From Rhizobium sp. CB3090 (GTDB taxonomy: Bacteria > Pseudomonadota > Alphaproteobacteria > Rhizobiales > Rhizobiaceae): 64,000 nt of DNA. Every line of letters starts with the position of its first letter. The stretch's first letter is position 1. A program made the position numbers and the translations under genes. The notes under the pieces are model-generated. The model ran no database searches. It saw only the letters and a list, made by a program, of their open reading frames with translations, and was not told the DNA's origin. The stretch is from contig NZ_CP121665.1 of NCBI RefSeq assembly GCF_029714285.1, positions 1-64,000 of the forward strand, given 5' to 3'. This document shows, one piece after another, positions 1 through 64,000 of the stretch.

Positions 1-1215
1 ATGGCGAAGAACGCCGCAAAAACTGCGCCGGAGATCGAGGGACTGACCGCTTTGATGGAGCGACATGCCGACGCTTTATCAGGGCAGTTGCAAGCGCATC
101 ACGTCAAGGTCTTTCCGCCGTCTGCAGAAAAAGGAATCCGAGGGTTTGCGCCATCGGAGGCAGCAAAACTCTTGGGCGTTAAAGAGTCATACTTGCGCCA
201 GATCGCGTCTGACATGCCGGAACTGAACGTCAGTACGAGCGCTGGCGGGCGCCGTATATTCTCGATCGAAGACATTCATCAAATCCGAAAGCATATGGAT
301 CAGGTCGGCCGTGGGAACCGGCGTTATCTGCCGCATCGGCGAGACGGCGAGCAGTTGCAAGTCATTTCGGTCATGAATTTCAAAGGCGGATCGGGAAAGA
401 CCACAACATCCGCGCACCTCGCGCAATATTTAGCGATGCGTGGGTATCGTGTTCTGGCGATTGATTTGGACCCGCAGGCGAGCCTTTCCGCTCTGTTTGG
501 AAACCAGCCGGAAATCCATGTCGGTGCGAATGAGACGCTTTACGGTGCCATTCGCTATGATGACGAGCAACGGCCTATCGAAGAGGTCGTCAGGGGAACC
601 TACATTCCCGACCTTCATCTCATTCCCGGCAATCTCGAGCTCATGGAGTTCGAGCATGACACGCCGCGTGCGTTGATGAGTCGCAAGGAAGGCGACACGC
701 TCTTTTACGGACGGATCAGTCAAGTCATTGAGGACATCGCGGACAATTATGACGTGGTCGTCATCGACTGCCCTCCCCAGCTCGGCTACCTCACCCTTTC
801 GGCCCTGACAGCGGCAACGTCCATCCTGGTGACGGTGCACCCGCAGATGCTCGATGTGATGTCGATGAACCAGTTCCTGGCGATGACGTCGAATTTGCTT
901 AGAGAAATCGAAAATGCCGGGGCCAAGTTCAACTTCAATTGGATGCGGTATCTCATCACCCGCTTCGAGCCAAGCGACGGCCCGCAAAACCAGATGGTCG
1001 GTTATCTCAGGTCGATTTTCGGCGAGAACGTGCTCAATTTCCCGATGCTGAAGACAACGGCCGTCTCGGATGCCGGACTTACTAACCAAACTCTCTTCGA
1101 GGTTGAGCGCGGTCAATTCACGCGGTCTACCTATGATCGCGCCTTGGAGGCAATGAACGCCGTCAACGACGAGATCGAGTCTCTCATCAAAAAAGCATGG
1201 GGTAGACCCACATGA
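1..1215 (+). CDS. repA: RepA, ParA-type plasmid partition ATPase
   Basis: RepA is the ParA-like ATPase of repABC plasmids. It moves plasmid copies apart together with RepB and represses the operon. The protein has 404 residues, normal for the family. A MerR-like helix-turn-helix region lies at about residues 45-95. The Walker A motif FKGGSGKTTT is near residue 127, and a Walker B-like VVVIDCPPQLG is near 251. The window begins on its ATG, so the promoter is not visible. The stop codon overlaps the repB start (ATGA), which indicates translational coupling. The assignment is firm from the motifs and the repB/repC neighbours. Confidence 0.97.
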   Translation: MAKNAAKTAPEIEGLTALMERHADALSGQLQAHHVKVFPPSAEKGIRGFAPSEAAKLLGVKESYLRQIASDMPELNVSTSAGGRRIFSIEDIHQIRKHMDQVGRGNRRYLPHRRDGEQLQVISVMNFKGGSGKTTTSAHLAQYLAMRGYRVLAIDLDPQASLSALFGNQPEIHVGANETLYGAIRYDDEQRPIEEVVRGTYIPDLHLIPGNLELMEFEHDTPRALMSRKEGDTLFYGRISQVIEDIADNYDVVVIDCPPQLGYLTLSALTAATSILVTVHPQMLDVMSMNQFLAMTSNLLREIENAGAKFNFNWMRYLITRFEPSDGPQNQMVGYLRSIFGENVLNFPMLKTTAVSDAGLTNQTLFEVERGQFTRSTYDRALEAMNAVNDEIESLIKKAWGRPT

Positions 1216-2237
1216 GCCGAAAGGACATCCTGGGCGTTTCCGCGACCCTGCCAACTGCACACGCTCCGAACGACGCGCATGCCCCGAAAACCCGAACGAT
1301 GCCCCTTCTCGGTGTGGCTCGAAAGGATCGTGATCCGTCGGCCAAGCTGACTGCCAACATCGGCAACGCTTTACGCGAGCAGAACGACCGCGTCGAGCGC
1401 GCCGAGGAAATCGAACGCCGTCTTGCCGAAGGACAGGCCGTGGTCGATCTCGATCCGAAGGTCATTGACCCTTCTTTCATGCAGGACCGGATGCCTGGCG
1501 AGATCGATGGCCTGCTTGCGTCCATAAAGGAACAGGGTCAGCAGGTGCCGATTCTTGTGCGCCCTCATCCGCAACAGCCCGGCCGATATGAAGTCGCGTT
1601 CGGTCATCGCCGCCTGAGAGCGGTGAGCGAACTGGGCCTGCCGGTGAAAGCCGTCGTTCGCGATCTGACCGATGAGCAGCTGGTGGTCGCGCAGGGCCAG
1701 GAGAACAATGAACGTCAGGACCTGACGTTCATCGAGAAAGCTCGATTTGCGGCCCGACTCAAGGAGCGTTTCACACGCGACGTGATTATCTCGTCGATGT
1801 CCGTTGATAAGGGCGACCTCTCCAAGATGCTATCGATCGTCGACGCCCTCCCCTCGGACCTGATCGATGCGATCGGATCCGCGCCAGGTGTCGGTCTGAG
1901 AAGCTGGCAGGAATTGGCCGGGCTGATCGAAAAGGCATCCTCGGCGGAGAACTCTCTCAAGCTTGTGCGTTCGAGTGAAATTCAGGGACTTCAGTCGGCC
2001 GACCGGTTCAAGGCGTTGATGGTGCATCTGAAGCCGCGTCGGACGGAACGCGGCCTTCCTGATGTCATGGCGAGCCCAAATGGCGAGCGCCTGGCACAAG
2101 TGAAGCAGAGCAAGGCCAAGGTAGAAATCATGATCGATCGCAAGGCGGCGCCCGATTTCGCGGCCTTCGTGCTCGAGCAATTGCCGGCGCTCTATGAGGC
2201 GCACCGTGCGAAACAGAAACAAAAGAAGGAAGCGTAA
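1212..2237 (+). CDS. repB: RepB, ParB-type centromere-binding protein
   Basis: RepB binds parS sites and works with RepA in segregation and incompatibility. It has 341 residues. The ParB N-terminal domain (about 75-170) carries GRYEVAFGHRRLRAVSELG and the QGQENNERQDLTFIEKARFA motif. A helix-turn-helix follows, and the C-terminus is rich in basic residues. It overlaps repA by 4 bp and is followed by a 156-bp gap that holds the antisense RNA gene. Length and motifs are typical of the family. Confidence 0.97.
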   Translation: MSRKDILGVSATLPTAHAPNDAHAPKTRTMPLLGVARKDRDPSAKLTANIGNALREQNDRVERAEEIERRLAEGQAVVDLDPKVIDPSFMQDRMPGEIDGLLASIKEQGQQVPILVRPHPQQPGRYEVAFGHRRLRAVSELGLPVKAVVRDLTDEQLVVAQGQENNERQDLTFIEKARFAARLKERFTRDVIISSMSVDKGDLSKMLSIVDALPSDLIDAIGSAPGVGLRSWQELAGLIEKASSAENSLKLVRSSEIQGLQSADRFKALMVHLKPRRTERGLPDVMASPNGERLAQVKQSKAKVEIMIDRKAAPDFAAFVLEQLPALYEAHRAKQKQKKEA

Positions 2238-2242
2238 GACGC

Positions 2243-2300
2243 AAAAAGAAAAGAGCCCCCTCAACGTTGCCGTCGCGGAAGCCCTTCTGTCTCTGTAGCA
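2243..2300 (-). ncRNA. Antisense counter-transcribed RNA between repB and repC (incA/ctRNA)
   Basis: repABC plasmids encode a small antisense RNA in the repB-repC gap that lowers repC expression and sets copy number. On the minus strand this gap has a promoter-like pair (2306-2334). About 45 nt further on is a G-rich hairpin: AGGGCTTCC (2277-2285) pairs with GGGGGCTCT (2252-2260) through several G-U pairs. It is followed directly by TTTTCTTTTT, a good intrinsic terminator. The predicted RNA is about 55 nt. The transcript ends are inferred. Confidence 0.75.
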
Positions 2301-2305
2301 AGAAC

Positions 2306-2334
2306 AGAATCGCATTTCCTCGAATCCTCGTCAA
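2306..2334 (-). promoter_or_regulatory. Predicted sigma-70 promoter of the antisense RNA
   Basis: On the minus strand, TTGACG (2334-2329) and GATTCT (2311-2306) are separated by exactly 17 bp. This places a start site near 2300, just upstream of the predicted ctRNA. The -10 element is weak, but the spacing and position fit the known arrangement in repABC operons. Confidence 0.55.
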
Positions 2335-2393
2335 GAGTCTTTGGCACCGTTTTGGTGAGCAAATTTCGTTTGCCTGCTGAAAGGTAAGAGACG

Positions 2394-3608
2394 ATGCAAA
2401 CGGGAAATGTGACGACGCCCTTCGGGCGGCGGCCGGTTTCGCTTGCCCTGGTGAGACGGCAGCAAGCTGCCGTAGAAATCAAGGCAGGTAAGTCGGCCGA
2501 GAAATGGAAAATCTTTCGCGACGTCTCTGCGGCGATGGCGCCGCTCGGCATTCAGTCGAACAGCCTCGCAGTACTCGATGCGCTTTTGAGCTTTTATCCG
2601 GACAACGAGCTGCGCCAGGACGCGCAGCTGATCGTATTCCCTTCGAATACACAGCTGTCGTTGCGAGCTCATGGAATGGCAGGATCGACTCTGCGGCGCC
2701 ATCTCGCCGCACTTGTCGAAGCTGGTTTGATCATTCGAAAGGATAGCGCCAATGGCAAGCGCTACGCCCGCAGGGATGACGATGGCGACGTCGAAAGCGC
2801 CTTCGGTTTCGATCTATCCCCGCTTCTTTCCCGTGCTGAAGAACTCGCGATGCTGGCGCAGCAGGTCGTCGCGGAGCGCGCCGCCTTCCGGAAGATGAAA
2901 GAGAACCTGACGATCTGCCGGCGTGACGTGCGCAAGCTGATCACCGCGGCGATGGAGGAAGGCGCAGAGGGCGATTGGCAGGCCATTGAGGACATCTATG
3001 TAGCGCTGATTGCACGCCTCCCGCGCACGCCGTCGATAGCCGACGTCAACGGAATCCTCGAAGAAATGCAGATGCTGAAAGAGGAAGTACTCAACCGGCT
3101 GGAAACTCAGGAAAAATTAGAAAATCCAGGCGCCAATGGCGCCCAAATCGAGCAGCACATACAGAATTCAAAACCCGAATCCATCCATGAACTTGAACCT
3201 TGCTCTGAAGACAGGCGGGGGGCAAAATCGAGCAAGCCAACTAGGACGGAGAGGGAAGGGTTGAAGGCATTTCCGCTTGGCTTGGTTTTGAAGGCGTGCC
3301 CGCAAGTCTCAAATTACGCCGCCGGCGGTTCGATCGGGAACTGGCGTGAATTGATGTCCGCGGCTGTTGTCGTTCGCTCGATGTTGGGCATCAGCCCATC
3401 GGCTTATCAGGAGGCTTGCGAAGTCATGGGGCCGGAAAATGCGGCCGTCGCCGTTGCCGGCATCCTGGAGCGAGCAAACATGATCAACTCGCCCGGCGGG
3501 TATCTCCGTGAACTGACGCGACGCTCCGAGCGTGGACAGTTTTCACTGGGGCCGATGATCATGGCCTTGTTGAAGGCGAATGGTGTTGCGCAAAGCCGAG
3601 TGGGGTAG
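2394..3608 (+). CDS. repC: RepC, replication initiator of repABC plasmid
   Basis: RepC is the replication initiator of repABC plasmids; in this family the origin usually lies inside repC itself. The protein has 404 residues. The N-terminal half has the RepC signature (FGRRPVSLALVRRQ near the start, then a winged-helix region with SLRAHGMAGSTLRRHLAAL at about 85-105). The C-terminal domain includes SNYAAGGSIGNWRELMSAA. A GAAAGGTAAGAG sequence before the ATG can serve as ribosome-binding site. It follows repB after the ctRNA gene. Confidence 0.96.
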   Translation: MQTGNVTTPFGRRPVSLALVRRQQAAVEIKAGKSAEKWKIFRDVSAAMAPLGIQSNSLAVLDALLSFYPDNELRQDAQLIVFPSNTQLSLRAHGMAGSTLRRHLAALVEAGLIIRKDSANGKRYARRDDDGDVESAFGFDLSPLLSRAEELAMLAQQVVAERAAFRKMKENLTICRRDVRKLITAAMEEGAEGDWQAIEDIYVALIARLPRTPSIADVNGILEEMQMLKEEVLNRLETQEKLENPGANGAQIEQHIQNSKPESIHELEPCSEDRRGAKSSKPTRTEREGLKAFPLGLVLKACPQVSNYAAGGSIGNWRELMSAAVVVRSMLGISPSAYQEACEVMGPENAAVAVAGILERANMINSPGGYLRELTRRSERGQFSLGPMIMALLKANGVAQSRVG

Positions 3609-3692
3609 GGTAGGCGAGGGCAATCGTATTCCCGATGACGAAAGTGTTCAGATCGTGGATTTCGGCATGCTTTTTCGGGGGCCCGGCAAAAA

Positions 3693-3708
3693 GTTGGTCG
3701 CGACCAAC
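3693..3708. promoter_or_regulatory. 16-bp perfect palindrome, candidate parS centromere
   Basis: GTTGGTCGCGACCAAC is a perfect 16-bp palindrome 85 bp after the repC stop. RepB proteins of this family bind 16-bp palindromes of this form, and on some repABC plasmids parS lies downstream of repC. Location, length and the GTT...AAC ends fit. RepB binding is inferred. Confidence 0.6.
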
Positions 3709-4186
3709 TCATCTAAGCTTCTGATCTACCTTGCTTTTTGAAAACGGGTTTTCTGCGGCGATGGAAAAACGCTGAGAAACTATCTTCAGGAAAGAAACGG
3801 CGGTTCGGTCGCCCGCGTAGCCGAAATAATCCGCTCGAGGGGCGCGGGCCTCCTCTGTAAAAGCGAGTAAGACTTCCGGAAGCGTTAACAAAGAAACGCC
3901 TGATCGGTTCGGCGATAGCCATTGGTGCTGCGGCTGGCGTGAGCTCGCCACGCAGATTAAAACGTCCGAAACAGCTCGTCGGTGATGCCTTTGTTCTCGT
4001 GGAGGAGCTTTACGTCAAAGAGGTAGTGGGAATGTCGACGATCGGCTGCAGAATGCACCTCTCCATCGAAGGGAGGCTCAAGCGTAAGAGCCTCCATTTC
4101 AGGCGAAGGTCGATCCGCCCTCAACACGACTGCTCACTCTGGGAGTTAGGCAGGATGCACCGTCTTTCTGGTGACAGAGAAAGTTC
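3709..4186. other. Non-coding stretch downstream of repC
   Basis: About 480 bp with no supported gene. Short open frames on both strands lack ribosome-binding sites and resemble no family I know. Apart from the parS candidate at its left edge I see no clear repeat or terminator. Confidence 0.5.
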
Positions 4187-4640
4187 CTAGTTTAATTTCC
4201 GTTTGGTCTGCCCAACGTCAACAACTGGGTCGCCTTCACTAGCAATATGTTTGCGCACCGCCCACGGTCCTCTCGATTTTTGCCGCGACGCGATCGACGG
4301 TCTAGCCGATTTCGGCGAGGTGCTTGTCTCTTGGCCTAAGCGGAAGATATGTGAGATCGAGACCGACAGGGCGAAGGAAGAGAGTAATAGCGGTCCCGCC
4401 CCTCGTTGCAAAGACGGGTTCGCCTGCGATCGCCGGCAGCGCCTGCTCGAGAGGTTTAAGTTGAGAGGCATATTGGTCAAGAGCCAATGTTCTTTCCGGC
4501 ATAACAGCTAAATATCCAGCTGGGACCGTGATGCCAAGTCAGGTGCACTTTGCCGCTCTTCACGAATGCCCGGTCGCATTTGCCCAAATCGATCAGCGAG
4601 TGAACCCAGGTCGAAACCGCAAACGTCCGTTTTAGACGGA
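4187..4640 (-). pseudogene. Decayed AbiE-type toxin-antitoxin pair (antitoxin 3' end plus toxin 5' end)
   Basis: On the minus strand 4620-4510 encodes IDLGKCDRAFVKSGK and then, after a frame change, GITVPAGYLAVMPERTLALD. This resembles the C-terminal end of AbiEi_3-type antitoxins (typically DLGKG..R..V.GG...P.Y.ITVP). The ATG at 4502 begins an AbiEii-like nucleotidyltransferase (LPAIAGEPVFATRGGTA, then DLTYLPL). It hits an in-frame TAG near 4300 and continues as VDRVAAKIERTVGGAQTYC. The pair is truncated and frameshifted. The family call is from memory of the motifs. Confidence 0.6.
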
Positions 4641-4797
4641 CGATTCCGTCAACAATTAAAGCGGTTCAAGTCCATAAACTGCGGATACGACTGCGATGAA
4701 TGGGGGCTGGCGGAAAGACATTCGCGGCATATTTTTCTCCACGCGCCAGTCCGCTGCCTCCGCCATCCACTGCAGCTGCAGACGCAAACGGGCCAAC
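4641..4797. other. Intergenic spacer between decayed and intact AbiE loci
   Basis: This 157-bp stretch contains no gene I can support. It may hold more of the eroded upstream antitoxin on the minus strand, but the frames are too broken to read. Confidence 0.4.
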
Positions 4798-5682
4798 CTA
4801 TCTTGGAATCTGTGGTCCAGAGCTGCCGAATCCAAAACGCTCTTTCATCTCGGGCGTGCGGATCCAGGGATCGCCGGCGATCTTGACGACTATTTCTTCG
4901 AACACGCGCGTGAAGGCATTTTTGGTGGCTTCCTCGGAGAGGCTTTCCGCCTGTTCAAGAGGAAGCAGCGGTTTCATGTCGATCAGGAGGCGCGGATTTG
5001 CCAGCTTGGCAAACATTCGTTCCTCGGCCTGGGCACGCGATATCGATTGCCCTGCAAGGTCAAGATACTGACTAAACAACGCAGCGACACGTTCCACATT
5101 CAATCCTTCGAACGCCTCCAACGAATAGGAAAGATCGTACAGGTCGCGGCCTTTCTCGCGTTGCAGAAACGCGCGCAACTTCGTCGCCAGCATCTCCTCG
5201 CGCGAAAAGGTCGGGATTGCTGCTTCGCCGGCGAACCACGGATTGTCCACCTGGAGCAGCCGGGACTGCGGTGGATCGAGCGCTTCGATCTCTCGCGTAT
5301 TGATTTCTACCTTCAGCCGGATAGGTACGCCACTCCCGTCTTCTGCTTCCACGCGGAAACGAAACTTGGGAGCGACGGGGCTCTGGTCAAATTGCGCGCG
5401 GCCGAGCCAAGGTTCGAGGACGACACGCAATTGATCGAGGATCGGCCCAATCGGTCCCGAAGACGTTCGGACGAGATCGATATCCTCAGAGTAGCGAAGC
5501 GGCTTCGGGAAGTGGAGCTTGTTCAGAGCTGTGCCGCCACGGAAACGGAGTTCGGTGCCGAGCATCTTGTCGTTGAAGATATTTATTAGCGCCCGGCTGA
5601 TGATGAGATCCTGCTCCACCTGCCGCTGGTCCGCCCAAGGAACGACGGCACCCCAAGCAACGATGTTTTGAGAGGGGATCAT
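4798..5682 (-). CDS. abiEii: AbiEii-type nucleotidyltransferase toxin
   Basis: This is the toxin of a type IV toxin-antitoxin / abortive infection system. Family members are DNA polymerase beta-like nucleotidyltransferases that transfer NTPs to target RNA. The protein has 294 residues from the ATG that overlaps the antitoxin stop (ATGA). It shows the family motifs: FRGGTALNKLHF near 55, YSEDIDLVR near 72, KVEINTRE near 135, and the lysine motif TKLRAFLQREKGRDLYDL near 180. All expected active-site motifs are present, so it should be functional. It is transcribed after its antitoxin and coupled to it. Confidence 0.92.
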   Translation of the reverse strand: MIPSQNIVAWGAVVPWADQRQVEQDLIISRALINIFNDKMLGTELRFRGGTALNKLHFPKPLRYSEDIDLVRTSSGPIGPILDQLRVVLEPWLGRAQFDQSPVAPKFRFRVEAEDGSGVPIRLKVEINTREIEALDPPQSRLLQVDNPWFAGEAAIPTFSREEMLATKLRAFLQREKGRDLYDLSYSLEAFEGLNVERVAALFSQYLDLAGQSISRAQAEERMFAKLANPRLLIDMKPLLPLEQAESLSEEATKNAFTRVFEEIVVKIAGDPWIRTPEMKERFGFGSSGPQIPR

Positions 5683-6506
5683 TCGTCTACCTCCGGTGTA
5701 CGGCGGACGATCACATGCCAACGATCGTCCCGCTCCTGTGGTTCGAGCGTGAAGTCCGGGTCGCGCACCTCCTGCCTGTCAAGCTCTGTCCATGACACCG
5801 GGCCGCGGGCCATCAGAGCGGCGTACATCGTATTCGCCAGATCGGCATGTCCGAGCAGATCCAGCAAATGGCCAAGACGTTGCACGACAGGCCGCTCGGC
5901 GGCATCGGAAAGTTCGGCCAGCTGGGCAGGCGAGATTTTCTCGGCGAGATCCGTAAGCACGGTTGCAACATTGTCGGTGCCCCCAGCTGCTTGGGGGTAG
6001 CGTAGGAGATCAAGCGCTGTGAGCGCTGGTGAAGATATCTTCATTCTGCCTGTATCTGTTTTCCGGTCCTCAATGCCCGCTTCCACTGCCGCTATGTCCT
6101 TGCGGAAATAGAAGACTATGAAATTGCGGCCCGCCTTGATCCTCGGCATACGCTTTCCGGTAATGACCTGAAATTCCATGACGGCCTGATGCGTGGCCCC
6201 ATGAAGCTCTGCCGCCTTCAGGAGACCGACATAGTAGGGCTGCTGTTCATTTCGCATCAGAGCGTCGATATACCAGGACGGAGGCGGTGCGCCCCAGGAG
6301 GCGAACTGCGGGGGTACTGCGACATAAAGGCCCTGCCGCGGCCTTATCAGCGCCTTACGGCGTTGTAGGCGCTCGGCTGCGTCAAGGAAAGCGCCGCGCC
6401 CCAACCCGAGCGCATGCTCCACTTCCTTGCTTGTAAACACCACTTTGCCTGCTGATAGCAGACTGGCGATATAGGATGATAGGGGGGATCGCTGATCGTA
6501 AACCAT
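5679..6506 (-). CDS. abiEi: AbiEi family antitoxin / autorepressor
   Basis: This 275-residue protein has an N-terminal winged helix (VVFTSKEVEHALGLGRGAFLDAAERL) and the AbiEi_1-type C-terminal region (PPPSWYIDALMRNEQQPYYVGLLKAAELHG, abbreviated here as PPPSWYIDALM...YYVGLLKAAELHG). AbiEi proteins neutralise AbiEii and repress their own operon by binding inverted repeats in the promoter. Such a repeat lies 34 bp upstream (6540-6569). It overlaps the toxin gene by 4 bp. The start at 6506 keeps the whole winged helix. Confidence 0.92.
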   Translation of the reverse strand: MVYDQRSPLSSYIASLLSAGKVVFTSKEVEHALGLGRGAFLDAAERLQRRKALIRPRQGLYVAVPPQFASWGAPPPSWYIDALMRNEQQPYYVGLLKAAELHGATHQAVMEFQVITGKRMPRIKAGRNFIVFYFRKDIAAVEAGIEDRKTDTGRMKISSPALTALDLLRYPQAAGGTDNVATVLTDLAEKISPAQLAELSDAAERPVVQRLGHLLDLLGHADLANTMYAALMARGPVSWTELDRQEVRDPDFTLEPQERDDRWHVIVRRTPEVDE

Positions 6507-6539
6507 GTGACATTATCCGCGCTTCGTGCGGATATTTCA

Positions 6540-6569
6540 ACATGATTTCTGACGTTCAGAAAATCATGT
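6540..6569. promoter_or_regulatory. Inverted repeat upstream of abiEi, candidate operator
   Basis: ACATGATTTCTGA (6540-6552) and TTCAGAAAATCATGT (6555-6569) form an inverted repeat just upstream of the antitoxin gene. A second hairpin, ATCCGC...GCGGAT, lies between it and the start codon at about 6515-6533. AbiEi proteins autoregulate from such repeats. Binding here is inferred. Confidence 0.5.
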
Positions 6570-6955
6570 TCGTCTCTCCGCGCCAAGAGCGGCTTTTTCA
6601 GCATGATTTGCGAGAGTACACCAGCAACGGCGGCTATGTCCTCATTGTCCGCTGGCACGATATCGTTCGGATTTCTGCGCATTTTCTCATAACCTGTTGA
6701 GGTTATCCATCAGTTGATGGTGGGTGGCGACAAAGTGAGCCATGTGCGACGTCTGATGAAACTTTAAAAGATTGCTCGACGACTGGTGCGAAGTCTGAGG
6801 GTCACTTTTGAGCTTTAAGAGGAGCGAGGATCCGGCGAGGGCCGATCTTACGCACCACTGATCACAGATTGCGTCCGATTTTCAACGCCGCAGGCGTGCA
6901 TGTTGACTCTTCGATCGCGGTGGCGGAAAAAGCAGTCAATCCCAGAGGACAATCG
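6570..6955. other. Divergent intergenic region between abiEi and syrB-like gene
   Basis: This 386-bp region should carry the promoters of two divergent transcription units. A minus-strand open frame beginning at 6682 runs into abiEi in another frame. It has no recognisable domain and I do not call it a gene. No other clear element is visible. Confidence 0.4.
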
Positions 6956-7402
6956 ATGGCTGACCAAGAGACCCAGAGCCCAGCGGACGATGCCGTGGCG
7001 GCCGAAGCCAAGCCCGCTACTCCGAAAAAGGCTTCCAGGGCAAAGAACGCAACAACTGAAACGACGCGGGTGGGCTCGTCCAAATCGGCGAAGCCGAAGA
7101 CCCGCGGCCTCAGCGATCAGGAAAAGCTAGAAAGGATTGGTCAGATCGAAGCTCAGGTCGCCGGTGGTTCTACCTTGAAAGATGCCGTCAAAGACGCGGG
7201 TATTTCCGATCAGACCTATTATCAGTGGAAGAAAGCCGTAGCTCGACCTGCCACGCCAGTTCTGGACCAGTCTGTTTCGGTGGATGATGAGCTTGCCGAG
7301 TTCATCCAGCTAGAGGAAGAGAACCGGCGGCTCAGAAAACTGCTTTCTGAAAAGCTACGCGCGGAAAATGCTGATCTGCGCAAGAGACTTGGAATGAACT
7401 AG
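6956..7402 (+). CDS. SyrB-like putative transcriptional regulator
   Basis: A 148-residue protein that resembles SyrB of Sinorhizobium meliloti, linked there to repression of symbiotic regulator expression. A low-complexity Ala/Lys/Pro-rich N-terminus (to about 60) precedes a helix-turn-helix of transposase/SyrB type (EKLERIGQIEAQVAGGS and KDAGISDQTYYQWKKA). A short coiled coil at the C-terminus ends with KLRAENADLRKRLG. I chose the ATG at 6956 because AGAGGA precedes it and the longer frame lacks a site. Its target in this host is unknown. Confidence 0.8.
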   Translation: MADQETQSPADDAVAAEAKPATPKKASRAKNATTETTRVGSSKSAKPKTRGLSDQEKLERIGQIEAQVAGGSTLKDAVKDAGISDQTYYQWKKAVARPATPVLDQSVSVDDELAEFIQLEEENRRLRKLLSEKLRAENADLRKRLGMN

Positions 7403-7521
7403 CGGGTTGACCGCCTCCCTACTAAAACCCTCTCGTAGGTATCCCACTGCAAGCAAATGATCTGGAAGTTCTAAGCATCCTGATCATTGCGCGTCGCCAT
7501 CCAATTCCAATCTTCCGGCAC

Positions 7522-8094
7522 ATGAGAACACCACGACCCAACTTCGTCGTCGAATATAAGACGAACAGACGTCAAGCCAAGGCTCGACCCATGTCGATCT
7601 GGGGCAATCTGGATCTGCGGGCGGTGGCCCGCGCGGTCGAGTCCGATGGGGTCATGCTGGACGTTGATCCGCGTCAGGTCCCAGCAGTCCTTGAAGACGC
7701 TGCGTTGGTTGAACCGGACGTGGCCGCTTCGAATGCCGAGGAAGAGGCTCAAGGCCTTCCGGCGAGTCCCGCCACGATGTCTTCGCCGGACGAAACCGTC
7801 GAGCCGGCGGCCGGCGAGTACAACTCATACGACGGCGGGCCTTCCGTCCAGGAGCAACGAATCTCGGCGCCCGAGCGGGTTCCAAAGCCGCGGGCGAGGA
7901 CGCAGTGCCTGGGCAACTCCAAACATCGGGACGTGTTCGATCATCGGTGCGATCCCTCTCTCCAGGACATATCGGACGAAGAGCTTGCCGCTCTCGAAGC
8001 TGCAAATCGGCATCTGAAACGGCTGATGGTCGTAAGGCTCCGTGAGGAGAACGACAGACTCAAGTTCATGCTTCGACGGTTTGGGACTGCCTAA
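7522..8094 (+). CDS. Conserved rhizobial hypothetical protein with C-terminal coiled coil
   Basis: A 190-residue protein. The first 30 residues (MRTPRPNFVVEYKTNRRQ then PMSIWGNLDL) match a hypothetical family I recall from rhizobial replicons next to SyrB-like genes. The centre is acidic and Pro/Ser-rich. The C-terminus (ELAALEAANRHLKRLMVVRL) resembles the coiled-coil tail of SyrB-like proteins. This suggests that the two neighbours interact or are related, but no function is known. It lies 119 bp after the SyrB-like gene. Confidence 0.75.
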   Translation: MRTPRPNFVVEYKTNRRQAKARPMSIWGNLDLRAVARAVESDGVMLDVDPRQVPAVLEDAALVEPDVAASNAEEEAQGLPASPATMSSPDETVEPAAGEYNSYDGGPSVQEQRISAPERVPKPRARTQCLGNSKHRDVFDHRCDPSLQDISDEELAALEAANRHLKRLMVVRLREENDRLKFMLRRFGTA

Positions 8095-8367
8095 GCACCG
8101 AAAGGTCGCGCCAAGAAAATCAGCTCTCTTCAACAGCGACGACGCGTGCGCTCCGAAACCATTTCATGCGATACAATAGCGGTGGTGTCGCTCCACGGGG
8201 CCAGCCGACAGCCAGTCGGCAGTCGCCGATTGCCACTTGCGAGCCTCGTCCCGCACCCGGCAAATCCGCACCTAGCGGAGAGGAGAGAGGGAGAGGAGGG
8301 AAGGGAGGCTGTGACGGATTGAGAGGGTTGGAGAGAGGCTCCGGCCGGTCCGTCATGGAGAAACGAC
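8095..8367. other. Leader region upstream of the ParB-like gene
   Basis: 273 bp without a gene. It contains the hairpin GCCGAC-AGCCA-GTCGGC at about 8203-8219 and a long purine-rich tract (GGAGAGGAGAGAGGGAGAGG, about 8278-8312). It presumably carries the promoter of the backbone genes that follow. Confidence 0.45.
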
Positions 8368-10497
8368 ATGGCTCAGGCCACATCGAAAATCACCCTCAGT
8401 GCAGCCCGCGACATTCCCTTCAACAAACTGGTGCTCAGCCAGCAGAACGTCCGCAAGATCAAGGCGGGCGTCTCGATCGAAGATCTGGCGGAAGACATCG
8501 CCCATCGCGGGCTGCTCACCAGCCTCAACGTCCGCCCGGAACTCGACGGTGATGGCAACGAGACCGGCATATATCGGATCCCGGCGGGCGGGCGCCGTTA
8601 TCGCGCCCTCGAGCGTCTTGTGGCGCAGAAGCGTCTGGCCAAGACTGCCGGGGTTCCCTGCATCGTCAGCAAGGGCGAGACCCTCGAAGTCGAGGATTCG
8701 CTCGCTGAAAACGTCCAGCGCGTATCCGTGCATCCGCTCGATCAGTTCCGCGCCTTCCAGACCTTGCGTGAGCAGGGGTTGGGTGAGGAGGAGATCGCCG
8801 CGCGCTTCTTCGTCTCGGTTGCGACAGTCAGGCAGCGCCTGCGGCTGGCCTCCGTCTCGCCGCGGCTTCTTGATCTCTATGCCGAAGACGAGATGACGCT
8901 CGAGCAGATCATGGCGTTTTCGATCACCAACGATCCTGTTCGCCAGGAGCAGGTCTGGGACACGGTCTCGCGGTCGCATAGCCGGGAGCCGTACTACATC
9001 CGCCGACTGCTGACCGAAACCGCGATCCGCGCTAGCGACCGCCGCGCCGTTTATGTCGGTGTCGAAGCCTACGAGGCCGCTGGCGGCGTCGTGATGCGGG
9101 ATCTGTTCGACCAGGATCAGGGCGGATGGCTGCAGGATCCGGCGCTGCTGGAGCAGCTCGTGATGGAAAAGCTGAAGGCCGACGCCGAGGCGATCCGCGT
9201 GAGCGAAGGCTGGAAGTGGGTCGAAGCAGCCTTCGACTTCCCCTACGGCCACACATCCGGCCTGCGGCGCTTCTACGGCGATCAGGCCGAAATGACGGAA
9301 GACGAACTGGCCCGCTATGACGCCGCCCGCGCCGAATACGACAAGCTCGACGCAGAGTACGCGGAGGCGGACGAGTACTCGGAAGCGACCGAACAGAAAC
9401 TGGAGGAGCTTGGTATCGAGCTCGACCGGCTCAACGACCGTCCACACATGTTCGATCCGCAGGAGGTCGCCCGCGGTGGGGCCTTCGTCTCGCTCGGCGT
9501 GGGTGGCGAGCTCAAGATCGAGCGAGGTTTCGTGCGGCCCGAGGACGAACCGAAGGATGAAGCCGATCCCTCGGCTGATGCCGGCGATGGTGCCGATTAT
9601 GCCAGCAGCCTTCCGGCAACCGGAGCCGCCGGCGGCGAGGTTACCCAACCGGATGACGAGGACGACACAATCAAGCCGCTTCCCGACCGTCTCGTTCTCG
9701 ATCTCACGGCAGCTCGCACGATCGCTTTGCGCAATGCGCTGGCGAACAACTCGGTCATCGCCTTCATCGCGGTCCTGCATGCCTTCGTCCTGAAGACCTT
9801 CTACGTCTACGGCTCGGATTCGTGCCTGGAGGTGACACTGCAGAGCGCTCGCTTCAGCCAGACGCCCGGTCTCGGCGATACGGTCTGGACGAAGGAGATC
9901 GAGCAGCGGCAGGAAGCCTGGGGCCAGGATCTGCCCAAGGATCCAAACGATCTCTGGGATTTCCTGATCGAGCTCGACGAGGTCAGCCGGCAGGCGCTGT
10001 TTGCCCATTGCGCCTCGTTGTCGGTGAACGCGGTGACCGAACCCTGGAACAAGCGGACCCGGGCGATCGCCCATGCCGAGCAGCTGGCTCGCTCGATCGG
10101 CTTCGACATGGTGAAAGCCGGCTGGACGGCGACCGCCGACAACTATCTCGGCCGCGTCACCAAAGCGCATATCCTGCAGGCCGTCCGGGAAGCCAAGGGC
10201 GACCAGGCCGCGGAACTGATCGGCCATCTCAAGAAGACCGACATGGCCCGCGAGGCCGAGCGGCTGATGACAGGCTGCGGGTGGCTGCCGGAACCGCTTC
10301 GCATGCCGGTCGAAAGCGGCATCAACCAAAGCGACGCTGTCGCCGATGATGCCTCAGTCGGATCCGATGAGGGCGAGACCCCCTCGCAGCTCTCCAACCT
10401 GCCGGCCTTCCTCCTCGACCAGCCCGAAACATCGGACGACGACACGCAGGATATGGAAAGCGGGATCGACGGCGAGCATCTCGCCGCCGCCGAATAG
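8368..10497 (+). CDS. Large ParB/RepB-like DNA-binding plasmid protein
   Basis: A 709-residue protein of the ParB/Spo0J superfamily, separate from the RepB of the repABC cassette. The ParB N-terminal domain (about 14-110) has the signature IPAGGRRYRALERL and ENVQRVSVHPLDQFRAF. A KorB/ParB helix-turn-helix follows (IAARFFVSVATVRQRLRLA). The rest is an acidic linker (about 310-450) and a C-terminal region of unknown fold. GGAG precedes the ATG. Such long ParB-like proteins are common on rhizobial plasmids beside DUF932 and strawberry-notch genes. A role in gene regulation or plasmid maintenance is likely but unproven. Confidence 0.85.
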   Translation: MAQATSKITLSAARDIPFNKLVLSQQNVRKIKAGVSIEDLAEDIAHRGLLTSLNVRPELDGDGNETGIYRIPAGGRRYRALERLVAQKRLAKTAGVPCIVSKGETLEVEDSLAENVQRVSVHPLDQFRAFQTLREQGLGEEEIAARFFVSVATVRQRLRLASVSPRLLDLYAEDEMTLEQIMAFSITNDPVRQEQVWDTVSRSHSREPYYIRRLLTETAIRASDRRAVYVGVEAYEAAGGVVMRDLFDQDQGGWLQDPALLEQLVMEKLKADAEAIRVSEGWKWVEAAFDFPYGHTSGLRRFYGDQAEMTEDELARYDAARAEYDKLDAEYAEADEYSEATEQKLEELGIELDRLNDRPHMFDPQEVARGGAFVSLGVGGELKIERGFVRPEDEPKDEADPSADAGDGADYASSLPATGAAGGEVTQPDDEDDTIKPLPDRLVLDLTAARTIALRNALANNSVIAFIAVLHAFVLKTFYVYGSDSCLEVTLQSARFSQTPGLGDTVWTKEIEQRQEAWGQDLPKDPNDLWDFLIELDEVSRQALFAHCASLSVNAVTEPWNKRTRAIAHAEQLARSIGFDMVKAGWTATADNYLGRVTKAHILQAVREAKGDQAAELIGHLKKTDMAREAERLMTGCGWLPEPLRMPVESGINQSDAVADDASVGSDEGETPSQLSNLPAFLLDQPETSDDDTQDMESGIDGEHLAAAE

Positions 10498-10518
10498 GTT
10501 CACGAGCATCACATCACC

Positions 10519-10582
10519 TGACCCGATCGTCATTGCGGTCGGGTCTTCGTTGCAAAACAGCCCGGCCATCGCGCCGGGTTTT
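10519..10582 (+). terminator. Double hairpin between ParB-like gene and next gene
   Basis: GACCCGA...TCGGGTC (about 10520-10545) is followed by CCCGGC-CATCGC-GCCGGG and TTTTT (10561-10583). The second has the form of an intrinsic terminator. It ends 9 bp before the AGGAGG of the next gene, so it may attenuate rather than stop readthrough. Confidence 0.6.
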
Positions 10583-10601
10583 TCCGTTTCAGGAGGCACC
10601 C

Positions 10602-11258
10602 ATGCCTGACTTCACCATCGAGACCACCTACGACCTGCCGGTCTTCCGACGCCGCACTTACGCGGCGGACACACTGGAGGCGGCCTGCCGTGCCGCCATC
10701 GACGACGACAGCTGGGATATCGCCGAGAAGGACTTCGATTCCTCCGGTCCAGTTCATATCACTGGGCTCTGGGACGGCACACATGCGGCCTATGAAGGTC
10801 CACCCATCCAAGTCCCGCAGCAATTCGATGAACCTATCCAGCGCCGGGCGCGTCATTTCGAGATCCTGCTCGGACTGTTGAAGATGTTGTTGGATGACAT
10901 CAGTTCGGCCCGGCCGCCGTCGCTCGAATGGCTCGCCCGATCTGCCTGGGCGATTGCCCGAGGAGAAGCCATTCTCGCCGGAGAACCGGATCCTGAAGAA
11001 CCGGCCACCCCACCAAAGCCTTCCCACGTCCTGGTCAGGCTGCAAGAGGCTGGTGTGCGCGATGCAATCGCCGCCGTGCTCGAAATAGATCCGAGCTTCA
11101 AAGCTCTATCTCCCGAGGCAGTGACCGACGACGAGGTCCATGCAGCATGCGTTTCCATCGCCACCACGATGGATTTTTCCGACGTCGTCGGAAACGCCGA
11201 ATTCCAGGCTGCGCTCTCGGCGATTAGGTCGGCGCACCGCCGGCTGACGTTCGATTGA
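10602..11258 (+). CDS. Hypothetical plasmid protein of the ParB-like/DUF932 cluster
   Basis: A 218-residue soluble protein that I cannot assign to a named family. The first 60 residues (TIETTYDLPVFRRRTYAADT, then AACRAAIDDDSWDIAEKDFDSSG) read like a small alpha/beta domain. The middle is helical and the C-terminus is acidic. I start it at the ATG preceded by AGGAGG. It lies between the ParB-like gene and the DUF932 gene, with hairpin leaders on both sides, so it belongs to the plasmid backbone module. Confidence 0.75.
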   Translation: MPDFTIETTYDLPVFRRRTYAADTLEAACRAAIDDDSWDIAEKDFDSSGPVHITGLWDGTHAAYEGPPIQVPQQFDEPIQRRARHFEILLGLLKMLLDDISSARPPSLEWLARSAWAIARGEAILAGEPDPEEPATPPKPSHVLVRLQEAGVRDAIAAVLEIDPSFKALSPEAVTDDEVHAACVSIATTMDFSDVVGNAEFQAALSAIRSAHRRLTFD

Positions 11259-11290
11259 TCCTTCTTCTTCCCCAGTCATCCCTCAACCTC

Positions 11291-11314
11291 GCCCGGCCGC
11301 AGCGCCGGGTTTTC
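11291..11314 (+). terminator. Hairpin with T-run before DUF932 gene
   Basis: CCCGGC (11292-11297) and GCCGGG (11304-11309) form a short stem followed by TTTTCGTCTTT. It lies just ahead of the AAGGAGA of the DUF932 gene and repeats the pattern seen at 10561. Confidence 0.55.
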
Positions 11315-11333
11315 GTCTTTAAGGAGACATCCA

Positions 11334-12418
11334 ATGAACACTCTCGCTCCCACCACTCAGACCGTTCCCTCCGCCTTCAAGGTCGATATCTCGCGCGGCG
11401 AGAGGATCGCCCGCGTGTCGTCGGAATGGTTTTCGCGTCCTGATGATGAACGCTTCCTGTCACTGACCGATCTCTACGACACCGTTCGATCCCGCGCCGA
11501 GCGCGCCCATGCCAGAACGATCGAGAGCGCTGCGATCCGGGTCGAAGCGACGCGCGACAATGCGGAGCGGCTTGAGCTTCTCGTTCCGGGTCAGCGTCAA
11601 GCGATCGCACCGACCCATTGGAGCTACGGCCAGCTCTGCAGCCTCGTTCGCGCACCCGCCACCTATATGCGGCAGCTGCCAGCGCCGCTTGCCGCGATCA
11701 ACCTGCAGCACGGCCTGCTCAACCACCGTGCCGAGCTCGTCAAGACGCTCGAGATGGACGATCGGCGGCTTGAACTACGAGCCGTCACCGGGCCCGAATA
11801 CGGCCGCATCTGGGACCATGAACTGGTCTCCGCCGTGATGAAGATCGCCGGCAACGGGACCGGCGACACGATGTGGAAAGTGCCGGGTCAGCTCGATTGG
11901 GCAACGATGACCCACAATCCCTTCGTCGACATCACCAAGGATACGACGACGCTTTACGCCAGCGACCGGGACGTTTTCCTGTTCCTGGTGGACGACACCC
12001 ATCCGATCGAAGCCGGACGATTGCCGAATGGCGAGCCGGATCTCTATTTCCGCGGCTTCTATGCCTGGAACTCCGAGGTCGGCTCGCAGACGCTCGGCAT
12101 CGCCTCCTTTTATCTGCGGGCGGTCTGCGCCAACAGGAACCTCTGGGGCACAGAGAATTTTGAAGAAATCACCATCCGCCACTCGAAGTTCGCCGCCCAA
12201 CGATTTGCGCATGAGGCAGCACCCGCGCTCACCAGCTTTGCCAATTCGTCGCCGGCGCCCTTCATCGCCGGCATCAAGGCGGCGCGTGAGCGGATCGTCG
12301 CGCGCAAGGACGACGATCGCGAAGTGTTCCTGCGTCGTCGCGGCTTCTCAAAGGGCGAGACCGGCAAGGTGATCGAGATGGTGCTGTCGGAGGAGGGGAG
12401 GCCGCCCGAGTCGATCTT
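11334..12418 (+). pseudogene. DUF932 family protein, 5' part, split by a mobile element
   Basis: The first 361 codons of a DUF932 family (phage/plasmid-type) protein. It begins MNTLAPTTQTVPSAF after AAGGAGA. Conserved stretches include LRAVTGPEYGRIWDHEL at about 142-158 and FYLRAVCANRNLWG at about 260. Near codon 360 the frame enters foreign sequence (the RIT element). Removing 12419-18713 restores an open frame that continues SIFDFVQGITALARTK and ends at 18819, giving a 396-residue protein of normal family length. The unspliced frame ends at 12512 with about 30 junk residues. The function of the family is unknown. Confidence 0.9.
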
Positions 12419-12442
12419 ATGCCGATATCGGCATAAGATCGA
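12411..12442. repeat. Perfect 32-bp palindrome at the left end of the RIT element
   Basis: TCGATCTTATGCCGAT (12411-12426) is followed at once by its exact reverse complement (12427-12442). The palindrome spans the junction between DUF932 codons and the element's terminal repeat. The right end has only one arm, so the extra bases at 12419-12434 exist only on the left. Confidence 0.95.
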
Positions 12443-12529
12443 TTATGCGGAGTATATGATTATGCCGACCACGCCGTGCCAATTGCCGTCATGCTGGGCA
12501 AAATCCAACTGATTTACTCGGCATAATTA
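12435..12529 (+). repeat. Left 95-bp terminal inverted repeat of RIT element
   Basis: It begins AAGATCGATTATGCGGAG and ends ACTCGGCATAATTA. Compared base by base with 18619-18713 in reverse, the two are identical over 95 bp and diverge immediately on both sides. The repeat contains several copies of the motif TTATGCCG/CGGCATAA, probably recombinase-binding sites. Confidence 0.95.
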
Positions 12530-12601
12530 CGGCTCGTTTGACGAGCGAGAACGTGTCACCTTTAGGCTGGAAGTTCTCTGCTTTAAGCTGGGTGCAGGTG
12601 T

Positions 12602-15064
12602 GTGGCACGGACGATCGAACCGTTGAGCGGCGAAGAAATTGAACATGAGATTGGGCGTATCAAGCAACGCTTAGCGGCTTTGGACGCCGAGAAGAACGAG
12701 CTTGAGCGCATCCTCGTGTCGCTTGAGCAGGAGCTGGCGCTTGCCGTTACACGCTCCGACCAAACTGAATTGTTTGTCGGCGCCCCCGTTACCAACAACT
12801 CCCCGGTATCGGAAAAGGTGGCGCTGTTCCGCCGCATGTTTGCCGGTCGTATGGATGTTTTCCCTGTCCGATGGGAAAACCGAAAGACGGCCCGCTCGGG
12901 ATATTCTCCGGCTTGCGCCAACGAATGGGCAAAGGGGCTGTGCGGCAAGCCGAAGATCAAATGCGGAGATTGTCCCCACCAGGCATTTATCCCGCTTTCG
13001 GATGAGATTGTCGAAAGACATCTGCGCGGCGGTGACAGCTTCAGTGCCGGGGATTTTGTCGCCGGGGTATATCCTCTGCTGCAGGATGAGACCTGCTGGT
13101 TCCTGGCTGCCGACTTCGACAAGGAGAACTGGGCCGACGACGCCACCGCGCTTTTGGAAACATGCCGATCCAAGGGGATCGCAGCGGCGCTGGAACGGTC
13201 GAGATCCGGGAACGGCGGACATGTGTGGCTGTTCTTCGACGAGCCTGTGCCGGCACGGATTGCGCGTCAACTGGGAGCCGCGCTGATCACGGAAACGATG
13301 GAGCGGCGCCCGGAGATCGGCTTTGCTTCGTATGATCGGTTCTTTCCCAATCAGGACACGATGCCGGTTGGCGGCTTTGGCAACCTGATCGCTCTTCCGC
13401 TGCAACGAAGGGCGCGGGAAAAAGGAAATAGCGTATTCGTCGACAAGAACTTGCGCCCATATGACGATCAGTGGGCGTTCCTGTCGTCCTTGCCGAGGCT
13501 CTCCGCCGATGCGGTCTTTGAGCTTGTCGATGACGCGGAGAGGTCTGGCCGTGTCCTTGCCGTTCGGATGCCGGTGGAAGACGAGCATGCCGACGAGCCC
13601 TGGCGGATGACGCCGTCCAGGCGCTCCGACATCGGCCGAATAGAAGCTACGCTACCGAAGAGCGTCAAGATCGTTGTTGCTGATCAGGTCTATATCGACA
13701 GGACGGAGATACCGCCAGCTCTGACCACCCGGTTCATTCGCCTTGCGGCTTTCCAGAATCCGGAGTTCTATCGCGCGCAAGCCATGCGTTTGCCGGCCTT
13801 CGGCAAGCCGCGGATTATCTCATGTGCCGAGCTTCACCCTCGGCATGTGGGGCTGCCAAGGGGCTGTCTTGACGAAGCGATCGAACTTCTTAGAAACCAC
13901 GATATCGATGTCGACCTCCAGGACCATCGGGAAGACGGCAAGCAGTTGCCTGCTGGAATCTCCTTCCAGGGAGATTTGCGGCCGCCGCAACTGAAAGCTT
14001 TCGACGCTCTCGTCACTCACGATACCGGCGTGCTTGCCGCGACGACCGCATTCGGAAAAACCGTTCTTGCCGCATCGCTGATTGCTGAACGCGCGCGCAA
14101 TACATTGGTGCTCGTTCACCGTCGAGAACTGCTCGACCAATGGCTGGAACGCTTGCGTTCGTTCCTGAATATCGATCCGAAGCAGATCGGAATTGTCGGC
14201 GGAGGGAAGCGAAAGCCAACCGGAATAATCGACGTTGCACTGATCCAGAGCCTTGTCCGTAAAGGAGAGGTATCGGATCTTGTCGGGGAATACGGGCATC
14301 TCATCGTCGACGAATGCCATCACCTGTCGGCGGCGAGCTTTGAACTTGTGGCGCGCCGATCGAAAGCCCGGTTTGTCCTCGGCCTTTCCGCAACGGTCGC
14401 GCGTAAGGATGGCCATCACCCGATTATCTTCATGCAGTGCGGCCCGGTTCGCCACCGGGTCGGCGCGCAGCAGCAGGCGCTTGAACGAGGCATTCGCCAT
14501 CGTGCACGCGAGCGCTCGACCAAGTTCGAATTGCCGTTGTCACTGGCAATGTCAGAACGCCCCGCGATGCCGGCGGTCTATGCAGCGTTGAGCCAGGATG
14601 CGCGAAGAAACGACCTGATCTTCGACGACGTCCTGAAATCGCTTGAGGCAAAACGCTCGCCAATCGTCTTGACAGAGCGGAAGGATCATCTCGACTATCT
14701 TAGAGACCGCTTCTCGCCTTTCGTCCGCAACCTTGCCGTTCTGCGCGGCGGCATGTCCGCCGCTGAGCGTAAAGCGGCGGAAGCGGCATTGCGGGTACCC
14801 GACGAGCAGGAGCGCCTGATCCTCGCGACGGGCCGCTATATTGGAGAAGGCTTCGACGATCCCCGGCTCGATACGCTATTCCTGACCATGCCGATCTCGT
14901 GGAAAGGCACTTTGGCCCAGTACGTAGGCCGCCTGCACCGACAACATGACGACAAGTTGGACGTTCTCGTCATCGACTATGTCGATGCTGCCGTGCCTGT
15001 GCTGGCACGCATGGCGGCGAAACGGCGCACAGGATATCGGTCCCTTGGCTATAGGCTCGAATAG
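12602..15064 (+). CDS. AEP-type primase fused to superfamily 2 helicase (RIT cargo)
   Basis: An 820-residue multidomain protein. A coiled coil at about 8-45 precedes a Cys-rich patch (CGKPKIKCGDCPH near 117) and an archaeo-eukaryotic primase domain of the TOTE type, with the catalytic-looking FLAADFDKENW near 162 and SGNGGHVWLFF near 201. A Res/DEAD-like helicase follows, with Walker A TTAFGKTVLAA near 482, Walker B VDECHH near 570, and the motif VI region QYVGRLHRQ near 775. I infer nucleic-acid synthesis plus unwinding. Such primase-helicases have been proposed as parts of conflict systems; here it may serve defence or the element's own replication. The start codon is GTG and no strong ribosome-binding site is visible. 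Confidence 0.85.
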   Translation: MARTIEPLSGEEIEHEIGRIKQRLAALDAEKNELERILVSLEQELALAVTRSDQTELFVGAPVTNNSPVSEKVALFRRMFAGRMDVFPVRWENRKTARSGYSPACANEWAKGLCGKPKIKCGDCPHQAFIPLSDEIVERHLRGGDSFSAGDFVAGVYPLLQDETCWFLAADFDKENWADDATALLETCRSKGIAAALERSRSGNGGHVWLFFDEPVPARIARQLGAALITETMERRPEIGFASYDRFFPNQDTMPVGGFGNLIALPLQRRAREKGNSVFVDKNLRPYDDQWAFLSSLPRLSADAVFELVDDAERSGRVLAVRMPVEDEHADEPWRMTPSRRSDIGRIEATLPKSVKIVVADQVYIDRTEIPPALTTRFIRLAAFQNPEFYRAQAMRLPAFGKPRIISCAELHPRHVGLPRGCLDEAIELLRNHDIDVDLQDHREDGKQLPAGISFQGDLRPPQLKAFDALVTHDTGVLAATTAFGKTVLAASLIAERARNTLVLVHRRELLDQWLERLRSFLNIDPKQIGIVGGGKRKPTGIIDVALIQSLVRKGEVSDLVGEYGHLIVDECHHLSAASFELVARRSKARFVLGLSATVARKDGHHPIIFMQCGPVRHRVGAQQQALERGIRHRARERSTKFELPLSLAMSERPAMPAVYAALSQDARRNDLIFDDVLKSLEAKRSPIVLTERKDHLDYLRDRFSPFVRNLAVLRGGMSAAERKAAEAALRVPDEQERLILATGRYIGEGFDDPRLDTLFLTMPISWKGTLAQYVGRLHRQHDDKLDVLVIDYVDAAVPVLARMAAKRRTGYRSLGYRLE

Positions 15065-15123
15065 CCGAGAGATCGGGGCTCCCTTTTGTCTCCGACCTGG
15101 TGAAGAGGCCCCGATACCGTGCG

Positions 15124-16128
15124 CTACGTGGCGTTGCGCAGTTCGGTGAGCACCGCCATCAGCTTATCGGATGGTGGTCGGAAACGACCCTGCTTGATGG
15201 CTGGCGGCGCATGTGCTGCCAGCACAGCCAGCTTGTCGGCGGGATCCGCGCGTAGATAGGCTTCCGTGCTTTGCAAGCTTGCGTGACCGAGCCATAGCGA
15301 CACCTTGCGGACATCGCCGGTCGCGGCGAGCGTGTGCATGGCGCAACTGTGCCGGAGCACATGCGGCGTCACCCGCTTGCCGGACAACGCCGGCCGTTTC
15401 CGGGTGGCGGTAGCAACGTGCAGTGCCAACCGATGAGCGAAGCCGTCCCGGCTCATGCGTTCGCCGTTCCTGCTGAGGAACAGCTCCGGAGTCGAGGCTT
15501 GCGGCCTCACCACGATCCAAGCCCGCAACGCAGCCTGCGTCTCACGCCAGAGCGGCAGGACGCGCTCCCGTCGACCTTTGCCAAGAATGCGAACCATCGA
15601 AAGCGACCGGTCGGAAAAATCGTCGAGACGCAGCGAGAGCAGTTCGGAAACCCGCAGTCCGGCTGCATAGGTCAAGTGCAGCATGGCCCGATCTCGCACG
15701 CCGCCCCAGCTTCGTGGGTCTGGGGCGGAAAGAAGTTCTTTTACCTCTTCCAGTGTGAGGTAATCGATCAACGCCTTGTCGCTTCGCTTCATGGGCAAGG
15801 CTCGTATCCGCAACGCCTGCTCAAGACATGCGGGTGCCTTGTACTCAAGGTAGCGAAAGAATGATCGGATTGCCGCAAAGCGGGCGTTGCGTGATCGGGC
15901 CGCATTGCCACGTTCTCCTTCGACATGATCAAGGAACGCCAGAACCAGGTCCGGATCAATCTCCTCGACGGAGAGGTCGGATGGCCGCCGTTTTAGCCGT
16001 CCGGCGGCGAAACGCACCAGGAGAGCGAAGGCGTGAGCATAGGTGGCGATCGTATGCGGGCTGGCGTTACGTTCTCGAGGGAGGTGCTCTCGTAAGAAGG
16101 CCGTCAGCAAGGGAGCGAGAGCCGTCAT
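15124..16128 (-). CDS. ritC: Third tyrosine recombinase of the RIT trio
   Basis: A 334-residue tyrosine site-specific recombinase. The SAM-like N-terminal domain (about 8-105) and the catalytic domain (about 120-320) are complete. Catalytic residues visible are the Arg in AAGLRVSELL, the HxxR of TPHVLRHSCAMH, the second His in LWLGHASLQ, and Tyr in STEAYLRAD. Its start overlaps the stop of the second recombinase by 4 bp. It is last in a three-gene minus-strand operon that converges on the primase-helicase gene, with only 59 bp between the stops. Confidence 0.93.
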   Translation of the reverse strand: MTALAPLLTAFLREHLPRERNASPHTIATYAHAFALLVRFAAGRLKRRPSDLSVEEIDPDLVLAFLDHVEGERGNAARSRNARFAAIRSFFRYLEYKAPACLEQALRIRALPMKRSDKALIDYLTLEEVKELLSAPDPRSWGGVRDRAMLHLTYAAGLRVSELLSLRLDDFSDRSLSMVRILGKGRRERVLPLWRETQAALRAWIVVRPQASTPELFLSRNGERMSRDGFAHRLALHVATATRKRPALSGKRVTPHVLRHSCAMHTLAATGDVRKVSLWLGHASLQSTEAYLRADPADKLAVLAAHAPPAIKQGRFRPPSDKLMAVLTELRNAT

Positions 16129-17039
16129 GGCAGTTCCTCCCCGAACAGTTGCTCACTCGCGGCAGCAATGTTGTGCATCAGAACGGGCGTCGCCTCCAGA
16201 TACCAGTAGGTATGCGCGATATCCGAATGGCCGAGATAGGTGCTGAGTGCCGCCATGTGATGAGCGACGGCTTGCCGGTCATGAGCGCAGGCTTCGAGCG
16301 AGCGGACTGCAAAGGTATGGCGCAAATCGTGCAGGCGCGGCCCCGGCGTTCCTGTCGGCCCCCGAAACCCGAGCTGCCGGGCGATCCGCACAAACGTCAC
16401 GTGTGCTGTTACCTTACTGGGGGCATAGCCGGTTCTGAGAGCGAACAAATCATTGCTGTCACTATCGGCCCTGTTGCGTATGGTGAGATATTCGGCCAAG
16501 GCGCGGCGGGTCGTCTCATGGACTGGTAGCAGCCGGTCCTTGCCGAACTTTCCATTCCGGACGATCAGCCCGTCATCCGTGATGTCGCTTCGCTGCAACG
16601 CCAGAGCTTCCGACACCCGCAGACCGGTTGCTGCCAGAAGGCCAAACAGGTGATGGTAAGTACAGGGACCAATGGAGCCTATATGAGGCAGCTTCAGTGC
16701 CGCTTCCAGGATGGCACGAATCTGATGGGTTTCCAGAAGGTACGGAGCGGGACGCGGCCGTTTGCCGCGACCGAATGCCCCGGCAGGTGGCACTTCGTGC
16801 AATGGATCCTCGGCGTTCAGAAATGCGCAAAACCGCCGGACGGCGTCGTAGCATGATCGAGCGCGAACGGGCGACGAGGCACTCGCACACCAGTCATGGA
16901 TGCGCGTAACGGAAGTGTATCGATCTCCGTGGGCCTCGGCATAACGGGCATAAAGGGTAAGGGTTCGGCTTTGCTCGTCGAATGTCAGACCGAGCCGACG
17001 GTGAAGGGCGACGTAGCGGATGACATTGTCGATCAGCAT
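16125..17039 (-). CDS. ritB: Second tyrosine recombinase of the RIT trio
   Basis: A 304-residue tyrosine recombinase. It has TGLRVSEALALQRSD (first catalytic Arg), RLHDLRHTFAVRSL (HxxR), TYLGHSDIAHTYWYLE (His and the nucleophile Tyr). The gene overlaps its upstream partner by 7 bp and its downstream partner by 4 bp. Such overlaps are characteristic of RIT operons, in which the three proteins are thought to act together. Confidence 0.93.
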   Translation of the reverse strand: MLIDNVIRYVALHRRLGLTFDEQSRTLTLYARYAEAHGDRYTSVTRIHDWCASASSPVRARSCYDAVRRFCAFLNAEDPLHEVPPAGAFGRGKRPRPAPYLLETHQIRAILEAALKLPHIGSIGPCTYHHLFGLLAATGLRVSEALALQRSDITDDGLIVRNGKFGKDRLLPVHETTRRALAEYLTIRNRADSDSNDLFALRTGYAPSKVTAHVTFVRIARQLGFRGPTGTPGPRLHDLRHTFAVRSLEACAHDRQAVAHHMAALSTYLGHSDIAHTYWYLEATPVLMHNIAAASEQLFGEELP

Positions 17040-18583
17040 GACACATCTCCTGGCCAGGGCTGGGCGATCTGCTTGAGCATCGGAACATCGACTTTGGCAT
17101 AGATGGCGGTCGTCGAGGGCGAGCGATGTCTCAGAACAGTTCCCACCGTTTCCAGGCCTGCCCCATTGCGCAGGAGTCTTGTTGCCAGTGAATGACGAAA
17201 CAGATGCGCTCCTGTCGGCACTCCCTCGATTCCGCCACGCGCAAGCACGCGGGACAGGATGTCGGAAATCTGTGATGATGAAGCGAGAGGCGTGAATGGA
17301 GCTTGCAGCCGCAAGAAAATCCGCTCTTCCGCCACAAGTGGCCGGGCCTGCTCAATGTAGGCGAGCAAAGCATCGCCTGCGTCCTGAGGCAATGGCAAGT
17401 TCGCCGATCGGCGTCCTTTCCCGTGCACGCGGATAAGGGCATTTGCCCAGTCGATATCGGAAAAGCGCAGTCGGCAGATGTCGCCAGCGCGCAGTCCAAG
17501 GCGGGCCAGCAACAGGATGATCGCCCGGTCTCTCAAATCCGCCGACGTTGCCTTGCCGCATGACGCAATGATGCGTTCGACGGTGGCCTCGCTGACATAT
17601 CGTGGAAGATTGGATAGTCGCCGTCGTGCGACTGATGGCACAGCATGACATAGCTCCGGCCGGCATTCGTTGCGCGCAGCGAGGAACCGCAGATAGCTTC
17701 GCAGGACCGTTGCGGTCAGCCGTATCGAAGAACGTGAACGGGTCGCCGGCTGGTTCAGCATTATATTGCGAAGGGCCGTCACCTCATAGGAAGCAGGATC
17801 ATCTCCAAGATCGGCTTGCCATCGAGCGACTTCGTACAGATATCGCTCGACTGTATTACCAGTCATTCCGCAATGTCGCTCAAGCCAAATTCGATATGCA
17901 ATAAGCCGGGTATCGCCGACCTCTGGGCTATCATCTATAGCGCGGCAGGCGGGAACCATACCGCCTTCCCTGAGAAAACTCAGGAAACGCTGGGCGCCTC
18001 GGCGGCGCTTCTGTAATCCGGAGACGGCCAGCTTGCCATTCTTACGTCTGAGGCCGCAGCAACAATTGTGACGCGCGAAACGCTCTATCAAAGCGTCATC
18101 GACATCGGCCCATCGCAGACGCGAGACCCGAAGCCATAGGGCGAAATGCTCCGCGGCTGAGAATAGCACGCGATGTGCCCAGGAGCCGTAACCGAGATGC
18201 GTGAGGCGGTCTGCATATCGGGCAAGGTGTTGATTGATATCGTGGACCTCATCCGCGCGACGAATATCACCGCGATCCTCCAGAAACCGGACAAATCGAC
18301 GAACCACGTTGATGTAGTACGGATCCCGGAGCTGTACGGCGCTATAGCGTGGGCAACTACATGCATGATTTGCAAAGCGCCGTACGGTCGACGCATTGAC
18401 ACTGCTGAGTTGGGTTCGGTTCTGATCGAGCCAGAATAAGAAGTGTCGGGCGGCGCTGGAATATCTGAAAATACCGGCCTTGCCGCGCATAGGTGCAAGA
18501 AACTCGGTTACAGCATCGCAAAAAAATGAGTTGGCATGCTCAGCCGGCTTTGGGTCTGATTGGTGATAGGCGTCTAATGGCAT
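17033..18583 (-). CDS. ritA: First, longest tyrosine recombinase of the RIT trio
   Basis: A 516-residue protein with an extended N-terminal region (about 1-210) that includes a Cys-rich stretch (FANHACSCPRYS and ARHNCCCGLRRKNG). A standard core-binding and catalytic domain follows (about 220-515). Catalytic residues are the Arg in LGLRAGDICRL, the HxxR of GAHLFRHSLATR, TVLRHRSPST with the second His, and Tyr in TTAIYAKVD. Its ATG at 18583 lies 36 bp inside the right terminal repeat, so the promoter is probably in or near that repeat and may be controlled by recombinase binding. Confidence 0.92.
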   Translation of the reverse strand: MPLDAYHQSDPKPAEHANSFFCDAVTEFLAPMRGKAGIFRYSSAARHFLFWLDQNRTQLSSVNASTVRRFANHACSCPRYSAVQLRDPYYINVVRRFVRFLEDRGDIRRADEVHDINQHLARYADRLTHLGYGSWAHRVLFSAAEHFALWLRVSRLRWADVDDALIERFARHNCCCGLRRKNGKLAVSGLQKRRRGAQRFLSFLREGGMVPACRAIDDSPEVGDTRLIAYRIWLERHCGMTGNTVERYLYEVARWQADLGDDPASYEVTALRNIMLNQPATRSRSSIRLTATVLRSYLRFLAARNECRPELCHAVPSVARRRLSNLPRYVSEATVERIIASCGKATSADLRDRAIILLLARLGLRAGDICRLRFSDIDWANALIRVHGKGRRSANLPLPQDAGDALLAYIEQARPLVAEERIFLRLQAPFTPLASSSQISDILSRVLARGGIEGVPTGAHLFRHSLATRLLRNGAGLETVGTVLRHRSPSTTAIYAKVDVPMLKQIAQPWPGDVSC

Positions 18584-18618
18584 ATTGATTCCTCAAGGTT
18601 GTTGAACCCGAGGGAGCT

Positions 18619-18713
18619 TAATTATGCCGAGTAAATCAGTTGGATTTTGCCCAGCATGACGGCAATTGGCACGGCGTGGTCGGCATAATCATATACTCCG
18701 CATAATCGATCTT
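18619..18713 (-). repeat. Right 95-bp terminal inverted repeat of RIT element
   Basis: It is the exact reverse complement of 12435-12529. Its outer edge joins directly to the DUF932 codons that restore the interrupted frame. It lies immediately upstream of the recombinase operon. Confidence 0.95.
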
Positions 18714-18819
18714 CGATTTCGTGCAGGGCATCACCGCGCTGGCGCGCACGAAGACCAATCAGGACACGCGCCTCGATCTGGAAGGCAAGGCGAAGAAGCT
18801 GCTGGAGAGCGCCTCCTGA
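18714..18819 (+). pseudogene. DUF932 family protein, 3' part
   Basis: The last 35 codons of the gene split by the RIT element. They read FDFVQGITALARTK and then LDLEGKAKKLLESAS before TGA. In the frame set by the 5' part, the shared 8 bp TCGATCTT joins the two pieces without loss or gain of a base. Without excision this piece has no start codon. Confidence 0.9.
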
Positions 18820-18883
18820 CATGTTCACGCCCGCCTGGCTCGGACCCGGCCGCGTATACAAACCCCATCGCAGTCATCCCAGA

Positions 18884-18912
18884 GCCCGGTCAAGCGCCGG
18901 GCCTCATTTTGT
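18884..18912 (+). terminator. Hairpin between DUF932 and the next gene
   Basis: GCCCGG (18884-18889) and CCGGGC (18897-18902) form a stem followed by CTCATTTTG. It directly precedes the GGAG of the gene at 18926. This is the third example of the GCCCGG-type leader hairpin in the backbone. Confidence 0.5.
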
Positions 18913-18925
18913 CTGGAGAACCCCA

Positions 18926-19180
18926 ATGGCTATCCCCGATCATTCCCGCGCAAACTTCGACACGCTGTTGCGCGCCGCGTCCGACGGCAATCTTGCTCTT
19001 ATCGAATGCATCGATGCGTCTACACGCGAGCCGCGTTGCGTACTTTGCGCCGTTGGCCGCAACGGCGGCGAATATATCTTCACGCCATTCGGCCATCTCG
19101 CCGATGGCAATCCATACGACGCCTACCTTCCCCCCGATCCCGACGATCCAACCGGCTTCCTTGCGAGCCCTGCAACCTAA
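18926..19180 (+). CDS. Small hypothetical plasmid protein
   Basis: An 84-residue protein beginning MAIPDHSRANFDTLLRAAS, preceded by TCTGGAGAA. It contains CVLCAVGRNGGEYIFTPFGH and ends with an Asp/Pro-rich tail. I recall similar small proteins next to strawberry-notch genes on rhizobial plasmids, possibly the DUF6117 family, but I cannot confirm the name. It probably belongs to the same transcription unit as the genes around it. Confidence 0.75.
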   Translation: MAIPDHSRANFDTLLRAASDGNLALIECIDASTREPRCVLCAVGRNGGEYIFTPFGHLADGNPYDAYLPPDPDDPTGFLASPAT

Positions 19181-19308
19181 CCGCTGACAATCGCCGACGG
19201 TTTTATTGGCATTCCCGATCCCTGCTGGCTGCCCGATTTCGCTCCTCCGACCCGTTCGGCAGGGTGTTGGGCCTCGCCGTTCTTTCCTCACTCATGGAGC
19301 AACCTTCA

Positions 19309-22300
19309 ATGAATATCATCTCGTATCCTCAAAGTGTTTCCGCCCCTTCGCGTTTTGAGACCAAAAGCCGCGCTGACGAACTTATAGAAGCTGCCGGTCG
19401 GATCGCCTCGCTTTTGGAGCAAGGCAAAGTCGTCACTTCAGGCGACCTGCGACAGAACATGATCGAGGCCCTTAGCGGCAGCGATGCCGAAGGCCTCTGG
19501 CTTTGGAAAGACGCCTATGAAGCGACCGAAGCCGCTCAGGTCCTTTTCCTGCGCAAGTTCGGGCCAGCGATCGTTTCCCGCGCGCATTCGCCCCAATCGA
19601 CACTCGCGATGCTGACGAAAGTGGCGAACCTCCTGCCGACCCATAGCCGACGGTCGGAGGAGAGTCGGGCCCTACAGCAATTCTCAACTCCGGTCCCTCT
19701 TGCCTACATCGCATCTCGCGCTGCCGGCATCACGGCCGCTGACGTGGTTCTCGAGCCGTCGGCCGGAACCGGCCTTATGGCGATCTTCGCCGAACTCGCA
19801 GGCGCCCGCCTGGTGCTCAACGAATACGCGGGGATCCGGTGCTCTCTGCTGCAGCGGCTTTTCCCCCATGTTCCCGTCTTCCAACACGATGCCGCACGTA
19901 TCGACGATTACCTCGACCGTTCCATTCGGCCGACCGTGGTGCTGATGAACCCGCCGTTCTCGGCCGGTGTCCATGTGGAAGGTCGCGTCGCCGACGCTGC
20001 CTGGCGGCATCTGACCTCCGCATTCGCTCGTCTCGCTCCCGGTGGCCGGCTCATCGCGATCACCGGCGCGAGCCGTTCTCCCGAGAATCTCGCGTGGCGC
20101 GACGCCTTCGTTCGTCTGCAGGAGCAGAGCACGATACTGTTCACTGCGGCGATCGACGGCAGCATCTACGCCCGTCATGGAACGACAATGGAAACGCGCC
20201 TCACTGTGATCGACAAGATTCCGGCGGGCGATCCGTCGAAGCTCGCAATGTCGAGGGGCACCGCGTCCGATCTGGAAACGCTTCTCGCTTGGATCGCTGA
20301 CCTACCACCTCGCACCCTGGCGAGGGCGCCAGACCCCATTGGAGTGTCCTCCAACGGCATCCTGCGCGCGGACGGGATGCGTCCAGCAGCAGTTGCGGCG
20401 CCGCGGCATCGCGCTGCACCTGTCGATGATGAGGTCATCGAACTGTCCTACGAGCTGCGGGACGCGCAGCCGAAGGACGAGGCCAACGCAGTTGACGGCA
20501 TCTACGAATCCTACCGGCTGCAGTCGATCCACATCTCCGACGCAAGGCCCCATCCCGACAGGCTGGTCGAATCCGTGGCAATGGCCTCCGTCGCACCGCC
20601 GAAGCCGAGTTATCGCCCGCATCTGCCGAAGCGCATCGTCGTAAGCGGCGATCTTTCCGACGCCCAACTCGAAAGCGTCATCTATGCCGGTGAAGCCCAT
20701 TCCGGCTATCTTGCCGGGCACTGGAGCGTCGATACCTCCTTTGACAATCTCAAGGCGGTCGCATCCGACGCGGAAAACGCTGTTCGTTTTCGACGCGGGT
20801 GGTTCCTCGGCGACGGAACAGGCGCCGGCAAAGGTCGCCAGGCTGCCGGCATTATTCTCGACAACTGGCTGAAGGGTCGCCGGCGGCATGTCTGGATATC
20901 GAAGTCCGACAAGCTGATCGAGGACGCGCAGCGCGACTGGAGAGCGCTGGGTCAAGAGAAGCTCCTGGTCACCCCCCTGTCGCGCTTCCGGCAGGGCAAG
21001 CCGATCAAGCTTGAGGAGGGCATCCTTTTCACCACCTTTGCGACGCTGCGCAGCGATGAGCGCGAGGGCAAGCGGTCACGGGTTCAGCAGATCGTCGATT
21101 GGCTCGGGAACGATTTTAATGGTGTCATCGTCTTCGATGAAGGCCATGCGATGGCCAATGCCGCCGGCGGCAGAACCGAGCGCGGCGAAAAGGCCGCATC
21201 GCAACAGGGCAGGGCAGGGCTCCGGCTGCAGCGTGCCCTTCCGGGCGCCCGTGTCGTCTATGTCTCTGCCACCGGCGCATCGGAAGTGGAGTCGCTCGCC
21301 TATGCCGAGCGCCTCGGCCTTTGGGGCAGCAGTGACTTTCCCTTTCCGACGCGCTCTGAGTTCATTGCCGCAATCGAAGATGGCGGTGTCGCTGCGATGG
21401 AAGTTCTGGCGAGAGACCTGAAGGCCATGGGCCTCTACGCATCGCGCTCGCTCTCCTTCGAGGGCGTCGAATACGAGATCCTCGAGCACGAGCTTACCGA
21501 GGAACAGATCCGCATCTACGACTCCTATGCAGAAGCGTTCCAGGTGATCCACAACCATCTCGATGCCGCGATGGAAGCGTCCGGCATTACTGGCAAATCC
21601 GGGACGCTGAACAAAAATGCCAAGGCTGCCGCGCGCTCCGCCTTCGAAAGCTCGAAGCAGCGCTTCTTCAATCACTTGCTGACATCGATGAAGACGCCGG
21701 CCCTTCTCAAAGCCACCGCCAACGATCTCGAGGAAGGCCGTGCGGCCATTGTCCAACTCGTCTCGACGGGGGCAGCGCTGACCGAACGCCGGCTGGCACA
21801 GATCCCGACCGAGGAATGGGGCGATCTGCAGGTCGACGTGACGCCGCGGGAATATGTCATCGACTACCTGATTCACTCTTTCCCGGTACAGCTTTTTGAG
21901 GAATTTTCCGACGCTGACGGCAATCTCAGCTCGCGGCCGGTTCATGATGCGGACGGCAAGCCGGTGATCTGCCGGGAGGCCGAACGGCGCCGCGACGAAC
22001 TGGTCGAAACACTGGGAAGCCTGCCGGCGATCCCGACCGCCCTCGACCAGATCGTCCAGCATTTCGGAACCGAGAAGGTGGCCGAGATCACCGGCCGCTC
22101 TCGCCGCATCGTTCGTCGTGAGGACAGCACTTCCATTGTGCGCTATGCCGTTCAGAACCGGCCGGGCAGCGCCAATCTCGACGAGGCCCGTGCCTTCATG
22201 GACGACGAGAAAGCCATTCTCGTCTTCAGCGATGCCGGTGGAACCGGCAGATCCTACCATGCGGATCTTGCCGCCAAAAATCAGCGCCTGCGCTTGCATA

Positions 22301-23661
22301 ACCTTCTGGAAGCCGGATGGCGAGCCGACGTGGCGATCCAGGGTCTCGGGCGCAGTCATCGCACCAACCAGAAGCAGCCGCCGCGCTTTCGGATGATCGC
22401 CACCAATGTCAAGGCAGAACGGCGCTTCCTCTCGACCATCGCCCGGCGTCTCGACACGCTCGGCGCCATCACCCGTGGTCAACGCCAGACCGGCGGTCAG
22501 GGGATGTTCCGATCCGAGGACAATCTCGAATCGCAATATGCCCGCGACGCGCTGCGGCAATTCTACGGACTGCTGCATGCCTGCAGGATCGAAGGCTGCT
22601 CGCTGAATAAGTTTGAGGGCATCACCGGCCTGTCGCTGACCTCGGAGGAGGGAGGATTGAAGGACGAGCTGCCGCCGATCCAGACCTTCCTGAACAGAAT
22701 GCTGGCGCTGACCATCGCGATGCAGAACGTGCTGTTCGAAGCCTTTGAGCAACTTTTGGCGGCACGCGTCGAAGGAGCGATCGCCGCCGGCATCTACGAC
22801 AAGGGCCTGGAGACGATCACCGCCGACAGCATGACGGTCACCGACCGCCGGCTGATCTACACGCATCCGGTCACCGGCGCGCAGTCGCACCTGCTGACGA
22901 TCGAACGCAGGGATCGCAATGCACCGATGCTGCTTGACGATGTGCGGGCGCTGGTCAGGCAGGACGCACGCGCCAAGCTGATGATCAACGGCAAGTCGGG
23001 CCGGCCGGCGGTGATGGTCCCGACGCGCTCGATCATGCTGGACGACGGTTCGGTCCAGCCGCGCGTGTCGTTGATCCGGCCTATGGATGAGCTGCGCTTC
23101 GAAGTCCGGCAACTTGAAGAGACCAACTGGGAGGAGGCCGACGAACAAGCGTTCGCCCTTGCCTGGAATACCGAGGTCGCAGCGGTGCCGGAATTCTCGA
23201 CGTCGACGATGCACATCGTCAGCGGGTTGTTGCTGCCGATCTGGAAATTGCTGCCGCAGGATTTCTGCCGGGTGCGGCGGCTGCAGACCGATGACGGCGA
23301 GCGGATCGTCGGCCGGGTCATCGCGCCGGATCGGCTCACCGGCCTTTGCCGCAACTTCGGGATCGATCAGACGGAAGTGCTGAGCGCTGACCAGGCCTGG
23401 GCGTCGCTAGTCGACGGATCCTCTATCGTCGGCCTCGCCGGCGACATGACGCTCCGCCGCGTGCGCGTCATGAACGAATACCGCGTCGAACTGACTGGCT
23501 TCACGGATGGCATGCGCGAGTGGTTGCGCTCGGTGGGACTGTTCTCCGAGATGATCAATTGGAAGCTGCGCTTCTTCGTGCCGGCGACAGATGAGGGTGC
23601 GGAGATCCTGTCGAGGCTGATCGAGCGTCATCGCCTTGTCGATGTCGCGCGCCGGTCATGA
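19309..23661 (+). CDS. Methyltransferase/strawberry-notch-type helicase fusion
   Basis: A 1450-residue protein. The N-terminal domain is an adenine-type DNA methyltransferase fold: VLEPSAGTGLMAI at about 146 (SAM-binding) and LMNPPFSAGV at about 211 (NPPF catalytic motif). A strawberry-notch-type SF2 ATPase follows, with Walker A GDGTGAGKGRQ near 501, FDEGHAMAN near 609 and the helicase C-terminal motif QGLGRSHRTNQ near 1011. The C-terminal third is unassigned. I take the ATG at 19309, which follows ATGGAGCAACC and matches the usual N-terminus; a longer frame exists. Family members occur on large plasmids and phages. An anti-restriction or DNA-processing role is plausible but unknown. Confidence 0.9.
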   Translation: MNIISYPQSVSAPSRFETKSRADELIEAAGRIASLLEQGKVVTSGDLRQNMIEALSGSDAEGLWLWKDAYEATEAAQVLFLRKFGPAIVSRAHSPQSTLAMLTKVANLLPTHSRRSEESRALQQFSTPVPLAYIASRAAGITAADVVLEPSAGTGLMAIFAELAGARLVLNEYAGIRCSLLQRLFPHVPVFQHDAARIDDYLDRSIRPTVVLMNPPFSAGVHVEGRVADAAWRHLTSAFARLAPGGRLIAITGASRSPENLAWRDAFVRLQEQSTILFTAAIDGSIYARHGTTMETRLTVIDKIPAGDPSKLAMSRGTASDLETLLAWIADLPPRTLARAPDPIGVSSNGILRADGMRPAAVAAPRHRAAPVDDEVIELSYELRDAQPKDEANAVDGIYESYRLQSIHISDARPHPDRLVESVAMASVAPPKPSYRPHLPKRIVVSGDLSDAQLESVIYAGEAHSGYLAGHWSVDTSFDNLKAVASDAENAVRFRRGWFLGDGTGAGKGRQAAGIILDNWLKGRRRHVWISKSDKLIEDAQRDWRALGQEKLLVTPLSRFRQGKPIKLEEGILFTTFATLRSDEREGKRSRVQQIVDWLGNDFNGVIVFDEGHAMANAAGGRTERGEKAASQQGRAGLRLQRALPGARVVYVSATGASEVESLAYAERLGLWGSSDFPFPTRSEFIAAIEDGGVAAMEVLARDLKAMGLYASRSLSFEGVEYEILEHELTEEQIRIYDSYAEAFQVIHNHLDAAMEASGITGKSGTLNKNAKAAARSAFESSKQRFFNHLLTSMKTPALLKATANDLEEGRAAIVQLVSTGAALTERRLAQIPTEEWGDLQVDVTPREYVIDYLIHSFPVQLFEEFSDADGNLSSRPVHDADGKPVICREAERRRDELVETLGSLPAIPTALDQIVQHFGTEKVAEITGRSRRIVRREDSTSIVRYAVQNRPGSANLDEARAFMDDEKAILVFSDAGGTGRSYHADLAAKNQRLRLHNLLEAGWRADVAIQGLGRSHRTNQKQPPRFRMIATNVKAERRFLSTIARRLDTLGAITRGQRQTGGQGMFRSEDNLESQYARDALRQFYGLLHACRIEGCSLNKFEGITGLSLTSEEGGLKDELPPIQTFLNRMLALTIAMQNVLFEAFEQLLAARVEGAIAAGIYDKGLETITADSMTVTDRRLIYTHPVTGAQSHLLTIERRDRNAPMLLDDVRALVRQDARAKLMINGKSGRPAVMVPTRSIMLDDGSVQPRVSLIRPMDELRFEVRQLEETNWEEADEQAFALAWNTEVAAVPEFSTSTMHIVSGLLLPIWKLLPQDFCRVRRLQTDDGERIVGRVIAPDRLTGLCRNFGIDQTEVLSADQAWASLVDGSSIVGLAGDMTLRRVRVMNEYRVELTGFTDGMREWLRSVGLFSEMINWKLRFFVPATDEGAEILSRLIERHRLVDVARRS

Positions 23662-23673
23662 GGGAGGCCCGCC

Positions 23674-24711
23674 ATGCTTTCCGCCTCGAAACTGGCGGAT
23701 CGTCTCGCGCAAGACGCGGAGGCGGTCTGCCGCCACTATCTCTCCGCCGGCCGCCGGGCTGGCAACTACTGGCTCGTCGGCGATGTCGGCAACAACGAGG
23801 GCCGGTCCCTCTATGTCCATCTGGTCGGTCCTCGCGCCGGCCGATGGACCGATGCGGCGACTGGACAGTTCGGCGATCTGCTCGACCTCGTCCGCGAGAC
23901 CTGCGGCCTCGTCGACTTCCGGGACGTTGCAGGCGAGGCGCGCCACTTCCTCAGCCTGCCTCGACCGGAGCCGGTGTCGTTCCGGAGGGCCGACGCCGGT
24001 GATTCAGCACCGGTCGAACGGCCTGCGGCTGAACGCGCCAGGCGTCTGTTTCGAATGACGCAGCCGCTGGCCGGCACATTGGCCGATGTCTATCTCCGCA
24101 AGCGCGGTATCCTGAAGGCATCCATCCATGCGGCGCTCCGTTTCCACCCGTCCTGCTACTATCGCGACCTCGTCACGGGCCGGACGAGCAGCTATCCTGC
24201 CCTGATCGCCGCCGTGACTGACTGTCCCGGCGCGATCACCGGCGTGCATCGTAGCTGGCTCGATCCCGACGGCGACGGCAAGGCGAAGGTCGACGATCCG
24301 CGCCGCGCTCTTGGCGGACTGCTCGGGAACGGCGTCCGCTTCGGCTTTCCGGTCAATGCACCTGTCCCGGTGATAGCGGCAGGCGAGGGCCTCGAAACCG
24401 TGCTGTCCCTCTCACACGTGATGCCCGGCATGCCGATAGTGGCGGCGCTCACGGCCACTCACCTTGCCGCCTTCCGCTTTCCGCCGGAATGCCGGCGCGT
24501 TTACATCGCAGCTGACGCGGATGCCGCCGGCCGACATGGGATCGAGGGATTGAGCCGCCGGGCACAGGAAGAGGGGATCCTGCCGCTGGTGCTGTCGCCG
24601 GAGCTCGGCGACTTCAATGAGGATCTTCGCTGGCTGGGCCCGGACCGGCTGACCGCAAACCTCAGGGCCCAACTCACTCCGGAAGACGCGATGGCATTTC
24701 TGCCTACGTGA
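23674..24711 (+). CDS. Toprim domain protein (primase-like)
   Basis: A 345-residue protein starting 13 bp after the helicase stop. The N-terminal half (DAEAVCRHYLSAGRRAGNYW and DAATGQFGDLLDLV) is like the zinc-less primase-associated domain of plasmid Toprim proteins. The C-terminal Toprim fold has the Glu of AAGEGLETVLSL and the Asp pair of YIAADADAAGRHG, the metal ligands of the family. It probably handles DNA ends or primers together with the neighbouring helicase. AGGGAGG precedes the ATG closely. Confidence 0.88.
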   Translation: MLSASKLADRLAQDAEAVCRHYLSAGRRAGNYWLVGDVGNNEGRSLYVHLVGPRAGRWTDAATGQFGDLLDLVRETCGLVDFRDVAGEARHFLSLPRPEPVSFRRADAGDSAPVERPAAERARRLFRMTQPLAGTLADVYLRKRGILKASIHAALRFHPSCYYRDLVTGRTSSYPALIAAVTDCPGAITGVHRSWLDPDGDGKAKVDDPRRALGGLLGNGVRFGFPVNAPVPVIAAGEGLETVLSLSHVMPGMPIVAALTATHLAAFRFPPECRRVYIAADADAAGRHGIEGLSRRAQEEGILPLVLSPELGDFNEDLRWLGPDRLTANLRAQLTPEDAMAFLPT

Positions 24712-25040
24712 AGCGGGTCGGAACAGCGTGGGGAGAGGGTGTGGCGGCATTCGCGAAGGGCGGCGGTCCACGGTTCTCATAGGATGAGCGCGCGCCCACG
24801 GGCCTGCCGAGAGGCGACCCTTACCACGCGGGCCTCCGGGCCTTCAGCGGGTCGGTCGGGTTTCTTCCCCTGCCGGTCCGCAGACGCGGCCCGTCATTCC
24901 CCGCGGATCAAGAAACCTTCCCTCCGCCGCCCGGCGCTTCGCTGGGCCGCGGCACTTCGCTTGCGGTTCCGGCCTCGGCCCGCGTGATCGGGTTCGCCGT
25001 CAGGCCGCGAGAGGCGCGGCCCAAACCGATGGAGACCATC
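24712..25040. other. Non-coding gap before DUF2493 gene
   Basis: 329 bp of GC-rich sequence. Open frames here have no ribosome-binding site or recognisable domain. The frame of the next gene is open from 24984, but its upstream part is unlikely to be translated. I see no repeat or clear terminator. Confidence 0.45.
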
Positions 25041-25982
25041 ATGGACATGATCCTTCACCCCGACGACACCTTCGAGCCCCATCAGGCGTCCTCCCCGACC
25101 GATCGCTTCATCTACGAGATGCAGGTTTTCGGCTACCGCCCCTTCCAGGACGAGCCCGACCCGCGCCCATTGCCGGAGGAACAGCAGGTCCGCTCGTCGA
25201 TCACCACGATCTTCGATGCGCTCGCAGAAATGCTCGGTGACACCCGGCTGGAACCCGATCTCGAAGACCTGTTCTGGTCGATCCCCAATCTCTTCCATCG
25301 CGCCGGTGAGCGCATCGAGCGCGAGCTCGACCGCAACGAAGAAGCGCAGCGCACCGGCCAGCGCGAGCAGGACGGCTCGGAGGTGAAGAGTGTCGAGCTC
25401 GAACGCCTCATCGCCGAGGGCATCACGCTGCTTGAGCGGCGCAATGCCTTCGAGTTCATGCGCGACTACGCGGCCGATCTATTCGAGGCGCAGACCGGTT
25501 CGTCCTGGCGGCCGCGCACCGGCTCTAAGGTCAACCACGCCACCATGACGGCGGCAATGATCGACAGCCGGGACTTCCTCTCTGCCCGACGGCGCGCCGA
25601 AACCGAAGTGCTGATCCCGGCCGGCACCAAGATCGCCTTCTCCGGTGGCATGGACTACAACGATCATGAGCGGATCTGGGCCAAGCTCGATCAGGTGCAA
25701 GCCAAACACCCTGATATGGTGTTGCTGCACGGTGGTTCGCCGAAAGGTGCTGAACGCATCGCCGCTTGCTGGGCGGAGGCGCGCCGGGTGACGCAGATCA
25801 CCTTCAAACCCAATTGGACCAAGCACGCAAAGGCCGCTCCGTTCCGGCGCAATGACGAGATGCTGTCTGTCATGCCCGCCGGATTGATCGTCTTTCCCGG
25901 AAACGGCATCACCGGTAACCTTGCCGACAAGGCGCGTCGCCTCGGCATTCCGGTCTGGCAGGCTTCAGGAGACGGCGCGTGA
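25041..25982 (+). CDS. DUF2493 (SLOG-like) plasmid protein
   Basis: A 313-residue protein. The C-terminal 120 residues match DUF2493, a Rossmann-like SLOG relative: KIAFSGGMDYNDHERIW (about 198), VLLHGGSPKGAERIAACWA (about 222) and GLIVFPGNGITGNLADKARR. The SLOG fold binds nucleotides or their derivatives. The N-terminal half is helical and acidic and of unknown fold. I choose ATG 25041, which has GGAG seven bases upstream; ATG 25029 is possible. It follows the Toprim gene in the same orientation, as on other rhizobial plasmids. Confidence 0.85.
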   Translation: MDMILHPDDTFEPHQASSPTDRFIYEMQVFGYRPFQDEPDPRPLPEEQQVRSSITTIFDALAEMLGDTRLEPDLEDLFWSIPNLFHRAGERIERELDRNEEAQRTGQREQDGSEVKSVELERLIAEGITLLERRNAFEFMRDYAADLFEAQTGSSWRPRTGSKVNHATMTAAMIDSRDFLSARRRAETEVLIPAGTKIAFSGGMDYNDHERIWAKLDQVQAKHPDMVLLHGGSPKGAERIAACWAEARRVTQITFKPNWTKHAKAAPFRRNDEMLSVMPAGLIVFPGNGITGNLADKARRLGIPVWQASGDGA

Positions 25983-26063
25983 GCGCCGTTTTCCGAAAGA
26001 TGGAAAATGTGGAAAACATGGGAAAAATGGGTTATATGGAAAAACACGCTGGAGACCATAGCC

Positions 26064-26324
26064 ATGAAGCAGTTCACCACAGGCGACCTGAACAAACAGA
26101 TCGGCGATATTACCGATGCGGCAAGCCGCGAACCGGTCATGCTCACCCGCCACAAGAAGCCTCGCTTTGTGCTGATGAGTTATGAGCACTATGAGCGCAT
26201 GCGCACGGGCGGCGACCCTCGCCGCGCCTATCATATCTCCGATATGCCCGCCGAGCATGCGGAACTGTTCGACGAGGCGATAGATCGGCTGGCGCGCGGC
26301 GAAGGCTACGATGATGAGCCATGA
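26064..26324 (+). CDS. Phd/YefM family antitoxin
   Basis: An 86-residue antitoxin beginning MKQFTTGDLNKQIGDI. It has the Phd/YefM pattern of an N-terminal DNA-binding part (VMLTRHKKPRFVLMSYEHYERM) and an acidic C-terminal tail. CTGGAGACC precedes the chosen ATG; the frame is open from 26007 but without a site. The next gene overlaps its stop by 14 bp. That partner is frameshifted, so this antitoxin now seems to be an orphan. Confidence 0.85.
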   Translation: MKQFTTGDLNKQIGDITDAASREPVMLTRHKKPRFVLMSYEHYERMRTGGDPRRAYHISDMPAEHAELFDEAIDRLARGEGYDDEP

Positions 26325-26732
26325 ATTCCGGCCCGGCGAAGTCATCTCCTATCCCTATCTTGGGCCTGGCAGCAGCAGCGCGGCGAGACCGAAGGCCGCA
26401 AACAGCGACCGGTCTGCGTCGTCATCGCCATCCGAAGTGCCGCCGACGGAAATACGCACCTTGCTCTTCTCGCCATCGCCACCCAGCCCCCGCAAACGGG
26501 TCGGGCCGCTCTGGAGATCCCGGAGATTGAGCGGAAGCGCGCGGGCTTAAGCGACATGAAGCAGTGCTGGATCATGGCCGACGAATACAACTATGACATC
26601 GTCGAACGCTCCTGGTACATCGAGCCGGGCCAGGACATTCTCGGCCGCTTCAGCAAACCCTTCATGATAAAGATCGCGAGCCTGTTTGCCGAGGCGCGTG
26701 GCAGATCCGGCCGGGTCAACCGCCTCGATTGA
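26311..26732 (+). pseudogene. Frameshifted toxin partner of the Phd/YefM antitoxin
   Basis: The gene starts MMSHEFRPGEVISYPYL, then loses one base near 26360. The correct frame resumes as WAWQQQRGETEGRK, RPVCVVIAIRSAADGN, MADEYNYDIVERSWY and ends at the TGA at 26730. The joined 140-residue product looks like a small PemK/MazF-type or related toxin (basic, with RPV-V-I core), but I cannot name the family with certainty. The frameshift should abolish activity unless it is a sequencing error. Confidence 0.75.
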
Positions 26733-27275
26733 GCGGCGATCGAAACGGTCATCATCCGGCACATCTCCGGCGACTACATCGCCGGCGCCGTTAATGTCGG
26801 AGGCCGGCCTCACGAGGCAACTCTCCGACTGGCGGCTGTTTTTGGCAGGTCTCCCTCTCTTGACCATCACCGCGCGGGAACGACACCCGGCAATCAAACC
26901 GGTGTTGTGACCTTTATTCAACCGAGCTGCAGTCGCGCCATGGTGTTCGGCAATTCGAGCGCCACACCGACCGAAGCCATTTCTGACAATGACGATGGGA
27001 TCGGGAGGGGGCTGATCTCTGGCGTCGCGTCAGATGATTGGCGGCCAGCATCCGTTGACCGAACACTCACCGACGCAATCGACGAGCGCGGCACTCCGCG
27101 GGTCCGCAAAGGGCAGCCAAGGCGAGGTCTCCTGCCGACGTCGCAATCAAGGACCATTCCCGTTCTTTATGTCGCCTTTCTAAGGGACCGGCCGCGATCA
27201 GCGTCAACCCCGCAAGGGGGTTCCCCTCCGCTAAAGCTTCGGTGACGCCTGCGGCGCAGCCCCTTCTTCGGGCGC
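26733..27275. other. Non-coding stretch between toxin relic and DUF736 gene
   Basis: About 540 bp without a supportable gene on either strand. The sequence reads like eroded coding DNA but I cannot match it to a family. Confidence 0.4.
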
Positions 27276-27295
27276 CATCGGGAATGGTCCCGATG
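27276..27295 (+). promoter_or_regulatory. Leader hairpin before DUF736 gene
   Basis: CATCGGGA-ATGG-TCCCGATG is a perfect 8-bp stem that ends 4 bp before the GAAGGAGA ribosome-binding site. There is no T-run, so it is more likely an RNA-stabilising or translational element than a terminator. Confidence 0.5.
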
Positions 27296-27314
27296 CAACG
27301 AAGGAGACAATCCC

Positions 27315-27638
27315 ATGGCTACCACGATCGCAACCCTCACCGAAAAAACCGACGGAACTTTCGAAGGCGTCTTCGCCACCATCCGGGTCAACGCCCCGAT
27401 CGCCATCGTCCCCAACGCCAATAAGGCGAGCAAGGAAGCCCCCGACTTCCGTGTCATTCACCGCAAGACCGGCTTCGAAATCGGCGCATGCTGGAACCGC
27501 ATCTCCCGTCAGACCGGCGAGGAATATCTCTCAGTAACGCTCGAGGCACCCGAGATCGGCGTCATCTTCGGCAACGTCGCCCCGGCGCCCGGCGGTGAGC
27601 CCGGCAAGAAGGTCATCCTCTGGAACAGCCCGGCCTGA
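27315..27638 (+). CDS. DUF736 family protein
   Basis: A 107-residue protein of the DUF736 family, very common on alphaproteobacterial plasmids and integrative elements. Conserved parts are MATTIATLTEKTDGTFEG, DFRVIHRKTGFEIGACW and EYLSVTLEAPE. GAAGGAG lies upstream of the ATG. Its role is unknown; association with conjugative plasmids suggests a maintenance function. Confidence 0.9.
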   Translation: MATTIATLTEKTDGTFEGVFATIRVNAPIAIVPNANKASKEAPDFRVIHRKTGFEIGACWNRISRQTGEEYLSVTLEAPEIGVIFGNVAPAPGGEPGKKVILWNSPA

Positions 27639-27646
27639 ACCGGACC

Positions 27647-27666
27647 GCCGGCCCCTCGGGGCCGGC
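27647..27666 (+). promoter_or_regulatory. Leader hairpin between DUF736 and next gene
   Basis: GCCGGCCCC-TC-GGGGCCGGC forms a perfect 9-bp GC stem just upstream of the AGGAGG of the next gene. It has no T-run. Confidence 0.55.
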
Positions 27667-27691
27667 CTCCCCAATTCCAAAGGAGGCCCCT

Positions 27692-28024
27692 ATGAGCCGC
27701 TACACAATTGCCGTCACCAGGACCGCATCCCGCCACGCCGACCCGGATGCCATTATCGGTTACGACCGTCCGCTTCAGACGTTCTTCCTCCAGGCATTTT
27801 CGGATGCCGAAGGCGAGGACCTGAAACTCTGGCTGGGGACGGACTTCCAGGAGTTCGGGACACTGTCGCAACTGCGGACCGCGGCGATCGCACGTGGTTT
27901 CGACTTCATACCCTTGGCATCCGGCGTTCTTCACAAGCTGCTGGACGACCATGCCCGGGAAGCCGATCACGCGGTCAGCGACACGATCATTCAGGATCTT
28001 CTTGAGCGGACGTCCGTGCACTGA
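27692..28024 (+). CDS. Hypothetical plasmid protein
   Basis: A 110-residue protein preceded by AAAGGAGGCCCCT. It reads MSRYTIAVTRTASRHADPD, then a central acidic region with LKLWLGTDFQEFGTLSQL and a helical C-terminus. I know of no named domain. It is probably co-transcribed with the DUF736 gene and followed by a strong terminator. Confidence 0.75.
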   Translation: MSRYTIAVTRTASRHADPDAIIGYDRPLQTFFLQAFSDAEGEDLKLWLGTDFQEFGTLSQLRTAAIARGFDFIPLASGVLHKLLDDHAREADHAVSDTIIQDLLERTSVH

Positions 28025-28040
28025 TGCAAACTCAGAACGA

Positions 28041-28072
28041 AAATAGCCCGGCTCGGTCCGGGCTATTTTTTT
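28041..28072. terminator. Bidirectional intrinsic terminator
   Basis: AATAGCCCGG-CTCGGT-CCGGGCTATT is a 10-bp stem flanked by A-rich and T-rich sequence. It can end transcription from the gene at 27692 on the plus strand and from the HU gene on the minus strand. Confidence 0.85.
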
Positions 28073-28087
28073 GCTTGGCTGGCAAGA

Positions 28088-28366
28088 TTACTTGTTCAGC
28101 GCGTCTTTCAGTGCCTTGGCCGGCTGGAAGCTCAGCTTCTTGGCCGCGGCGACCTGGATGGTTGCGCCGGTCGCTGGGTTGCGTGCCTCGCGCTCCGGCG
28201 TTTCTTTTACCTTGAACTTGCCGAAGCCGGGCAGGGACGTCTCATTACCGGCAACCGCAGCTTCGGTAATGGAAGCGATCACCGCCTCAACGATGGCCTT
28301 GCCCTGAACCTTGGTCAGCCCATGCTCGCTCGCGATCTTGTCGGCGATTTCGTTGGTTGTGGTCAT
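28088..28366 (-). CDS. HU-family histone-like DNA-binding protein
   Basis: A 92-residue HU/IHF family protein. It has TNEIADKIASEHGLTKVQGK, the dimer core and the DNA-binding arm region with VAGNETSLPGFGKFKVKETPEREARNP abbreviated as GFGKFKVKE...REARNPATG. The tail is Lys-rich. Plasmid-borne HU proteins probably help to compact plasmid DNA or support replication and silencing. It converges with the upstream plus-strand genes at the terminator. Confidence 0.93.
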   Translation of the reverse strand: MTTTNEIADKIASEHGLTKVQGKAIVEAVIASITEAAVAGNETSLPGFGKFKVKETPEREARNPATGATIQVAAAKKLSFQPAKALKDALNK

Positions 28367-28602
28367 TTTCTTCTCCGCATCGTTTCAGATGCAGAATCCC
28401 TGCCATTGCCGATCGGCGCTGTCATCGACAAGCTTCGGCAAATGCCGTTGAAAGCCCGGATCTCCACAGCTATTCGCGCTGTCAGCTGTCAGCTGTCAGA
28501 TAACCCGAAGACGGGCATCGAGCCCGTCTTCGAATTCGGGTGCGATACGGAGAGGAAATATCTGCTCAGTCCGACCGAGGATGCCATGGCGCCATGCCGG
28601 CC

Positions 28603-28716
28603 TCAAGGACGAGCGGTGCCCCCAATTTTGCCTCCGCTCCGGTTCCCTTCGCTCTGCCAAAATCGGCTCCCCCACTCGCCGGCTCCGCCGGTCGCTGGCG
28701 CGATCCTTGACCCCGC
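28603..28716. repeat. Imperfect long hairpin repeat, copy A
   Basis: The outer arms CTCAAGGAC and ATCCTTGAC bracket inner arms CCCAATTTTG and CAAAATCGG. The same plan and much of the same sequence recur at 31927-32042. Both copies lie shortly upstream of small plus-strand hypothetical genes. It could be a mobile hairpin (MITE-like) or a regulatory leader. Confidence 0.65.
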
Positions 28717-28768
28717 CATGCCCCCATGACCGCACGCGTCGTCTTTCACAAACGTCAAGGAGACGACG

Positions 28769-28933
28769 ATGCTTCTGGAACAACACATTGAAGAGCTGCG
28801 GGCCGAATTGCGAAATGCCGTATACCACGATGAACGACGCGAGATCGAGGTCGAGCTGGAACTCGCCTGCGCCGAGTTGGCTGTGATCATGGCCGAACAG
28901 GAGGGCGCAATCGACGCCGAGCCGCCTTTCTGA
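28769..28933 (+). CDS. Small acidic helical hypothetical protein
   Basis: A 54-residue protein from an ATG preceded by CAAGGAGACGACG. It reads MLLEQHIEELRAELRNA, then EIEVELELACAELAVI, and looks like a two-helix coiled coil. Strong ribosome-binding site, coding-like codon use and position after hairpin copy A support it. Function unknown. Confidence 0.7.
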   Translation: MLLEQHIEELRAELRNAVYHDERREIEVELELACAELAVIMAEQEGAIDAEPPF

Positions 28934-29123
28934 GGCGGCTTTCGCCATATCGCCTGGCCTGATGCGCCGGATCGACCGGCGCTTCAGGCTCTGACCCCTT
29001 TAGCCATCGTCTGCCAACACCTGCCGTGGTTCCTGTATGAAGGGCGGAAGCGCCCGTGTTCACGCTGCTCGTTGATCTCGTCTCCCCGATGTGAGGATGG
29101 CATCTGCCTCCACGACAGTCGCT
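28934..29123. other. Intergenic region
   Basis: 190 bp with GAGGCGGC...GCCGCCT-like symmetry at the end of the small gene. Nothing else recognisable. Confidence 0.35.
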
Positions 29124-29402
29124 TCACCATCTGTCACCTGATGCATCCTGCGGGAAATAAGGTTTGGGCCGGTATCCGCGCGACCGTCGCTTCCGCAAAA
29201 GCTGAAGGAACAGGCTGACCGCCTCTTCCTCCCGCGCAAAATGATGCTCCCGCCTTTGGCCAGTCGCGCCGATGCGACCCCATCGGCGGATGAGACAGGT
29301 CTCGCCGAACAGGTTGGGCTCAATCGACATGGCATAAAAGCGGGCCATGTTCTTCCCGGCGTCGATGCGTTCGACATAGAGCTGGTAGGATTGCGCAGTC
29401 AT
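29124..29402 (-). CDS. WGR domain protein
   Basis: A 92-residue protein made up of one WGR domain, named for its Trp-Gly-Arg core, seen here as CLIRRWGRIGATGQRR. WGR domains occur in PARP enzymes and in stand-alone bacterial proteins and are thought to bind nucleic acids. LYVERIDAGKNMARFYAMS is the usual N-terminus. It is single and monocistronic on the minus strand. Confidence 0.9.
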   Translation of the reverse strand: MTAQSYQLYVERIDAGKNMARFYAMSIEPNLFGETCLIRRWGRIGATGQRREHHFAREEEAVSLFLQLLRKRRSRGYRPKPYFPQDASGDRW

Positions 29403-29705
29403 GAAGTTGAGAATCGGACAAGGCGGACTCGGCGTCCAACGACATATTTGAATCGGTCGGGCTTGATTGATTCCTGCTGCTGATGAGTTTTCGGCTGACG
29501 ATCTGGGCGAGCCGCCTGCGGCGGACGGTGCTATTCGCTCGTGCTCACGAAGCCCGCTAGCGGTCTCCGCCCATTCGGGTCACGCCCCTCTCGCGCCTGG
29601 CGCACTGGCGGCGCGAATTTCCGCGACCGTGCGCGATGATATGCTACATAGCCGGCTGGGCGCCGGATATGGGCACGGCGCCTAAGGCGCCGTGTTCTAT
29701 CTCTC
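29403..29705. other. Spacer next to the group II intron with a perfect hairpin
   Basis: About 300 bp with no gene. CACGGCGCC-TAA-GGCGCCGTG at 29674-29694 is a perfect 9-bp stem that ends 11 bp from the intron's 3' edge. In the + direction it is followed by TTCTATCTCT, so it may be an old terminator beside which the intron inserted. Confidence 0.5.
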
Positions 29706-31893
29706 TGTCGGGTAGCAGCGGGGCATCGCTGCCCCGCCGCCCCCTCAGAACCGGGCGTACGGATCACCCCGTACCCGGCTCAAGCCATTCCTCAGCACCA
29801 TGCTGTGGCACCGGGCCACTCGGCGTTTGATTTCGTGGCTCGACGATGGGCGAAGTACTCGTGCCATACTGGATCGAATGGGCTGGCCGAAGCGCGGATT
29901 TTGATGTGCCTCGTGATTGAGACCGTGGCTGCGCGGAATAACCGATATTTGGTGTCTTCCGTGCCAAATTCCCCGTTCCGGTTTCCATAAGTCCGGTAGT
30001 ACTTGTTCTGCACCCATCGTGCTGTCTTGTTGGGGTGCCTTCGGCCCGCCCATTTCCGAAGCATTCGCCAGATGCGGTCATCCACCAAAGAGAAGGTTGC
30101 CTTTGCCGCGCAATGCCGGTGATACATCGCCCATCCCCGAATGATCGGATTGAGCATATATATCAATGACGCCTGCGTAGCGGTGGCGTTACCTTTTATG
30201 ATTTTCCGGACCTTATCGAGGAGCGACTTCACGCTCTTCTTGGACGGCTTTATCAGGAGCTTGCCGTTGTACTTGCGTACGTTCTGGCCCAGAAAATCGA
30301 AACCCTCCGCTATATGCGTTATTCTGGTCTTCTCTTCCGAGAGTTCCAGACCCCGAGCGGCCAGAAACACCCTGACCGCAGGCATGACCTTGTCCTCCAG
30401 TATTTCCTTGGAAATGCCGGTGATGACAAAATCATCTGCATAGCGGATGACGTTCAGGCAGGCTTTCTCGCGCGTGCGTCTCGAGGACCCCACGCTTGCG
30501 TGTGCCGCTGCTTCCAGCCCATCTAACACAATGTTCGCGATCGTCGGCGAAATTACCCCGCCTTGGGGAGTCCCCGCCGTCGTCTCGAACAGGGTTTCCT
30601 CTTCGATATATCCGGCTTGAAGCCACTTTCGCAGGACGCCCTTATCCATCGGTATGTGCTTGAGGATGTAATCGTGGCTAATTTCGTCAAAACAGCCACG
30701 GATATCACCCTCCAGAATCCACGTTGGCGAAACGTGTCTCGCCAACGTGATGAAGCACTGGCCGATGGCGTCGGCTGTCGAGCGTTTGGGCCGAAATCCA
30801 TAGGAGTTCGGGTCCGCCCGGGTCTCTGCCACGGGTTCCAGAGCGAGCTTCCATAAGGATTGCATCGCTCTGCACCGCATACAGGGAATCCCGAGGGGGC
30901 GCTTCTTGCCGTTGCTTTTCGGGATGTAGACGCGGCGCAGTGGCATCGTTCGATAACCACGGTGCTGTAGCGTCGACATTCCCTTCCATCTGGCCGCCGA
31001 GGTTGACCAGATTGCTCCGTCCACTCCCGGCGTGTTCTTACCACGATTTTCCGTCACCCGCTTCACAGCAAGCATTTTGCCGCTGTGCGAGCGGGTCAGC
31101 AGACGTTGCAGGGCTTTCACCTTGCCCCATCGGCCTTCGCGAGTGGCCTTGGCGATACGTACTTGAAGTCGCTCCACGATTGCCTCAATGTGAGGCCAGT
31201 TCGCCTGATCCCACATCTGTGCCTCGTGCGAGGACGCACCAGCCATCGATGCTTTCGCATCCCTGGCCGTCATCTGCTTTTCCTCGTCCAGCGATTTGTC
31301 ATGCTCTCTCACCATGAATGACCAGGCGGAAGTCTGCCCACTTTCGTGTTGGGCAATGTTGCAGCCCATATCCCGGCCATTACAGCCGGGCTTTCGCTTT
31401 TTCCGCCTTCCTTTACCCGCAGCGCCAACAGCGTTCCTTACAGTTCGCCTGCCGTTTCCGGCAGCGCTACGGGCTTACCCTGTTCCGTACAAGTCTCAGA
31501 GCGGGTCGGATCCCTCCTATTCGCCGGCAGCTTATCGTCCATGGTGGCTCAAGTCAGAGGAGACCACACCTTGCTGCATACCTTTTGGTTCAAGCCTGTC
31601 AGCACGTTTGGCTTGTTAATGGTCACGACGTTTATCAGAGGTTCACGTATGTTGATCGTTACCGCCCGTCCCTCGCGCCTCACCGCCTTCGTGCTGGCAG
31701 ATTCCACCTCGCCTCGCGGTTCGGTGTACCGGACATCCGGTGGCTGCATTGTTCCCGAAGCTTCACACCGAGTCGTTACCAACTCCGCGTGTCCGGGTAG
31801 GGAACGGTTGATGGAACAACCGGTTTTATCAGTTAGTTCATCTCCTGAATTCCTCCTGTAAAACCGAGACTTGCACGACTTTCCAGGTCGCAC
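29706..31893 (-). mobile_element. Complete group II intron
   Basis: Read on the minus strand, the intron starts with the consensus GTGCGACCTGG (at 31893). It ends with a domain V hairpin (GAGCCGGGTACGGGG...CGTACGCCCGGTTC, about 29779-29746), a GC-rich domain VI, and CTACCCGAC at 29706. The 2.19-kb size is typical for an intron with an ORF in domain IV. An intact reverse transcriptase gene lies inside. Flanking exons appear to be non-coding DNA. The boundaries come from consensus matching. Confidence 0.85.
29792..31273 (-). CDS. ltrA: Group II intron reverse transcriptase/maturase
   Basis: A 493-residue intron-encoded protein that splices and moves the host intron. RT motifs are in order: PLRRVYIPKSNGKKRPLGIP, GFRPKRSTADAI, GDIRGCFDEISHD, GTPQGGVISPTIANI and the catalytic RYADDFVI. 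The maturase (domain X) region includes YRHCAAKATFSLVDDRIW. The C-terminus ends with SPFDPVWHEYFAHR; I see no complete HNH endonuclease. I choose the ATG at 31273, preceded by GAGGAAAAGCAG; the frame is open further up to 31369. Confidence 0.93.
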   Translation of the reverse strand: MTARDAKASMAGASSHEAQMWDQANWPHIEAIVERLQVRIAKATREGRWGKVKALQRLLTRSHSGKMLAVKRVTENRGKNTPGVDGAIWSTSAARWKGMSTLQHRGYRTMPLRRVYIPKSNGKKRPLGIPCMRCRAMQSLWKLALEPVAETRADPNSYGFRPKRSTADAIGQCFITLARHVSPTWILEGDIRGCFDEISHDYILKHIPMDKGVLRKWLQAGYIEEETLFETTAGTPQGGVISPTIANIVLDGLEAAAHASVGSSRRTREKACLNVIRYADDFVITGISKEILEDKVMPAVRVFLAARGLELSEEKTRITHIAEGFDFLGQNVRKYNGKLLIKPSKKSVKSLLDKVRKIIKGNATATQASLIYMLNPIIRGWAMYHRHCAAKATFSLVDDRIWRMLRKWAGRRHPNKTARWVQNKYYRTYGNRNGEFGTEDTKYRLFRAATVSITRHIKIRASASPFDPVWHEYFAHRRATKSNAEWPGATAWC

Positions 31894-31926
31894 CTGACTT
31901 CCTATTGTCGCATTCGCCCCGGCGGC

Positions 31927-32042
31927 CTCAAGGACATCGCGGCCCCTCCAATTTTTCCGCCGCGCCGCTCACGCGCCACGCCGAAAAAATCGGTTCCTCC
32001 GCTCGCCGCCGCTGGCGGTCGCTCGCGCGATCCTTGACCCCT
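31927..32042. repeat. Imperfect long hairpin repeat, copy B
   Basis: CTCAAGGACATCGCGG pairs with CGCGCGATCCTTGAC at the outer edges, and CCAATTTTTCCGCC pairs with the inner arm GCCGAAAAAATCGG. It matches copy A (28603-28716) in plan and in the conserved ends. It lies about 50 bp upstream of the gene at 32093. Confidence 0.65.
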
Positions 32043-32061
32043 TGGGTCGCCAATGCGGGCC

Positions 32062-32086
32062 CCTTTTCGTCAGAACGAAAAGGAGG
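32062..32086 (+). promoter_or_regulatory. Hairpin that overlaps the ribosome-binding site
   Basis: CCTTTTCGT (32062-32070) pairs perfectly with ACGAAAAGG (32075-32083). The 3' arm runs into the AGGAGG (32081-32086) of the next gene, so folding would hide part of the Shine-Dalgarno sequence. A translational control element is inferred. Confidence 0.5.
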
Positions 32087-32092
32087 TTTCTT

Positions 32093-32575
32093 ATGTCTGA
32101 TTTCAACTTTCTCATGCTCTATGCCAAGCTCGCCGGCTTCAAGCTTCTCGTGAGCGCGAACCGTCTCGGCTGCGAGGATGAATTCTCAAAGACGCTACAC
32201 GACCGGCTGCTGGCTGACCTCGATGGGACGATCGACTCGACGCGCCACATTATGGCCCTGCAGCGGCAAGTGCTTTCCGGGGACGATCCCGACGGTATGA
32301 TCTCGTGCCAGCTTCAAGGCGAGGAGGAAATCCTCGCCCGCCGGACGACCGTGCTCCTCGATGAGCTGGAGATCGATTATGACACTTGTGAATATCGGGT
32401 AAATGGCGGCGAGTGGCACTACGCACAGTCGGCAGACTGCGACGGCATCGAGATCCGCTACCCCAGTACCATCCGTCTGAGCGACGACGAACTCGGTCCC
32501 CTCGCTGCGATCATCCGCGATATTGCGCAGGAGACAGGCATCGCGGTCAGCGTCGCCCGCGTCGTCTACGACTGA
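32093..32575 (+). CDS. Hypothetical plasmid protein
   Basis: A 160-residue protein starting MSDFNFLMLYAKLAGFKLL after AGGAGGTTTCTT. The sequence is acidic, with YRVNGGEWHYAQSADCDGIE in the middle and an Ile/Ala-rich end (LAAIIRDIAQETGIAVSVAR). I recognise no family. Position after hairpin repeat B mirrors the small gene after copy A. Confidence 0.75.
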   Translation: MSDFNFLMLYAKLAGFKLLVSANRLGCEDEFSKTLHDRLLADLDGTIDSTRHIMALQRQVLSGDDPDGMISCQLQGEEEILARRTTVLLDELEIDYDTCEYRVNGGEWHYAQSADCDGIEIRYPSTIRLSDDELGPLAAIIRDIAQETGIAVSVARVVYD

Positions 32576-32940
32576 AATGACAAGACGAGAGGCGGCTTTG
32601 GCCGTCTCTCGTCTCATCCGCTGGCTTGACCGCTTGCAGGCGTCGAACCCGTGCGCGGTCTTGAGGGGAGAGAGCCGCTCTCCCCTCAAACTCCCCTCTC
32701 ACTGCGGAGCGGGTCGAGACCCGCCCGGCCTTCCGGGCCGGTAGATAGACGCTGCCGCGACTTCTCCAAACAAGACGGAGAGGATGATCACCTTGCGCTA
32801 CGCCCTCATACTTCGGGCATCCGCTGCAGATGATCGTCCTCTCCTGCGGCGCGCTCGCCGTCTCATCGTTCGTGTGCCATCAATGCCCGTTCCCTTCAGT
32901 CACGGACATCCCGGCACCTCACGACGACGGCTCGCTTCAG
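32576..32940. other. Non-coding stretch after the gene at 32093
   Basis: 365 bp. GAGGGGAGAGAGCCGCTCTCCCCTC at about 32662-32686 is a hairpin (GAGGGGAGAG with CTCTCCCCTC). No gene is supported. Confidence 0.5.
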
Positions 32941-33160
32941 CATCTCCAACTAAATCGGCCCGGCCACCGCGCTGTTCCTCCGGCGCGGATCACAGGCCTG
33001 AGCCTGTGATCGCTGTTGCTTCGTCTGACGACTCGCAACAGCATTAGCGCCTCGGGCACGGTGGCCGGGCCGATTTAGTTGAGATGGCAGGATAGGCTAT
33101 TGGTATACCAATAGCCGTTTCGCCCGAGGGGCGAGTCGCCTCAGAGGCGAGCAAGGGTTT
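32941..33160. repeat. Multibranched inverted-repeat locus
   Basis: A 23-bp perfect inverted repeat (32947-32969 with 33059-33081) encloses three further hairpins: CCGCGC/GCGCGG (32967-32988), GATCACAGGC/GCCTGTGATC (32988-33011) and GCTGTTGC/GCAACAGC (33012-33042). The whole could fold as a cloverleaf. Just outside lie a 22-bp perfect palindrome (33095-33116) and two more hairpins (CGCCC/GGGCG and TCGCCTC/GAGGCGA at about 33121-33152). No coding frame accounts for this structure. Confidence 0.8.
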
Positions 33161-33304
33161 CCCGGTCTTTCATCTTTCAGACGTAACGAGGTCATGAGGA
33201 AGAGACGTCGGGCCGGCGCAAGGGGAGGGCTGGGGAACCGAATCGTTGGGGCAAAGAGCCTTCGGCCGCAGTGAGATGCAGCGGCATTTCGTCGGTCAGG
33301 CGGC

Positions 33305-33410
33305 TACGCTAATCAGCGAATGGGCGAACCCGCCGATAGGTGGTTCGCCGATTCAACGGGCCTGCGAATGTGCGAATAGGCGGATACGCAAATAGGTGCA
33401 TTGCCGCTTA
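33305..33410. repeat. Iteron-like GCGAAT repeats
   Basis: Variants of GCGAATGGGCGAA recur five or six times on both strands (CAGCGAATGGGCGAAC, CTGCGAATGTGCGAATAGG, GGTTCGCCGATT, GCCGATAGG, ACGCAAATAGG). They could bind a protein or be simple-sequence drift. The surrounding 33161-33640 shows no gene. Confidence 0.45.
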
Positions 33411-33648
33411 GATATTTTCACAGATCCATGCAGCGTTTTCATAATGCTTGCGGCGCCACGGTCACTCACGCGGGAAGTGGGCAAACGTCGGGAGGCCGGA
33501 TTTCGTCGGGGAAGGCGCGTCAGGACGTCGTTAGACAATACGACTCCGCCACCGACCACTCAAATCCTTCAAGAGCGAAATTTCTAACGCCTTCCGCTGA
33601 AGGTCGGTGTGGGCGGGTTCAGGCCAGCCCACATCGATAAATTTGATC

Positions 33649-34593
33649 TTACTCACCCCAGACAAGCCCGCCGACGCCCCCACGTGGAGCGATCTCGTCG
33701 ATCCGCTTGAGATCTGCGTTGGTCAGCACCAGCTCCGCAGCCGAAATGTTTTCCGCTACACGTTTCGGGTTGCGAGAGCCAGGGATCGGGACGATGTAGT
33801 CCTTTCGCGTCAAGAGCCAAGCCAACGCAAGCTGGGAGAGGCTGAGACCCTTCTGGGTGGCTAATGAGCCAAGTTCCTTCGCAAGCTCGACGTTCTTGCT
33901 GAAATTCGCCGGCGCCCACCAGCCGAGTTGCTGCCGGAAATCGTCGGCTGCACAGTGGTCGCGGGATGTTACTTGGCCCGTCAGGAAACCGCGCGCCAGC
34001 GGCGAGTATGCAACCAGCCCGATGCCGAGTTCTTCAAGGACCGGCAGCAGCGGCTCCACATCCCGGGCGAAGATGGAATACTGGTATTGCTGCACCGAGA
34101 TGGGGGCAACGGCGCTCGCACGACGGATGGTGTCCTCGTCCGAGTTGGAAAGGCCGAGATATCTCACCTTGCCCGCCCGGACGAACTCCTGCATCACGCC
34201 CACGACGTCTTCGATCGGGACGTTGGGGTCGGGGATGTGTTGGTAGAGCAGATCGATAGTCTCGACGTTCAGGTCCCTGAGACTGGAGTCCACGACTTGA
34301 CGAATAGTGTCCGGCCGGGAGTCGGGAGCGTAGCTTTCCGTCAGGCCGAACTTCGTCGCGATCGTCACCTGGTCGCGGATCGGCCTGAGAGCAATGCCGA
34401 GCAGCTTCTCGCCTTCACCCCAGCCATACATGCGGGCGGTGTCGAAGTGGGTGACGCCGAGCGCATGGGCGCGGCGGATCGCCCTGATCGACTCCTGGTC
34501 GTCGCTCGGGCCGTAACCGATGGCGGTACCCATGGCACCATACCCAATGGCACCGACCGTGAGGCCGTGCCGGCCAAGCTTGCGTTGCTGCAT
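33649..34593 (-). CDS. Aldo/keto reductase
   Basis: A 314-residue NADPH-dependent aldo/keto reductase, a cytosolic (beta/alpha)8 enzyme that reduces carbonyl compounds. Catalytic residues are present: Asp and Tyr in FDTARMYGWGEGEKLLG, Lys in VTIATKFGL, and His in LLYQHIPDPNVPIEDV. The cofactor loop IPGSRNPKRVAEN is also seen. I start at ATG 34593, after GAAAGGACATTC. It is divergent from an AraC regulator, which probably controls it. Substrate unknown. Confidence 0.92.
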   Translation of the reverse strand: MQQRKLGRHGLTVGAIGYGAMGTAIGYGPSDDQESIRAIRRAHALGVTHFDTARMYGWGEGEKLLGIALRPIRDQVTIATKFGLTESYAPDSRPDTIRQVVDSSLRDLNVETIDLLYQHIPDPNVPIEDVVGVMQEFVRAGKVRYLGLSNSDEDTIRRASAVAPISVQQYQYSIFARDVEPLLPVLEELGIGLVAYSPLARGFLTGQVTSRDHCAADDFRQQLGWWAPANFSKNVELAKELGSLATQKGLSLSQLALAWLLTRKDYIVPIPGSRNPKRVAENISAAELVLTNADLKRIDEIAPRGGVGGLVWGE

Positions 34594-34727
34594 CGCGAAT
34601 GTCCTTTCATGTTGGATGTGCCCAGTGTGGCTTTCCCCCATCGACGACGCGATGCTCGATCCTGCCGATTGATTGCCTGATCCTGCCGATCGCTTGACGT
34701 TTCCAGGCGAACGGGAACAATGGTCGC

Positions 34728-35609
34728 ATGACCGATCTTGCCCAACTCAAAGCCATCGTCCTGCGCCATGCCGGCAAGCAGCAACTGAAACTGCCGCGCG
34801 TCAGCGTCAGCACCTTCGACCGACCCTCGGAGCGCGGGTGGTTGGTCTATGACCCGGTTGTCTGCTTCGTGCTGCAAGGATCCAAGCAGGTCTTTATCGG
34901 TGACCAGGTTCTGGAATACGGCGCCGGCCACTGCATGGTGGTGGCAGCCGAACTCGCCGCCATGGGGCAGATCAGCGAGGCTTCACCCAAAGAGCCCTAT
35001 GTCGCGCTCAACCTCTACATCGATCCGGAGGTGATCTCGGCGCTGCTCCTGGAGATGGGCGGCATGCCGGAGCCGCCAACGGACAAAGGCTTCGGCTTCA
35101 GTCCCGCGGGCCCGGCGTTGATCGAGGCTTGGCGGCGCTTCGCCGAACTTCTGGACCGTCCCAGCGAAATTCCGGTCATGGCGCGTCATAGGGAGCACGA
35201 ACTCATGTTCCGCCTCCTCATGGGACCACAGAGCGCGCTGCTTCGGCAGATCGCCGGCGCCGGCAGCCGCCTGTCCCATATCCGGCGGGCCATGGCCTGG
35301 ATTCGCGAGCACTACGCGGAGCATCTGAGTATCGAAGCCATGGCTATGGTAGCCGGGATGAGCCTATCCGTGTTCCATCGCCGCTTCAAAGCGATCAGCG
35401 GATTGAGCCCGCTGCAGTACCAAAAGCAAATCCGCCTGCATGAGGCGCGCCGGCGGCTGATCGCGGAGCACTCGGAAGCGGCGACGGTTGCCTACGCGGT
35501 CGGCTACGAGAGCGTTTCGCAGTTCAGCCGCGAATACAAGCGGCTCTTCGGCGCACCACCCCGGCAGGATGCCGGAAAACTGCAGAACATCGTTGATCCA
35601 GTGCCTTGA
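34728..35609 (+). CDS. AraC family transcriptional regulator
   Basis: A 293-residue regulator. The AraC_N domain is at about 15-165 (YDPVVCFVLQGSKQVFIGD, AELAAMGQISEASP). The two C-terminal helix-turn-helices are at about 195-285 (LSIEAMAMVAGMSLSVFHRR, ATVAYAVGYESVSQFSREYK). Divergent placement with a 134-bp gap suggests that it regulates the aldo/keto reductase gene. This pairing is common in proteobacteria. Confidence 0.92.
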   Translation: MTDLAQLKAIVLRHAGKQQLKLPRVSVSTFDRPSERGWLVYDPVVCFVLQGSKQVFIGDQVLEYGAGHCMVVAAELAAMGQISEASPKEPYVALNLYIDPEVISALLLEMGGMPEPPTDKGFGFSPAGPALIEAWRRFAELLDRPSEIPVMARHREHELMFRLLMGPQSALLRQIAGAGSRLSHIRRAMAWIREHYAEHLSIEAMAMVAGMSLSVFHRRFKAISGLSPLQYQKQIRLHEARRRLIAEHSEAATVAYAVGYESVSQFSREYKRLFGAPPRQDAGKLQNIVDPVP

Positions 35610-35670
35610 GGTCTTCCCACAGCACCTGCGCGAGCCCGTTCGCGCGGAGGCGGGAACGAAAACTGGCGAG

Positions 35671-36063
35671 CTACTTCCCCAGCTGTCTCGACTCTTCCTC
35701 GTGTAACACGCGATGGGCTTCGATCTCGCCCAGATGATCCAGCACCCAAGTCGCCAATTGCATGATCGGTGCGGCAAGAGAACGGCCGAGATCGGTCAGG
35801 CCATATTCGACCTGAGGCGGTATGGTGGGATAGACCTTGCGCGTCACCATCCCGTCCGCTTCCAAGGCCTTTAATGTGCGGGTGAGCATTTGCTGGGAAA
35901 TCCCGCCTATCAGTCGCTTCAACTCGTTGAAGCGCCGCGGCTGGTCGGCCAGCATCGTGATCGCAAGGATGGTCCATTTGTCGCCGATGCGGCCGAGAAT
36001 CGCGTTGACCTTCCGACAATCGGGGTTGGTCCCAGGGGCATTTGGCGGGGCAGGCATATGCAT
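35671..36063 (-). CDS. HxlR family transcriptional regulator
   Basis: A 130-residue MarR-like winged-helix protein of the HxlR family. The N-terminus has DCRKVNAILGRIGDKW; the HTH includes RRFNELKRLIGGISQQMLTR, LKALEADGMVTRKVYP and PPQVEYGLTDLGRSL. HxlR proteins often respond to quinones or electrophiles and repress neighbouring redox genes. It is divergent from the azoreductase gene with an inverted repeat between. Confidence 0.92.
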   Translation of the reverse strand: MHMPAPPNAPGTNPDCRKVNAILGRIGDKWTILAITMLADQPRRFNELKRLIGGISQQMLTRTLKALEADGMVTRKVYPTIPPQVEYGLTDLGRSLAAPIMQLATWVLDHLGEIEAHRVLHEEESRQLGK

Positions 36064-36106
36064 GTGACTAGGCCTTGAAAATATGCGTTCTTGCGGGGTT
36101 GGCGGT

Positions 36107-36139
36107 CAGTATTACATATTTGGTCAGCAAAACATACTG
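36107..36139. promoter_or_regulatory. Inverted repeat in the hxlR-azoR intergenic region, candidate operator
   Basis: CAGTAT (36107-36112) and ATACTG (36134-36139) flank a region with the direct elements TTACATA and AACATA. HxlR-type repressors bind such AT-rich dyads in divergent promoters. The binding is inferred. Confidence 0.5.
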
Positions 36140-36155
36140 CCTTTTGGAGTACGCT

Positions 36156-36773
36156 ATGACCAACATCCTCCTCGTCACCTCGAGCCCACGCGGTCCTCAG
36201 AGCCTGTCTACCCGATTTGCCCGTGAGATCGCTGAGAGCCTCAACGCTCGCTCTGGCCACGCGATTATCGAACGCGACCTTGGGGCAGCACCGCTGCCGC
36301 ATATCACCGCGGCTTACATCGATGGCCGCATCGCCCTGCCCGAGACACGCACCGTAGAACAGATCGAAGCAGTCGATCTCGCCCAAAGCCTTGTCGACGA
36401 GGTTCTGTCCGCCGACGTGATCGTCATTGGCTCGGGCATGATCAACTTCGGCCCGCCGACGCAGCTCAAGGCCTGGTTCGACTATATCACTTGGCCGGGC
36501 GTTACCTTCCGCTACGGCACAACTGGTCCGATGGGTTTGCTGCCGAACAAGAAAGTCTATCTCGTGACCGCAACCGGCGGCGTCTTTTCGGAAGGTGCAA
36601 ATGCGCCGTTCGATTTCCAGACCGCCTATCTCACTCACCTTCTCGGTTTCATCGGCCTCACGGACATCGAAGTGATCCGGGTGGAAGGAACGCTCATAAG
36701 TCCAGATGCAGCCAAGGTTGCCATAGCCTCCACCGAAACAACGATCCGAGCTGCGCTGGAACGCGCCGCGTAA
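36156..36773 (+). CDS. azoR: FMN-dependent NADH-azoreductase
   Basis: A 205-residue flavodoxin-like quinone/azo reductase. FMN-binding signature [15 protein letters not shown] at the N-terminus, [18 protein letters not shown] near 85-100, and [11 protein letters not shown] near 145 fit AzoR. It transfers electrons from NADH to azo dyes or quinones and probably protects against quinone stress. TTTGGAGT precedes the chosen ATG. It is divergent from the HxlR gene. Confidence 0.92.
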
Positions 36774-36795
36774 TTGGCTTCCGGAGTATAACAGG

Positions 36796-37440
36796 ATGAA
36801 GATTGCGCTTTTCGGGGCCACAGGTCCCACCGGAAAATACATAATCGAAGAAGGTCTCAGGCGGGGCTACGAACTCTCCGCCTACACCCGCGATACGGCC
36901 AAACTGTCCGACTATGCCAGCAAGATTGCCATCGTCACCGGAGATCTCAAGGATCGGGAGGCGATCCGGAGAAACATCGCCGGTTCCGATGCGGTGATCA
37001 GCGCCCTTGGCCCGAACGGCGCCAAAACGCAAGAAGCGCTGCCTGTCATGAATGGACTTCGAAACGTGATCTCGGCCATGGACGAATTGGGTGTCCGGCG
37101 GCTTGTTCAGGTCTCGACCTCAAGTCACCGCGATCCACAGGACAGCTTCGATCTGAAGGCGAAGGCTATGGGGATGCTGATCAAGCTTATTGCCCGGGGT
37201 GCCTATGACGACATCAAGGCAATCGGGGCACTGATTTCAGGCTCCGGCCTCGACTGGACCCTGGTGAGGCTTCCCTTCCTCAAGGACGGCCCAGCCAATG
37301 GCGGCCCGGCGGTCGGCTTCTACGGAAAGGCGAAGCTGGGCATGAAGTTGTCTAGAGGCAATCTGGCGAAATTCCTGTTCGATCAGGTTTCGAGCAGAGA
37401 GTTTGTGCGGGCCGCCCCTGGCATTGCCGACCGTTCATAA
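36796..37440 (+). CDS. NAD(P)H-binding atypical short-chain dehydrogenase
   Basis: A 214-residue protein of the NAD(P)-binding NmrA/SDR-a5 type. The Rossmann glycine motif is MKIALFGATGPTGKYI; SALGPNG and the LDWTLVRLPFLKD region follow the family pattern. It lies 22 bp after azoR and is probably co-transcribed under HxlR control. It could be a quinone or flavin reductase-like redox sensor. Substrate unknown. Confidence 0.88.
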   Translation: MKIALFGATGPTGKYIIEEGLRRGYELSAYTRDTAKLSDYASKIAIVTGDLKDREAIRRNIAGSDAVISALGPNGAKTQEALPVMNGLRNVISAMDELGVRRLVQVSTSSHRDPQDSFDLKAKAMGMLIKLIARGAYDDIKAIGALISGSGLDWTLVRLPFLKDGPANGGPAVGFYGKAKLGMKLSRGNLAKFLFDQVSSREFVRAAPGIADRS

Positions 37441-37552
37441 ACCGATATGGAAGCTGGCAGTATGCGGGCAACCTGCAGGAACATTGATGTTCATCTCGCC
37501 ACGTCCGGGAGGCTCGCGACGGGCCAGCAATCAGACTAACAGAGGAAAGACC

Positions 37553-38290
37553 ATGAAAGTCGAGATCTGGTCCGATATTGCCTGCCCTTGGTGCTACATC
37601 GCCAAACATCGCTTCGACGCCGCCCTGTCGCAGTTCGAGCACCGCGAACAGGTGGATGTCATCTGGCGCAGCTACCAGCTCGACCCGGATGCACCGCCCG
37701 TTACCAACAAGAACCTCAACGACATCTTGTCGGAAAAACACGGCTTGAGCATTGAGGAGGCCGTCGCGATGAATGACCAGATGCGTCGGCTCGGCGCGCG
37801 GGAAGGACTTGACTACAAGTTCGATCGGGCACGCTACGGCAATTCGTTCGATGCGCACCGGCTGATCCACTTCGCACGCAGCCGAGGCGTGCAAACGGGG
37901 ATGGAGGAGCGTCTGTTCAGGGCCTACTTCAGTGAGGGCAAGGCGCTCGGTGATATAGATACCCTGGTCGAGCTTGCCGGAGAGATCGGCATCAATGCCG
38001 ATGAAGCACATGTGGTCCTCGTCAGCGATGCTTTCGCCGATCAGGTTCGGGCGGACACGCAGACTGCGCGACGGCTGGGTCTCAAGGGTGTCCCATTTTT
38101 CATGATCGGCGAGAAATTCGGCATCGCCGGCGCACAGACGTCACAGAGCTTCCGGGACGCGCTGGCGCAGGCCTGGATGGAGGCACATCCGCGCGGCAGC
38201 ATTTCAGGGGCTGCCATCGTCGACGCAGGCTGCTGCACGGACGACGGCTGCGAGGCTCTGAAATCCAAGGCCATTGGAAAGGCTGACTGA
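37553..38290 (+). CDS. DsbA family oxidoreductase (FrnE-like)
   Basis: A 245-residue thioredoxin-fold protein of the DsbA/FrnE family. The active-site motif CPWC is at residues 10-13 (SDIACPWCYIAKHRF), and GVPFFMIGEKFGIAGAQ near 180 includes the conserved cis-Pro. There is no signal peptide, so it is cytosolic. The C-terminus has an unusual Cys cluster (DAGCCTDDGCE). AGAGGAAAG precedes the ATG. It lies in the same direction as the azoR unit and probably works in thiol or quinone stress. Confidence 0.9.
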   Translation: MKVEIWSDIACPWCYIAKHRFDAALSQFEHREQVDVIWRSYQLDPDAPPVTNKNLNDILSEKHGLSIEEAVAMNDQMRRLGAREGLDYKFDRARYGNSFDAHRLIHFARSRGVQTGMEERLFRAYFSEGKALGDIDTLVELAGEIGINADEAHVVLVSDAFADQVRADTQTARRLGLKGVPFFMIGEKFGIAGAQTSQSFRDALAQAWMEAHPRGSISGAAIVDAGCCTDDGCEALKSKAIGKAD

Positions 38291-38510
38291 ATTCTCAGCA
38301 GTGTCCGCTCTGGTCCAGAATGGCCCGGCAGGGAAAAGCCGCCGGTTTCGACTGGTCCATCAGGCCTTATCGGCATGACATGAAACCGCTGGCCAAGCTC
38401 TTTGCAGAGTGCGGTGGCGACAGCGGGTCCGATCGGGGGACGCGCGGTGCGGCGACGGGGCTTGACCGGGTATGACCTAAAGCGGACATGTTGCTTCGCG
38501 TTGTTACCGA
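38291..38510. other. Intergenic region before the LysR relic
   Basis: 220 bp with no supported gene and no clear terminator. Possibly remnant sequence from the deletion event downstream. Confidence 0.35.
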
Positions 38511-40718
38511 TCAGTTCTCCCTTCTGTCGCGCAGGAGAAAGTCACTTTGAACAGAAAGTCGCCGGTCTATCTCAACGCGTTGCGTGCCTTCGAGGCCAGT
38601 GCGCGCCATGGCAGCTTTTCCGGCGCGGCCGAAGAGCTGAATGTGACCGCGGCCGCGGTCGGACAAATGGTGCGCGGACTGGAAGAATGGCTGGGCATGC
38701 CGCTGTTTCATCGCAGCGCAACCGGGAAGGCCCGGCTGACCCCGACCGAAAATGCCGATCGCGCGCTGCCGGATATCCGCGCCGGGCTTGATCGACTCGG
38801 CATGGGCCTGGATCGTCTTCGCGAATCTACCACCGGCGGCATCCAAAGTCACCGTCAGCCCTGCTTTTGCCGCCAATTGGCTGCTGCCGCGTATCGATCG
38901 GTTCCAAACGAGATGTCCGGACACCGATATTCGCCTCGAGACGAGCTTGAAGCTTGTTTGCTCTTTTTGATTGGGATCGATCTCGACAAAAAGATCTGTC
39001 TTGGCAGCACTGGCGAAAAGCGCTTCATTGCTCATGGAGGCGATCTCGCGGCCGCTTAATACACGCTCGCCCTTCAACCCCACCATCTTTGCCAGATGCG
39101 CAACGACATAACGATTGTCTCCCGAGATGATTTTGATGCCGATCCCCCTTTTGCGAAGTCCTTTAAGAGCCTCTTTCACGCCAGCCTTGGCGGGATCGAG
39201 AAACAAGAGAAACCCTTCCAGGCAAAGGCCGATTTCATCTCCCTTGTCGGGCACCGTCTTTTGTTGGTCGAATGGGCGCGTCGCCACTGCAATGACGCGA
39301 ATTCCGTCCTCGCTCCACCGCTGATAGCGTTCTTCAATTTCGGCTCGAAATTCCGCATTGATCGGTTTGACGGCGTCGCCTGCTTTCGCTGTCGCGCAAA
39401 TGTCCAGGAGGGTGGTGACCGCACCCTTGCAGATCAGTTGGGCACCACCCTGCTCAGCGACGACTACCGAAAGCCGCTTTCTGGCGAAATCATAGGGAAT
39501 CTCGCCCAGCTTTCGATAAGCCGCGAGCAAGGCATCCGGCTTTTCGGCAAGGATGGCATCGTCGAGGGGATTTTTGAGACCCGCCTGCAGGCCGGCGTTA
39601 AGAATGGCGAGCAATTTCACCCTGTCAGAGAGTTGACCAGTTACGTCGATACATCTGTCGAGGTGGATTGCTCCTTCCGTCAGGGTCCCGGTCTTGTCCG
39701 TGCACAGAAGATCCATGCTGCCCAGATTTTCCATGGCCTCGAGACGGCGGATGATGACGCCCTGTCGCGCCATGACGCGGGCGCCGCGCGCAAGCGTTAC
39801 ACTGATGATGGCCGGCAACAGCTCTGGCGTCAGTCCCACGGCGAGTGCCAGCGAAAACAGCAATGAGTCGACAAGCGGACGATGTAGGAGAAGGTTGGCA
39901 ATGAAGACGACGAAGACGATGACCAACATGATCCTGGTCATCAGATAACCGAAGCTGCGAATGCCCCGAGCGAAATCCGTTTCGGGAACTTCACGCGTAA
40001 CGGCCTCGGCAATCGAAGCGAATTCCGTGCTGTTGCCCGTCTTCACGGCAAGCGCGGTAGCGATGCCGCTTCTAACTGATGTGCCGGTGAATACGCAGTT
40101 CAAGCGATCATCAATCGGGGTGTCGGGCGTAGATATGCCCGGCGATTTGGCGATAGGAAACGTCTCCCCGGTCAGCGCCGCTTCGGTCACGTTGAGATCT
40201 TGCGCCGTCAGAAGAACGGAATCCGCTGGCACCAGACTGCCTGCGGACAATTTGATGATGTCGCCAGGTACGACGTGGCCGACCTGTATCGTCTGCTCCT
40301 TCCCATCGCGAATGACGGTAGCAGTCGGCGAAATGCTGCGCCGGAGCGATTCTACTGCATGCGAGGCGGAAAATTCCTGCGAAAATCCAAGAAGACAGCT
40401 CGCTCCGACGATACAGCCTATAATCACGGCATCGTGCATTTCCCCCGCTGCCGCCGCGACAAAGGCTGCGAAGATAAGAATTAAGACCAGGGGGCTGAAA
40501 AACTGCTTCAACAAAAGCCGGAAAGCATCTGCGTGACCAGTGGCGTTGAGCGTGTTCAAGCCGTAGGTCTGCAGCCGCGCTGCAGCTTCTATGGCGGACA
40601 AGCCGGTCGGCTGCGATTTGTATTCAGCAAACAACTGCGCAATGGATCTTGCCCAGTAGGGAAATGGAGGCTCCAAGACCCGGTGCTTTAGCCCGACATT
40701 CTCGGTCGAATTGTCCAT
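38511..40718 (-). pseudogene. MgtA-type P-type ATPase truncated and fused to LysR relic
   Basis: The first about 585 residues are a magnesium-type P-type ATPase: LTGETFPIAKSP, the PEL transmembrane motif (LTPELLPAIISVT) and the phosphorylation site CTDKTGTLTEG, then IKIISGDNRYV. At DLFVEIDPNQKEQ the homology stops near 38960. The following 150 codons are the antisense of the LysR fragment. The hinge motif GDGINDAP and the last membrane helices are lost, so it cannot be a working transporter. The start at 40718 follows GGGAGCAG. An FNR/FixK-like box (40766-40779) lies 47 bp upstream. Confidence 0.85.
38547..38950 (+). pseudogene. LysR family regulator, 3'-truncated and frameshifted
   Basis: It starts MNRKSPVYLNALRAFEASAR, a GcvA-like LysR HTH (SFSGAAEELNVTAAAVGQMV). 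Near 38830 the frame shifts; the next part reads KVTVSPAFAANWLLPRIDRF and DTDIRLETS, the start of the effector domain. At about 38950 it runs into the truncated ATPase on the other strand. About two-thirds of the gene is missing. Confidence 0.8.
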
Positions 40719-40765
40719 GGTTCTGCTCCCTGGGAAAAACAATCGCACGAGCGGCAGAGAGAACA

Positions 40766-40779
40766 TTGATAAGGGTCAA
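40766..40779. promoter_or_regulatory. FNR/FixK-type box upstream of the ATPase gene
   Basis: Read on the minus strand it is TTGAC-CCTT-ATCAA, a near-perfect match to the FNR/FixK consensus TTGAT-N4-ATCAA. It is 47 bp before the ATG, close to where an activator site would sit. It implies low-oxygen induction of the original ATPase gene. Confidence 0.65.
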
Positions 40780-40934
40780 TTCCCCGCTTTTCTCATACCC
40801 CGACAAAGTCATCGGCTGTTGCTTGGGACGGTAGTCGAGCGGCCGCGTCGACAGGGCGCTGACGATCTCCGGCTCTGCGATTGAGCGGAGCCGCGATGTT
40901 GGTGCCTTGAGGCACCACACCATTTCCTGAACTG

Positions 40935-41660
40935 TCAATCGAGTCTGGCGGTGAACACATAGCCGACGCCGCGTACGGCCTTGATGAACTGCGGCTTCTT
41001 CGGGTCGGTTTCGATTTTGCGACGGAGTCGGACGATCTGAGCGTCGATCGTACGGTCGAAGGCTTCGAGGCTTCGACCCCTCGTCAGATCCATCAGCACA
41101 TCGCGGGTCAGGACTCGGCCAGCATGCCGCACGAAGATCGTCAGCATATCGAATTCGCCGGTCGTCAGCTCAACTTCTTCGCCTTCCGGATCGAGAAGTT
41201 GGCGGCGGCTGATGTTAAGCTTCCAATCTTCGAAACCGATGGTCTCCTCGCTCGCTGTTTCGACATTGCGCGGCAAAGGCTGCCGGCGGCGCAGGATCGA
41301 CTTCAGACGCGCATGCACTTCCCGAAGATGGAATGGTTTGGCGATGTAATCGTCAGCGCCGACTTCAAGGCCGACGATTCGGTCAACAACATCGTCGCGG
41401 CCAGTGAGCATCATGATTGGCACATCAGACTGGGCGCGGATTTCGCGGGCAAGATCGAGGCCGTCCACCCCGCCAGGAAGGACGAGATCGAGCAGAATTG
41501 CGTGGAAACTCTGCTGGCGAAGGCGCACCCGCATTTCCACACCATCGGAGGCAGAAGACACCGTGTAGCCCTCATCCTCGAAATAGCGCGTCAACATCTG
41601 GCGAATACGCGGATCATCATCGACGACGAGAAGATGCACGTCATGGTGAACTGTTGCCAT
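40935..41660 (-). CDS. OmpR/PhoB family response regulator
   Basis: A 241-residue two-component regulator. The receiver domain has the acidic pocket (LLVVDDDPRIRQ), the phosphoacceptor Asp in HAILLDLVLPGGVDG, and Lys in DDYIAKPFHLRE. The C-terminal winged helix is complete (LTTGEFDMLTIFVRHAGR, TIDAQIVRLRRKIE). No histidine kinase is adjacent, so it is an orphan; the kinase at 62 kb is 20 kb away. It is separated from the truncated ATPase gene by 168 bp and could have regulated it. Confidence 0.92.
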   Translation of the reverse strand: MATVHHDVHLLVVDDDPRIRQMLTRYFEDEGYTVSSASDGVEMRVRLRQQSFHAILLDLVLPGGVDGLDLAREIRAQSDVPIMMLTGRDDVVDRIVGLEVGADDYIAKPFHLREVHARLKSILRRRQPLPRNVETASEETIGFEDWKLNISRRQLLDPEGEEVELTTGEFDMLTIFVRHAGRVLTRDVLMDLTRGRSLEAFDRTIDAQIVRLRRKIETDPKKPQFIKAVRGVGYVFTARLD

Positions 41661-41940
41661 GGTCCGTCGTTCGCCTAGCGTTGTTGGTACTCAACTGCAC
41701 CGTCTTTAACACGCGCAGCATCGGCATGTCACCGGCGACCAAACAATGGTCCCCATCGACGGCACCGAAGGACGAACATGTCGCAAATCATGTCCACCCG
41801 GGCGCATTAATACGATCAAGGCGCTCGTTTGAACGGAACTGTGAAGCAGCTCCGCTCGCGTCGCATTCGGCAGGGCATGAAATAACGGGAATTCATCCAG
41901 TGTGCCCTCCGCGTGGCCCATGGTCCTCTGTTTTTCACAT
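41661..41940. other. Intergenic region
   Basis: 280 bp with no supported gene. It separates the response regulator from the LysE relic. Confidence 0.4.
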
Positions 41941-42538
41941 CTATTTCGTCTTGCCTGCCGCATCTCGCCCGGCAACGTATCGCAACCGTCGGTCATACTC
42001 ATCTTTAGGCAGCCACCAACGCGCGGCGCCGAGCCGGCGCGCAATCTTGGGCATTCCTGCGGAGCGGCTAATGATGAGCCGTCCGACTGTCAGCCAGACG
42101 TTTGACGTAGCGATTACGGTCGGCACGAAAACCCAAAGGGCGGCCAGCGAAATGGTGCCCGCTTGTGAGGGCCTCATGGTGAGGCCGATGATGACCGCCT
42201 TCGGGCTCAGCAAGGTAGTCACAAACAGTTGCTTTCCGCCAATAGCCGCAGGCTGCATTGGCGGTATAGGGTGCCCAGAGCTTGATCGCCAAATAAGAGA
42301 CCCACGTCGCGGCCAGCAATTTGACTCCCTGAGTGATGGTCCGATGCTCGTGACGCAATGGTCCCCCGATTCCGGAGACGGCGATCACCACGGCGGCATA
42401 GGCCGAGACGGCGATTGCCAGCAGCGATGTGAAGCGCAAGGGCGTTAGGCCCTCTGCCGAGAATGCGAGAACTGTGTTCGTTGGACCTGGCAGGATCAGA
42501 AGAGCGAAGGCTGCGATAAAGAAATGTGAGATATCCAT
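41941..42538 (-). pseudogene. LysE family exporter, frameshifted
   Basis: It starts MDISHFFIAAFALLILPGPT, the standard LysE/RhtB N-terminus, and runs to about KLWAPYTANA near 42258. Then one frame change leads to AAIGGKQLFVTTLLSPKAV, TISLAALWVFVPTVIATSN and SAGMPKIARRLGAARWWL. Both halves keep the hydrophobic pattern of an amino-acid exporter. A single indel near 42255-42262 explains the break; the 3' end is also altered. Confidence 0.75.
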
Positions 42539-42663
42539 TTACGGGGTTCCAAAGTTTGCTCGCTTCTATTGGCACACGACACATGGAGGGCAATTGATTA
42601 AAGTCATTTTGGGATGGAACCAGCCTCCCGCTTGTGAGTTGAAATCGATTGGAGGACATCCCC

Positions 42664-42882
42664 ATGCCTCGCTTGATTTCATTCATGCTCACGCGGCTTT
42701 TGATTGGTTTTGCAATGGGCACCGTGGTCGGCCTGATAATATGGACGAACGGTGTCTCATCGGTCGCTTCATCGCTCGTTACTCCGGAGCGCTACATAGC
42801 ATTCGGAATGTTCGTCTACCTTTTCGCCAGCACAATCGGCATCAGCTATTTCTCGACGGCGCTTTTCCTGGATGATCTTTAG
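42664..42882 (+). CDS. Small two-helix membrane protein
   Basis: A 72-residue protein from an ATG preceded by TTGGAGGACATCCCC. Two hydrophobic segments (about 8-28 and 45-66) indicate an integral membrane protein (LLIGFAMGTVVGLIIW and MFVYLFASTIGISYFSTALF). I do not recognise the family. TTGATTAAAGTCAT at about 42594 is a weak FNR-like sequence upstream. Confidence 0.65.
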   Translation: MPRLISFMLTRLLIGFAMGTVVGLIIWTNGVSSVASSLVTPERYIAFGMFVYLFASTIGISYFSTALFLDDL

Positions 42883-42883
42883 A

Positions 42884-43418
42884 GTGAGACGTCGTCACGT
42901 GGGAAGCCCAGAACGGCGCGCGGATCTCCACCGACACCGCTGTTTGAACCGAGGAATTCGAGAACATCCAGGTGACAGCGACGCTCGAGTTTGTAGTTCG
43001 TTCCTCATCGTTCCGATCCTTCCATGCGGAGCTCTGGGTGCCCATTGCCGCTCCTGCGAGGCTCATTCGACTGAGCACGACCGCCTTAAGAAGTTGCGAC
43101 CAAAGCCGCGCCTGCAGCGCCATGTCCTCGAAGAGCATGACCGCTTCTTCAAGCTCTCCTCGCTCGGCATACGAGTCCAACTCTTCCAGTCCGGTGGTGA
43201 GGTCGACGAGGGTGGCTACTTTCACACGTTGTCGAAGCGCGAGATGGTAGAGCTCTTGAACGATCGATTTTCCTTTTGGACGGCTCCACCCTCGTCAAAA
43301 CCTCACCGACGGCCGACGAGCAGTCGTATTCGGGGTCGAGTCGCCTGGTGAGCACCTTTATCTGACGGGTGGTGGAGACGTCCCACTCATCCGGCGACGG
43401 TCTGAGAGTTGAAGGCAT
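42884..43418 (-). pseudogene. Possible decayed gene of unknown family
   Basis: On the minus strand, one frame gives MPSTLRPSPDEWDVSTTRQ and DPEYDCSSAVGEVLTRVEP. A second, overlapping frame continues as ELYHLALRQRVKVATLVDL and LEELDSYAERGELEEAVMLF. Both parts look protein-like and could be one gene with a frameshift near 43260. I cannot name a family, and it may be chance. Confidence 0.3.
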
Positions 43419-43669
43419 CAGTTTCCCGCTTTACATTCGATTGCTTTCAGCCACATTGTCTCGGCCAAGATACCTGGCCTCGACATATCCGATCGGTCCA
43501 AGCATCGGCACGAACAGGGGTGCCATATGGGGACGTCTTCATTGGCTGTATCGTACCCATTTTGTTGCCGGCCTTACTTGTTCGGCATCAAACAGAACGT
43601 GCGTTACGCCCGCTCTAGCGAAGACCACACCTCGTCATGTCTTCGGTCCATACCCTGATCGGCTGCCGG
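43419..43669. other. Intergenic region downstream of nnrR
   Basis: About 250 bp with no supported gene or terminator. Confidence 0.35.
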
Positions 43670-44365
43670 TTATCTCCGAGCGCCGTCTGCGAGAATAAGC
43701 AGACGCTCTCCATCCGTTACCGTGAGTTTTTGCCGCCCGCCCTCGACGATACCCTTCGCCTCCCATGCGCTGAGGATTCTTGAGACCGTGTGCAGTGTCG
43801 TCCCGGTCATCTCCGCGATATCCTGACGGGAGATTGGGAAATCGATGCGAATCCCTGCATCCACGGCCCGGCCGGCCTGCTTGCAGAGTCGCAGGACGGC
43901 ATGGGCGACCCGCTTTTCAACTTCCTCGGTCGACATTTCGCGTATCCTGGTATGCGCTTCTTCCAGGCGCTGCCCAATCGTCTGCATCGCGCTCATAGCC
44001 AGTCGGGGATTCTGCTCTACGAAACACGACCACATTTCCGTCGGCCATCCGAGCGCCACACTTTCCGCTGCAGCAACCGCGGTGCCGGGATAATCGGTTC
44101 TCCGAAGTGCCATGGCGAAGCCGAATAGATCCCCCGGATGGACCATCCGGACAATGATCTGCTGGCCGTCCTGAGTGACCTGCGTCACCTTCAGCCGCCC
44201 GTGCAGCAGCAGAAAGAAGGACCTCGCTGGGGCGCCCTGCTCAAAGACCGAGTCACCCATTGCGACACGGCGTGAAATAGCATGCTTGAGCATTGCATCG
44301 ATATCCGGATCCGTCATTCGCTCGAAGAGCGGCAGCGTCTTTAAAACTGTGCGATCGACCCTCAT
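43670..44365 (-). CDS. nnrR: NnrR, Crp/Fnr family regulator of denitrification
   Basis: A 231-residue Crp/Fnr protein with a cNMP-binding-like beta-barrel (about 15-125) and a C-terminal HTH (PISRQDIAEMTGTTLHTVSR). It lacks the N-terminal cysteines that bind the Fe-S cluster in FNR. This fits NnrR, the NO-responsive activator of nir and nor genes in rhizobia. It follows nirV by 17 bp and is probably co-transcribed with nirK-nirV. Its likely sites are the palindromic boxes upstream of nirK, nnrU/nnrS and norE. Confidence 0.88.
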   Translation of the reverse strand: MRVDRTVLKTLPLFERMTDPDIDAMLKHAISRRVAMGDSVFEQGAPARSFFLLLHGRLKVTQVTQDGQQIIVRMVHPGDLFGFAMALRRTDYPGTAVAAAESVALGWPTEMWSCFVEQNPRLAMSAMQTIGQRLEEAHTRIREMSTEEVEKRVAHAVLRLCKQAGRAVDAGIRIDFPISRQDIAEMTGTTLHTVSRILSAWEAKGIVEGGRQKLTVTDGERLLILADGARR

Positions 44366-44382
44366 CGTCTGTTCGTCTTTCT

Positions 44383-45282
44383 CTAGGTTTTAACGATTGG
44401 TGCAAGGAGCTGCGCGGTGGCCCTGCGAGCAAAATTCGCGATGCTTTCCAACAGCGACGGGCGGCGCACGAGACGGAATCCAAGATTGTCGGGAGGTGCT
44501 CCCACGGAGCATCCGCCCCCCTTCGGGTTTCTGACGAAGCTGTTCATCGGCGAGCGATGTCTTCCGGCAGCGATCATGACTCCGCAACTGGCAGGGTCCA
44601 GATCTTCGTGGACTTTCGCTTTATCGAGATCGATTCGCCTGTTGCAGGTCGACGTCCATTCCCAGACATTTCCGGCGAAATCGACGAGCCCCGTCTGGCT
44701 GATGCCGAAAGAACCTTTCGGCTGGGGGTGAGGATCAACCGAGGCGGAGCGGCGGGCTTCGCGTTCGTAGTCGGCGAGCCAGCGCTTGGCCGGATTGCGA
44801 TCGTCCGGGTCTATGCCAAGGGCATCGTCGGGAAATCGATCGGCCGCCGCGTAAGCAAGTTCGAAATCAGTTGGAAGCGCCCATTCTTGGCCAGTGTGCT
44901 GCGACAGCCATGCCGCGTAACGCCCCGCATCATCATAGCTCACGCCTGTCACCGGAATGCTATCGTTCGGCAAGGTAGCGCCGGCTTCCGAAGGGATGCA
45001 TGCAGCGTCGGAGACACAGCGATCGTATTCGGCCTGCGTGACCTGGTACTTCATGACGTCGAGAGGAACCACCATCGCTTCCTGCTGTTGAGGAGCGTCG
45101 ATCGCGAGACCGTTTCGAAAGTATTCCGTCGCATCGCGATATTCGAAGGCATGCGGCGCGATGGTGACGACCTCGGGCGGTACGACGGTGACAGCCTGTC
45201 CTTCGAACGAAAGAAGCCCCGCCTTCTGGGCGAGCGCTCCAGAGAGCAAGCCGAGAATAGCGAGGGGGATGAGGATCGACAT
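44383..45282 (-). CDS. nirV: NirV, formylglycine-generating-enzyme-like protein
   Basis: A 299-residue protein with an N-terminal hydrophobic anchor/signal (SILIPLAILGLLSGALAQ) and an FGE-sulfatase/SUMF1 domain: VMKYQVTQAEYDRCV, VTGVSYDDAGRYAAWLS, TGLVDFAGNVWEWTSTC and NLGFRLVRRP. NirV is found next to nirK in rhizobia; its exact role is unknown. The start may also be ATG 45318; neither has a strong ribosome-binding site. It lies 115 bp after nirK. Confidence 0.88.
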   Translation of the reverse strand: MSILIPLAILGLLSGALAQKAGLLSFEGQAVTVVPPEVVTIAPHAFEYRDATEYFRNGLAIDAPQQQEAMVVPLDVMKYQVTQAEYDRCVSDAACIPSEAGATLPNDSIPVTGVSYDDAGRYAAWLSQHTGQEWALPTDFELAYAAADRFPDDALGIDPDDRNPAKRWLADYEREARRSASVDPHPQPKGSFGISQTGLVDFAGNVWEWTSTCNRRIDLDKAKVHEDLDPASCGVMIAAGRHRSPMNSFVRNPKGGGCSVGAPPDNLGFRLVRRPSLLESIANFARRATAQLLAPIVKT

Positions 45283-45397
45283 TTCCGAAACCGTTCTTCT
45301 GACGGCGTGCAGTATCATATCTTTGTTCGCAACTTGCGCCCTTCTATTTGAAGCGGTGCGCGGATTCGATCGCCGGATCCGCGCAGCCGAAATACGA

Positions 45398-46549
45398 TCA
45401 GGTTGCCGAGGGCGCCCTGATCGAGGTCATAAGATCGTCATTCCAATCGCCGGTCACCTTGAAGTGGGCCGCCGCGCCCAGTTCGAACGCCTCGATGAGA
45501 TTGTGGTTCACGTAGGCATAGATGCCCGGCTGCTGAAAAGTATAGATTGCGGCGCCGGCGGTGCCGCCCGGAATGAACCATGTTTCCTGGTCGGTATCCG
45601 GAACGTTCAAGAACTTTCCGGTGGCCCACACGTACTCGCCGTGGCCGCCGATGAGATGCGGACGGGTGTCACGGTTCGCCTGCGAATGCACGATTAGGAC
45701 GGTCTCGCCCACCTTTGAAGTCATCGCGTTTTCGCCGGTCAGCGCTCCCACCGCACCGTTGAACACTATGTGTGTCGGCAGGAGGGTCTTCATGACGGCT
45801 ATCGTCTCTTCGTACGCCTCACCGGGGCTCCCGAACTTCTTGAACTTGCCCTCGGCGTCACGCGGGACGTAGAAATCCTGTTCGCCGACATAATAGACCT
45901 TGTCGTAGACGATCGGCTTGCCGCGGCCGTCGGTCAGCCCTTCGCGCGGTAGCACCATGATCGCGCCGTTCATCCCGGAAGTGACGTGCCAGGGCACCAT
46001 CCCCGGAGGTGCGCAATGGTAGACGAACACGCCTGCCTTTGTGGCCTTGAAGCGCAGAACCGTGCTCTCGCCCGGATTGACAACCGTCAGCGCTCCACCT
46101 CCTAGACCGCCGGTGGCGGCATGAAAGTCGATGTTGTGTTGCATCGTGTTCGTATCGGGATTTACCAATGTCAATTCGACGTAGTCATTCTGATGGACGA
46201 CCATTAGCGGTCCCGGAACGGAGCCGTTGAAGGTCATAGCGTTGATTTCGGTACCGTCCTTGTCGAGCACCATCTTCTTTTCCTTGATGGTGAGCGTGAA
46301 CTCCTTGATCTTGGGGCCGCCTTCAGCCTTCTGCGTGTGGGCATGGACGAAGGGCGGCTTGACGAGTTCGATCCTCTCTCGCGCAATCTTCGATAGATCC
46401 ACCGCCGATCCTGGGTTCCTAACCACATCCGCCGAGGCCACTTCTTCGTCGGCGCGAGCGGCAGTGGACATGATGATGGGCGTAAGCGCTCCCGCGACAG
46501 CAGCGCCCGTCAGCATCGTGCGCCGGGTCATTTGCAGAGTATGTGTCAT
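45398..46549 (-). CDS. nirK: NirK, copper-containing nitrite reductase
   Basis: NirK reduces nitrite to nitric oxide in the periplasm. The 383-residue precursor has a Tat signal ([20 protein letters not shown] ending in AARA). Two cupredoxin domains are present, with copper ligands in [31 protein letters not shown] (Cys, His, Met) and [13 protein letters not shown]. The start at 46549 follows GGAGATTGG and gives the proper signal peptide; the frame is open further upstream. Two NnrR-type boxes lie about 80-115 bp upstream. Confidence 0.97.
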
Positions 46550-46626
46550 TTCCAATCTCCATAGTTGAAGAGAGGGCGAACGCCGCCCGGTCGAGGACGA
46601 AGATATAAGAACCCCCGAGAAACTCT

Positions 46627-46640
46627 TTGATTTGGCGCAA
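46627..46640. promoter_or_regulatory. NnrR/FNR-type box 1 upstream of nirK
   Basis: TTGAT-TTGG-CGCAA has the half-sites of FNR-family boxes of the NnrR type (TTGNN-N4-CGCAA). It lies 78 bp upstream of the nirK start and also ahead of the divergent ubiX relic. Confidence 0.65.
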
Positions 46641-46649
46641 ACTGCCTTT

Positions 46650-46663
46650 TTGCTTCGGCGCAA
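46650..46663. promoter_or_regulatory. NnrR/FNR-type box 2 upstream of nirK
   Basis: TTGCT-TCGG-CGCAA, a second box 23 bp from the first start-to-start, with the same half-site spacing. Two tandem boxes suggest cooperative or dual control of nirK. Confidence 0.55.
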
Positions 46664-46689
46664 ACTCGAGGTTGTGGTCTTCGAGTAAT

Positions 46690-47225
46690 CGCAGACGCCG
46701 CGCTTCGCGGTCAGCGGAGCGTCGGGGTGTCGCTTGGCGTCGCGGTTCTTGACCGACTGACCGAGCTGCGGATCAGGGTTCATCTCGTCATCACCGACGC
46801 AAGAGGACGCTGGCGCATGAGGTCGGGCCGGAAACATATGGCCGAATGCCGCTCAAGGCGCACAAATGGTACGATAACAAGGATATTGGTTCGGCCATCG
46901 CGAGCGGCTCCTTTCCCTTTTCGGGGATGTCGCGCCGTGCTCGATTAAGACGATGCGGCGATCGCGACGGGAATGTCGGAAATTCTGATCGCTCTTGCCG
47001 CCGACGTTCAGCTCAAGGAGCACCGCCGTCTTGTTCTCATGACGCGCGAGACGCCGCTTCATCTGGGCCACCTGCGCAACATGACGTCCGTCACGGAGAT
47101 GGGAGCAATCGTCATGCCGCCGGAGCCGGCATTCTATAACCGGCCGCAGTCGATCGAAGACGTCGTTGACCATCCGGCCCGCCGTGCGATCGACCTTCTG
47201 GGCCTATCTCTTCCGCACCAGTCGC
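46690..47225 (+). pseudogene. ubiX-type flavin prenyltransferase relic
   Basis: UbiX-like segments appear in order in shifting frames: FAVSGASG near 46708, [20 protein letters not shown] at 46739, [20 protein letters not shown] and DNKDIGSAIASGSFPFSGM at about 46810-46928, VAPCSIKTM at about 46930, then RRLVLMTRETPLHLGHLRNM and MGAIVMPPEPAFYNRPQSIE to AIDLLGL at 47205. At least three indels break the frame. Flavin prenyltransferase makes prenyl-FMN for UbiD decarboxylases. This copy cannot be active. Confidence 0.85.
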
Positions 47226-47253
47226 GGGGATGGACCGGAGAGGCTTCGTTCAC

Positions 47254-47934
47254 TCAGCCGAACACAGCGATCGGATCCGCTCCGAAAAGCAGGGCATGAC
47301 CTCCTCCGAACAACAACCAGGCGCCGAGTGCCACCGCAATCAGTGCTGCAAACAGCATGGAGAGATCGCAAGCGGGGCGACGACCCGAGAAGAAGGCTGC
47401 CAGCGGCACGATCGAGGTGTCTTTCGATACGGTCTTCCACCGGCCTCCGAGGCGACGGCGGGCGCGCTTTTCAGTGATCGCGATCGATCCGAGGGAGAAA
47501 AGGGCGAATCCTCCAAAGAGAAGCAGCGACCTTAGATCGCCGTTCGCAACGATGTGACCGAACGCCCATATGGCAAATCCCCAAAGGACCGGGTGCCTTG
47601 TTATACCCACCACTGCACCGACCTTCTCCGAGGATCTGATCGTGACGGAGAGCGGGTTTGCACTCAACAATCCCGCGATCACCAGGAAACTGCCCAGTGG
47701 TGCGAGGATGAATGTTATGGCTGCGTGCCAGGGGCGAAGGTCCCACAGAGGAACATAATCGAGCGCCAGGGCGGCCGAGAAAAGCCAAACGAGAGCGACA
47801 ATCGAGGCGGCGGAGTAGCCGATGAAGTATGTCGGCCTGCCGATGTGCGTGATGATGCTGGAGCGGATCACCGGAATAGCCGGGATCGAATGAAGGAGAA
47901 GAAAGAATGCAAAAGCGGAAACGAACGAGATCAT
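47254..47934 (-). CDS. nnrU: NnrU family membrane protein
   Basis: A 226-residue multipass membrane protein of the NnrU family, associated with nitrite/NO reduction in rhizobia. It has about seven hydrophobic segments and the isoprenylcysteine methyltransferase-like region TRHPVLWGFAIWAFGHIVANGD. I start at ATG 47934, preceded by AGGAGGTTCTC. It is divergent from nnrS, with an FNR/NnrR box between. It probably helps nitrogen-oxide respiration, but the mechanism is unknown. Confidence 0.88.
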   Translation of the reverse strand: MISFVSAFAFFLLLHSIPAIPVIRSSIITHIGRPTYFIGYSAASIVALVWLFSAALALDYVPLWDLRPWHAAITFILAPLGSFLVIAGLLSANPLSVTIRSSEKVGAVVGITRHPVLWGFAIWAFGHIVANGDLRSLLLFGGFALFSLGSIAITEKRARRRLGGRWKTVSKDTSIVPLAAFFSGRRPACDLSMLFAALIAVALGAWLLFGGGHALLFGADPIAVFG

Positions 47935-47983
47935 GAGAACCTCCTGAAGCGTCCGTAATAGCAAATTGGTTCCGCCATAAGAT

Positions 47984-47997
47984 TGATCGCAATCAAT
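47984..47997. promoter_or_regulatory. FNR/NnrR box between nnrU and nnrS
   Basis: TTGAT-CGCA-ATCAA is a perfect palindromic FNR-family consensus. It lies 50 bp upstream of nnrU and 133 bp upstream of nnrS. It is the best box in the window and probably drives nnrU. Confidence 0.8.
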
Positions 47998-48129
47998 TAC
48001 CGCAGCATTGGTGCCACTAACTTCAGCGTTTATCGGCGCTTCCGTGGTGGCGCCTGTATTTGCGTAATCTCAACGACCTCTCCTGAAAATAATGACATTT
48101 CTGAATGATCAACTTCGGAGACAATGATC

Positions 48130-49338
48130 ATGCAGAACAAAAAGGATGGCGGCGCCCATGCTCCCCGCGGAATGTCTCGCGAGGGTATTGTCATCTTCTC
48201 CTACGGTTTTCGCCCCTTCTTTCTGGCTGCCGCGATATGGGCGATCGTCAGTATCGATCTTTGGGCCGCCTTTCTGACGTTCGGCATTCCACTCGCCACG
48301 GAGTACGGGGCGCTCTATTGGCACGCCCATGAAATGCTCTTCGGATTTGCGCCAGCTATCCTCGCCGGCTTTCTGCTCACGGCCATACCGAACTGGACTG
48401 GAAGATTGCCGATTTCCGGCCGCCCGCTTATCTATCTTTTGAGCCTCTGGACTGCCGGTCGTCTCGCCATGCTCGCGAGCAGCCTCATAGGCGTCATTCC
48501 TGCGGTGATCATCGACGGCGCGTTCCTTCCTGCCATGCTCCTTCTATCAACCCGTGAGGTCGTAGCCGGCCGGAAGTGGGCCGACCTCAAGGTGATTGCC
48601 GGTCTGGCTGTCTTGTCGCTTGCGAACATTCTCTTCCATCTGCAAGTCGTGAAAGTAGGCAATCCGGAGCTGGCGATCCGTCTGGGCCTCGGCGCCTACG
48701 TCCTGCTGGTGACGATCGTTGGCGGACGAATTCTTCCGAGCTTCACGCGCAACTGGATCAACCAGTTCGGCCGGACCGATTTTCCCGTGCCCTACAACCG
48801 CTTTGACGCGGCCACGATCATCCTCGGCGCGGTATCGCTCGCCGTATGGGTAGTCCGGCCCGACGCATGGGCGAGTGGCATTCTCGGCTTCGCGGCCGCC
48901 GTTCTGAATGTTGTCAGATTGGTGCGCTGGCGCGGCTGGACAACGTGGCCAGAACCCATCCTGTTCGTGCTGCACGTCGCCTTCGCGTTCGTGCCTCTCG
49001 GGTTTGCGGCCATCGCACTCCAGGCGGTGGGACTGCCGGAGCTTGCTGTCCTCCATATCTTCGCGATCGGATCGATATCGCTGATGATGCTGGCGGTGAT
49101 GACGCGTGCCAGCCGCGGCCATACCGGCCGGAAGCTGAAGTCCAGCCGGGTTACGAATCTATCCTACGTTATTCTCCTGGCTGTGGCTTTCGTCAGACCG
49201 ATGGCGGAATTGTTCCCCGACTACAGTATGACGATCTTGATGATGGCGTTCCTGGGATGGACGGCGGCGTTCGGCCTCTTTGCCATCGAGCATGCACCCA
49301 TGCTCTGCTTCGACAGAAAGCCGTTGACCGTTCGGTGA
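48130..49338 (+). CDS. nnrS: NnrS family heme-copper membrane protein
   Basis: A 402-residue NnrS protein with about 12 membrane helices. NnrS proteins carry heme and copper and protect cells against nitric oxide. Conserved stretches are IFSYGFRPFFLAAAIWA at the start, YWHAHEMLFGFAPAILAGFL (His ligands) near 60, and HIFAIGSISLMMLAVMTRAS near 315. ATG 48130 is nine bases after GGAG; ATG 48124 is also possible. A terminator follows at 49366. Confidence 0.93.
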   Translation: MQNKKDGGAHAPRGMSREGIVIFSYGFRPFFLAAAIWAIVSIDLWAAFLTFGIPLATEYGALYWHAHEMLFGFAPAILAGFLLTAIPNWTGRLPISGRPLIYLLSLWTAGRLAMLASSLIGVIPAVIIDGAFLPAMLLLSTREVVAGRKWADLKVIAGLAVLSLANILFHLQVVKVGNPELAIRLGLGAYVLLVTIVGGRILPSFTRNWINQFGRTDFPVPYNRFDAATIILGAVSLAVWVVRPDAWASGILGFAAAVLNVVRLVRWRGWTTWPEPILFVLHVAFAFVPLGFAAIALQAVGLPELAVLHIFAIGSISLMMLAVMTRASRGHTGRKLKSSRVTNLSYVILLAVAFVRPMAELFPDYSMTILMMAFLGWTAAFGLFAIEHAPMLCFDRKPLTVR

Positions 49339-49365
49339 GGCTGACAGTCATTTATTCCGAGTTCA

Positions 49366-49402
49366 CTGCACGCCGATTCACTCGACGGCGTGCAGCATAT
49401 TT
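49366..49402 (+). terminator. Intrinsic terminator after nnrS
   Basis: CTGCACGCCG (49366-49375) and CGGCGTGCAG (49386-49395) form a perfect 10-bp stem with a 10-nt loop, followed by CATATTTTAT. It lies 27 bp after the nnrS stop. Confidence 0.85.
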
Positions 49403-49886
49403 TATCAGGGAAGAGCGAGCATGCTTATCGAATATCATCGACCCATTGCGCGCTAGCCCGGATTTCGTCAACAATCTTGCGAAAGTCATGCAGCCACTGA
49501 TGCGATGGTCAAATCCGCTGCGGTACATCAGCGGACCGGCGGTGTCGGCGTCATTGCGGATCAAGAGCCGCCGAATTTATGATTATATGTCGTAAACAAG
49601 AACGTCGCTGAAATGCCATTGATGGAAAGGATACGGACAGCGCTTGGCCTGGAGCCTTGGTAGGACCTAAACTGTCAGCGATGGCTGTGAATGAACCGTT
49701 TCTCTTCGGTCAATATGCGGGTCTGCCCGTCCGCGACGGCGATCCGCTGACCGTTGTTGATGTGGAGAGTGTGGCCGCCTTGCCCTCATCCTCTCCGATG
49801 CCGATCTACTCGGCTGCGGACGAGCCCGCACTCTAGAAGCTTTTTGAGGTTGTTGGTGACAGCCCAAACCTCCAAACGCGAGCTAC
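49403..49886. other. Non-coding stretch after nnrS
   Basis: About 480 bp. Short minus-strand open frames occur but none has a ribosome-binding site or family I know. It may hold eroded transposase or other remnants. Confidence 0.4.
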
Positions 49887-49887
49887 A

Positions 49888-49924
49888 ACGGGGCCTCCCA
49901 ACCTATCGGCATCGAGGCCCCGTT
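49888..49924 (-). terminator. Terminator-like hairpin after the 50-kb operon
   Basis: AACGGGGCCTC (49888-49898) and GAGGCCCCGTT (49914-49924) form an 11-bp stem at the end of the minus-strand gene at 49924-50220. The 3' arm begins at the stop codon region. There is no strong T-run. Confidence 0.65.
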
Positions 49925-50220
49925 CAGAAGCTCATCAGATCTGCCATTTCGGGTGACCACGGCGGATCATAGACCAGGTTGACGACGGCTTCGCTGACGC
50001 TCGCAAGTGTCTCGATCCTGGCTTTCGCCGCCTGGGATAGAAATTCCGAGGCCGGACAGAAGCGGGTGGTGGTTGTCATCTCGACTGTCACGACGCCGTC
50101 GTCTGAAATCGAGACGTCATAGACTAGGCCGAGGTCGACGATGTTGGTTCCGACCTCGGGATCGTCGATCTCCCGGAGGGCGTCAAGCACGTCCTCCCGT
50201 GTCGGCTCAGTTCCACACAT
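49924..50220 (-). CDS. Metal-sulfur cluster assembly protein (DUF59/MIP18-like)
   Basis: A 98-residue DUF59/MIP18-type protein: LDALREIDDPEVGTNIVDLG with the conserved DPE and LGLVYDVSI; TTRFCPASEFLSQ carries the functional Cys; VNLVYDPPWSPEM near the end. Such proteins assist Fe-S cluster assembly or transfer. It overlaps the end of the upstream DUF2249 gene by 14 bp, so it is translationally coupled to it. It probably assists metal-centre maturation for nitrogen-oxide respiration. Confidence 0.88.
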   Translation of the reverse strand: MCGTEPTREDVLDALREIDDPEVGTNIVDLGLVYDVSISDDGVVTVEMTTTTRFCPASEFLSQAAKARIETLASVSEAVVNLVYDPPWSPEMADLMSF

Positions 50221-50728
50221 CGGTGCCATCCTTCGGCGTCGCCCGGATCATGATCCGATAGACGCTACCCGTCCCATCAAAGTTGCCAATCCACTCGTGT
50301 CCTCGCTCCTTCAGCTCGTTGAACAGGAAGACCGGCTCGCGGTTCAACAGCGCGAAAAGCACTTCGCCGCTTGCCATCGTCTCCAGCCTTGCCAGGATTC
50401 TTTCCATGGGTTCGGGGGGAGGCAGATCGGTGAGGTCGAGGTTCCAAACTGGCTCGGGCCAAATCGCATCCTTGTTGCCTTTTTGAGCATCGTCTGCAGC
50501 GGCAACGGGAAGGAACTCAATTTCCCAATCGTCTTCCGCTAGCCGTCGCGCCGTGTAGGTGAAACCCCGCTGCAAGAGCTGCCGGATCAGCGGCCTGGGC
50601 TCAAAAATGGCGTGAAGCCTGACACCTTCGCCTGGAGCAAGGCTCGCAAAGGTATCCATGATCAGTTGAAAGGGCATCCCGCCATCGCGCAGGATCTGTC
50701 GTACGTCGAGTTCACGAAGCTGAACCAT
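50207..50728 (-). CDS. DUF2249 protein with two domains
   Basis: A 173-residue protein with two DUF2249-like halves. The first (VQLRELDVRQILRDGGMPF, GEGVRLHAIFEPRPLIRQLL, DDWEIEFLPV) matches the family. The second (WNLDLTDLPPPEPMERILAR, ALLNREPVFLFNELKERGHE) is a diverged copy. I start at ATG 50728, which is preceded by AGAGGTAAGG; it overlaps the upstream gene. DUF2249 proteins are often near nitrogen-oxide genes, but their function is unknown. Confidence 0.82.
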   Translation of the reverse strand: MVQLRELDVRQILRDGGMPFQLIMDTFASLAPGEGVRLHAIFEPRPLIRQLLQRGFTYTARRLAEDDWEIEFLPVAAADDAQKGNKDAIWPEPVWNLDLTDLPPPEPMERILARLETMASGEVLFALLNREPVFLFNELKERGHEWIGNFDGTGSVYRIMIRATPKDGTDVWN

Positions 50729-52085
50729 TGGCCTTACCTCTGTTGTTGCCGGCAAAAAAGAAGGATGGATGTTTGAACGGGAATTGCTTGGCTTCGGCGT
50801 CTACGCCAACGAGGCCTCGCGACAATGCGAGCTCCACGGCAAGCGCTACGGTCGAAAGCGCCTGAACGAACGCAGCCATGCGGAAGGCGTCATCCCATTG
50901 TAGAAAGATCGCGGCCGCGGCGCAGATGACAGCCACGTAGAAAGCACCGAGCCAAATGGACGACCGGCCGGCGGCAACAAGGTCCGCTAGGCGTGGCGTC
51001 GGACGTCGTCCGAGGAGCGGACCGAACGCCTCGATCCATGTGAGGAAGGGTACGATCCTCAGGAGTTGCGCGAGCCCGAGGCCGCTCAACCAGCCGAAGA
51101 CGAAGAGATAGGAGAGTGCGATGATGGCATGTTGGCCAGCGTGGAAGACAAGCGCGAAAGCGAGGAGCGGAACTGAAGCGCTGAGCAGGACGAACGCTGG
51201 CAGAGACCAGAAGGTATTGAGCTCAAGAGTCTTCCGGCGACGGCTGCGATAGGTGCGAAACAGTTCGGCCAGGTATGCCGCAGTGGCGATCAAAAGGAAG
51301 AAGGGCGCGAGAAGGGTCAACGTGCCCGCGACATTGGCGTCGAAGATGAGCGCGATGGCAGCGCAGACAAGAAGGCCAACAACTGCCCACCCACCACTGT
51401 AAAGCAAAACGGACCGCTTCATGTCGTTCGACAGCAGAAACATCGGCAGCAGCTTGTAGGTGACCCCGATCGCGCCGAACGTCATCCAGCCGCCCAGTCC
51501 GAGGCCGGCATGCAACGGCGCGGCGTCGACCACGAAGGACACGACGGACGGTATGCCGATGGTGCCGGAGATCACGACCGCAAAGAGCGCGCCTAGAGCG
51601 ACAGTTGCCGCTAGGCTGCAAATTCCGATAAGGAGAAAGCGTGACGCTTCATGGGCGTTTCGCCCGCGCCAGAGAAGTGCGAAGAGCACGGAGGCGATCG
51701 ACAGGATCGATATAACTAGAATTGACGCGGCGGCGACCATGACTGGACCGGCCATCACCGAGCCGTTTTCGATCAGCCTGAAACCGCACAGAAGCAGTCC
51801 CAGCCCGAAAACCATGCCGCCAAGGATCGTCAGACCGAGATTGCCGGTTGGCAGGCTTAGCCCCGTCACGACAGGTCCGAATTGCAGAAGGGCCCCGATC
51901 ATAAGCAGGCCCAGCCATCCGATCGTCGTAGAGTGCACGATGATGAGCGCACGGGGCTCGGCGATAGCAAGTGACGGCACCCAGCTTCCGGTCGCAAGCA
52001 AACCTTCCGCGAAGAGCAGAAAGAAGAGCGCCGCTGCGAAATAGGACATCGTCCATCGCGACAGGCTCGTGCCCATTGGCATCAT
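50712..52085 (-). CDS. Multipass membrane protein of heme-copper/NnrS-like type
   Basis: A 457-residue protein with about 12 predicted membrane helices. Conserved-looking histidines lie in LIIVHSTTIGWLGLLMIGAL, VDAAPLHAGLGLGGWMTFGA and LVFHAGQHAIIALSYLFVFG, a pattern that recalls subunit I of heme-copper oxidases or NnrS. I do not know a gene name. The start follows GGGAGGCACA. It is flanked by DUF2249 genes in one minus-strand operon, so a role in NO or oxygen handling is likely. Confidence 0.75.
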   Translation of the reverse strand: MMPMGTSLSRWTMSYFAAALFFLLFAEGLLATGSWVPSLAIAEPRALIIVHSTTIGWLGLLMIGALLQFGPVVTGLSLPTGNLGLTILGGMVFGLGLLLCGFRLIENGSVMAGPVMVAAASILVISILSIASVLFALLWRGRNAHEASRFLLIGICSLAATVALGALFAVVISGTIGIPSVVSFVVDAAPLHAGLGLGGWMTFGAIGVTYKLLPMFLLSNDMKRSVLLYSGGWAVVGLLVCAAIALIFDANVAGTLTLLAPFFLLIATAAYLAELFRTYRSRRRKTLELNTFWSLPAFVLLSASVPLLAFALVFHAGQHAIIALSYLFVFGWLSGLGLAQLLRIVPFLTWIEAFGPLLGRRPTPRLADLVAAGRSSIWLGAFYVAVICAAAAIFLQWDDAFRMAAFVQALSTVALAVELALSRGLVGVDAEAKQFPFKHPSFFFAGNNRGKANGSAS

Positions 52086-52099
52086 TGTGCCTCCCTGCG

Positions 52100-52384
52100 T
52101 CAGTGGCTGCCGCAGCAGCAGTCGCAGCCGGCGTCAAGGCGAGCAATCTCGACACGCCACACCTCCGGTCCCTGCTCCAGATATTCCCAGGAAAACTTGC
52201 CGGGCAGGGCCATTTCCAGTTGATATTGGAGCGGTCGTGGCTCGTGGTCGCTCGTAATGTGGAGGACTGCGCCCGGCGTCAGCGCATGAAGGGCGCCAAA
52301 AATGCGCGGGTGACGTTCGGCCGGCCGGAGAACTCGGACGTCGATATGCGCGATTTCGATTTGGGTGGGATAGGCGTCGGTCAT
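52100..52384 (-). CDS. Small DUF2249 protein with Cys-rich tail
   Basis: A 94-residue DUF2249 protein: IEIAHIDVRVLRPAERHPRI, TPGAVLHITSDHEPRPLQYQ, GPEVWRVEIARL. The tail CDCCCGSH is rich in Cys and His and could bind metal. AAAGGAACC precedes the ATG. It is the first gene of the minus-strand operon that continues with the membrane protein and ends at 49924. Confidence 0.85.
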   Translation of the reverse strand: MTDAYPTQIEIAHIDVRVLRPAERHPRIFGALHALTPGAVLHITSDHEPRPLQYQLEMALPGKFSWEYLEQGPEVWRVEIARLDAGCDCCCGSH

Positions 52385-52527
52385 GCTGGTTCCTTTGCCG
52401 CTGCTCATGAAGTGCGTGGACGACGGCTCGTCCGTTCGTCGATGTTCAAGATACGCGTTCGGGAATCCACGAACTTTGACAGCGAGCAAACATCCGGAAA
52501 GTTTCGGATAGTCGGAGCTCCCCTTCA

Positions 52528-52541
52528 TTGACTTATGACAA
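52528..52541. promoter_or_regulatory. Degenerate FNR-type box upstream of hemN
   Basis: TTGAC-TTAT-GACAA keeps the left half-site and the AA end, but the right half departs from GTCAA/ATCAA. It lies 33 bp before hemN and between two divergent units. Weak candidate. Confidence 0.35.
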
Positions 52542-52574
52542 GGAAGGCTTCCCCGCCGGCAGGCATAAGGAGCC

Positions 52575-53951
52575 ATGAGCTTCATAAGGGAAAAGAAGAT
52601 GTCCAACGCCCTGGTGGCCAAATACGGCGAAGCCCGATTGCCACGCTACACAAGTTATCCCACCGCGCCTGCATTTGCGGCCAATGTGGGGCCAGCGGAC
52701 TATGAGCAGGCCCTGGCAGCCGCCGCAGGAGGCGGCCCCGTGTCGCTGTATCTCCACGTCCCCTTTTGCCGCACCATGTGCTGGTATTGCGGTTGTCATA
52801 CGACTATCACCCGCCACGACGGCCCTATTCTCGACTATCTCGACGTGATGAGCCGAGAGATCGAATTGGTTTCGAAGGCCGCCGGCGGCGATATGCCAGT
52901 CAAGAATGTGCATTTCGGCGGCGGCACGCCGACGATCATGAAGCCGCACGAGTTTTCAGCCCTCATGGCGAAGCTTAGAGGGGCGTTTTCTTTTGCTCAG
53001 AAAGCTAGCGTAGCGGTCGAGATCGACCCTCGGACGCCTGCGAGCGAAATGATCATCGCGCTCGGCGAGAACGGCGTCGACAGAGCAAGTCTCGGTGTCC
53101 AGAGCTTTGATCCGGTCGTCCAGAAGGCGATCAACCGCATCCAGACGTTCAGCCAGACGAAGGCGGCGGTTGCGGGCCTGCGGGCATATGGCGTTTCGAG
53201 CACGAACTTCGACCTTATCTATGGCCTGCCGTTTCAAACCGTCGGCTCGTGCGTCGACACGGTGAACATGGCGATCGAGCTACGGCCGGAGCGGTTTGCA
53301 GTTTTCGGATACGCGCACGTTCCTGCGTTCAAGAAGCATCAGCGGCTTATCGACGAGTCGGCGCTTCCAGGGGCTGAAGAGCGCAACGAGCAGGCTGAAG
53401 CTATTGCAGAGACCCTCGTGGCTGCAGGATACGTCCGAATCGGCCTCGATCATTTTGCGCTGCCTGACGACGAACTCGCGATCGCGGCCCGCTCAGGCAC
53501 GCTGCGAAGAAACTTCCAAGGATATACGACGGACGATTGCGAAACGCTTATCGGCCTGGGAGCGTCCTCTATCGGACGTCTGCCATCCGGTTACTACCAG
53601 AACCACGTGGCGATCGGACGGTATGCGGATATGGTCTCTTCCGGCATCCTTCCAACGGCGAAAGGCTATCTTCTCACCCAAGAAGACAAGCTCCGCGGCC
53701 GGATCATCGAACGGCTCATGTGTGATTTTGAGGTCGATCTCGAGGCATTTAGCCGCGAGGCTGGATACGATGCAGGATTTCTGCTGGAGCGGAACGACAG
53801 GTTTCGCGAGTTAGTGGCCGACGGAGTGGTTGCCATTGTCGAAGGTCGGGTCACCGTTTCCAAGGACTCGCGCTTTATGGTCCGCGCTGTGGCTGCGGCG
53901 TTTGACGCCTATTTGGGAGCGCTGGGTCGAACGCACAGCAAGGCGGCTTAG
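52575..53951 (+). CDS. hemN: Oxygen-independent coproporphyrinogen III oxidase
   Basis: A 458-residue radical SAM enzyme of the HemN family, which converts coproporphyrinogen III to protoporphyrinogen IX without oxygen and so permits heme synthesis under denitrifying conditions. The cluster motif is CRTMCWYCGC near 63-72. GGGTPT, ASLGVQSFDPVVQKAI, and LIYGLPFQT are typical. TAAGGAGCC precedes the ATG. Its place among nor and nnr genes fits supply of heme to NorCB. Confidence 0.95.
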   Translation: MSFIREKKMSNALVAKYGEARLPRYTSYPTAPAFAANVGPADYEQALAAAAGGGPVSLYLHVPFCRTMCWYCGCHTTITRHDGPILDYLDVMSREIELVSKAAGGDMPVKNVHFGGGTPTIMKPHEFSALMAKLRGAFSFAQKASVAVEIDPRTPASEMIIALGENGVDRASLGVQSFDPVVQKAINRIQTFSQTKAAVAGLRAYGVSSTNFDLIYGLPFQTVGSCVDTVNMAIELRPERFAVFGYAHVPAFKKHQRLIDESALPGAEERNEQAEAIAETLVAAGYVRIGLDHFALPDDELAIAARSGTLRRNFQGYTTDDCETLIGLGASSIGRLPSGYYQNHVAIGRYADMVSSGILPTAKGYLLTQEDKLRGRIIERLMCDFEVDLEAFSREAGYDAGFLLERNDRFRELVADGVVAIVEGRVTVSKDSRFMVRAVAAAFDAYLGALGRTHSKAA

Positions 53952-54011
53952 ACGCCGCTTCCTCTGGATGGTCGTTTCCTTTTCCTGAAACCATGCACCC
54001 CAAGGCACCGG

Positions 54012-55907
54012 CTACGCCGTCAGGCTCCTATAGATCGCGGGGAGGGTGCTTGGCAGCTTAGCGATATCAGAGACAAGCGCATATCCGTGGCGGCCGAAGA
54101 TCGCGGGAAGGTAGTCGCCTGAATTTCGATCCACCGTGACCGCAAAAACGGTCTGACCACGGCCCCACGCCTCGATAACGGCCCGCCTGCAGTCTTCCAG
54201 AGCAAACCTTCCCTCGTAATGATCGACATCGTTTGGCTTTCCGTCGGTCAAGATCATCAGCAGTCTCTTCCGCGCGCCCTGCTTGTCGAGCTGCTGCGAG
54301 ACGTGCCGGATCGCGGCGCCCATGCGGGTGTAGTAACCGGGCCTCAGGCTCGCTATACGGCGGGCGACCGCCGGTGAGAAGGTTTCGTCAAAGCGCTTGA
54401 CTGAATCGACGCGGATCCAGTCGCGTCGGCGCGAGGTGAAGGTTTCGATGGAGAACCTGTCGCCGCAGGCGTCAAGACCGCGTGCGAGCACGTCGAGGGC
54501 CTGCATTTCCACATCGAGAATCCTTCTGTTGTCCACCCATGAATCCGTGGACAGGGAGACGTCGACAAGCAGCGAGGTCGCGAGTTCGTGCGCAGCCGGT
54601 CGGGCGCACTCGTAGATATAATCGTTCGGCTGCCCCGTGGCGAGAAGATCGATACGCGAGCGGACGACTGCTTCGAGATCGAGATCGCTTCCGTCCAACT
54701 GCGCCCGTCGTATTTCGCGCTTCGGACGAAGTGTTTCGAACTGCTTCTTCACCTTGCGAATGATGGACTGATCGCTGGCCAGTGCCGTCCGGTCATCGTC
54801 CTGAGCCGTCCCCACCACGACCCGGCAATGATCCGGGAGGTACTCCTCCTTGCGATAGTTCCATTCGGGATAGACGAATTCCCCGCGAATGCGCGTGGGA
54901 TCAGCAGCTTCGGGGGAAAGGTCGAGATCAAAATGAAACTTAGATTTCGGCTTCTCTCTCGTCTCGCTGAGTGTGATTTCGTCCAGATCGTCCGCAACGG
55001 AAGGCTCGTCGTCTTCCCTGTCATCTGTTGGGCGGTCCATAGCTACCATCTCCGCCATGGCGAGAATCTTCTCGAACCGGTTCAGTATGAACGGATCGCG
55101 CTTGCGATCGTCGGCGTCCTTCTTGCGCTTGCCCTCATGTGTTGGCTTTTTCGTTTCGTCGCGCTGCGAGATATCGGAGGGAAGATCGTCGCGCTCCGCG
55201 TTCATACAGTCGGCTCCGCCCCGGAAATCCGGCCAGAGTGGAATCGGCAGCATCGGGAGATAACCCGCCGGCGCTGCATGGATCTCGGGCTGGGCGTTGG
55301 GTGGAAGATCATGCTCGATCGGAAAGGACAGGGCCGTCATTGCGAACGTCTCGATCCGAGCCTCGACCGAGGGAAGTCTGCCTCGCTGCCGGCAGGAAAC
55401 CAGAGCATGGCTTAGGCGAGCATACCGGCTGCTCATGCCGGGGAATGTCTCCACCAATAACCGTGAGTTGCGGCGCCCCGCTTCGATGCGGGCGAGATCC
55501 CGAACGGCCGGGTCAGAGGACATCTGATCAGGCGCAACCGCGACTGCGACCGCGAAATATCCCGCAAGCCAGAAGTATAGGTCGCGATTGAGCTGAGTGT
55601 CGTCGAAGATTTCGATCGTTGCTGGAAGGTACAGCGCCGAATCGTCCCAGGTCGGATGATCGCTCCTCTCTTCGCCGAGGCCTACGACCTGGCGCAGGCG
55701 AAGGCGATGAGCGGAGGTCTTCTGCCGCGACTTCTGGATCTGAAGAGTGGACTCGCCGCCGAAGGCGCAGAAGCAGACGGCGAGCTGCGACTTGACGTCT
55801 GCGAGTTGCACCGCTTGATCCGGATGATGCGGCCATGAGCTCGTATCGCCGACGAAGCGATGCCATGCGCGCCCTACGGTTTCTTCAAGTTCCAGAAGTT
55901 CCAGCAT
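54012..55907 (-). CDS. norD: NorD, nitric oxide reductase activation protein
   Basis: A 631-residue protein with a C-terminal von Willebrand A domain. The MIDAS motif DVSLSTDSW and ILTDGKPNDVDHY are visible in the last 200 residues. NorD works with the AAA+ protein NorQ to insert or activate the metal centre of NorCB. The N-terminal two-thirds is acidic and poorly conserved. It is the last gene of the norEFCBQD operon, 11 bp after norQ. Confidence 0.94.
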   Translation of the reverse strand: MLELLELEETVGRAWHRFVGDTSSWPHHPDQAVQLADVKSQLAVCFCAFGGESTLQIQKSRQKTSAHRLRLRQVVGLGEERSDHPTWDDSALYLPATIEIFDDTQLNRDLYFWLAGYFAVAVAVAPDQMSSDPAVRDLARIEAGRRNSRLLVETFPGMSSRYARLSHALVSCRQRGRLPSVEARIETFAMTALSFPIEHDLPPNAQPEIHAAPAGYLPMLPIPLWPDFRGGADCMNAERDDLPSDISQRDETKKPTHEGKRKKDADDRKRDPFILNRFEKILAMAEMVAMDRPTDDREDDEPSVADDLDEITLSETREKPKSKFHFDLDLSPEAADPTRIRGEFVYPEWNYRKEEYLPDHCRVVVGTAQDDDRTALASDQSIIRKVKKQFETLRPKREIRRAQLDGSDLDLEAVVRSRIDLLATGQPNDYIYECARPAAHELATSLLVDVSLSTDSWVDNRRILDVEMQALDVLARGLDACGDRFSIETFTSRRRDWIRVDSVKRFDETFSPAVARRIASLRPGYYTRMGAAIRHVSQQLDKQGARKRLLMILTDGKPNDVDHYEGRFALEDCRRAVIEAWGRGQTVFAVTVDRNSGDYLPAIFGRHGYALVSDIAKLPSTLPAIYRSLTA

Positions 55908-55918
55908 TTCACCCGATC

Positions 55919-56731
55919 CTATGCAAACGTTGCCTTGGCCACTTCAAGGAGCGCGGCCTTCACGTCAGGCTCGTCAGTGAGCGGCTCGATGATGGCGGCG
56001 CGGACGGCGTCAAAGGTCGGCAATCCGGCCTCGACGAGTGTTGCGCAGTAGATCAGCAGTCGGGTCGACACGCCCTCTTCCAGATCCTGGCCCTTGAGCG
56101 CGCGCAGGCGCCGCGCCAGATCGACGAGCGGAGCGACTTTTCCTTCCGCAAGCCCGCTCTCGATAGCGACGGTGGCGATCTCCTTTTCACGGGGAAGGAA
56201 TTCGAACTCGATCGAGACGAAACGCTGACGGGTGCTCGGCTTCAGAGCCTTCATCAGGTTTTGGTAGCCCGGATTGTAGGACACGACGACCATGAATCCG
56301 GGCTGAGCCTCCAAGATCTCGCCCGTCCGTTCAAGCGGGAGGATTCGACGATCGTCGGTGAGCGGATGCAGCACGACCGCGACATCCTTGCGCGCTTCGA
56401 CGATTTCATCCAGGTAGCAGACACCGCCGTCGCGGACCGCCCTTGTAAGTGGGCCATCGACCCAGACCGTCTCCCCGCCCTTGAGCAGATAGCGGCCGGT
56501 CAGGTCGGCGGCCGTGAGGTCATCGTGGCAGGAAACCGTAGAGACCGGCAGTCCAAGCCGGGCGGCCATGTGATGTACGAACCGAGTCTTCCCGCAGCCT
56601 GTCGGCCCTTTAAGGAGGACCGGCAGCTGCCGGGTCCATGCTCTTTCGAAGAGAGCGCATTCGTTGCCTTGAGGCGCATAGTGAGGGATTTCCGCCTTTG
56701 GGTTCAGCGGAAGATTGAGAGCTATCGTCAT
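55919..56731 (-). CDS. norQ: NorQ, AAA+ ATPase for nitric oxide reductase maturation
   Basis: A 270-residue MoxR/CbbQ-type AAA+ protein. Walker A is GPTGCGKTRFV near 42, Walker B is VCYLDEIVEAR near 105, and PGFMVVVSYNPGYQNL includes sensor 1. NorQ energises assembly of active NorB with NorD. It starts 26 bp after norB in the same operon; GGAGATCGG lies before the ATG. Confidence 0.96.
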   Translation of the reverse strand: MTIALNLPLNPKAEIPHYAPQGNECALFERAWTRQLPVLLKGPTGCGKTRFVHHMAARLGLPVSTVSCHDDLTAADLTGRYLLKGGETVWVDGPLTRAVRDGGVCYLDEIVEARKDVAVVLHPLTDDRRILPLERTGEILEAQPGFMVVVSYNPGYQNLMKALKPSTRQRFVSIEFEFLPREKEIATVAIESGLAEGKVAPLVDLARRLRALKGQDLEEGVSTRLLIYCATLVEAGLPTFDAVRAAIIEPLTDEPDVKAALLEVAKATFA

Positions 56732-56756
56732 TTCCGATCTCCGTGAGGTAGCCCGC

Positions 56757-58097
56757 CTATTCGGCGGGCTGGGCTGTGGCGTTGGTCACGCGCTCGCGGC
56801 CTGGAACAAGGACCGACCAGATGAACATGAGCGCGCTCATGAAGACGAATATCCCGGAGCCGAGTCTCACCCAGTAGAACAGGCTGAGCTGGTCCTGGAC
56901 GTCCATATACGATTGACCGAGAACTCTCTGCAGATGCACCTGGATGATGCCGGCGAAGGTGAGCGCAAAGGTCATCACGGACATGGCCCCGCACATGATC
57001 CAGAAGCTGCCGATGGAGAGCCATTGGTTGTAGGGCGCACGGCCGCGTATCTGCGGGATCGCGTAAGTCATGGCGGCAAGATTCAGCATGACGTAAGCGC
57101 CGAAGAATGCGAGGTGCCCGTGGGCTGCCGTGACCTGCGTTCCGTGGGTGTAGTAGTTTACCGACGACAGCGTGTGGAGGAATCCCCAGACGCCCGCTCC
57201 GAAGAACGCCATCACGGAGCAGCCGATAGACCAAAGCAGCGCCGCCTTGTTTTCGTGCTTACGTCCGGCCCGCCATGTCATTACGAAGGTGAAGACGACC
57301 ATTGTGAAAAACGGTGCGACTTCCAGCGTCGAGAAGAGCGAGCCGATCCACTGCCAGTAACCAGGTGCGCCGATCCAGTAATAATGATGGCCGGTCCCGA
57401 GGATACCAGAGAATAGTGCGAGGCCTATGATGACGTACAGCCACTTCTCGACGACTTCACGGTCGATACCGTTGAGCTTGATCATCAGAAAGGCGAGAAC
57501 CGAAGCCATGATCAGTTCCCAGACGCCCTCCACCCACAGATGGACGACCCACCACCAGTACATCTTGTCCAGCGCAAGGTTTGATGGATTGTAGAAGGAG
57601 AAAAGGAAGAAGATCGCCACGCCCCAGAGGCCGAAGAGCAGGATGTTTGTGATCGTCGTCTTGCGGCCCTTGAGCGCCGTCATCGTGACGTTGAAGAGGA
57701 AAATCAGCGCGACGACGACGATGCCGACCTTGATGGGGAAGGGCTGCTCGAGAAATTCGCGGCCCTCATGGATATGGAAGAGGTATCCGACGACCGCCAC
57801 GCCCGCAGCGACGAAAAACAGCCAAAACTGCGCGATTGCCAGCTTGGGACTGTACAATTCCGTCTCGCATTCTTCGGGGAGAAGGAAATAGGTGGTTCCC
57901 ATGAATCCCATCAGAAGCCAGACGATCAATGCGTTCGTGTGGATCATTCGGACGATGTTGAATGGCAGTGTCACCGAAAGGGTGTTCGGCAGCACGTAGA
58001 TCGTGCCGGCCAGCACGCCGAACAGGAGTTGGGCCATGAAAAGGCCAAGAGCCCCGTAGAAATAGAGCATTGCGACGCTCTGTGTCTTATATCTCAT
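56757..58097 (-). CDS. norB: NorB, nitric oxide reductase large subunit
   Basis: A 446-residue membrane protein with 12 helices, of the heme-copper oxidase superfamily. It reduces two NO to N2O. The histidine ligands for heme b, heme b3 and FeB are in MIHTNALIVWLLMGFMG, VVHLWVEGVWELIMA, GTGHHYYWIGAPGYW and AHGHLAFFGAYVM. The conserved Glu near FeB is present (VEGVWE). It forms a complex with NorC, whose gene ends 18 bp upstream. Confidence 0.97.
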   Translation of the reverse strand: MRYKTQSVAMLYFYGALGLFMAQLLFGVLAGTIYVLPNTLSVTLPFNIVRMIHTNALIVWLLMGFMGTTYFLLPEECETELYSPKLAIAQFWLFFVAAGVAVVGYLFHIHEGREFLEQPFPIKVGIVVVALIFLFNVTMTALKGRKTTITNILLFGLWGVAIFFLFSFYNPSNLALDKMYWWWVVHLWVEGVWELIMASVLAFLMIKLNGIDREVVEKWLYVIIGLALFSGILGTGHHYYWIGAPGYWQWIGSLFSTLEVAPFFTMVVFTFVMTWRAGRKHENKAALLWSIGCSVMAFFGAGVWGFLHTLSSVNYYTHGTQVTAAHGHLAFFGAYVMLNLAAMTYAIPQIRGRAPYNQWLSIGSFWIMCGAMSVMTFALTFAGIIQVHLQRVLGQSYMDVQDQLSLFYWVRLGSGIFVFMSALMFIWSVLVPGRERVTNATAQPAE

Positions 58098-58115
58098 GAT
58101 TTTTCCTCTCGCGTC

Positions 58116-58568
58116 TCAGCCGGCCTGGTTCGGTGGCCAGTTCTGCGTCTTTGTCTTGCTGACCCATTCGAGGAAGTCGGCGAGATCGTTCACTTCTTGG
58201 TCCGTCAAGTTAGACTGGGGCATCTGCCTGCGGCCCTCGATGCCGGATGGCTGAGCTGCCATCCATGCATGCAGCGTCTCGCGGGCGCCGGCGGGATCCT
58301 TGTCCCCGCCCCAGCGGATCCACACGTTGGAAAGTTCGGGCGCGAAGTAGGCGCCTTCGCCATCGATCGTGTGGCAGTTGATGCAGGAATTTCGCTCCCA
58401 GATCCGCTTCCCGCGGGCGACGCCGTCCGTCAGCGTCGCCTCGTTGGTGGCAACGGTGCGGATGTAGTAGTGGCTGTGGGCCGTCAGTCCCACGAAGATT
58501 GCGAAGAAGAAGGCGGAACCGCCGTAAAAGACGTTGCGGGCCGCGGTTTTTGTCAGGCGTTCAGCCAT
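58116..58568 (-). CDS. norC: NorC, cytochrome c subunit of nitric oxide reductase
   Basis: A 150-residue membrane-anchored cytochrome c. One transmembrane helix (about 13-32) precedes the heme motif CINCH near 62-66. The Met ligand is in GRRQMPQSNLTD. It passes electrons to NorB. It is preceded by norF with a 152-bp gap, so an internal promoter is possible. Confidence 0.97.
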   Translation of the reverse strand: MAERLTKTAARNVFYGGSAFFFAIFVGLTAHSHYYIRTVATNEATLTDGVARGKRIWERNSCINCHTIDGEGAYFAPELSNVWIRWGGDKDPAGARETLHAWMAAQPSGIEGRRQMPQSNLTDQEVNDLADFLEWVSKTKTQNWPPNQAG

Positions 58569-58720
58569 CGATCACCCTTTCATGTCATTGGCGGAACCGC
58601 CGTGACGTCGTAGTTCGAGCCATCTGCTCGTGACCTCTGCATGCTTGAATTCGGGGGAGGGGTCTTTGTTAATTCGCAAGCACGCAGGCGAATGCGGTCG
58701 TGTCGCTGGTTATCGACGCT

Positions 58721-59008
58721 TCATTGCCAGACGGCGAGAGCCAGGGGCCTCGCGAGCGCAAGCAGCAGGATTGCCGCCGCCCAGGCAGTTAGAGCCGGAC
58801 CAATGGGAGAGCGGCTTCTCCGAAGGTCCAAAAAGTCGAACACGACCAGTCTCACCTTCGCTACGATCATCGAGGCGATGAGGGCTGAGAGAAGATATTT
58901 GGGCATGGCTCCGGTCAAATATCGCGACGACGCGAAGACGCCGGCGGTCAGAAGCACGAGAAGTGCGAAGGTCTGCGTGAGCGCTGTCTTGTTCCGGCGA
59001 AATTTCAT
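58721..59008 (-). CDS. norF: NorF-like small membrane protein
   Basis: A 95-residue protein with three hydrophobic stretches (TFALLVLLTAGVFASSRY, YLLSALIASMIVAKVRLVV, ALTAWAAAILLLALARPLA). It resembles NorF / cytochrome c oxidase subunit IV-like proteins that accompany norE. Its ATG overlaps the norE stop (ATGA), so it is coupled. Its function is accessory and poorly known. Confidence 0.85.
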   Translation of the reverse strand: MKFRRNKTALTQTFALLVLLTAGVFASSRYLTGAMPKYLLSALIASMIVAKVRLVVFDFLDLRRSRSPIGPALTAWAAAILLLALARPLALAVWQ

Positions 59009-59550
59009 ATCAGATACACCACGGGGAGCATCACCAGCCAAACGATATCGATGACATGCCAGAGCGTGCTGATGAGATGGGCGTTTTGCCGGTTGGGGAA
59101 ACATGCCACGATCGTCAGGATCACGGATCCAAAGAAAACATGCGCGAGGTGGAACCCTGTCAGCAGCAGATAGAGCTGCGTGAAAGTGTCGGTCGCGACG
59201 ATCGACATCCCCTCCACCTGGTATTCGTATAGTTTGATGACGACGAAGAGCAGGCCGCCCGCCGCGGCTCCGAAGAGTTGAAGTCTGCTTCGCGAGATCG
59301 GGTAGGCGGCGGAGGCCGCAAGCCAGCCGCTTGTCAGCAGAACTATGGTGTTCAATACAGGGATGCCCTGATGCAGATGCGCTCTTCCGGCTTCGAAATC
59401 GGCAGGATGGAGCCACCCTGCGGCAACGAATGCAGCGAGAAGTGCGCCGAATGCCACAAGCTCGCTCCAGGCGAGTATCCAAACGAGCAGGTCTCCCTCG
59501 TCGGTGTCCGCAACGTTCCCGGCCGGCTGTGATGTTGCTGTCGTGGTCAT
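59005..59550 (-). CDS. norE: NorE, cytochrome c oxidase subunit III-like protein
   Basis: A 181-residue membrane protein of the COX3 superfamily, with five hydrophobic segments. LVWILAWSELVAFGALLAAF, LYLLLTGFHLAHVFFGSVIL and WHVIDIVWLVMLPVVYL are typical. NorE supports NO reductase activity. It is first in the nor operon. I start at the MTTTATS methionine; a longer frame adds 16 residues without a better site. An NnrR-type box lies 130 bp upstream. Confidence 0.92.
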   Translation of the reverse strand: MTTTATSQPAGNVADTDEGDLLVWILAWSELVAFGALLAAFVAAGWLHPADFEAGRAHLHQGIPVLNTIVLLTSGWLAASAAYPISRSRLQLFGAAAGGLLFVVIKLYEYQVEGMSIVATDTFTQLYLLLTGFHLAHVFFGSVILTIVACFPNRQNAHLISTLWHVIDIVWLVMLPVVYLI

Positions 59551-59679
59551 GGAAGAGCGGTATGTCCATCCGCCGCTTCCTTCTTTGCCGTAACGCAAAT
59601 ACGAACATTGTCGCCAACTGCTGAGAACCCAGAGTTGGTGGATCGTGACTGCCGGGGCTCCCGAAACCGATCGGTTTAT

Positions 59680-59693
59680 TTGATCGATCGCAA
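59680..59693. promoter_or_regulatory. NnrR-type box upstream of norE
   Basis: TTGAT-CGAT-CGCAA has the same composite half-sites (TTGAT with CGCAA) as nirK box 1. It lies between norE (minus) and the small gene at 59740 (plus), 47 bp from the latter, and may serve both. Confidence 0.7.
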
Positions 59694-59739
59694 TGAAACG
59701 TCCGCCTAGCGCTCCTATGGTCGCCAGATTGGAGGCCCA

Positions 59740-59895
59740 ATGACCGACGCACAGATTGGACTATCGATAGCGACTCCGGTGATCGTGGTGTTCGCGCTAG
59801 CGCTCTACCGCATGGGCGTTCTGCAACGCACGGGCGTTGTTTCCGCCGTTCTGGCCGCGGTCGCCATTGCGGCCAGCCTATTTATGCAGAGGTAG
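59740..59895 (+). CDS. Small membrane protein in nor cluster
   Basis: A 51-residue protein from an ATG preceded by TTGGAGGCCCA. It consists of two hydrophobic helices (LSIATPVIVVFALALY and VVSAVLAAVAIAASLF) joined by RMGVLQRTG. It is 47 bp from an NnrR-type box, which suggests control with the nor genes. I do not know a family name. Confidence 0.65.
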   Translation: MTDAQIGLSIATPVIVVFALALYRMGVLQRTGVVSAVLAAVAIAASLFMQR

Positions 59896-59897
59896 AC

Positions 59898-60383
59898 ATG
59901 CGACTTTCAGGCAATGGCATTCACGGCCTCGAAGGCTGCTATGACCAGCTTCTTTCTTGGTGCGATCTTCTGGAGGCGGTGGCCGACTTCCTGCCGTGCC
60001 ACATCGATGATCGGTTTTGCGAAACGATCACGAAAGGATTGCTCACTTGTCTGAACAGCACCTACGATAGGGAGGAGCAGGAGATAGCTTCGCGCCTTTC
60101 TCTAATAATGACAGGCGAAGAGATGGCCGAAGAGATCGAACGTATGAAGATGAGCCGGGTGTTCGGCCGCAAGTCGGCGCAGGACGTGGTGGACGTACTT
60201 GTCGCATTGAAGAAGGGCAAGTGCCCGCTTTCGTGGGATGCTGTCGGGCACTTGCTGCGTTCGTTCTTCTGCCCGATGCGTAGTCACATCAAAGAGGAGC
60301 GACAACTCGTCGAACGAATCCGTAAAGCGCTCGAGGCCGCGGCATTAGCTCAACGGACCGACGTCGCCACCGAAGCCGCTTAA
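59898..60383 (+). CDS. Hypothetical protein linked to nor cluster
   Basis: A 161-residue soluble helical protein, with its ATG 2 bp after the stop of the small membrane gene, so the two are coupled. It has several His and Cys (GCYDQLLSWCDLLEAVADFL, LPCHIDDRFC, FCPMRSHIKEERQLVER) that resemble a hemerythrin-like metal-binding arrangement, but I cannot confirm that fold. Expected to be induced by NO with the neighbouring genes. Confidence 0.7.
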   Translation: MRLSGNGIHGLEGCYDQLLSWCDLLEAVADFLPCHIDDRFCETITKGLLTCLNSTYDREEQEIASRLSLIMTGEEMAEEIERMKMSRVFGRKSAQDVVDVLVALKKGKCPLSWDAVGHLLRSFFCPMRSHIKEERQLVERIRKALEAAALAQRTDVATEAA

Positions 60384-60473
60384 TATCCGGGCTTTGAGTG
60401 CGTCAAACTGGACGATATCTCCCCGAGTACATGGGGACGCGATCGAAGCTCGGTCGCTGCCTCGGCTGCTGCC

Positions 60474-60776
60474 GTGCCTCTTTGGGAGCTAAAGGATCCC
60501 ACCGCGAGTAATGCCAACCTGCCGGTGAATGCCTCGGCTACAGGCACAGAGCGCTCGGCGGGTCAGGGCGAGGAGAATTGGATCGTCATGATCGGCTCTT
60601 GCACACATCTGGGCCGCGTGCCGCTCGGTCAGGCGGGGGAATATGGCGGCTTGTTTTGTCCCTCCCACGGTTCGGTCTATGATACCGCTGGTCGCATCCG
60701 CAAGGGACCGGCGCCTCAGAATTTGGCGATCCCGCCATACGCGTTCGTGTCAAACACGGTTGTAAAGATCGGCTGA
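60474..60776 (+). pseudogene. Rieske iron-sulfur subunit (petA/fbcF), 5'-truncated relic
   Basis: The C-terminal half of a bc1 Rieske protein: [55 protein letters not shown], and [18 protein letters not shown]. The ligands CTH and C..H are kept, but both disulfide cysteines are changed: CTHLGR instead of CTHLGC, and CPSHG instead of CPCHG. The N-terminal anchor and signal are missing. Not functional as a bc1 subunit. Confidence 0.88.
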
Positions 60777-60786
60777 GGACGGATCC

Positions 60787-60918
60787 ATGAGCGCGCATTC
60801 CAGCTATCAACCTTCGACCAAACTTGAGAAGTGGGTCGATTCACGACTTCCCCTTCCTCGGATGACGTATGACAGTTTCATCGCCTATCCGGTCCCGCGC
60901 AATCTGAACTATGCCTAT
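60787..60918 (+). pseudogene. Cytochrome b (petB/fbcB), N-terminal fragment
   Basis: It starts 10 bp after the Rieske relic, as in intact pet operons. About 44 residues match the start of cytochrome b ([31 protein letters not shown]), then the homology ends abruptly at about 60918. All heme-binding helices are missing. Confidence 0.88.
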
Positions 60919-61427
60919 ATGCGGGCAAGTGATCGGTGGTGCGGCTCGTTCCTCATCAGGAGCGGGGCGCATCATAGACATGCTGTTCTCGCGAGTGACC
61001 GTTCCGTTGGTGAGGTTGCCAGAGCAAATCACAGCAGCGCGAGAACGGTACCAATATTTGCTAGAAAGTGAAACGGCTTCGGTGGCGAAGAGGACCGAGA
61101 AGCCGTGAACCGTCCAGATGGATTGATCGGCCCAAAGGAAGCGGCTTCCCCCGCATCCTCTGGGACATTTGATAGAGTTCCAGCACCAAACGCAAGCGAT
61201 CCGCCGGCGGGTTGACCATCGGCGGATTCGACTTGGCAACTGGCGATCGCGGTATTGCTCGCAATCGAGACCTTGAGGTGCAGTCGGATTTTGGATTTAG
61301 AAGCGTCGGCCGTGCCCCCCGACCGACGCTTCCCCCCCATGTGAGGCTGCCCCGTACGAGCCTCACAGGTTCGTCTAAGTTCCAGTTCCTGTACGGGCTG
61401 GCGCAGGGGCCGCCCGCGTGAGTTTCG
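60919..61427. other. Non-coding stretch between cytochrome b relic and pseudoazurin gene
   Basis: About 510 bp. Minus-strand codons around 61210-61130 (RLRLVLELYQMSQRMRGKPL) look protein-like, possibly another truncated gene, but I cannot assign it. AGGCTGCCCCGTACGAGCCT at about 61343-61362 is a weak inverted repeat. Confidence 0.4.
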
Positions 61428-61871
61428 TTACGGAGTGGCCTTGGCGAGATCGGCATCCAGCCGCTTGCGAATCATCGGAGGAACCTGAGCAGTCTTGATT
61501 GCAGAGACGTTCGCCGGATTGTCGCCAACCTGAATCAGCGCGACCATGCCCATGCCGGCATGCGGCGTGCACTTCACGACATAATCGCCGGCTACGTCGA
61601 ACTTCTGCTGGAATTGCTCGCTGGGCTTGGATTTGAACTCAGGGGCGCCGTCAGGAATCAGACCCTTATATGTTTCGACGTTGTGGCTCTTATCGGTGGG
61701 AACGAAGGTGACAGTATCGCCGGGAGCGATCTTGATGAAGCCGGGCTCAAATGCCATCGCACCGTCGGCACCCTTGTTGAGCAATTGAATCTGATGATCG
61801 GCGGCCATCAACGGAGCTGCCGATACAATGAGGGCAGCCGTTGTAGCGATAAGACCGACTTTGAAACGCAT
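61428..61871 (-). CDS. Pseudoazurin, periplasmic blue copper protein
   Basis: A 147-residue precursor with a Sec signal peptide ([19 protein letters not shown]). Copper ligands are the His in [10 protein letters not shown] and the Cys-His-Met set of [14 protein letters not shown]. Pseudoazurin donates electrons to NirK, whose gene is 15 kb away in the same island. An FNR/NnrR-like palindrome lies 73 bp upstream. Confidence 0.94.
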
Positions 61872-61943
61872 CTGGATATCTCCTATTCTATGGGGCCTCG
61901 TTGGCCTCGAGAACGTTTCTAAGAGATATGGACGGTGCGTTCT

Positions 61944-61957
61944 TTGACGCTCGTCAA
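61944..61957. promoter_or_regulatory. FNR-family box upstream of pseudoazurin gene
   Basis: TTGAC-GCTC-GTCAA is a perfect palindrome with FNR-family half-sites, 73 bp before the pseudoazurin ATG. It probably binds an FNR/FixK- or NnrR-type regulator. Confidence 0.65.
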
Positions 61958-62150
61958 TTTGGGAAGGGATTTAAGTTTTTTGGAAATGATTCAAGAGTTT
62001 CGCGGGTCCGGAATTGTTCGAGGCTGCCTTAATCGCCCGTGGGCCGGCAAGCGTTGCGTCATGGTGACGGAGACGACTTCCAGTGCAACGAGCACATCGT
62101 TCCTGGCTGGCCTCGCAACCGCCAGGCCGAGACACACCCTCTAGTTCGGA

Positions 62151-64000
62151 TCATTTCCCTTCGATAAGTTCCCGGACCCTGGACGCCAGCTCGCGCGCCG
62201 TATAGGGCTTCCGCAGCCACTGTGCCCCGGCAATGATATCCTTTTCGGCAAGCCCCGGTTCCGAATATCCCGAGGTGAAGAGGACGGCGATTTCCGGCCT
62301 GATCTCGCGGGCCTCTCGCGCCAACTCGTCACCCGTCATGCCGCCGGTCATTACGATATCGGTGAAGAGTAGTTCGATTTCCTCATTTTCCTTGAGGATA
62401 TCGAGTGCGCGATGGCCGTTTTCTGCTTCAAGCACCGAATATCCCATGTCCGAAAGCCGCGCGACGGCGACACGACGGACACGAGGATCATCTTCGACGA
62501 CGAGGACCAGTTCATGGCCGCCCCGTAGGGCGCTCTCGGCCTTTGTTGCTCCGCCAGCGTCGCCAATCCGGGTGCCGGTTACCGCTGGAAGGTAGATCCG
62601 GATCGTCGTGCCCCGTCCGACCTCGCTGTAGATCTGCAGGTGTCCGCCGGACTGCTTGACGAAGCCATAGACCATGCTGAGGCCGAGGCCGGTTCCCGAT
62701 CCCACCTCTTTGGTCGTGAAGAACGGCTCCATGGCGCGCTTCTGCACATCTGCGCTCATGCCGATGCCCGTATCCGTCATAGAAATAAGCACAAAGTTGC
62801 CACTGCGGACTTCGGGATACATCTTTGCATAGTCCGCATCGAGGTGGACGCGTGAGACTTCGGTGGTAAGGCTGCCGCCTCGCGGCATCGCGTCACGCGC
62901 GTTGAGCGCAATGTTCAGGATTGCATTTTGAAGCTGCGACGGGTCAACAAGGACGTTGAAGTCCGATCCGGACAGAACCGTGGAGAGCTTGATGTTCTCG
63001 CCGAGCGTCCGGCGCAATAGGTCGGAGAAACCGGTGACGAGTTGGCTAAGATCGGCTGGCTTGGGGTTGAGAGGCTGGCGTCGACCGAAGGCTAGTAATT
63101 GCCCTGTCAGCTTCGCACCATCCGCGGCCGCCGCCTGTGCCTCCCGCAGAAGATCCTTGAGCCGGCCTTCCGGAAGCTTGTCCTCGATCATCTCCAAATT
63201 TCCGCTGATAACGGTCAGGAGATTATTGAAGTCGTGGGCGAGGCCGCCGGTCAATTGTCCGACCGCTTCCATCTTCTGGGCCTGACGGAGGTCTTCTTCG
63301 ATTTTGAAGCGGCTGGTCAGATCGCGCACGAAACCGGTGAATATCCGCTCGCCATCAGCCGTCGCTTCACCGACATGCAGTTCCATCGGAAATTCCGTGC
63401 CATCCGCCCGCTGGCCTGTGACGACGCGCCCGTAACCGATGATTCGCTTCTCGCCCGTATCGAGGTAATGGCTGATATAGCCATCGTGCGCGGATCGGTA
63501 GGGATTCGGCATCAGATTGCTGACGTTGCGGCCGCAGATTTCCTCTGCCGACATTCCGAAGAGCTGTTCGGCAGCCTTGCTGAAGGAGATGACGATGCCC
63601 TTCTGATCTATGACGACCATGGCGTCTGGAACGGTGTCGAGGATCGATCTCAAATGCGCCTCGCGAGCGCGGACGTCCTGTTCCGCCTTTCTGAGAGCGC
63701 TGACGTCGCTGTTGGTCTGGATGACCGCCGGCTCTCCGTCCGGCAGGTTCACCAGCACGCACCGGCTGGCGATGAAGATATCGTGGCCGGCTTTGTGACG
63801 CTGGACGATCTCGCCGCGCCAAAACCCACGCGACCGGAGCTGGGCACGGATTGAGTCCACCGGTTCCGAAGGACGCGTCGCGAGCAGATCGTAGACGTTC
63901 TCTCCAACGGCTTCCTCACGGGTCCAGCCATAAAGATTTTCGCTGCCGATCGACCAATGCGTGATGGTTCCCTCAAGGCGGTAGACGATGATGTCGGCCC
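62151..64000 (-). CDS. Hybrid histidine kinase with FixL-like heme PAS domain (partial)
   Basis: The gene runs past the right edge, so the N-terminus is missing. In order: a PAS domain (THWSIGSENLYGWTREEAVG, at the edge), a second PAS with strong FixL similarity (ILDTVPDAMVVIDQKGIVIS; SAHDGYISHYLDTGEKRIIG with the presumed heme His; GYGRVVTGQRADGTEFPMEL with the FixL-type Arg), a histidine kinase core (LTGGLAHDFNNLLTVISGN, then DTGIGMSAD and GTGLGLSMVYGF), and a C-terminal receiver with the phosphoacceptor in LLFTDIVMTGG. It is probably an oxygen-sensing kinase. The phospho-relay partner is not seen nearby. Confidence 0.88.
   Translation of the reverse strand, partial: ADIIVYRLEGTITHWSIGSENLYGWTREEAVGENVYDLLATRPSEPVDSIRAQLRSRGFWRGEIVQRHKAGHDIFIASRCVLVNLPDGEPAVIQTNSDVSALRKAEQDVRAREAHLRSILDTVPDAMVVIDQKGIVISFSKAAEQLFGMSAEEICGRNVSNLMPNPYRSAHDGYISHYLDTGEKRIIGYGRVVTGQRADGTEFPMELHVGEATADGERIFTGFVRDLTSRFKIEEDLRQAQKMEAVGQLTGGLAHDFNNLLTVISGNLEMIEDKLPEGRLKDLLREAQAAAADGAKLTGQLLAFGRRQPLNPKPADLSQLVTGFSDLLRRTLGENIKLSTVLSGSDFNVLVDPSQLQNAILNIALNARDAMPRGGSLTTEVSRVHLDADYAKMYPEVRSGNFVLISMTDTGIGMSADVQKRAMEPFFTTKEVGSGTGLGLSMVYGFVKQSGGHLQIYSEVGRGTTIRIYLPAVTGTRIGDAGGATKAESALRGGHELVLVVEDDPRVRRVAVARLSDMGYSVLEAENGHRALDILKENEEIELLFTDIVMTGGMTGDELAREAREIRPEIAVLFTSGYSEPGLAEKDIIAGAQWLRKPYTARELASRVRELIEGK

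Follow-up and report, generated by a model that had tools for sequence, protein, structure and literature searches.

Introduction

The locus described here raises the question of what a gene joining a primase to a helicase does between the ends of a transposon of the RIT type, and whether it has a regular place there. RIT elements were reportedly described by Van Houdt in 2009 and 2012 and by Ricker in 2013. In the available text of PMC3414803 and PMC10214605 they appear as bare recombinase trios whose movement has not been shown by experiment. The account in PMC3414803, in the part available, gives overlapping ritA, ritB and ritC genes, a 28-29-bp inverted repeat, a palindrome by the trio and a length of ~3.5 kb, and Table 1 of PMC10214605 lists three coding regions and 34-bp repeats, with movement marked 'NT'. 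The window, by which we mean the whole 64,000-nucleotide stretch of Rhizobium sp. CB3090 DNA that was analysed, contains an element that likewise has three overlapping tyrosine recombinase genes, inverted repeats and a palindrome, but differs in its length of 6.3 kb, in its repeats of 88-95 bp and in the presence of a primase-helicase gene of 820 aa. The length of ~3.5 kb, which is descriptive rather than defining in the available text of PMC3414803, is exceeded owing to this extra gene.

Results and discussion

The insertion and its target site

The window opens with repA, repB and repC (1-3608), and the contig is therefore a repABC replicon. Judged from its sequence, the unit at 12412-18713 (Table 1) is a RIT transposon: inverted repeats enclose a tyrosine-recombinase trio and one convergent gene, and the terminal inverted repeats (TIRs) are accompanied by a palindrome, as in other RIT elements. 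This confirms the sequence-only reading of the locus as a RIT-type element with a primase-helicase inside its ends, and the boundaries proposed there, 12419-18713, are right for the insertion including one 7-bp target copy. The perfect 95-bp inverted repeats that it described are indeed 100% complementary; however, their outermost 7 bp are the target repeat, so that the TIR proper is ~88 bp long.

Table 1. Features of the insertion in the window
Feature	Coordinates	Strand	Evidence or remark
Interrupted target gene, 5' part	11334..12418	+	joins 18714-18819 into 396-aa ORF
Perfect 32-bp palindrome (hairpin), left end	12411..12442	.	includes inverted copy of CGATCTT
7-bp target repeat CGATCTT, left copy	12412..12418	+	direct copy
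Left terminal inverted repeat	12435..12529	+	three ATTATGC-type sub-sites
AEP (PrimPol)-SF2 helicase passenger gene, 820 aa	12602..15064	+	PF22548, ResIII, Helicase_C; structure; conservation
RitC-type tyrosine recombinase, 334 aa	15124..16128	-	PF00589; active-site residues
RitB-type tyrosine recombinase, 304 aa	16125..17039	-	PF00589; active-site residues incl. Y278/Y280
RitA-type tyrosine recombinase, 516 aa, first trio gene	17033..18583	-	PF00589; active-site residues
Right terminal inverted repeat	18619..18713	-	mate of 12435..12529
7-bp target repeat CGATCTT, right copy	18707..18713	+	direct copy
Interrupted target gene, 3' part	18714..18819	+	completes 396-aa ORF

When the insertion is taken out together with one copy of CGATCTT, a 396-aa ORF is restored, homologues of which run uninterrupted across the insertion point in two related loci (L064, 85% identity over residues 8-396; L028, 74% over residues 14-396). 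Neither the intact homologue in L064 nor the left part of the interrupted gene had a Pfam or NCBIfam match, and a candidate assignment to DUF932 was therefore dropped. An inverted copy of CGATCTT lies at 12435-12441, within the left-end hairpin. Folded as DNA, a 38-nt stretch containing this hairpin gave -15.6 kcal/mol (z -8.4), with none of 200 shuffles as good, and the hairpin has comparable counterparts in relatives. A 150-base query from the left end had no match in the 6.49-Mb genome beyond the two repeats and its own palindrome.

The recombinase trio

The claim of three overlapping tyrosine recombinase genes was borne out, since PF00589 was found in all three products and the genes overlap by 7 and 4 nt, within the 4-8 bp typical of RIT elements. 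The names RitA, RitB and RitC were given by gene order, size and relatives, not by the Famint 1, 5 and 2 models. Every one of the R/H-Y residues expected of the three recombinases of a RIT element is present in the window. In the tyrosine-recombinase family, the catalytic residues are R, K, HxxR, H and Tyr. All of them are kept in 13 of 13 aligned relatives of RitA and of RitC, and the same holds for R, K, HxxR and H of RitB. The tyrosine in the usual place of RitB (Y280) is kept in 12 of 13, whereas Y278 is invariant in the 13, and the window RitB has both. The RitB of L016 has His at the usual Tyr position and the invariant Tyr two residues earlier. The RitB nucleophile may thus sit elsewhere than the family pattern places it. 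The available text of PMC8138268 gives RitA two core-binding domains and RitC an extra C-terminal helix; going by sequence lengths alone, the window RitA, at 516 aa, is a long protein, and 43 residues follow Y291 in RitC.

We propose a recombination in which RitA, RitB and RitC would act on the ATTATGC-type sub-sites of the inverted repeats, so that all 6.3 kb would be moved together, with 6-7 bp of spacer or target repeat and with a hairpin at one of the ends. This recombination could perhaps proceed via one strand, by analogy with what is proposed for SE elements, for which the available text of PMC10214605 describes a 6-bp spacer carried along and copy-out-like movement. In SE elements, GInts and Tn554, as here, several tyrosine recombinases act together; those systems, however, have the partners Tfp/GinC and Srap/GinD/TnpC, whereas the window element has only its trio and the primase-helicase.

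The primase-helicase gene

The primase-helicase gene lies tail to tail with the minus-strand trio, inside the element ends. The DxD motif (D171, D173), the catalytic His (H207) and a match to the CAPP fold place its first part with the AEP/PrimPol family, and the Walker A motif (GKT485-487), the DExH box (DECHH570-574), Helicase_C and a fold match place the second with the XPB/RadD-like SF2 helicases. An archaeo-eukaryotic primase with a DFD motif, joined to an SF2 helicase within 820 residues, is what had been read from the letters; D171/D173, PF22548, ResIII, Helicase_C and the fold all agree with it. The PADLOC PrimPol model also matched, with an E-value of 2.4e-92 over residues 69-384. The enzyme activities are predicted from the fold, and the AlphaFold model has a pTM of 0.53, at which the domain arrangement is unreliable. 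In all eight pairs for which it was computed, dN/dS lay between 0.07 and 0.16 and the motifs were kept; on these rates the gene is under purifying selection.

The assignment of the gene to the TOTE type was not upheld. TOTE conflict systems, in the available text of PMC12458937, consist of TPR, OB, TBP and Effector. The window AEP domain does match the Pfam family AEP-TOTE, but it is the only part that does, and none of the four genes of the element encodes TPR, OB or TBP; a TOTE system was ruled out for the element by the absence of these partner genes. The CRISPR-associated PrimPols (CAPP) also differ, in that the AEP of the window is fused to an XPB/RadD-like helicase and the element has no CRISPR genes. 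The primase-helicase module CCPol-MP/Cch2 of SCCmec resembles it in bringing primase and helicase functions to a recombinase-mobilised element, but in the available text of PMC7581432 the polymerase of that module belongs to the A family and has a partner protein, and the helicase is separate.

Among the titles and abstract openings listed in literature searches, we found none that reported RIT elements with a primase or a helicase; an earlier description may exist in Ricker 2013 (Plasmid). The RIT account in the available text of PMC3414803 makes no mention of a passenger gene, and a cargo of this kind in RIT is likewise not described in the available text of PMC10214605, PMC8138268, PMC12458937, PMC10293859, PMC8649781 and PMC7581432.

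Recurrence of the passenger in two RIT lineages

A search of genome contigs yielded at least 574 confirmed relatives of the primase-helicase, the best 80 loci of which were analysed (L numbers). Two or three trio genes adjoin the primase-helicase gene in 12 of these 80, of which 11 have all three and one (L012) runs off its contig; remnants are found in 3, at least 3 kb of room but no trio in 42, and insufficient room in 23. The 42 loci with room but no trio indicate that the gene is not tied to RIT, and some of them have a RIT-type end (L003, L004, L011, L020, L022). The inverted repeats of L004 look like decayed RIT ends; a 37-bp inverted pair in L009, considered as RIT ends, was rejected, as it looks like DUF736-type coding sequence. 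In 15 of the 80 loci, the 400 bp upstream of the gene contained a RIT end motif, defined as two ATTATGC-like units 8-12 bp apart, and 3 loci had it downstream; 80 windows taken farther away in these loci would be expected to give 0.11. Some of the tested loci had served to define the motif, and the count is therefore more a description than an independent test. The sequence-only reading had proposed to look for homologues beside recombinase trios and RIT repeats, and such homologues were found in two RIT lineages; the absence from other RIT elements that it had named as refuting is therefore excluded. This recurrence and the background of the motif rule out a chance capture.

In the first lineage (RIT-A), found in the window, in Rhodobacterales and in Brucella daejeonensis (L028), the order is TIR, primase-helicase (+), trio (-), TIR. 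In the second (RIT-B), found in Bradyrhizobium, Tardiphaga, Mesorhizobium, Rhizobium, Ochrobactrum, Agrobacterium, Shinella and Aminobacter, the order where complete is primase-helicase (+), DUF736 (-), trio (+), DUF736 (+), with TIRs outside where they were read (L006, L087, L109). Comparison of L109 with the passenger-free L122, which has perfect 793-bp repeats, shows that the passenger splits the left repeat into an outer part of 96 bp and an inner part of 678 bp. In L011, the passenger stands alone, without a trio, between ~89-bp RIT-B-like repeats, and a target repeat looked for there was not found. Damaged RIT-B copies include L112, with shortened recombinase genes, L107 and L108, with IS66 in ritB, and the remnants L009 and L014.

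One DUF736 gene lies inside each long inverted repeat of RIT-B (L109:5640-13455, L087, L121, L122), and RIT-B was found inserted in a DUF736-type gene on the one side checked in L007, L009, L087 and L109; it seems that RIT-B brings along copies of the gene family broken by its insertion. In L025, a 781-bp imperfect inverted repeat lies outside the element (8668-9448 vs 16338-17118).

In a survey of 385 genomes of the class with strict E-value limits, RitB was found in 9 and the primase-helicase in 8, both counts including the window's genome. Three other genomes have both (hypergeometric 2e-4), on different contigs, which points to shared hosts rather than shared elements. Among plasmids, 16 of the best 60 of 639 RitA records were also among the best 60 of 285 primase-helicase records. 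A phage gene was also considered, and seven relatives were found in viral_contigs.

Exchange between lineages

A tree of RitB and RitC was built from 34 rows, of which 25 were labelled for carriage of the primase-helicase and 9 were unlabelled; the rows were fetched largely because they carry it, so the tree gives no carriage frequency. The window pairs with a passenger-free Methylocystis element (97/94), then with passenger-free elements of Paraburkholderia and of sphingomonads (97/98). Next to be added are the Rhodobacterales-type carriers (98/99 for the union), and RIT-B, in which carriers are mixed with non-carriers, stands apart. At least four gains or losses of the passenger are forced on the 25 labelled rows. 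In the tree of the primase-helicase (93 rows, quick method), the Rhodobacterales and RIT-B proteins group together (SH-aLRT 97) and the window lies somewhere outside this group. The two trees conflict, which implies that the passenger has passed between RIT lineages, and synonymous divergence agrees with such exchange: for L109 and L110, dS is 0.28 for the passenger vs 0.08 for RitB and 0.06 for RitC, while for L087 and L109 it is 0.32 vs 0.73 and 1.14.

Alternatively, the gene might be a neutral passenger that was trapped between the ends once and has been inherited since. The ten trio rows of the Rhodobacterales-type carriers (nine Rhodobacterales and one Brucella daejeonensis) do form one clade, as this would predict, although these rows were fetched for carriage. 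We consider it highly improbable in view of the low dN/dS and the kept motifs, the at least four gains or losses on the trio tree, the two different positions relative to the trio, and the unit in L011, which kept the passenger but not the trio. Taken together, these comparisons show the AEP-helicase to be a standing passenger of at least two RIT lineages that moves with the trio and has been exchanged between them.

Homes outside RIT elements

The same primase-helicase family is found in sphingomonad Tn7-like elements (TniA/TniB/TniQ), whose transposases are presumably of the DDE type. There, unlike in RIT, the gene stands in line after tniQ, following tniA-tniB-tniQ in L037, L041 and L116 and, with a gap, in L039. 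The row in these four loci (L116:179-8448 and the others) begins with a gene for a hypothetical protein ahead of tniA, and the primase-helicase gene overlaps or abuts tniQ in all except L039. It is also located beside tni genes in L035, L084 and L085, has neighbours of the resolvase family and of DUF4158 in Pantoea, and is present in loci without a recognised transposase. The word 'primase' is absent from the main text, as far as available, of a survey of Tn7 target selectors (PMC10293859).

Movement with and without the passenger

Several pairs of near-identical copies lie in diverged plasmid DNA. On pDSHI01 and pDSHI03 of D. shibae, 6295-bp copies that differ by one base (99.98% identity) are inserted in opposite orientation inside sno (strawberry-notch), whose flanking DNA is 90-91% identical. 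The available text of PMC3414803 speaks of two identical RIT copies in D. shibae, which are probably these (L082 and L083). The same arrangement recurs on plasmids p3 and p4 of Gemmobacter, which share 6341 bp at 99.98% in opposite orientation, with flanks at 82.5-83%. Between L016 and L019, which come from two genera, 6284 bp match at 99.75%, inverted, the two flank matches of greatest length being 83.6-85% identical. Near-identical copies of ~6.3 kb in diverged flanks indicate that passenger and trio move as one. Passenger-free RITs with full trios also exist (L117-L122), and two plasmids of Sphingobium sp. YBL2 hold a passenger-free RIT of 3705 bp at 100% identity, oppositely oriented within sno DNA that is 70-75% alike. 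A RIT without the passenger therefore moves in the same way, and the passenger is not essential for transposition. In the same strain, a second tyrosine-recombinase trio lies beside the passenger-free RIT, between two parts of sno (L143:359-3944). To the bare trios of the available text, these data add pairs of near-identical RITs, some carrying the passenger and some lacking it, that occupy one and the same gene in either orientation on plasmids that have diverged.

These observations bear on the possibility that the primase-helicase is a replication helper, which would prime and unwind a nicked or single-stranded copy-out intermediate and raise copy number or insertion without being essential. 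The activities predicted from the fold would allow this, and hairpins occur at one end in both RIT lineages. Both ends were read in seven copies (L016, L017, L028, L082, L083, L114, L115), and in these the hairpin is always found towards the 5' end of sno, in either orientation of the element; L025 has no hairpin on either side. Furthermore, the overlap or abutment with tniQ in L037, L041 and L116 means that two unrelated transposition machines keep the gene, and there are precedents, by analogy, in the SCCmec primase-helicase module and the SE movement cited above (available text of PMC7581432 and PMC10214605). The position at tniQ, however, fits a transposition helper and a passenger alike. 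The full trios of the passenger-free RITs, the movement of the 3705-bp copy and the perfect 793-bp repeats of L122 all speak against a replication helper, as does the presence of the gene in loci without a recognised transposase. We regard it as rather unlikely, and the movement in Sphingobium sp. YBL2 made us rate it slightly lower than before.

The choice of target offers another role, in which the primase-helicase would bind single-stranded or stalled DNA and steer insertion into conjugating or replicating DNA. TnsE steers Tn7 insertion in a like manner. The targets are indeed plasmid-type genes, namely sno for the Rhodobacterales RIT-A elements, DUF736 for RIT-B and a conserved repABC-replicon gene in the window, although many loci came from a plasmid collection and the plasmid bias is partly due to sampling. 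The occurrence of the same gene beside tniQ in Tn7-like elements is also in keeping with such a role. However, sno, which is a repeated target in both orientations for elements with the passenger (L016, L017, L019, L028, L082, L083, L114, L115), also has passenger-free RITs in or beside it (L117, L119, L120, L143), so that site choice does not require the passenger; we consider a targeting role very doubtful. The window's own sno (19006-23661) is intact at the site used by the sno-inserted RITs.

A more speculative and quite unlikely proposal is that the primase-helicase forms a second, semi-independent RIT module. Units with RIT ends and the passenger alone, such as that in L011, would then be moved in trans by the recombinases of resident RITs and would recombine through the shared inverted repeats, producing the split left repeat of RIT-B and the swaps between lineages; the enzyme would prime and unwind a hairpin-ended one-strand intermediate while the element enters a conjugating plasmid, and RIT would be a transposon of the copy-out type that brings its replication enzyme with it.

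A possible conflict function

The activities of the enzyme suit replication and conflict equally well. The sequence-only reading had offered two functions. Copying of the element by its own primase-helicase has lost weight, given that some RITs lack the gene and that one of these moved; mobile defence appears to be favoured by the gene neighbourhoods. In 56 loci that lack an intact trio we scanned 256 neighbour ORFs, of which 142 belong to 32 distant loci and 114 to 24 nearer loci; five of the nearer loci (L002, L007, L014, L020, L022) have RIT-type ends or remnants. AbiEii was found in 6 of the 114 ORFs of the nearer and 3 of the 142 of the distant loci, while 3 of the 142 matched the R subunit of type I restriction and 3 of the 114 matched SNF2, all counts without a random-gene control; plasmids commonly carry toxin-antitoxin and restriction genes. 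TPR, OB and TBP were not among the best 25 of 121 and the best 25 of 91 families in these 256 ORFs. The order AbiEi, AbiEii, primase-helicase, SNF2 occurs in L018 (8088-15101) and L045 (8110-15093) and is partly kept in L033, which is incomplete upstream; it represents a possible four-gene conflict locus.

It is most likely that the passenger is a conflict gene with a selective value of its own, because it has several vehicles, lies among toxin-antitoxin and restriction genes at some of its locations outside RIT, and is absent from RITs that move. We give an even chance to its being a DNA-processing conflict or defence gene for which RIT is one of several vehicles. Such a gene would help the element, the plasmid or the cell against competing DNA such as phages and incoming plasmids, and to this end it would bind foreign or stalled DNA and remodel it. 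With a standing passenger that is under purifying selection and also occurs in unrelated Tn7-like elements, the unit offers a concrete system for studying the movement of DNA by three recombinases and the role of AEP-helicase fusions on mobile DNA.

Other genes near the primase-helicase and in the window

In three loci, a convergent gene lies directly downstream of the primase-helicase gene (L030:4992-7339, L036:2572-4850, L035:12531-13958), with a second gene beside it in L030 and L036; three proteins tested from these downstream genes had no Pfam match. In others, an AAA_14/DUF4143 ATPase gene occupies the position directly downstream (L031 by Pfam, L044 and L048 by tblastn, and L064 by a weak match). 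Elsewhere in the window, 38511-40766 encodes a P-type ATPase that is closest to magnesium transporters, with a match below the cut-off of that model, and 29792-31369 encodes the reverse transcriptase/maturase of a group II intron.
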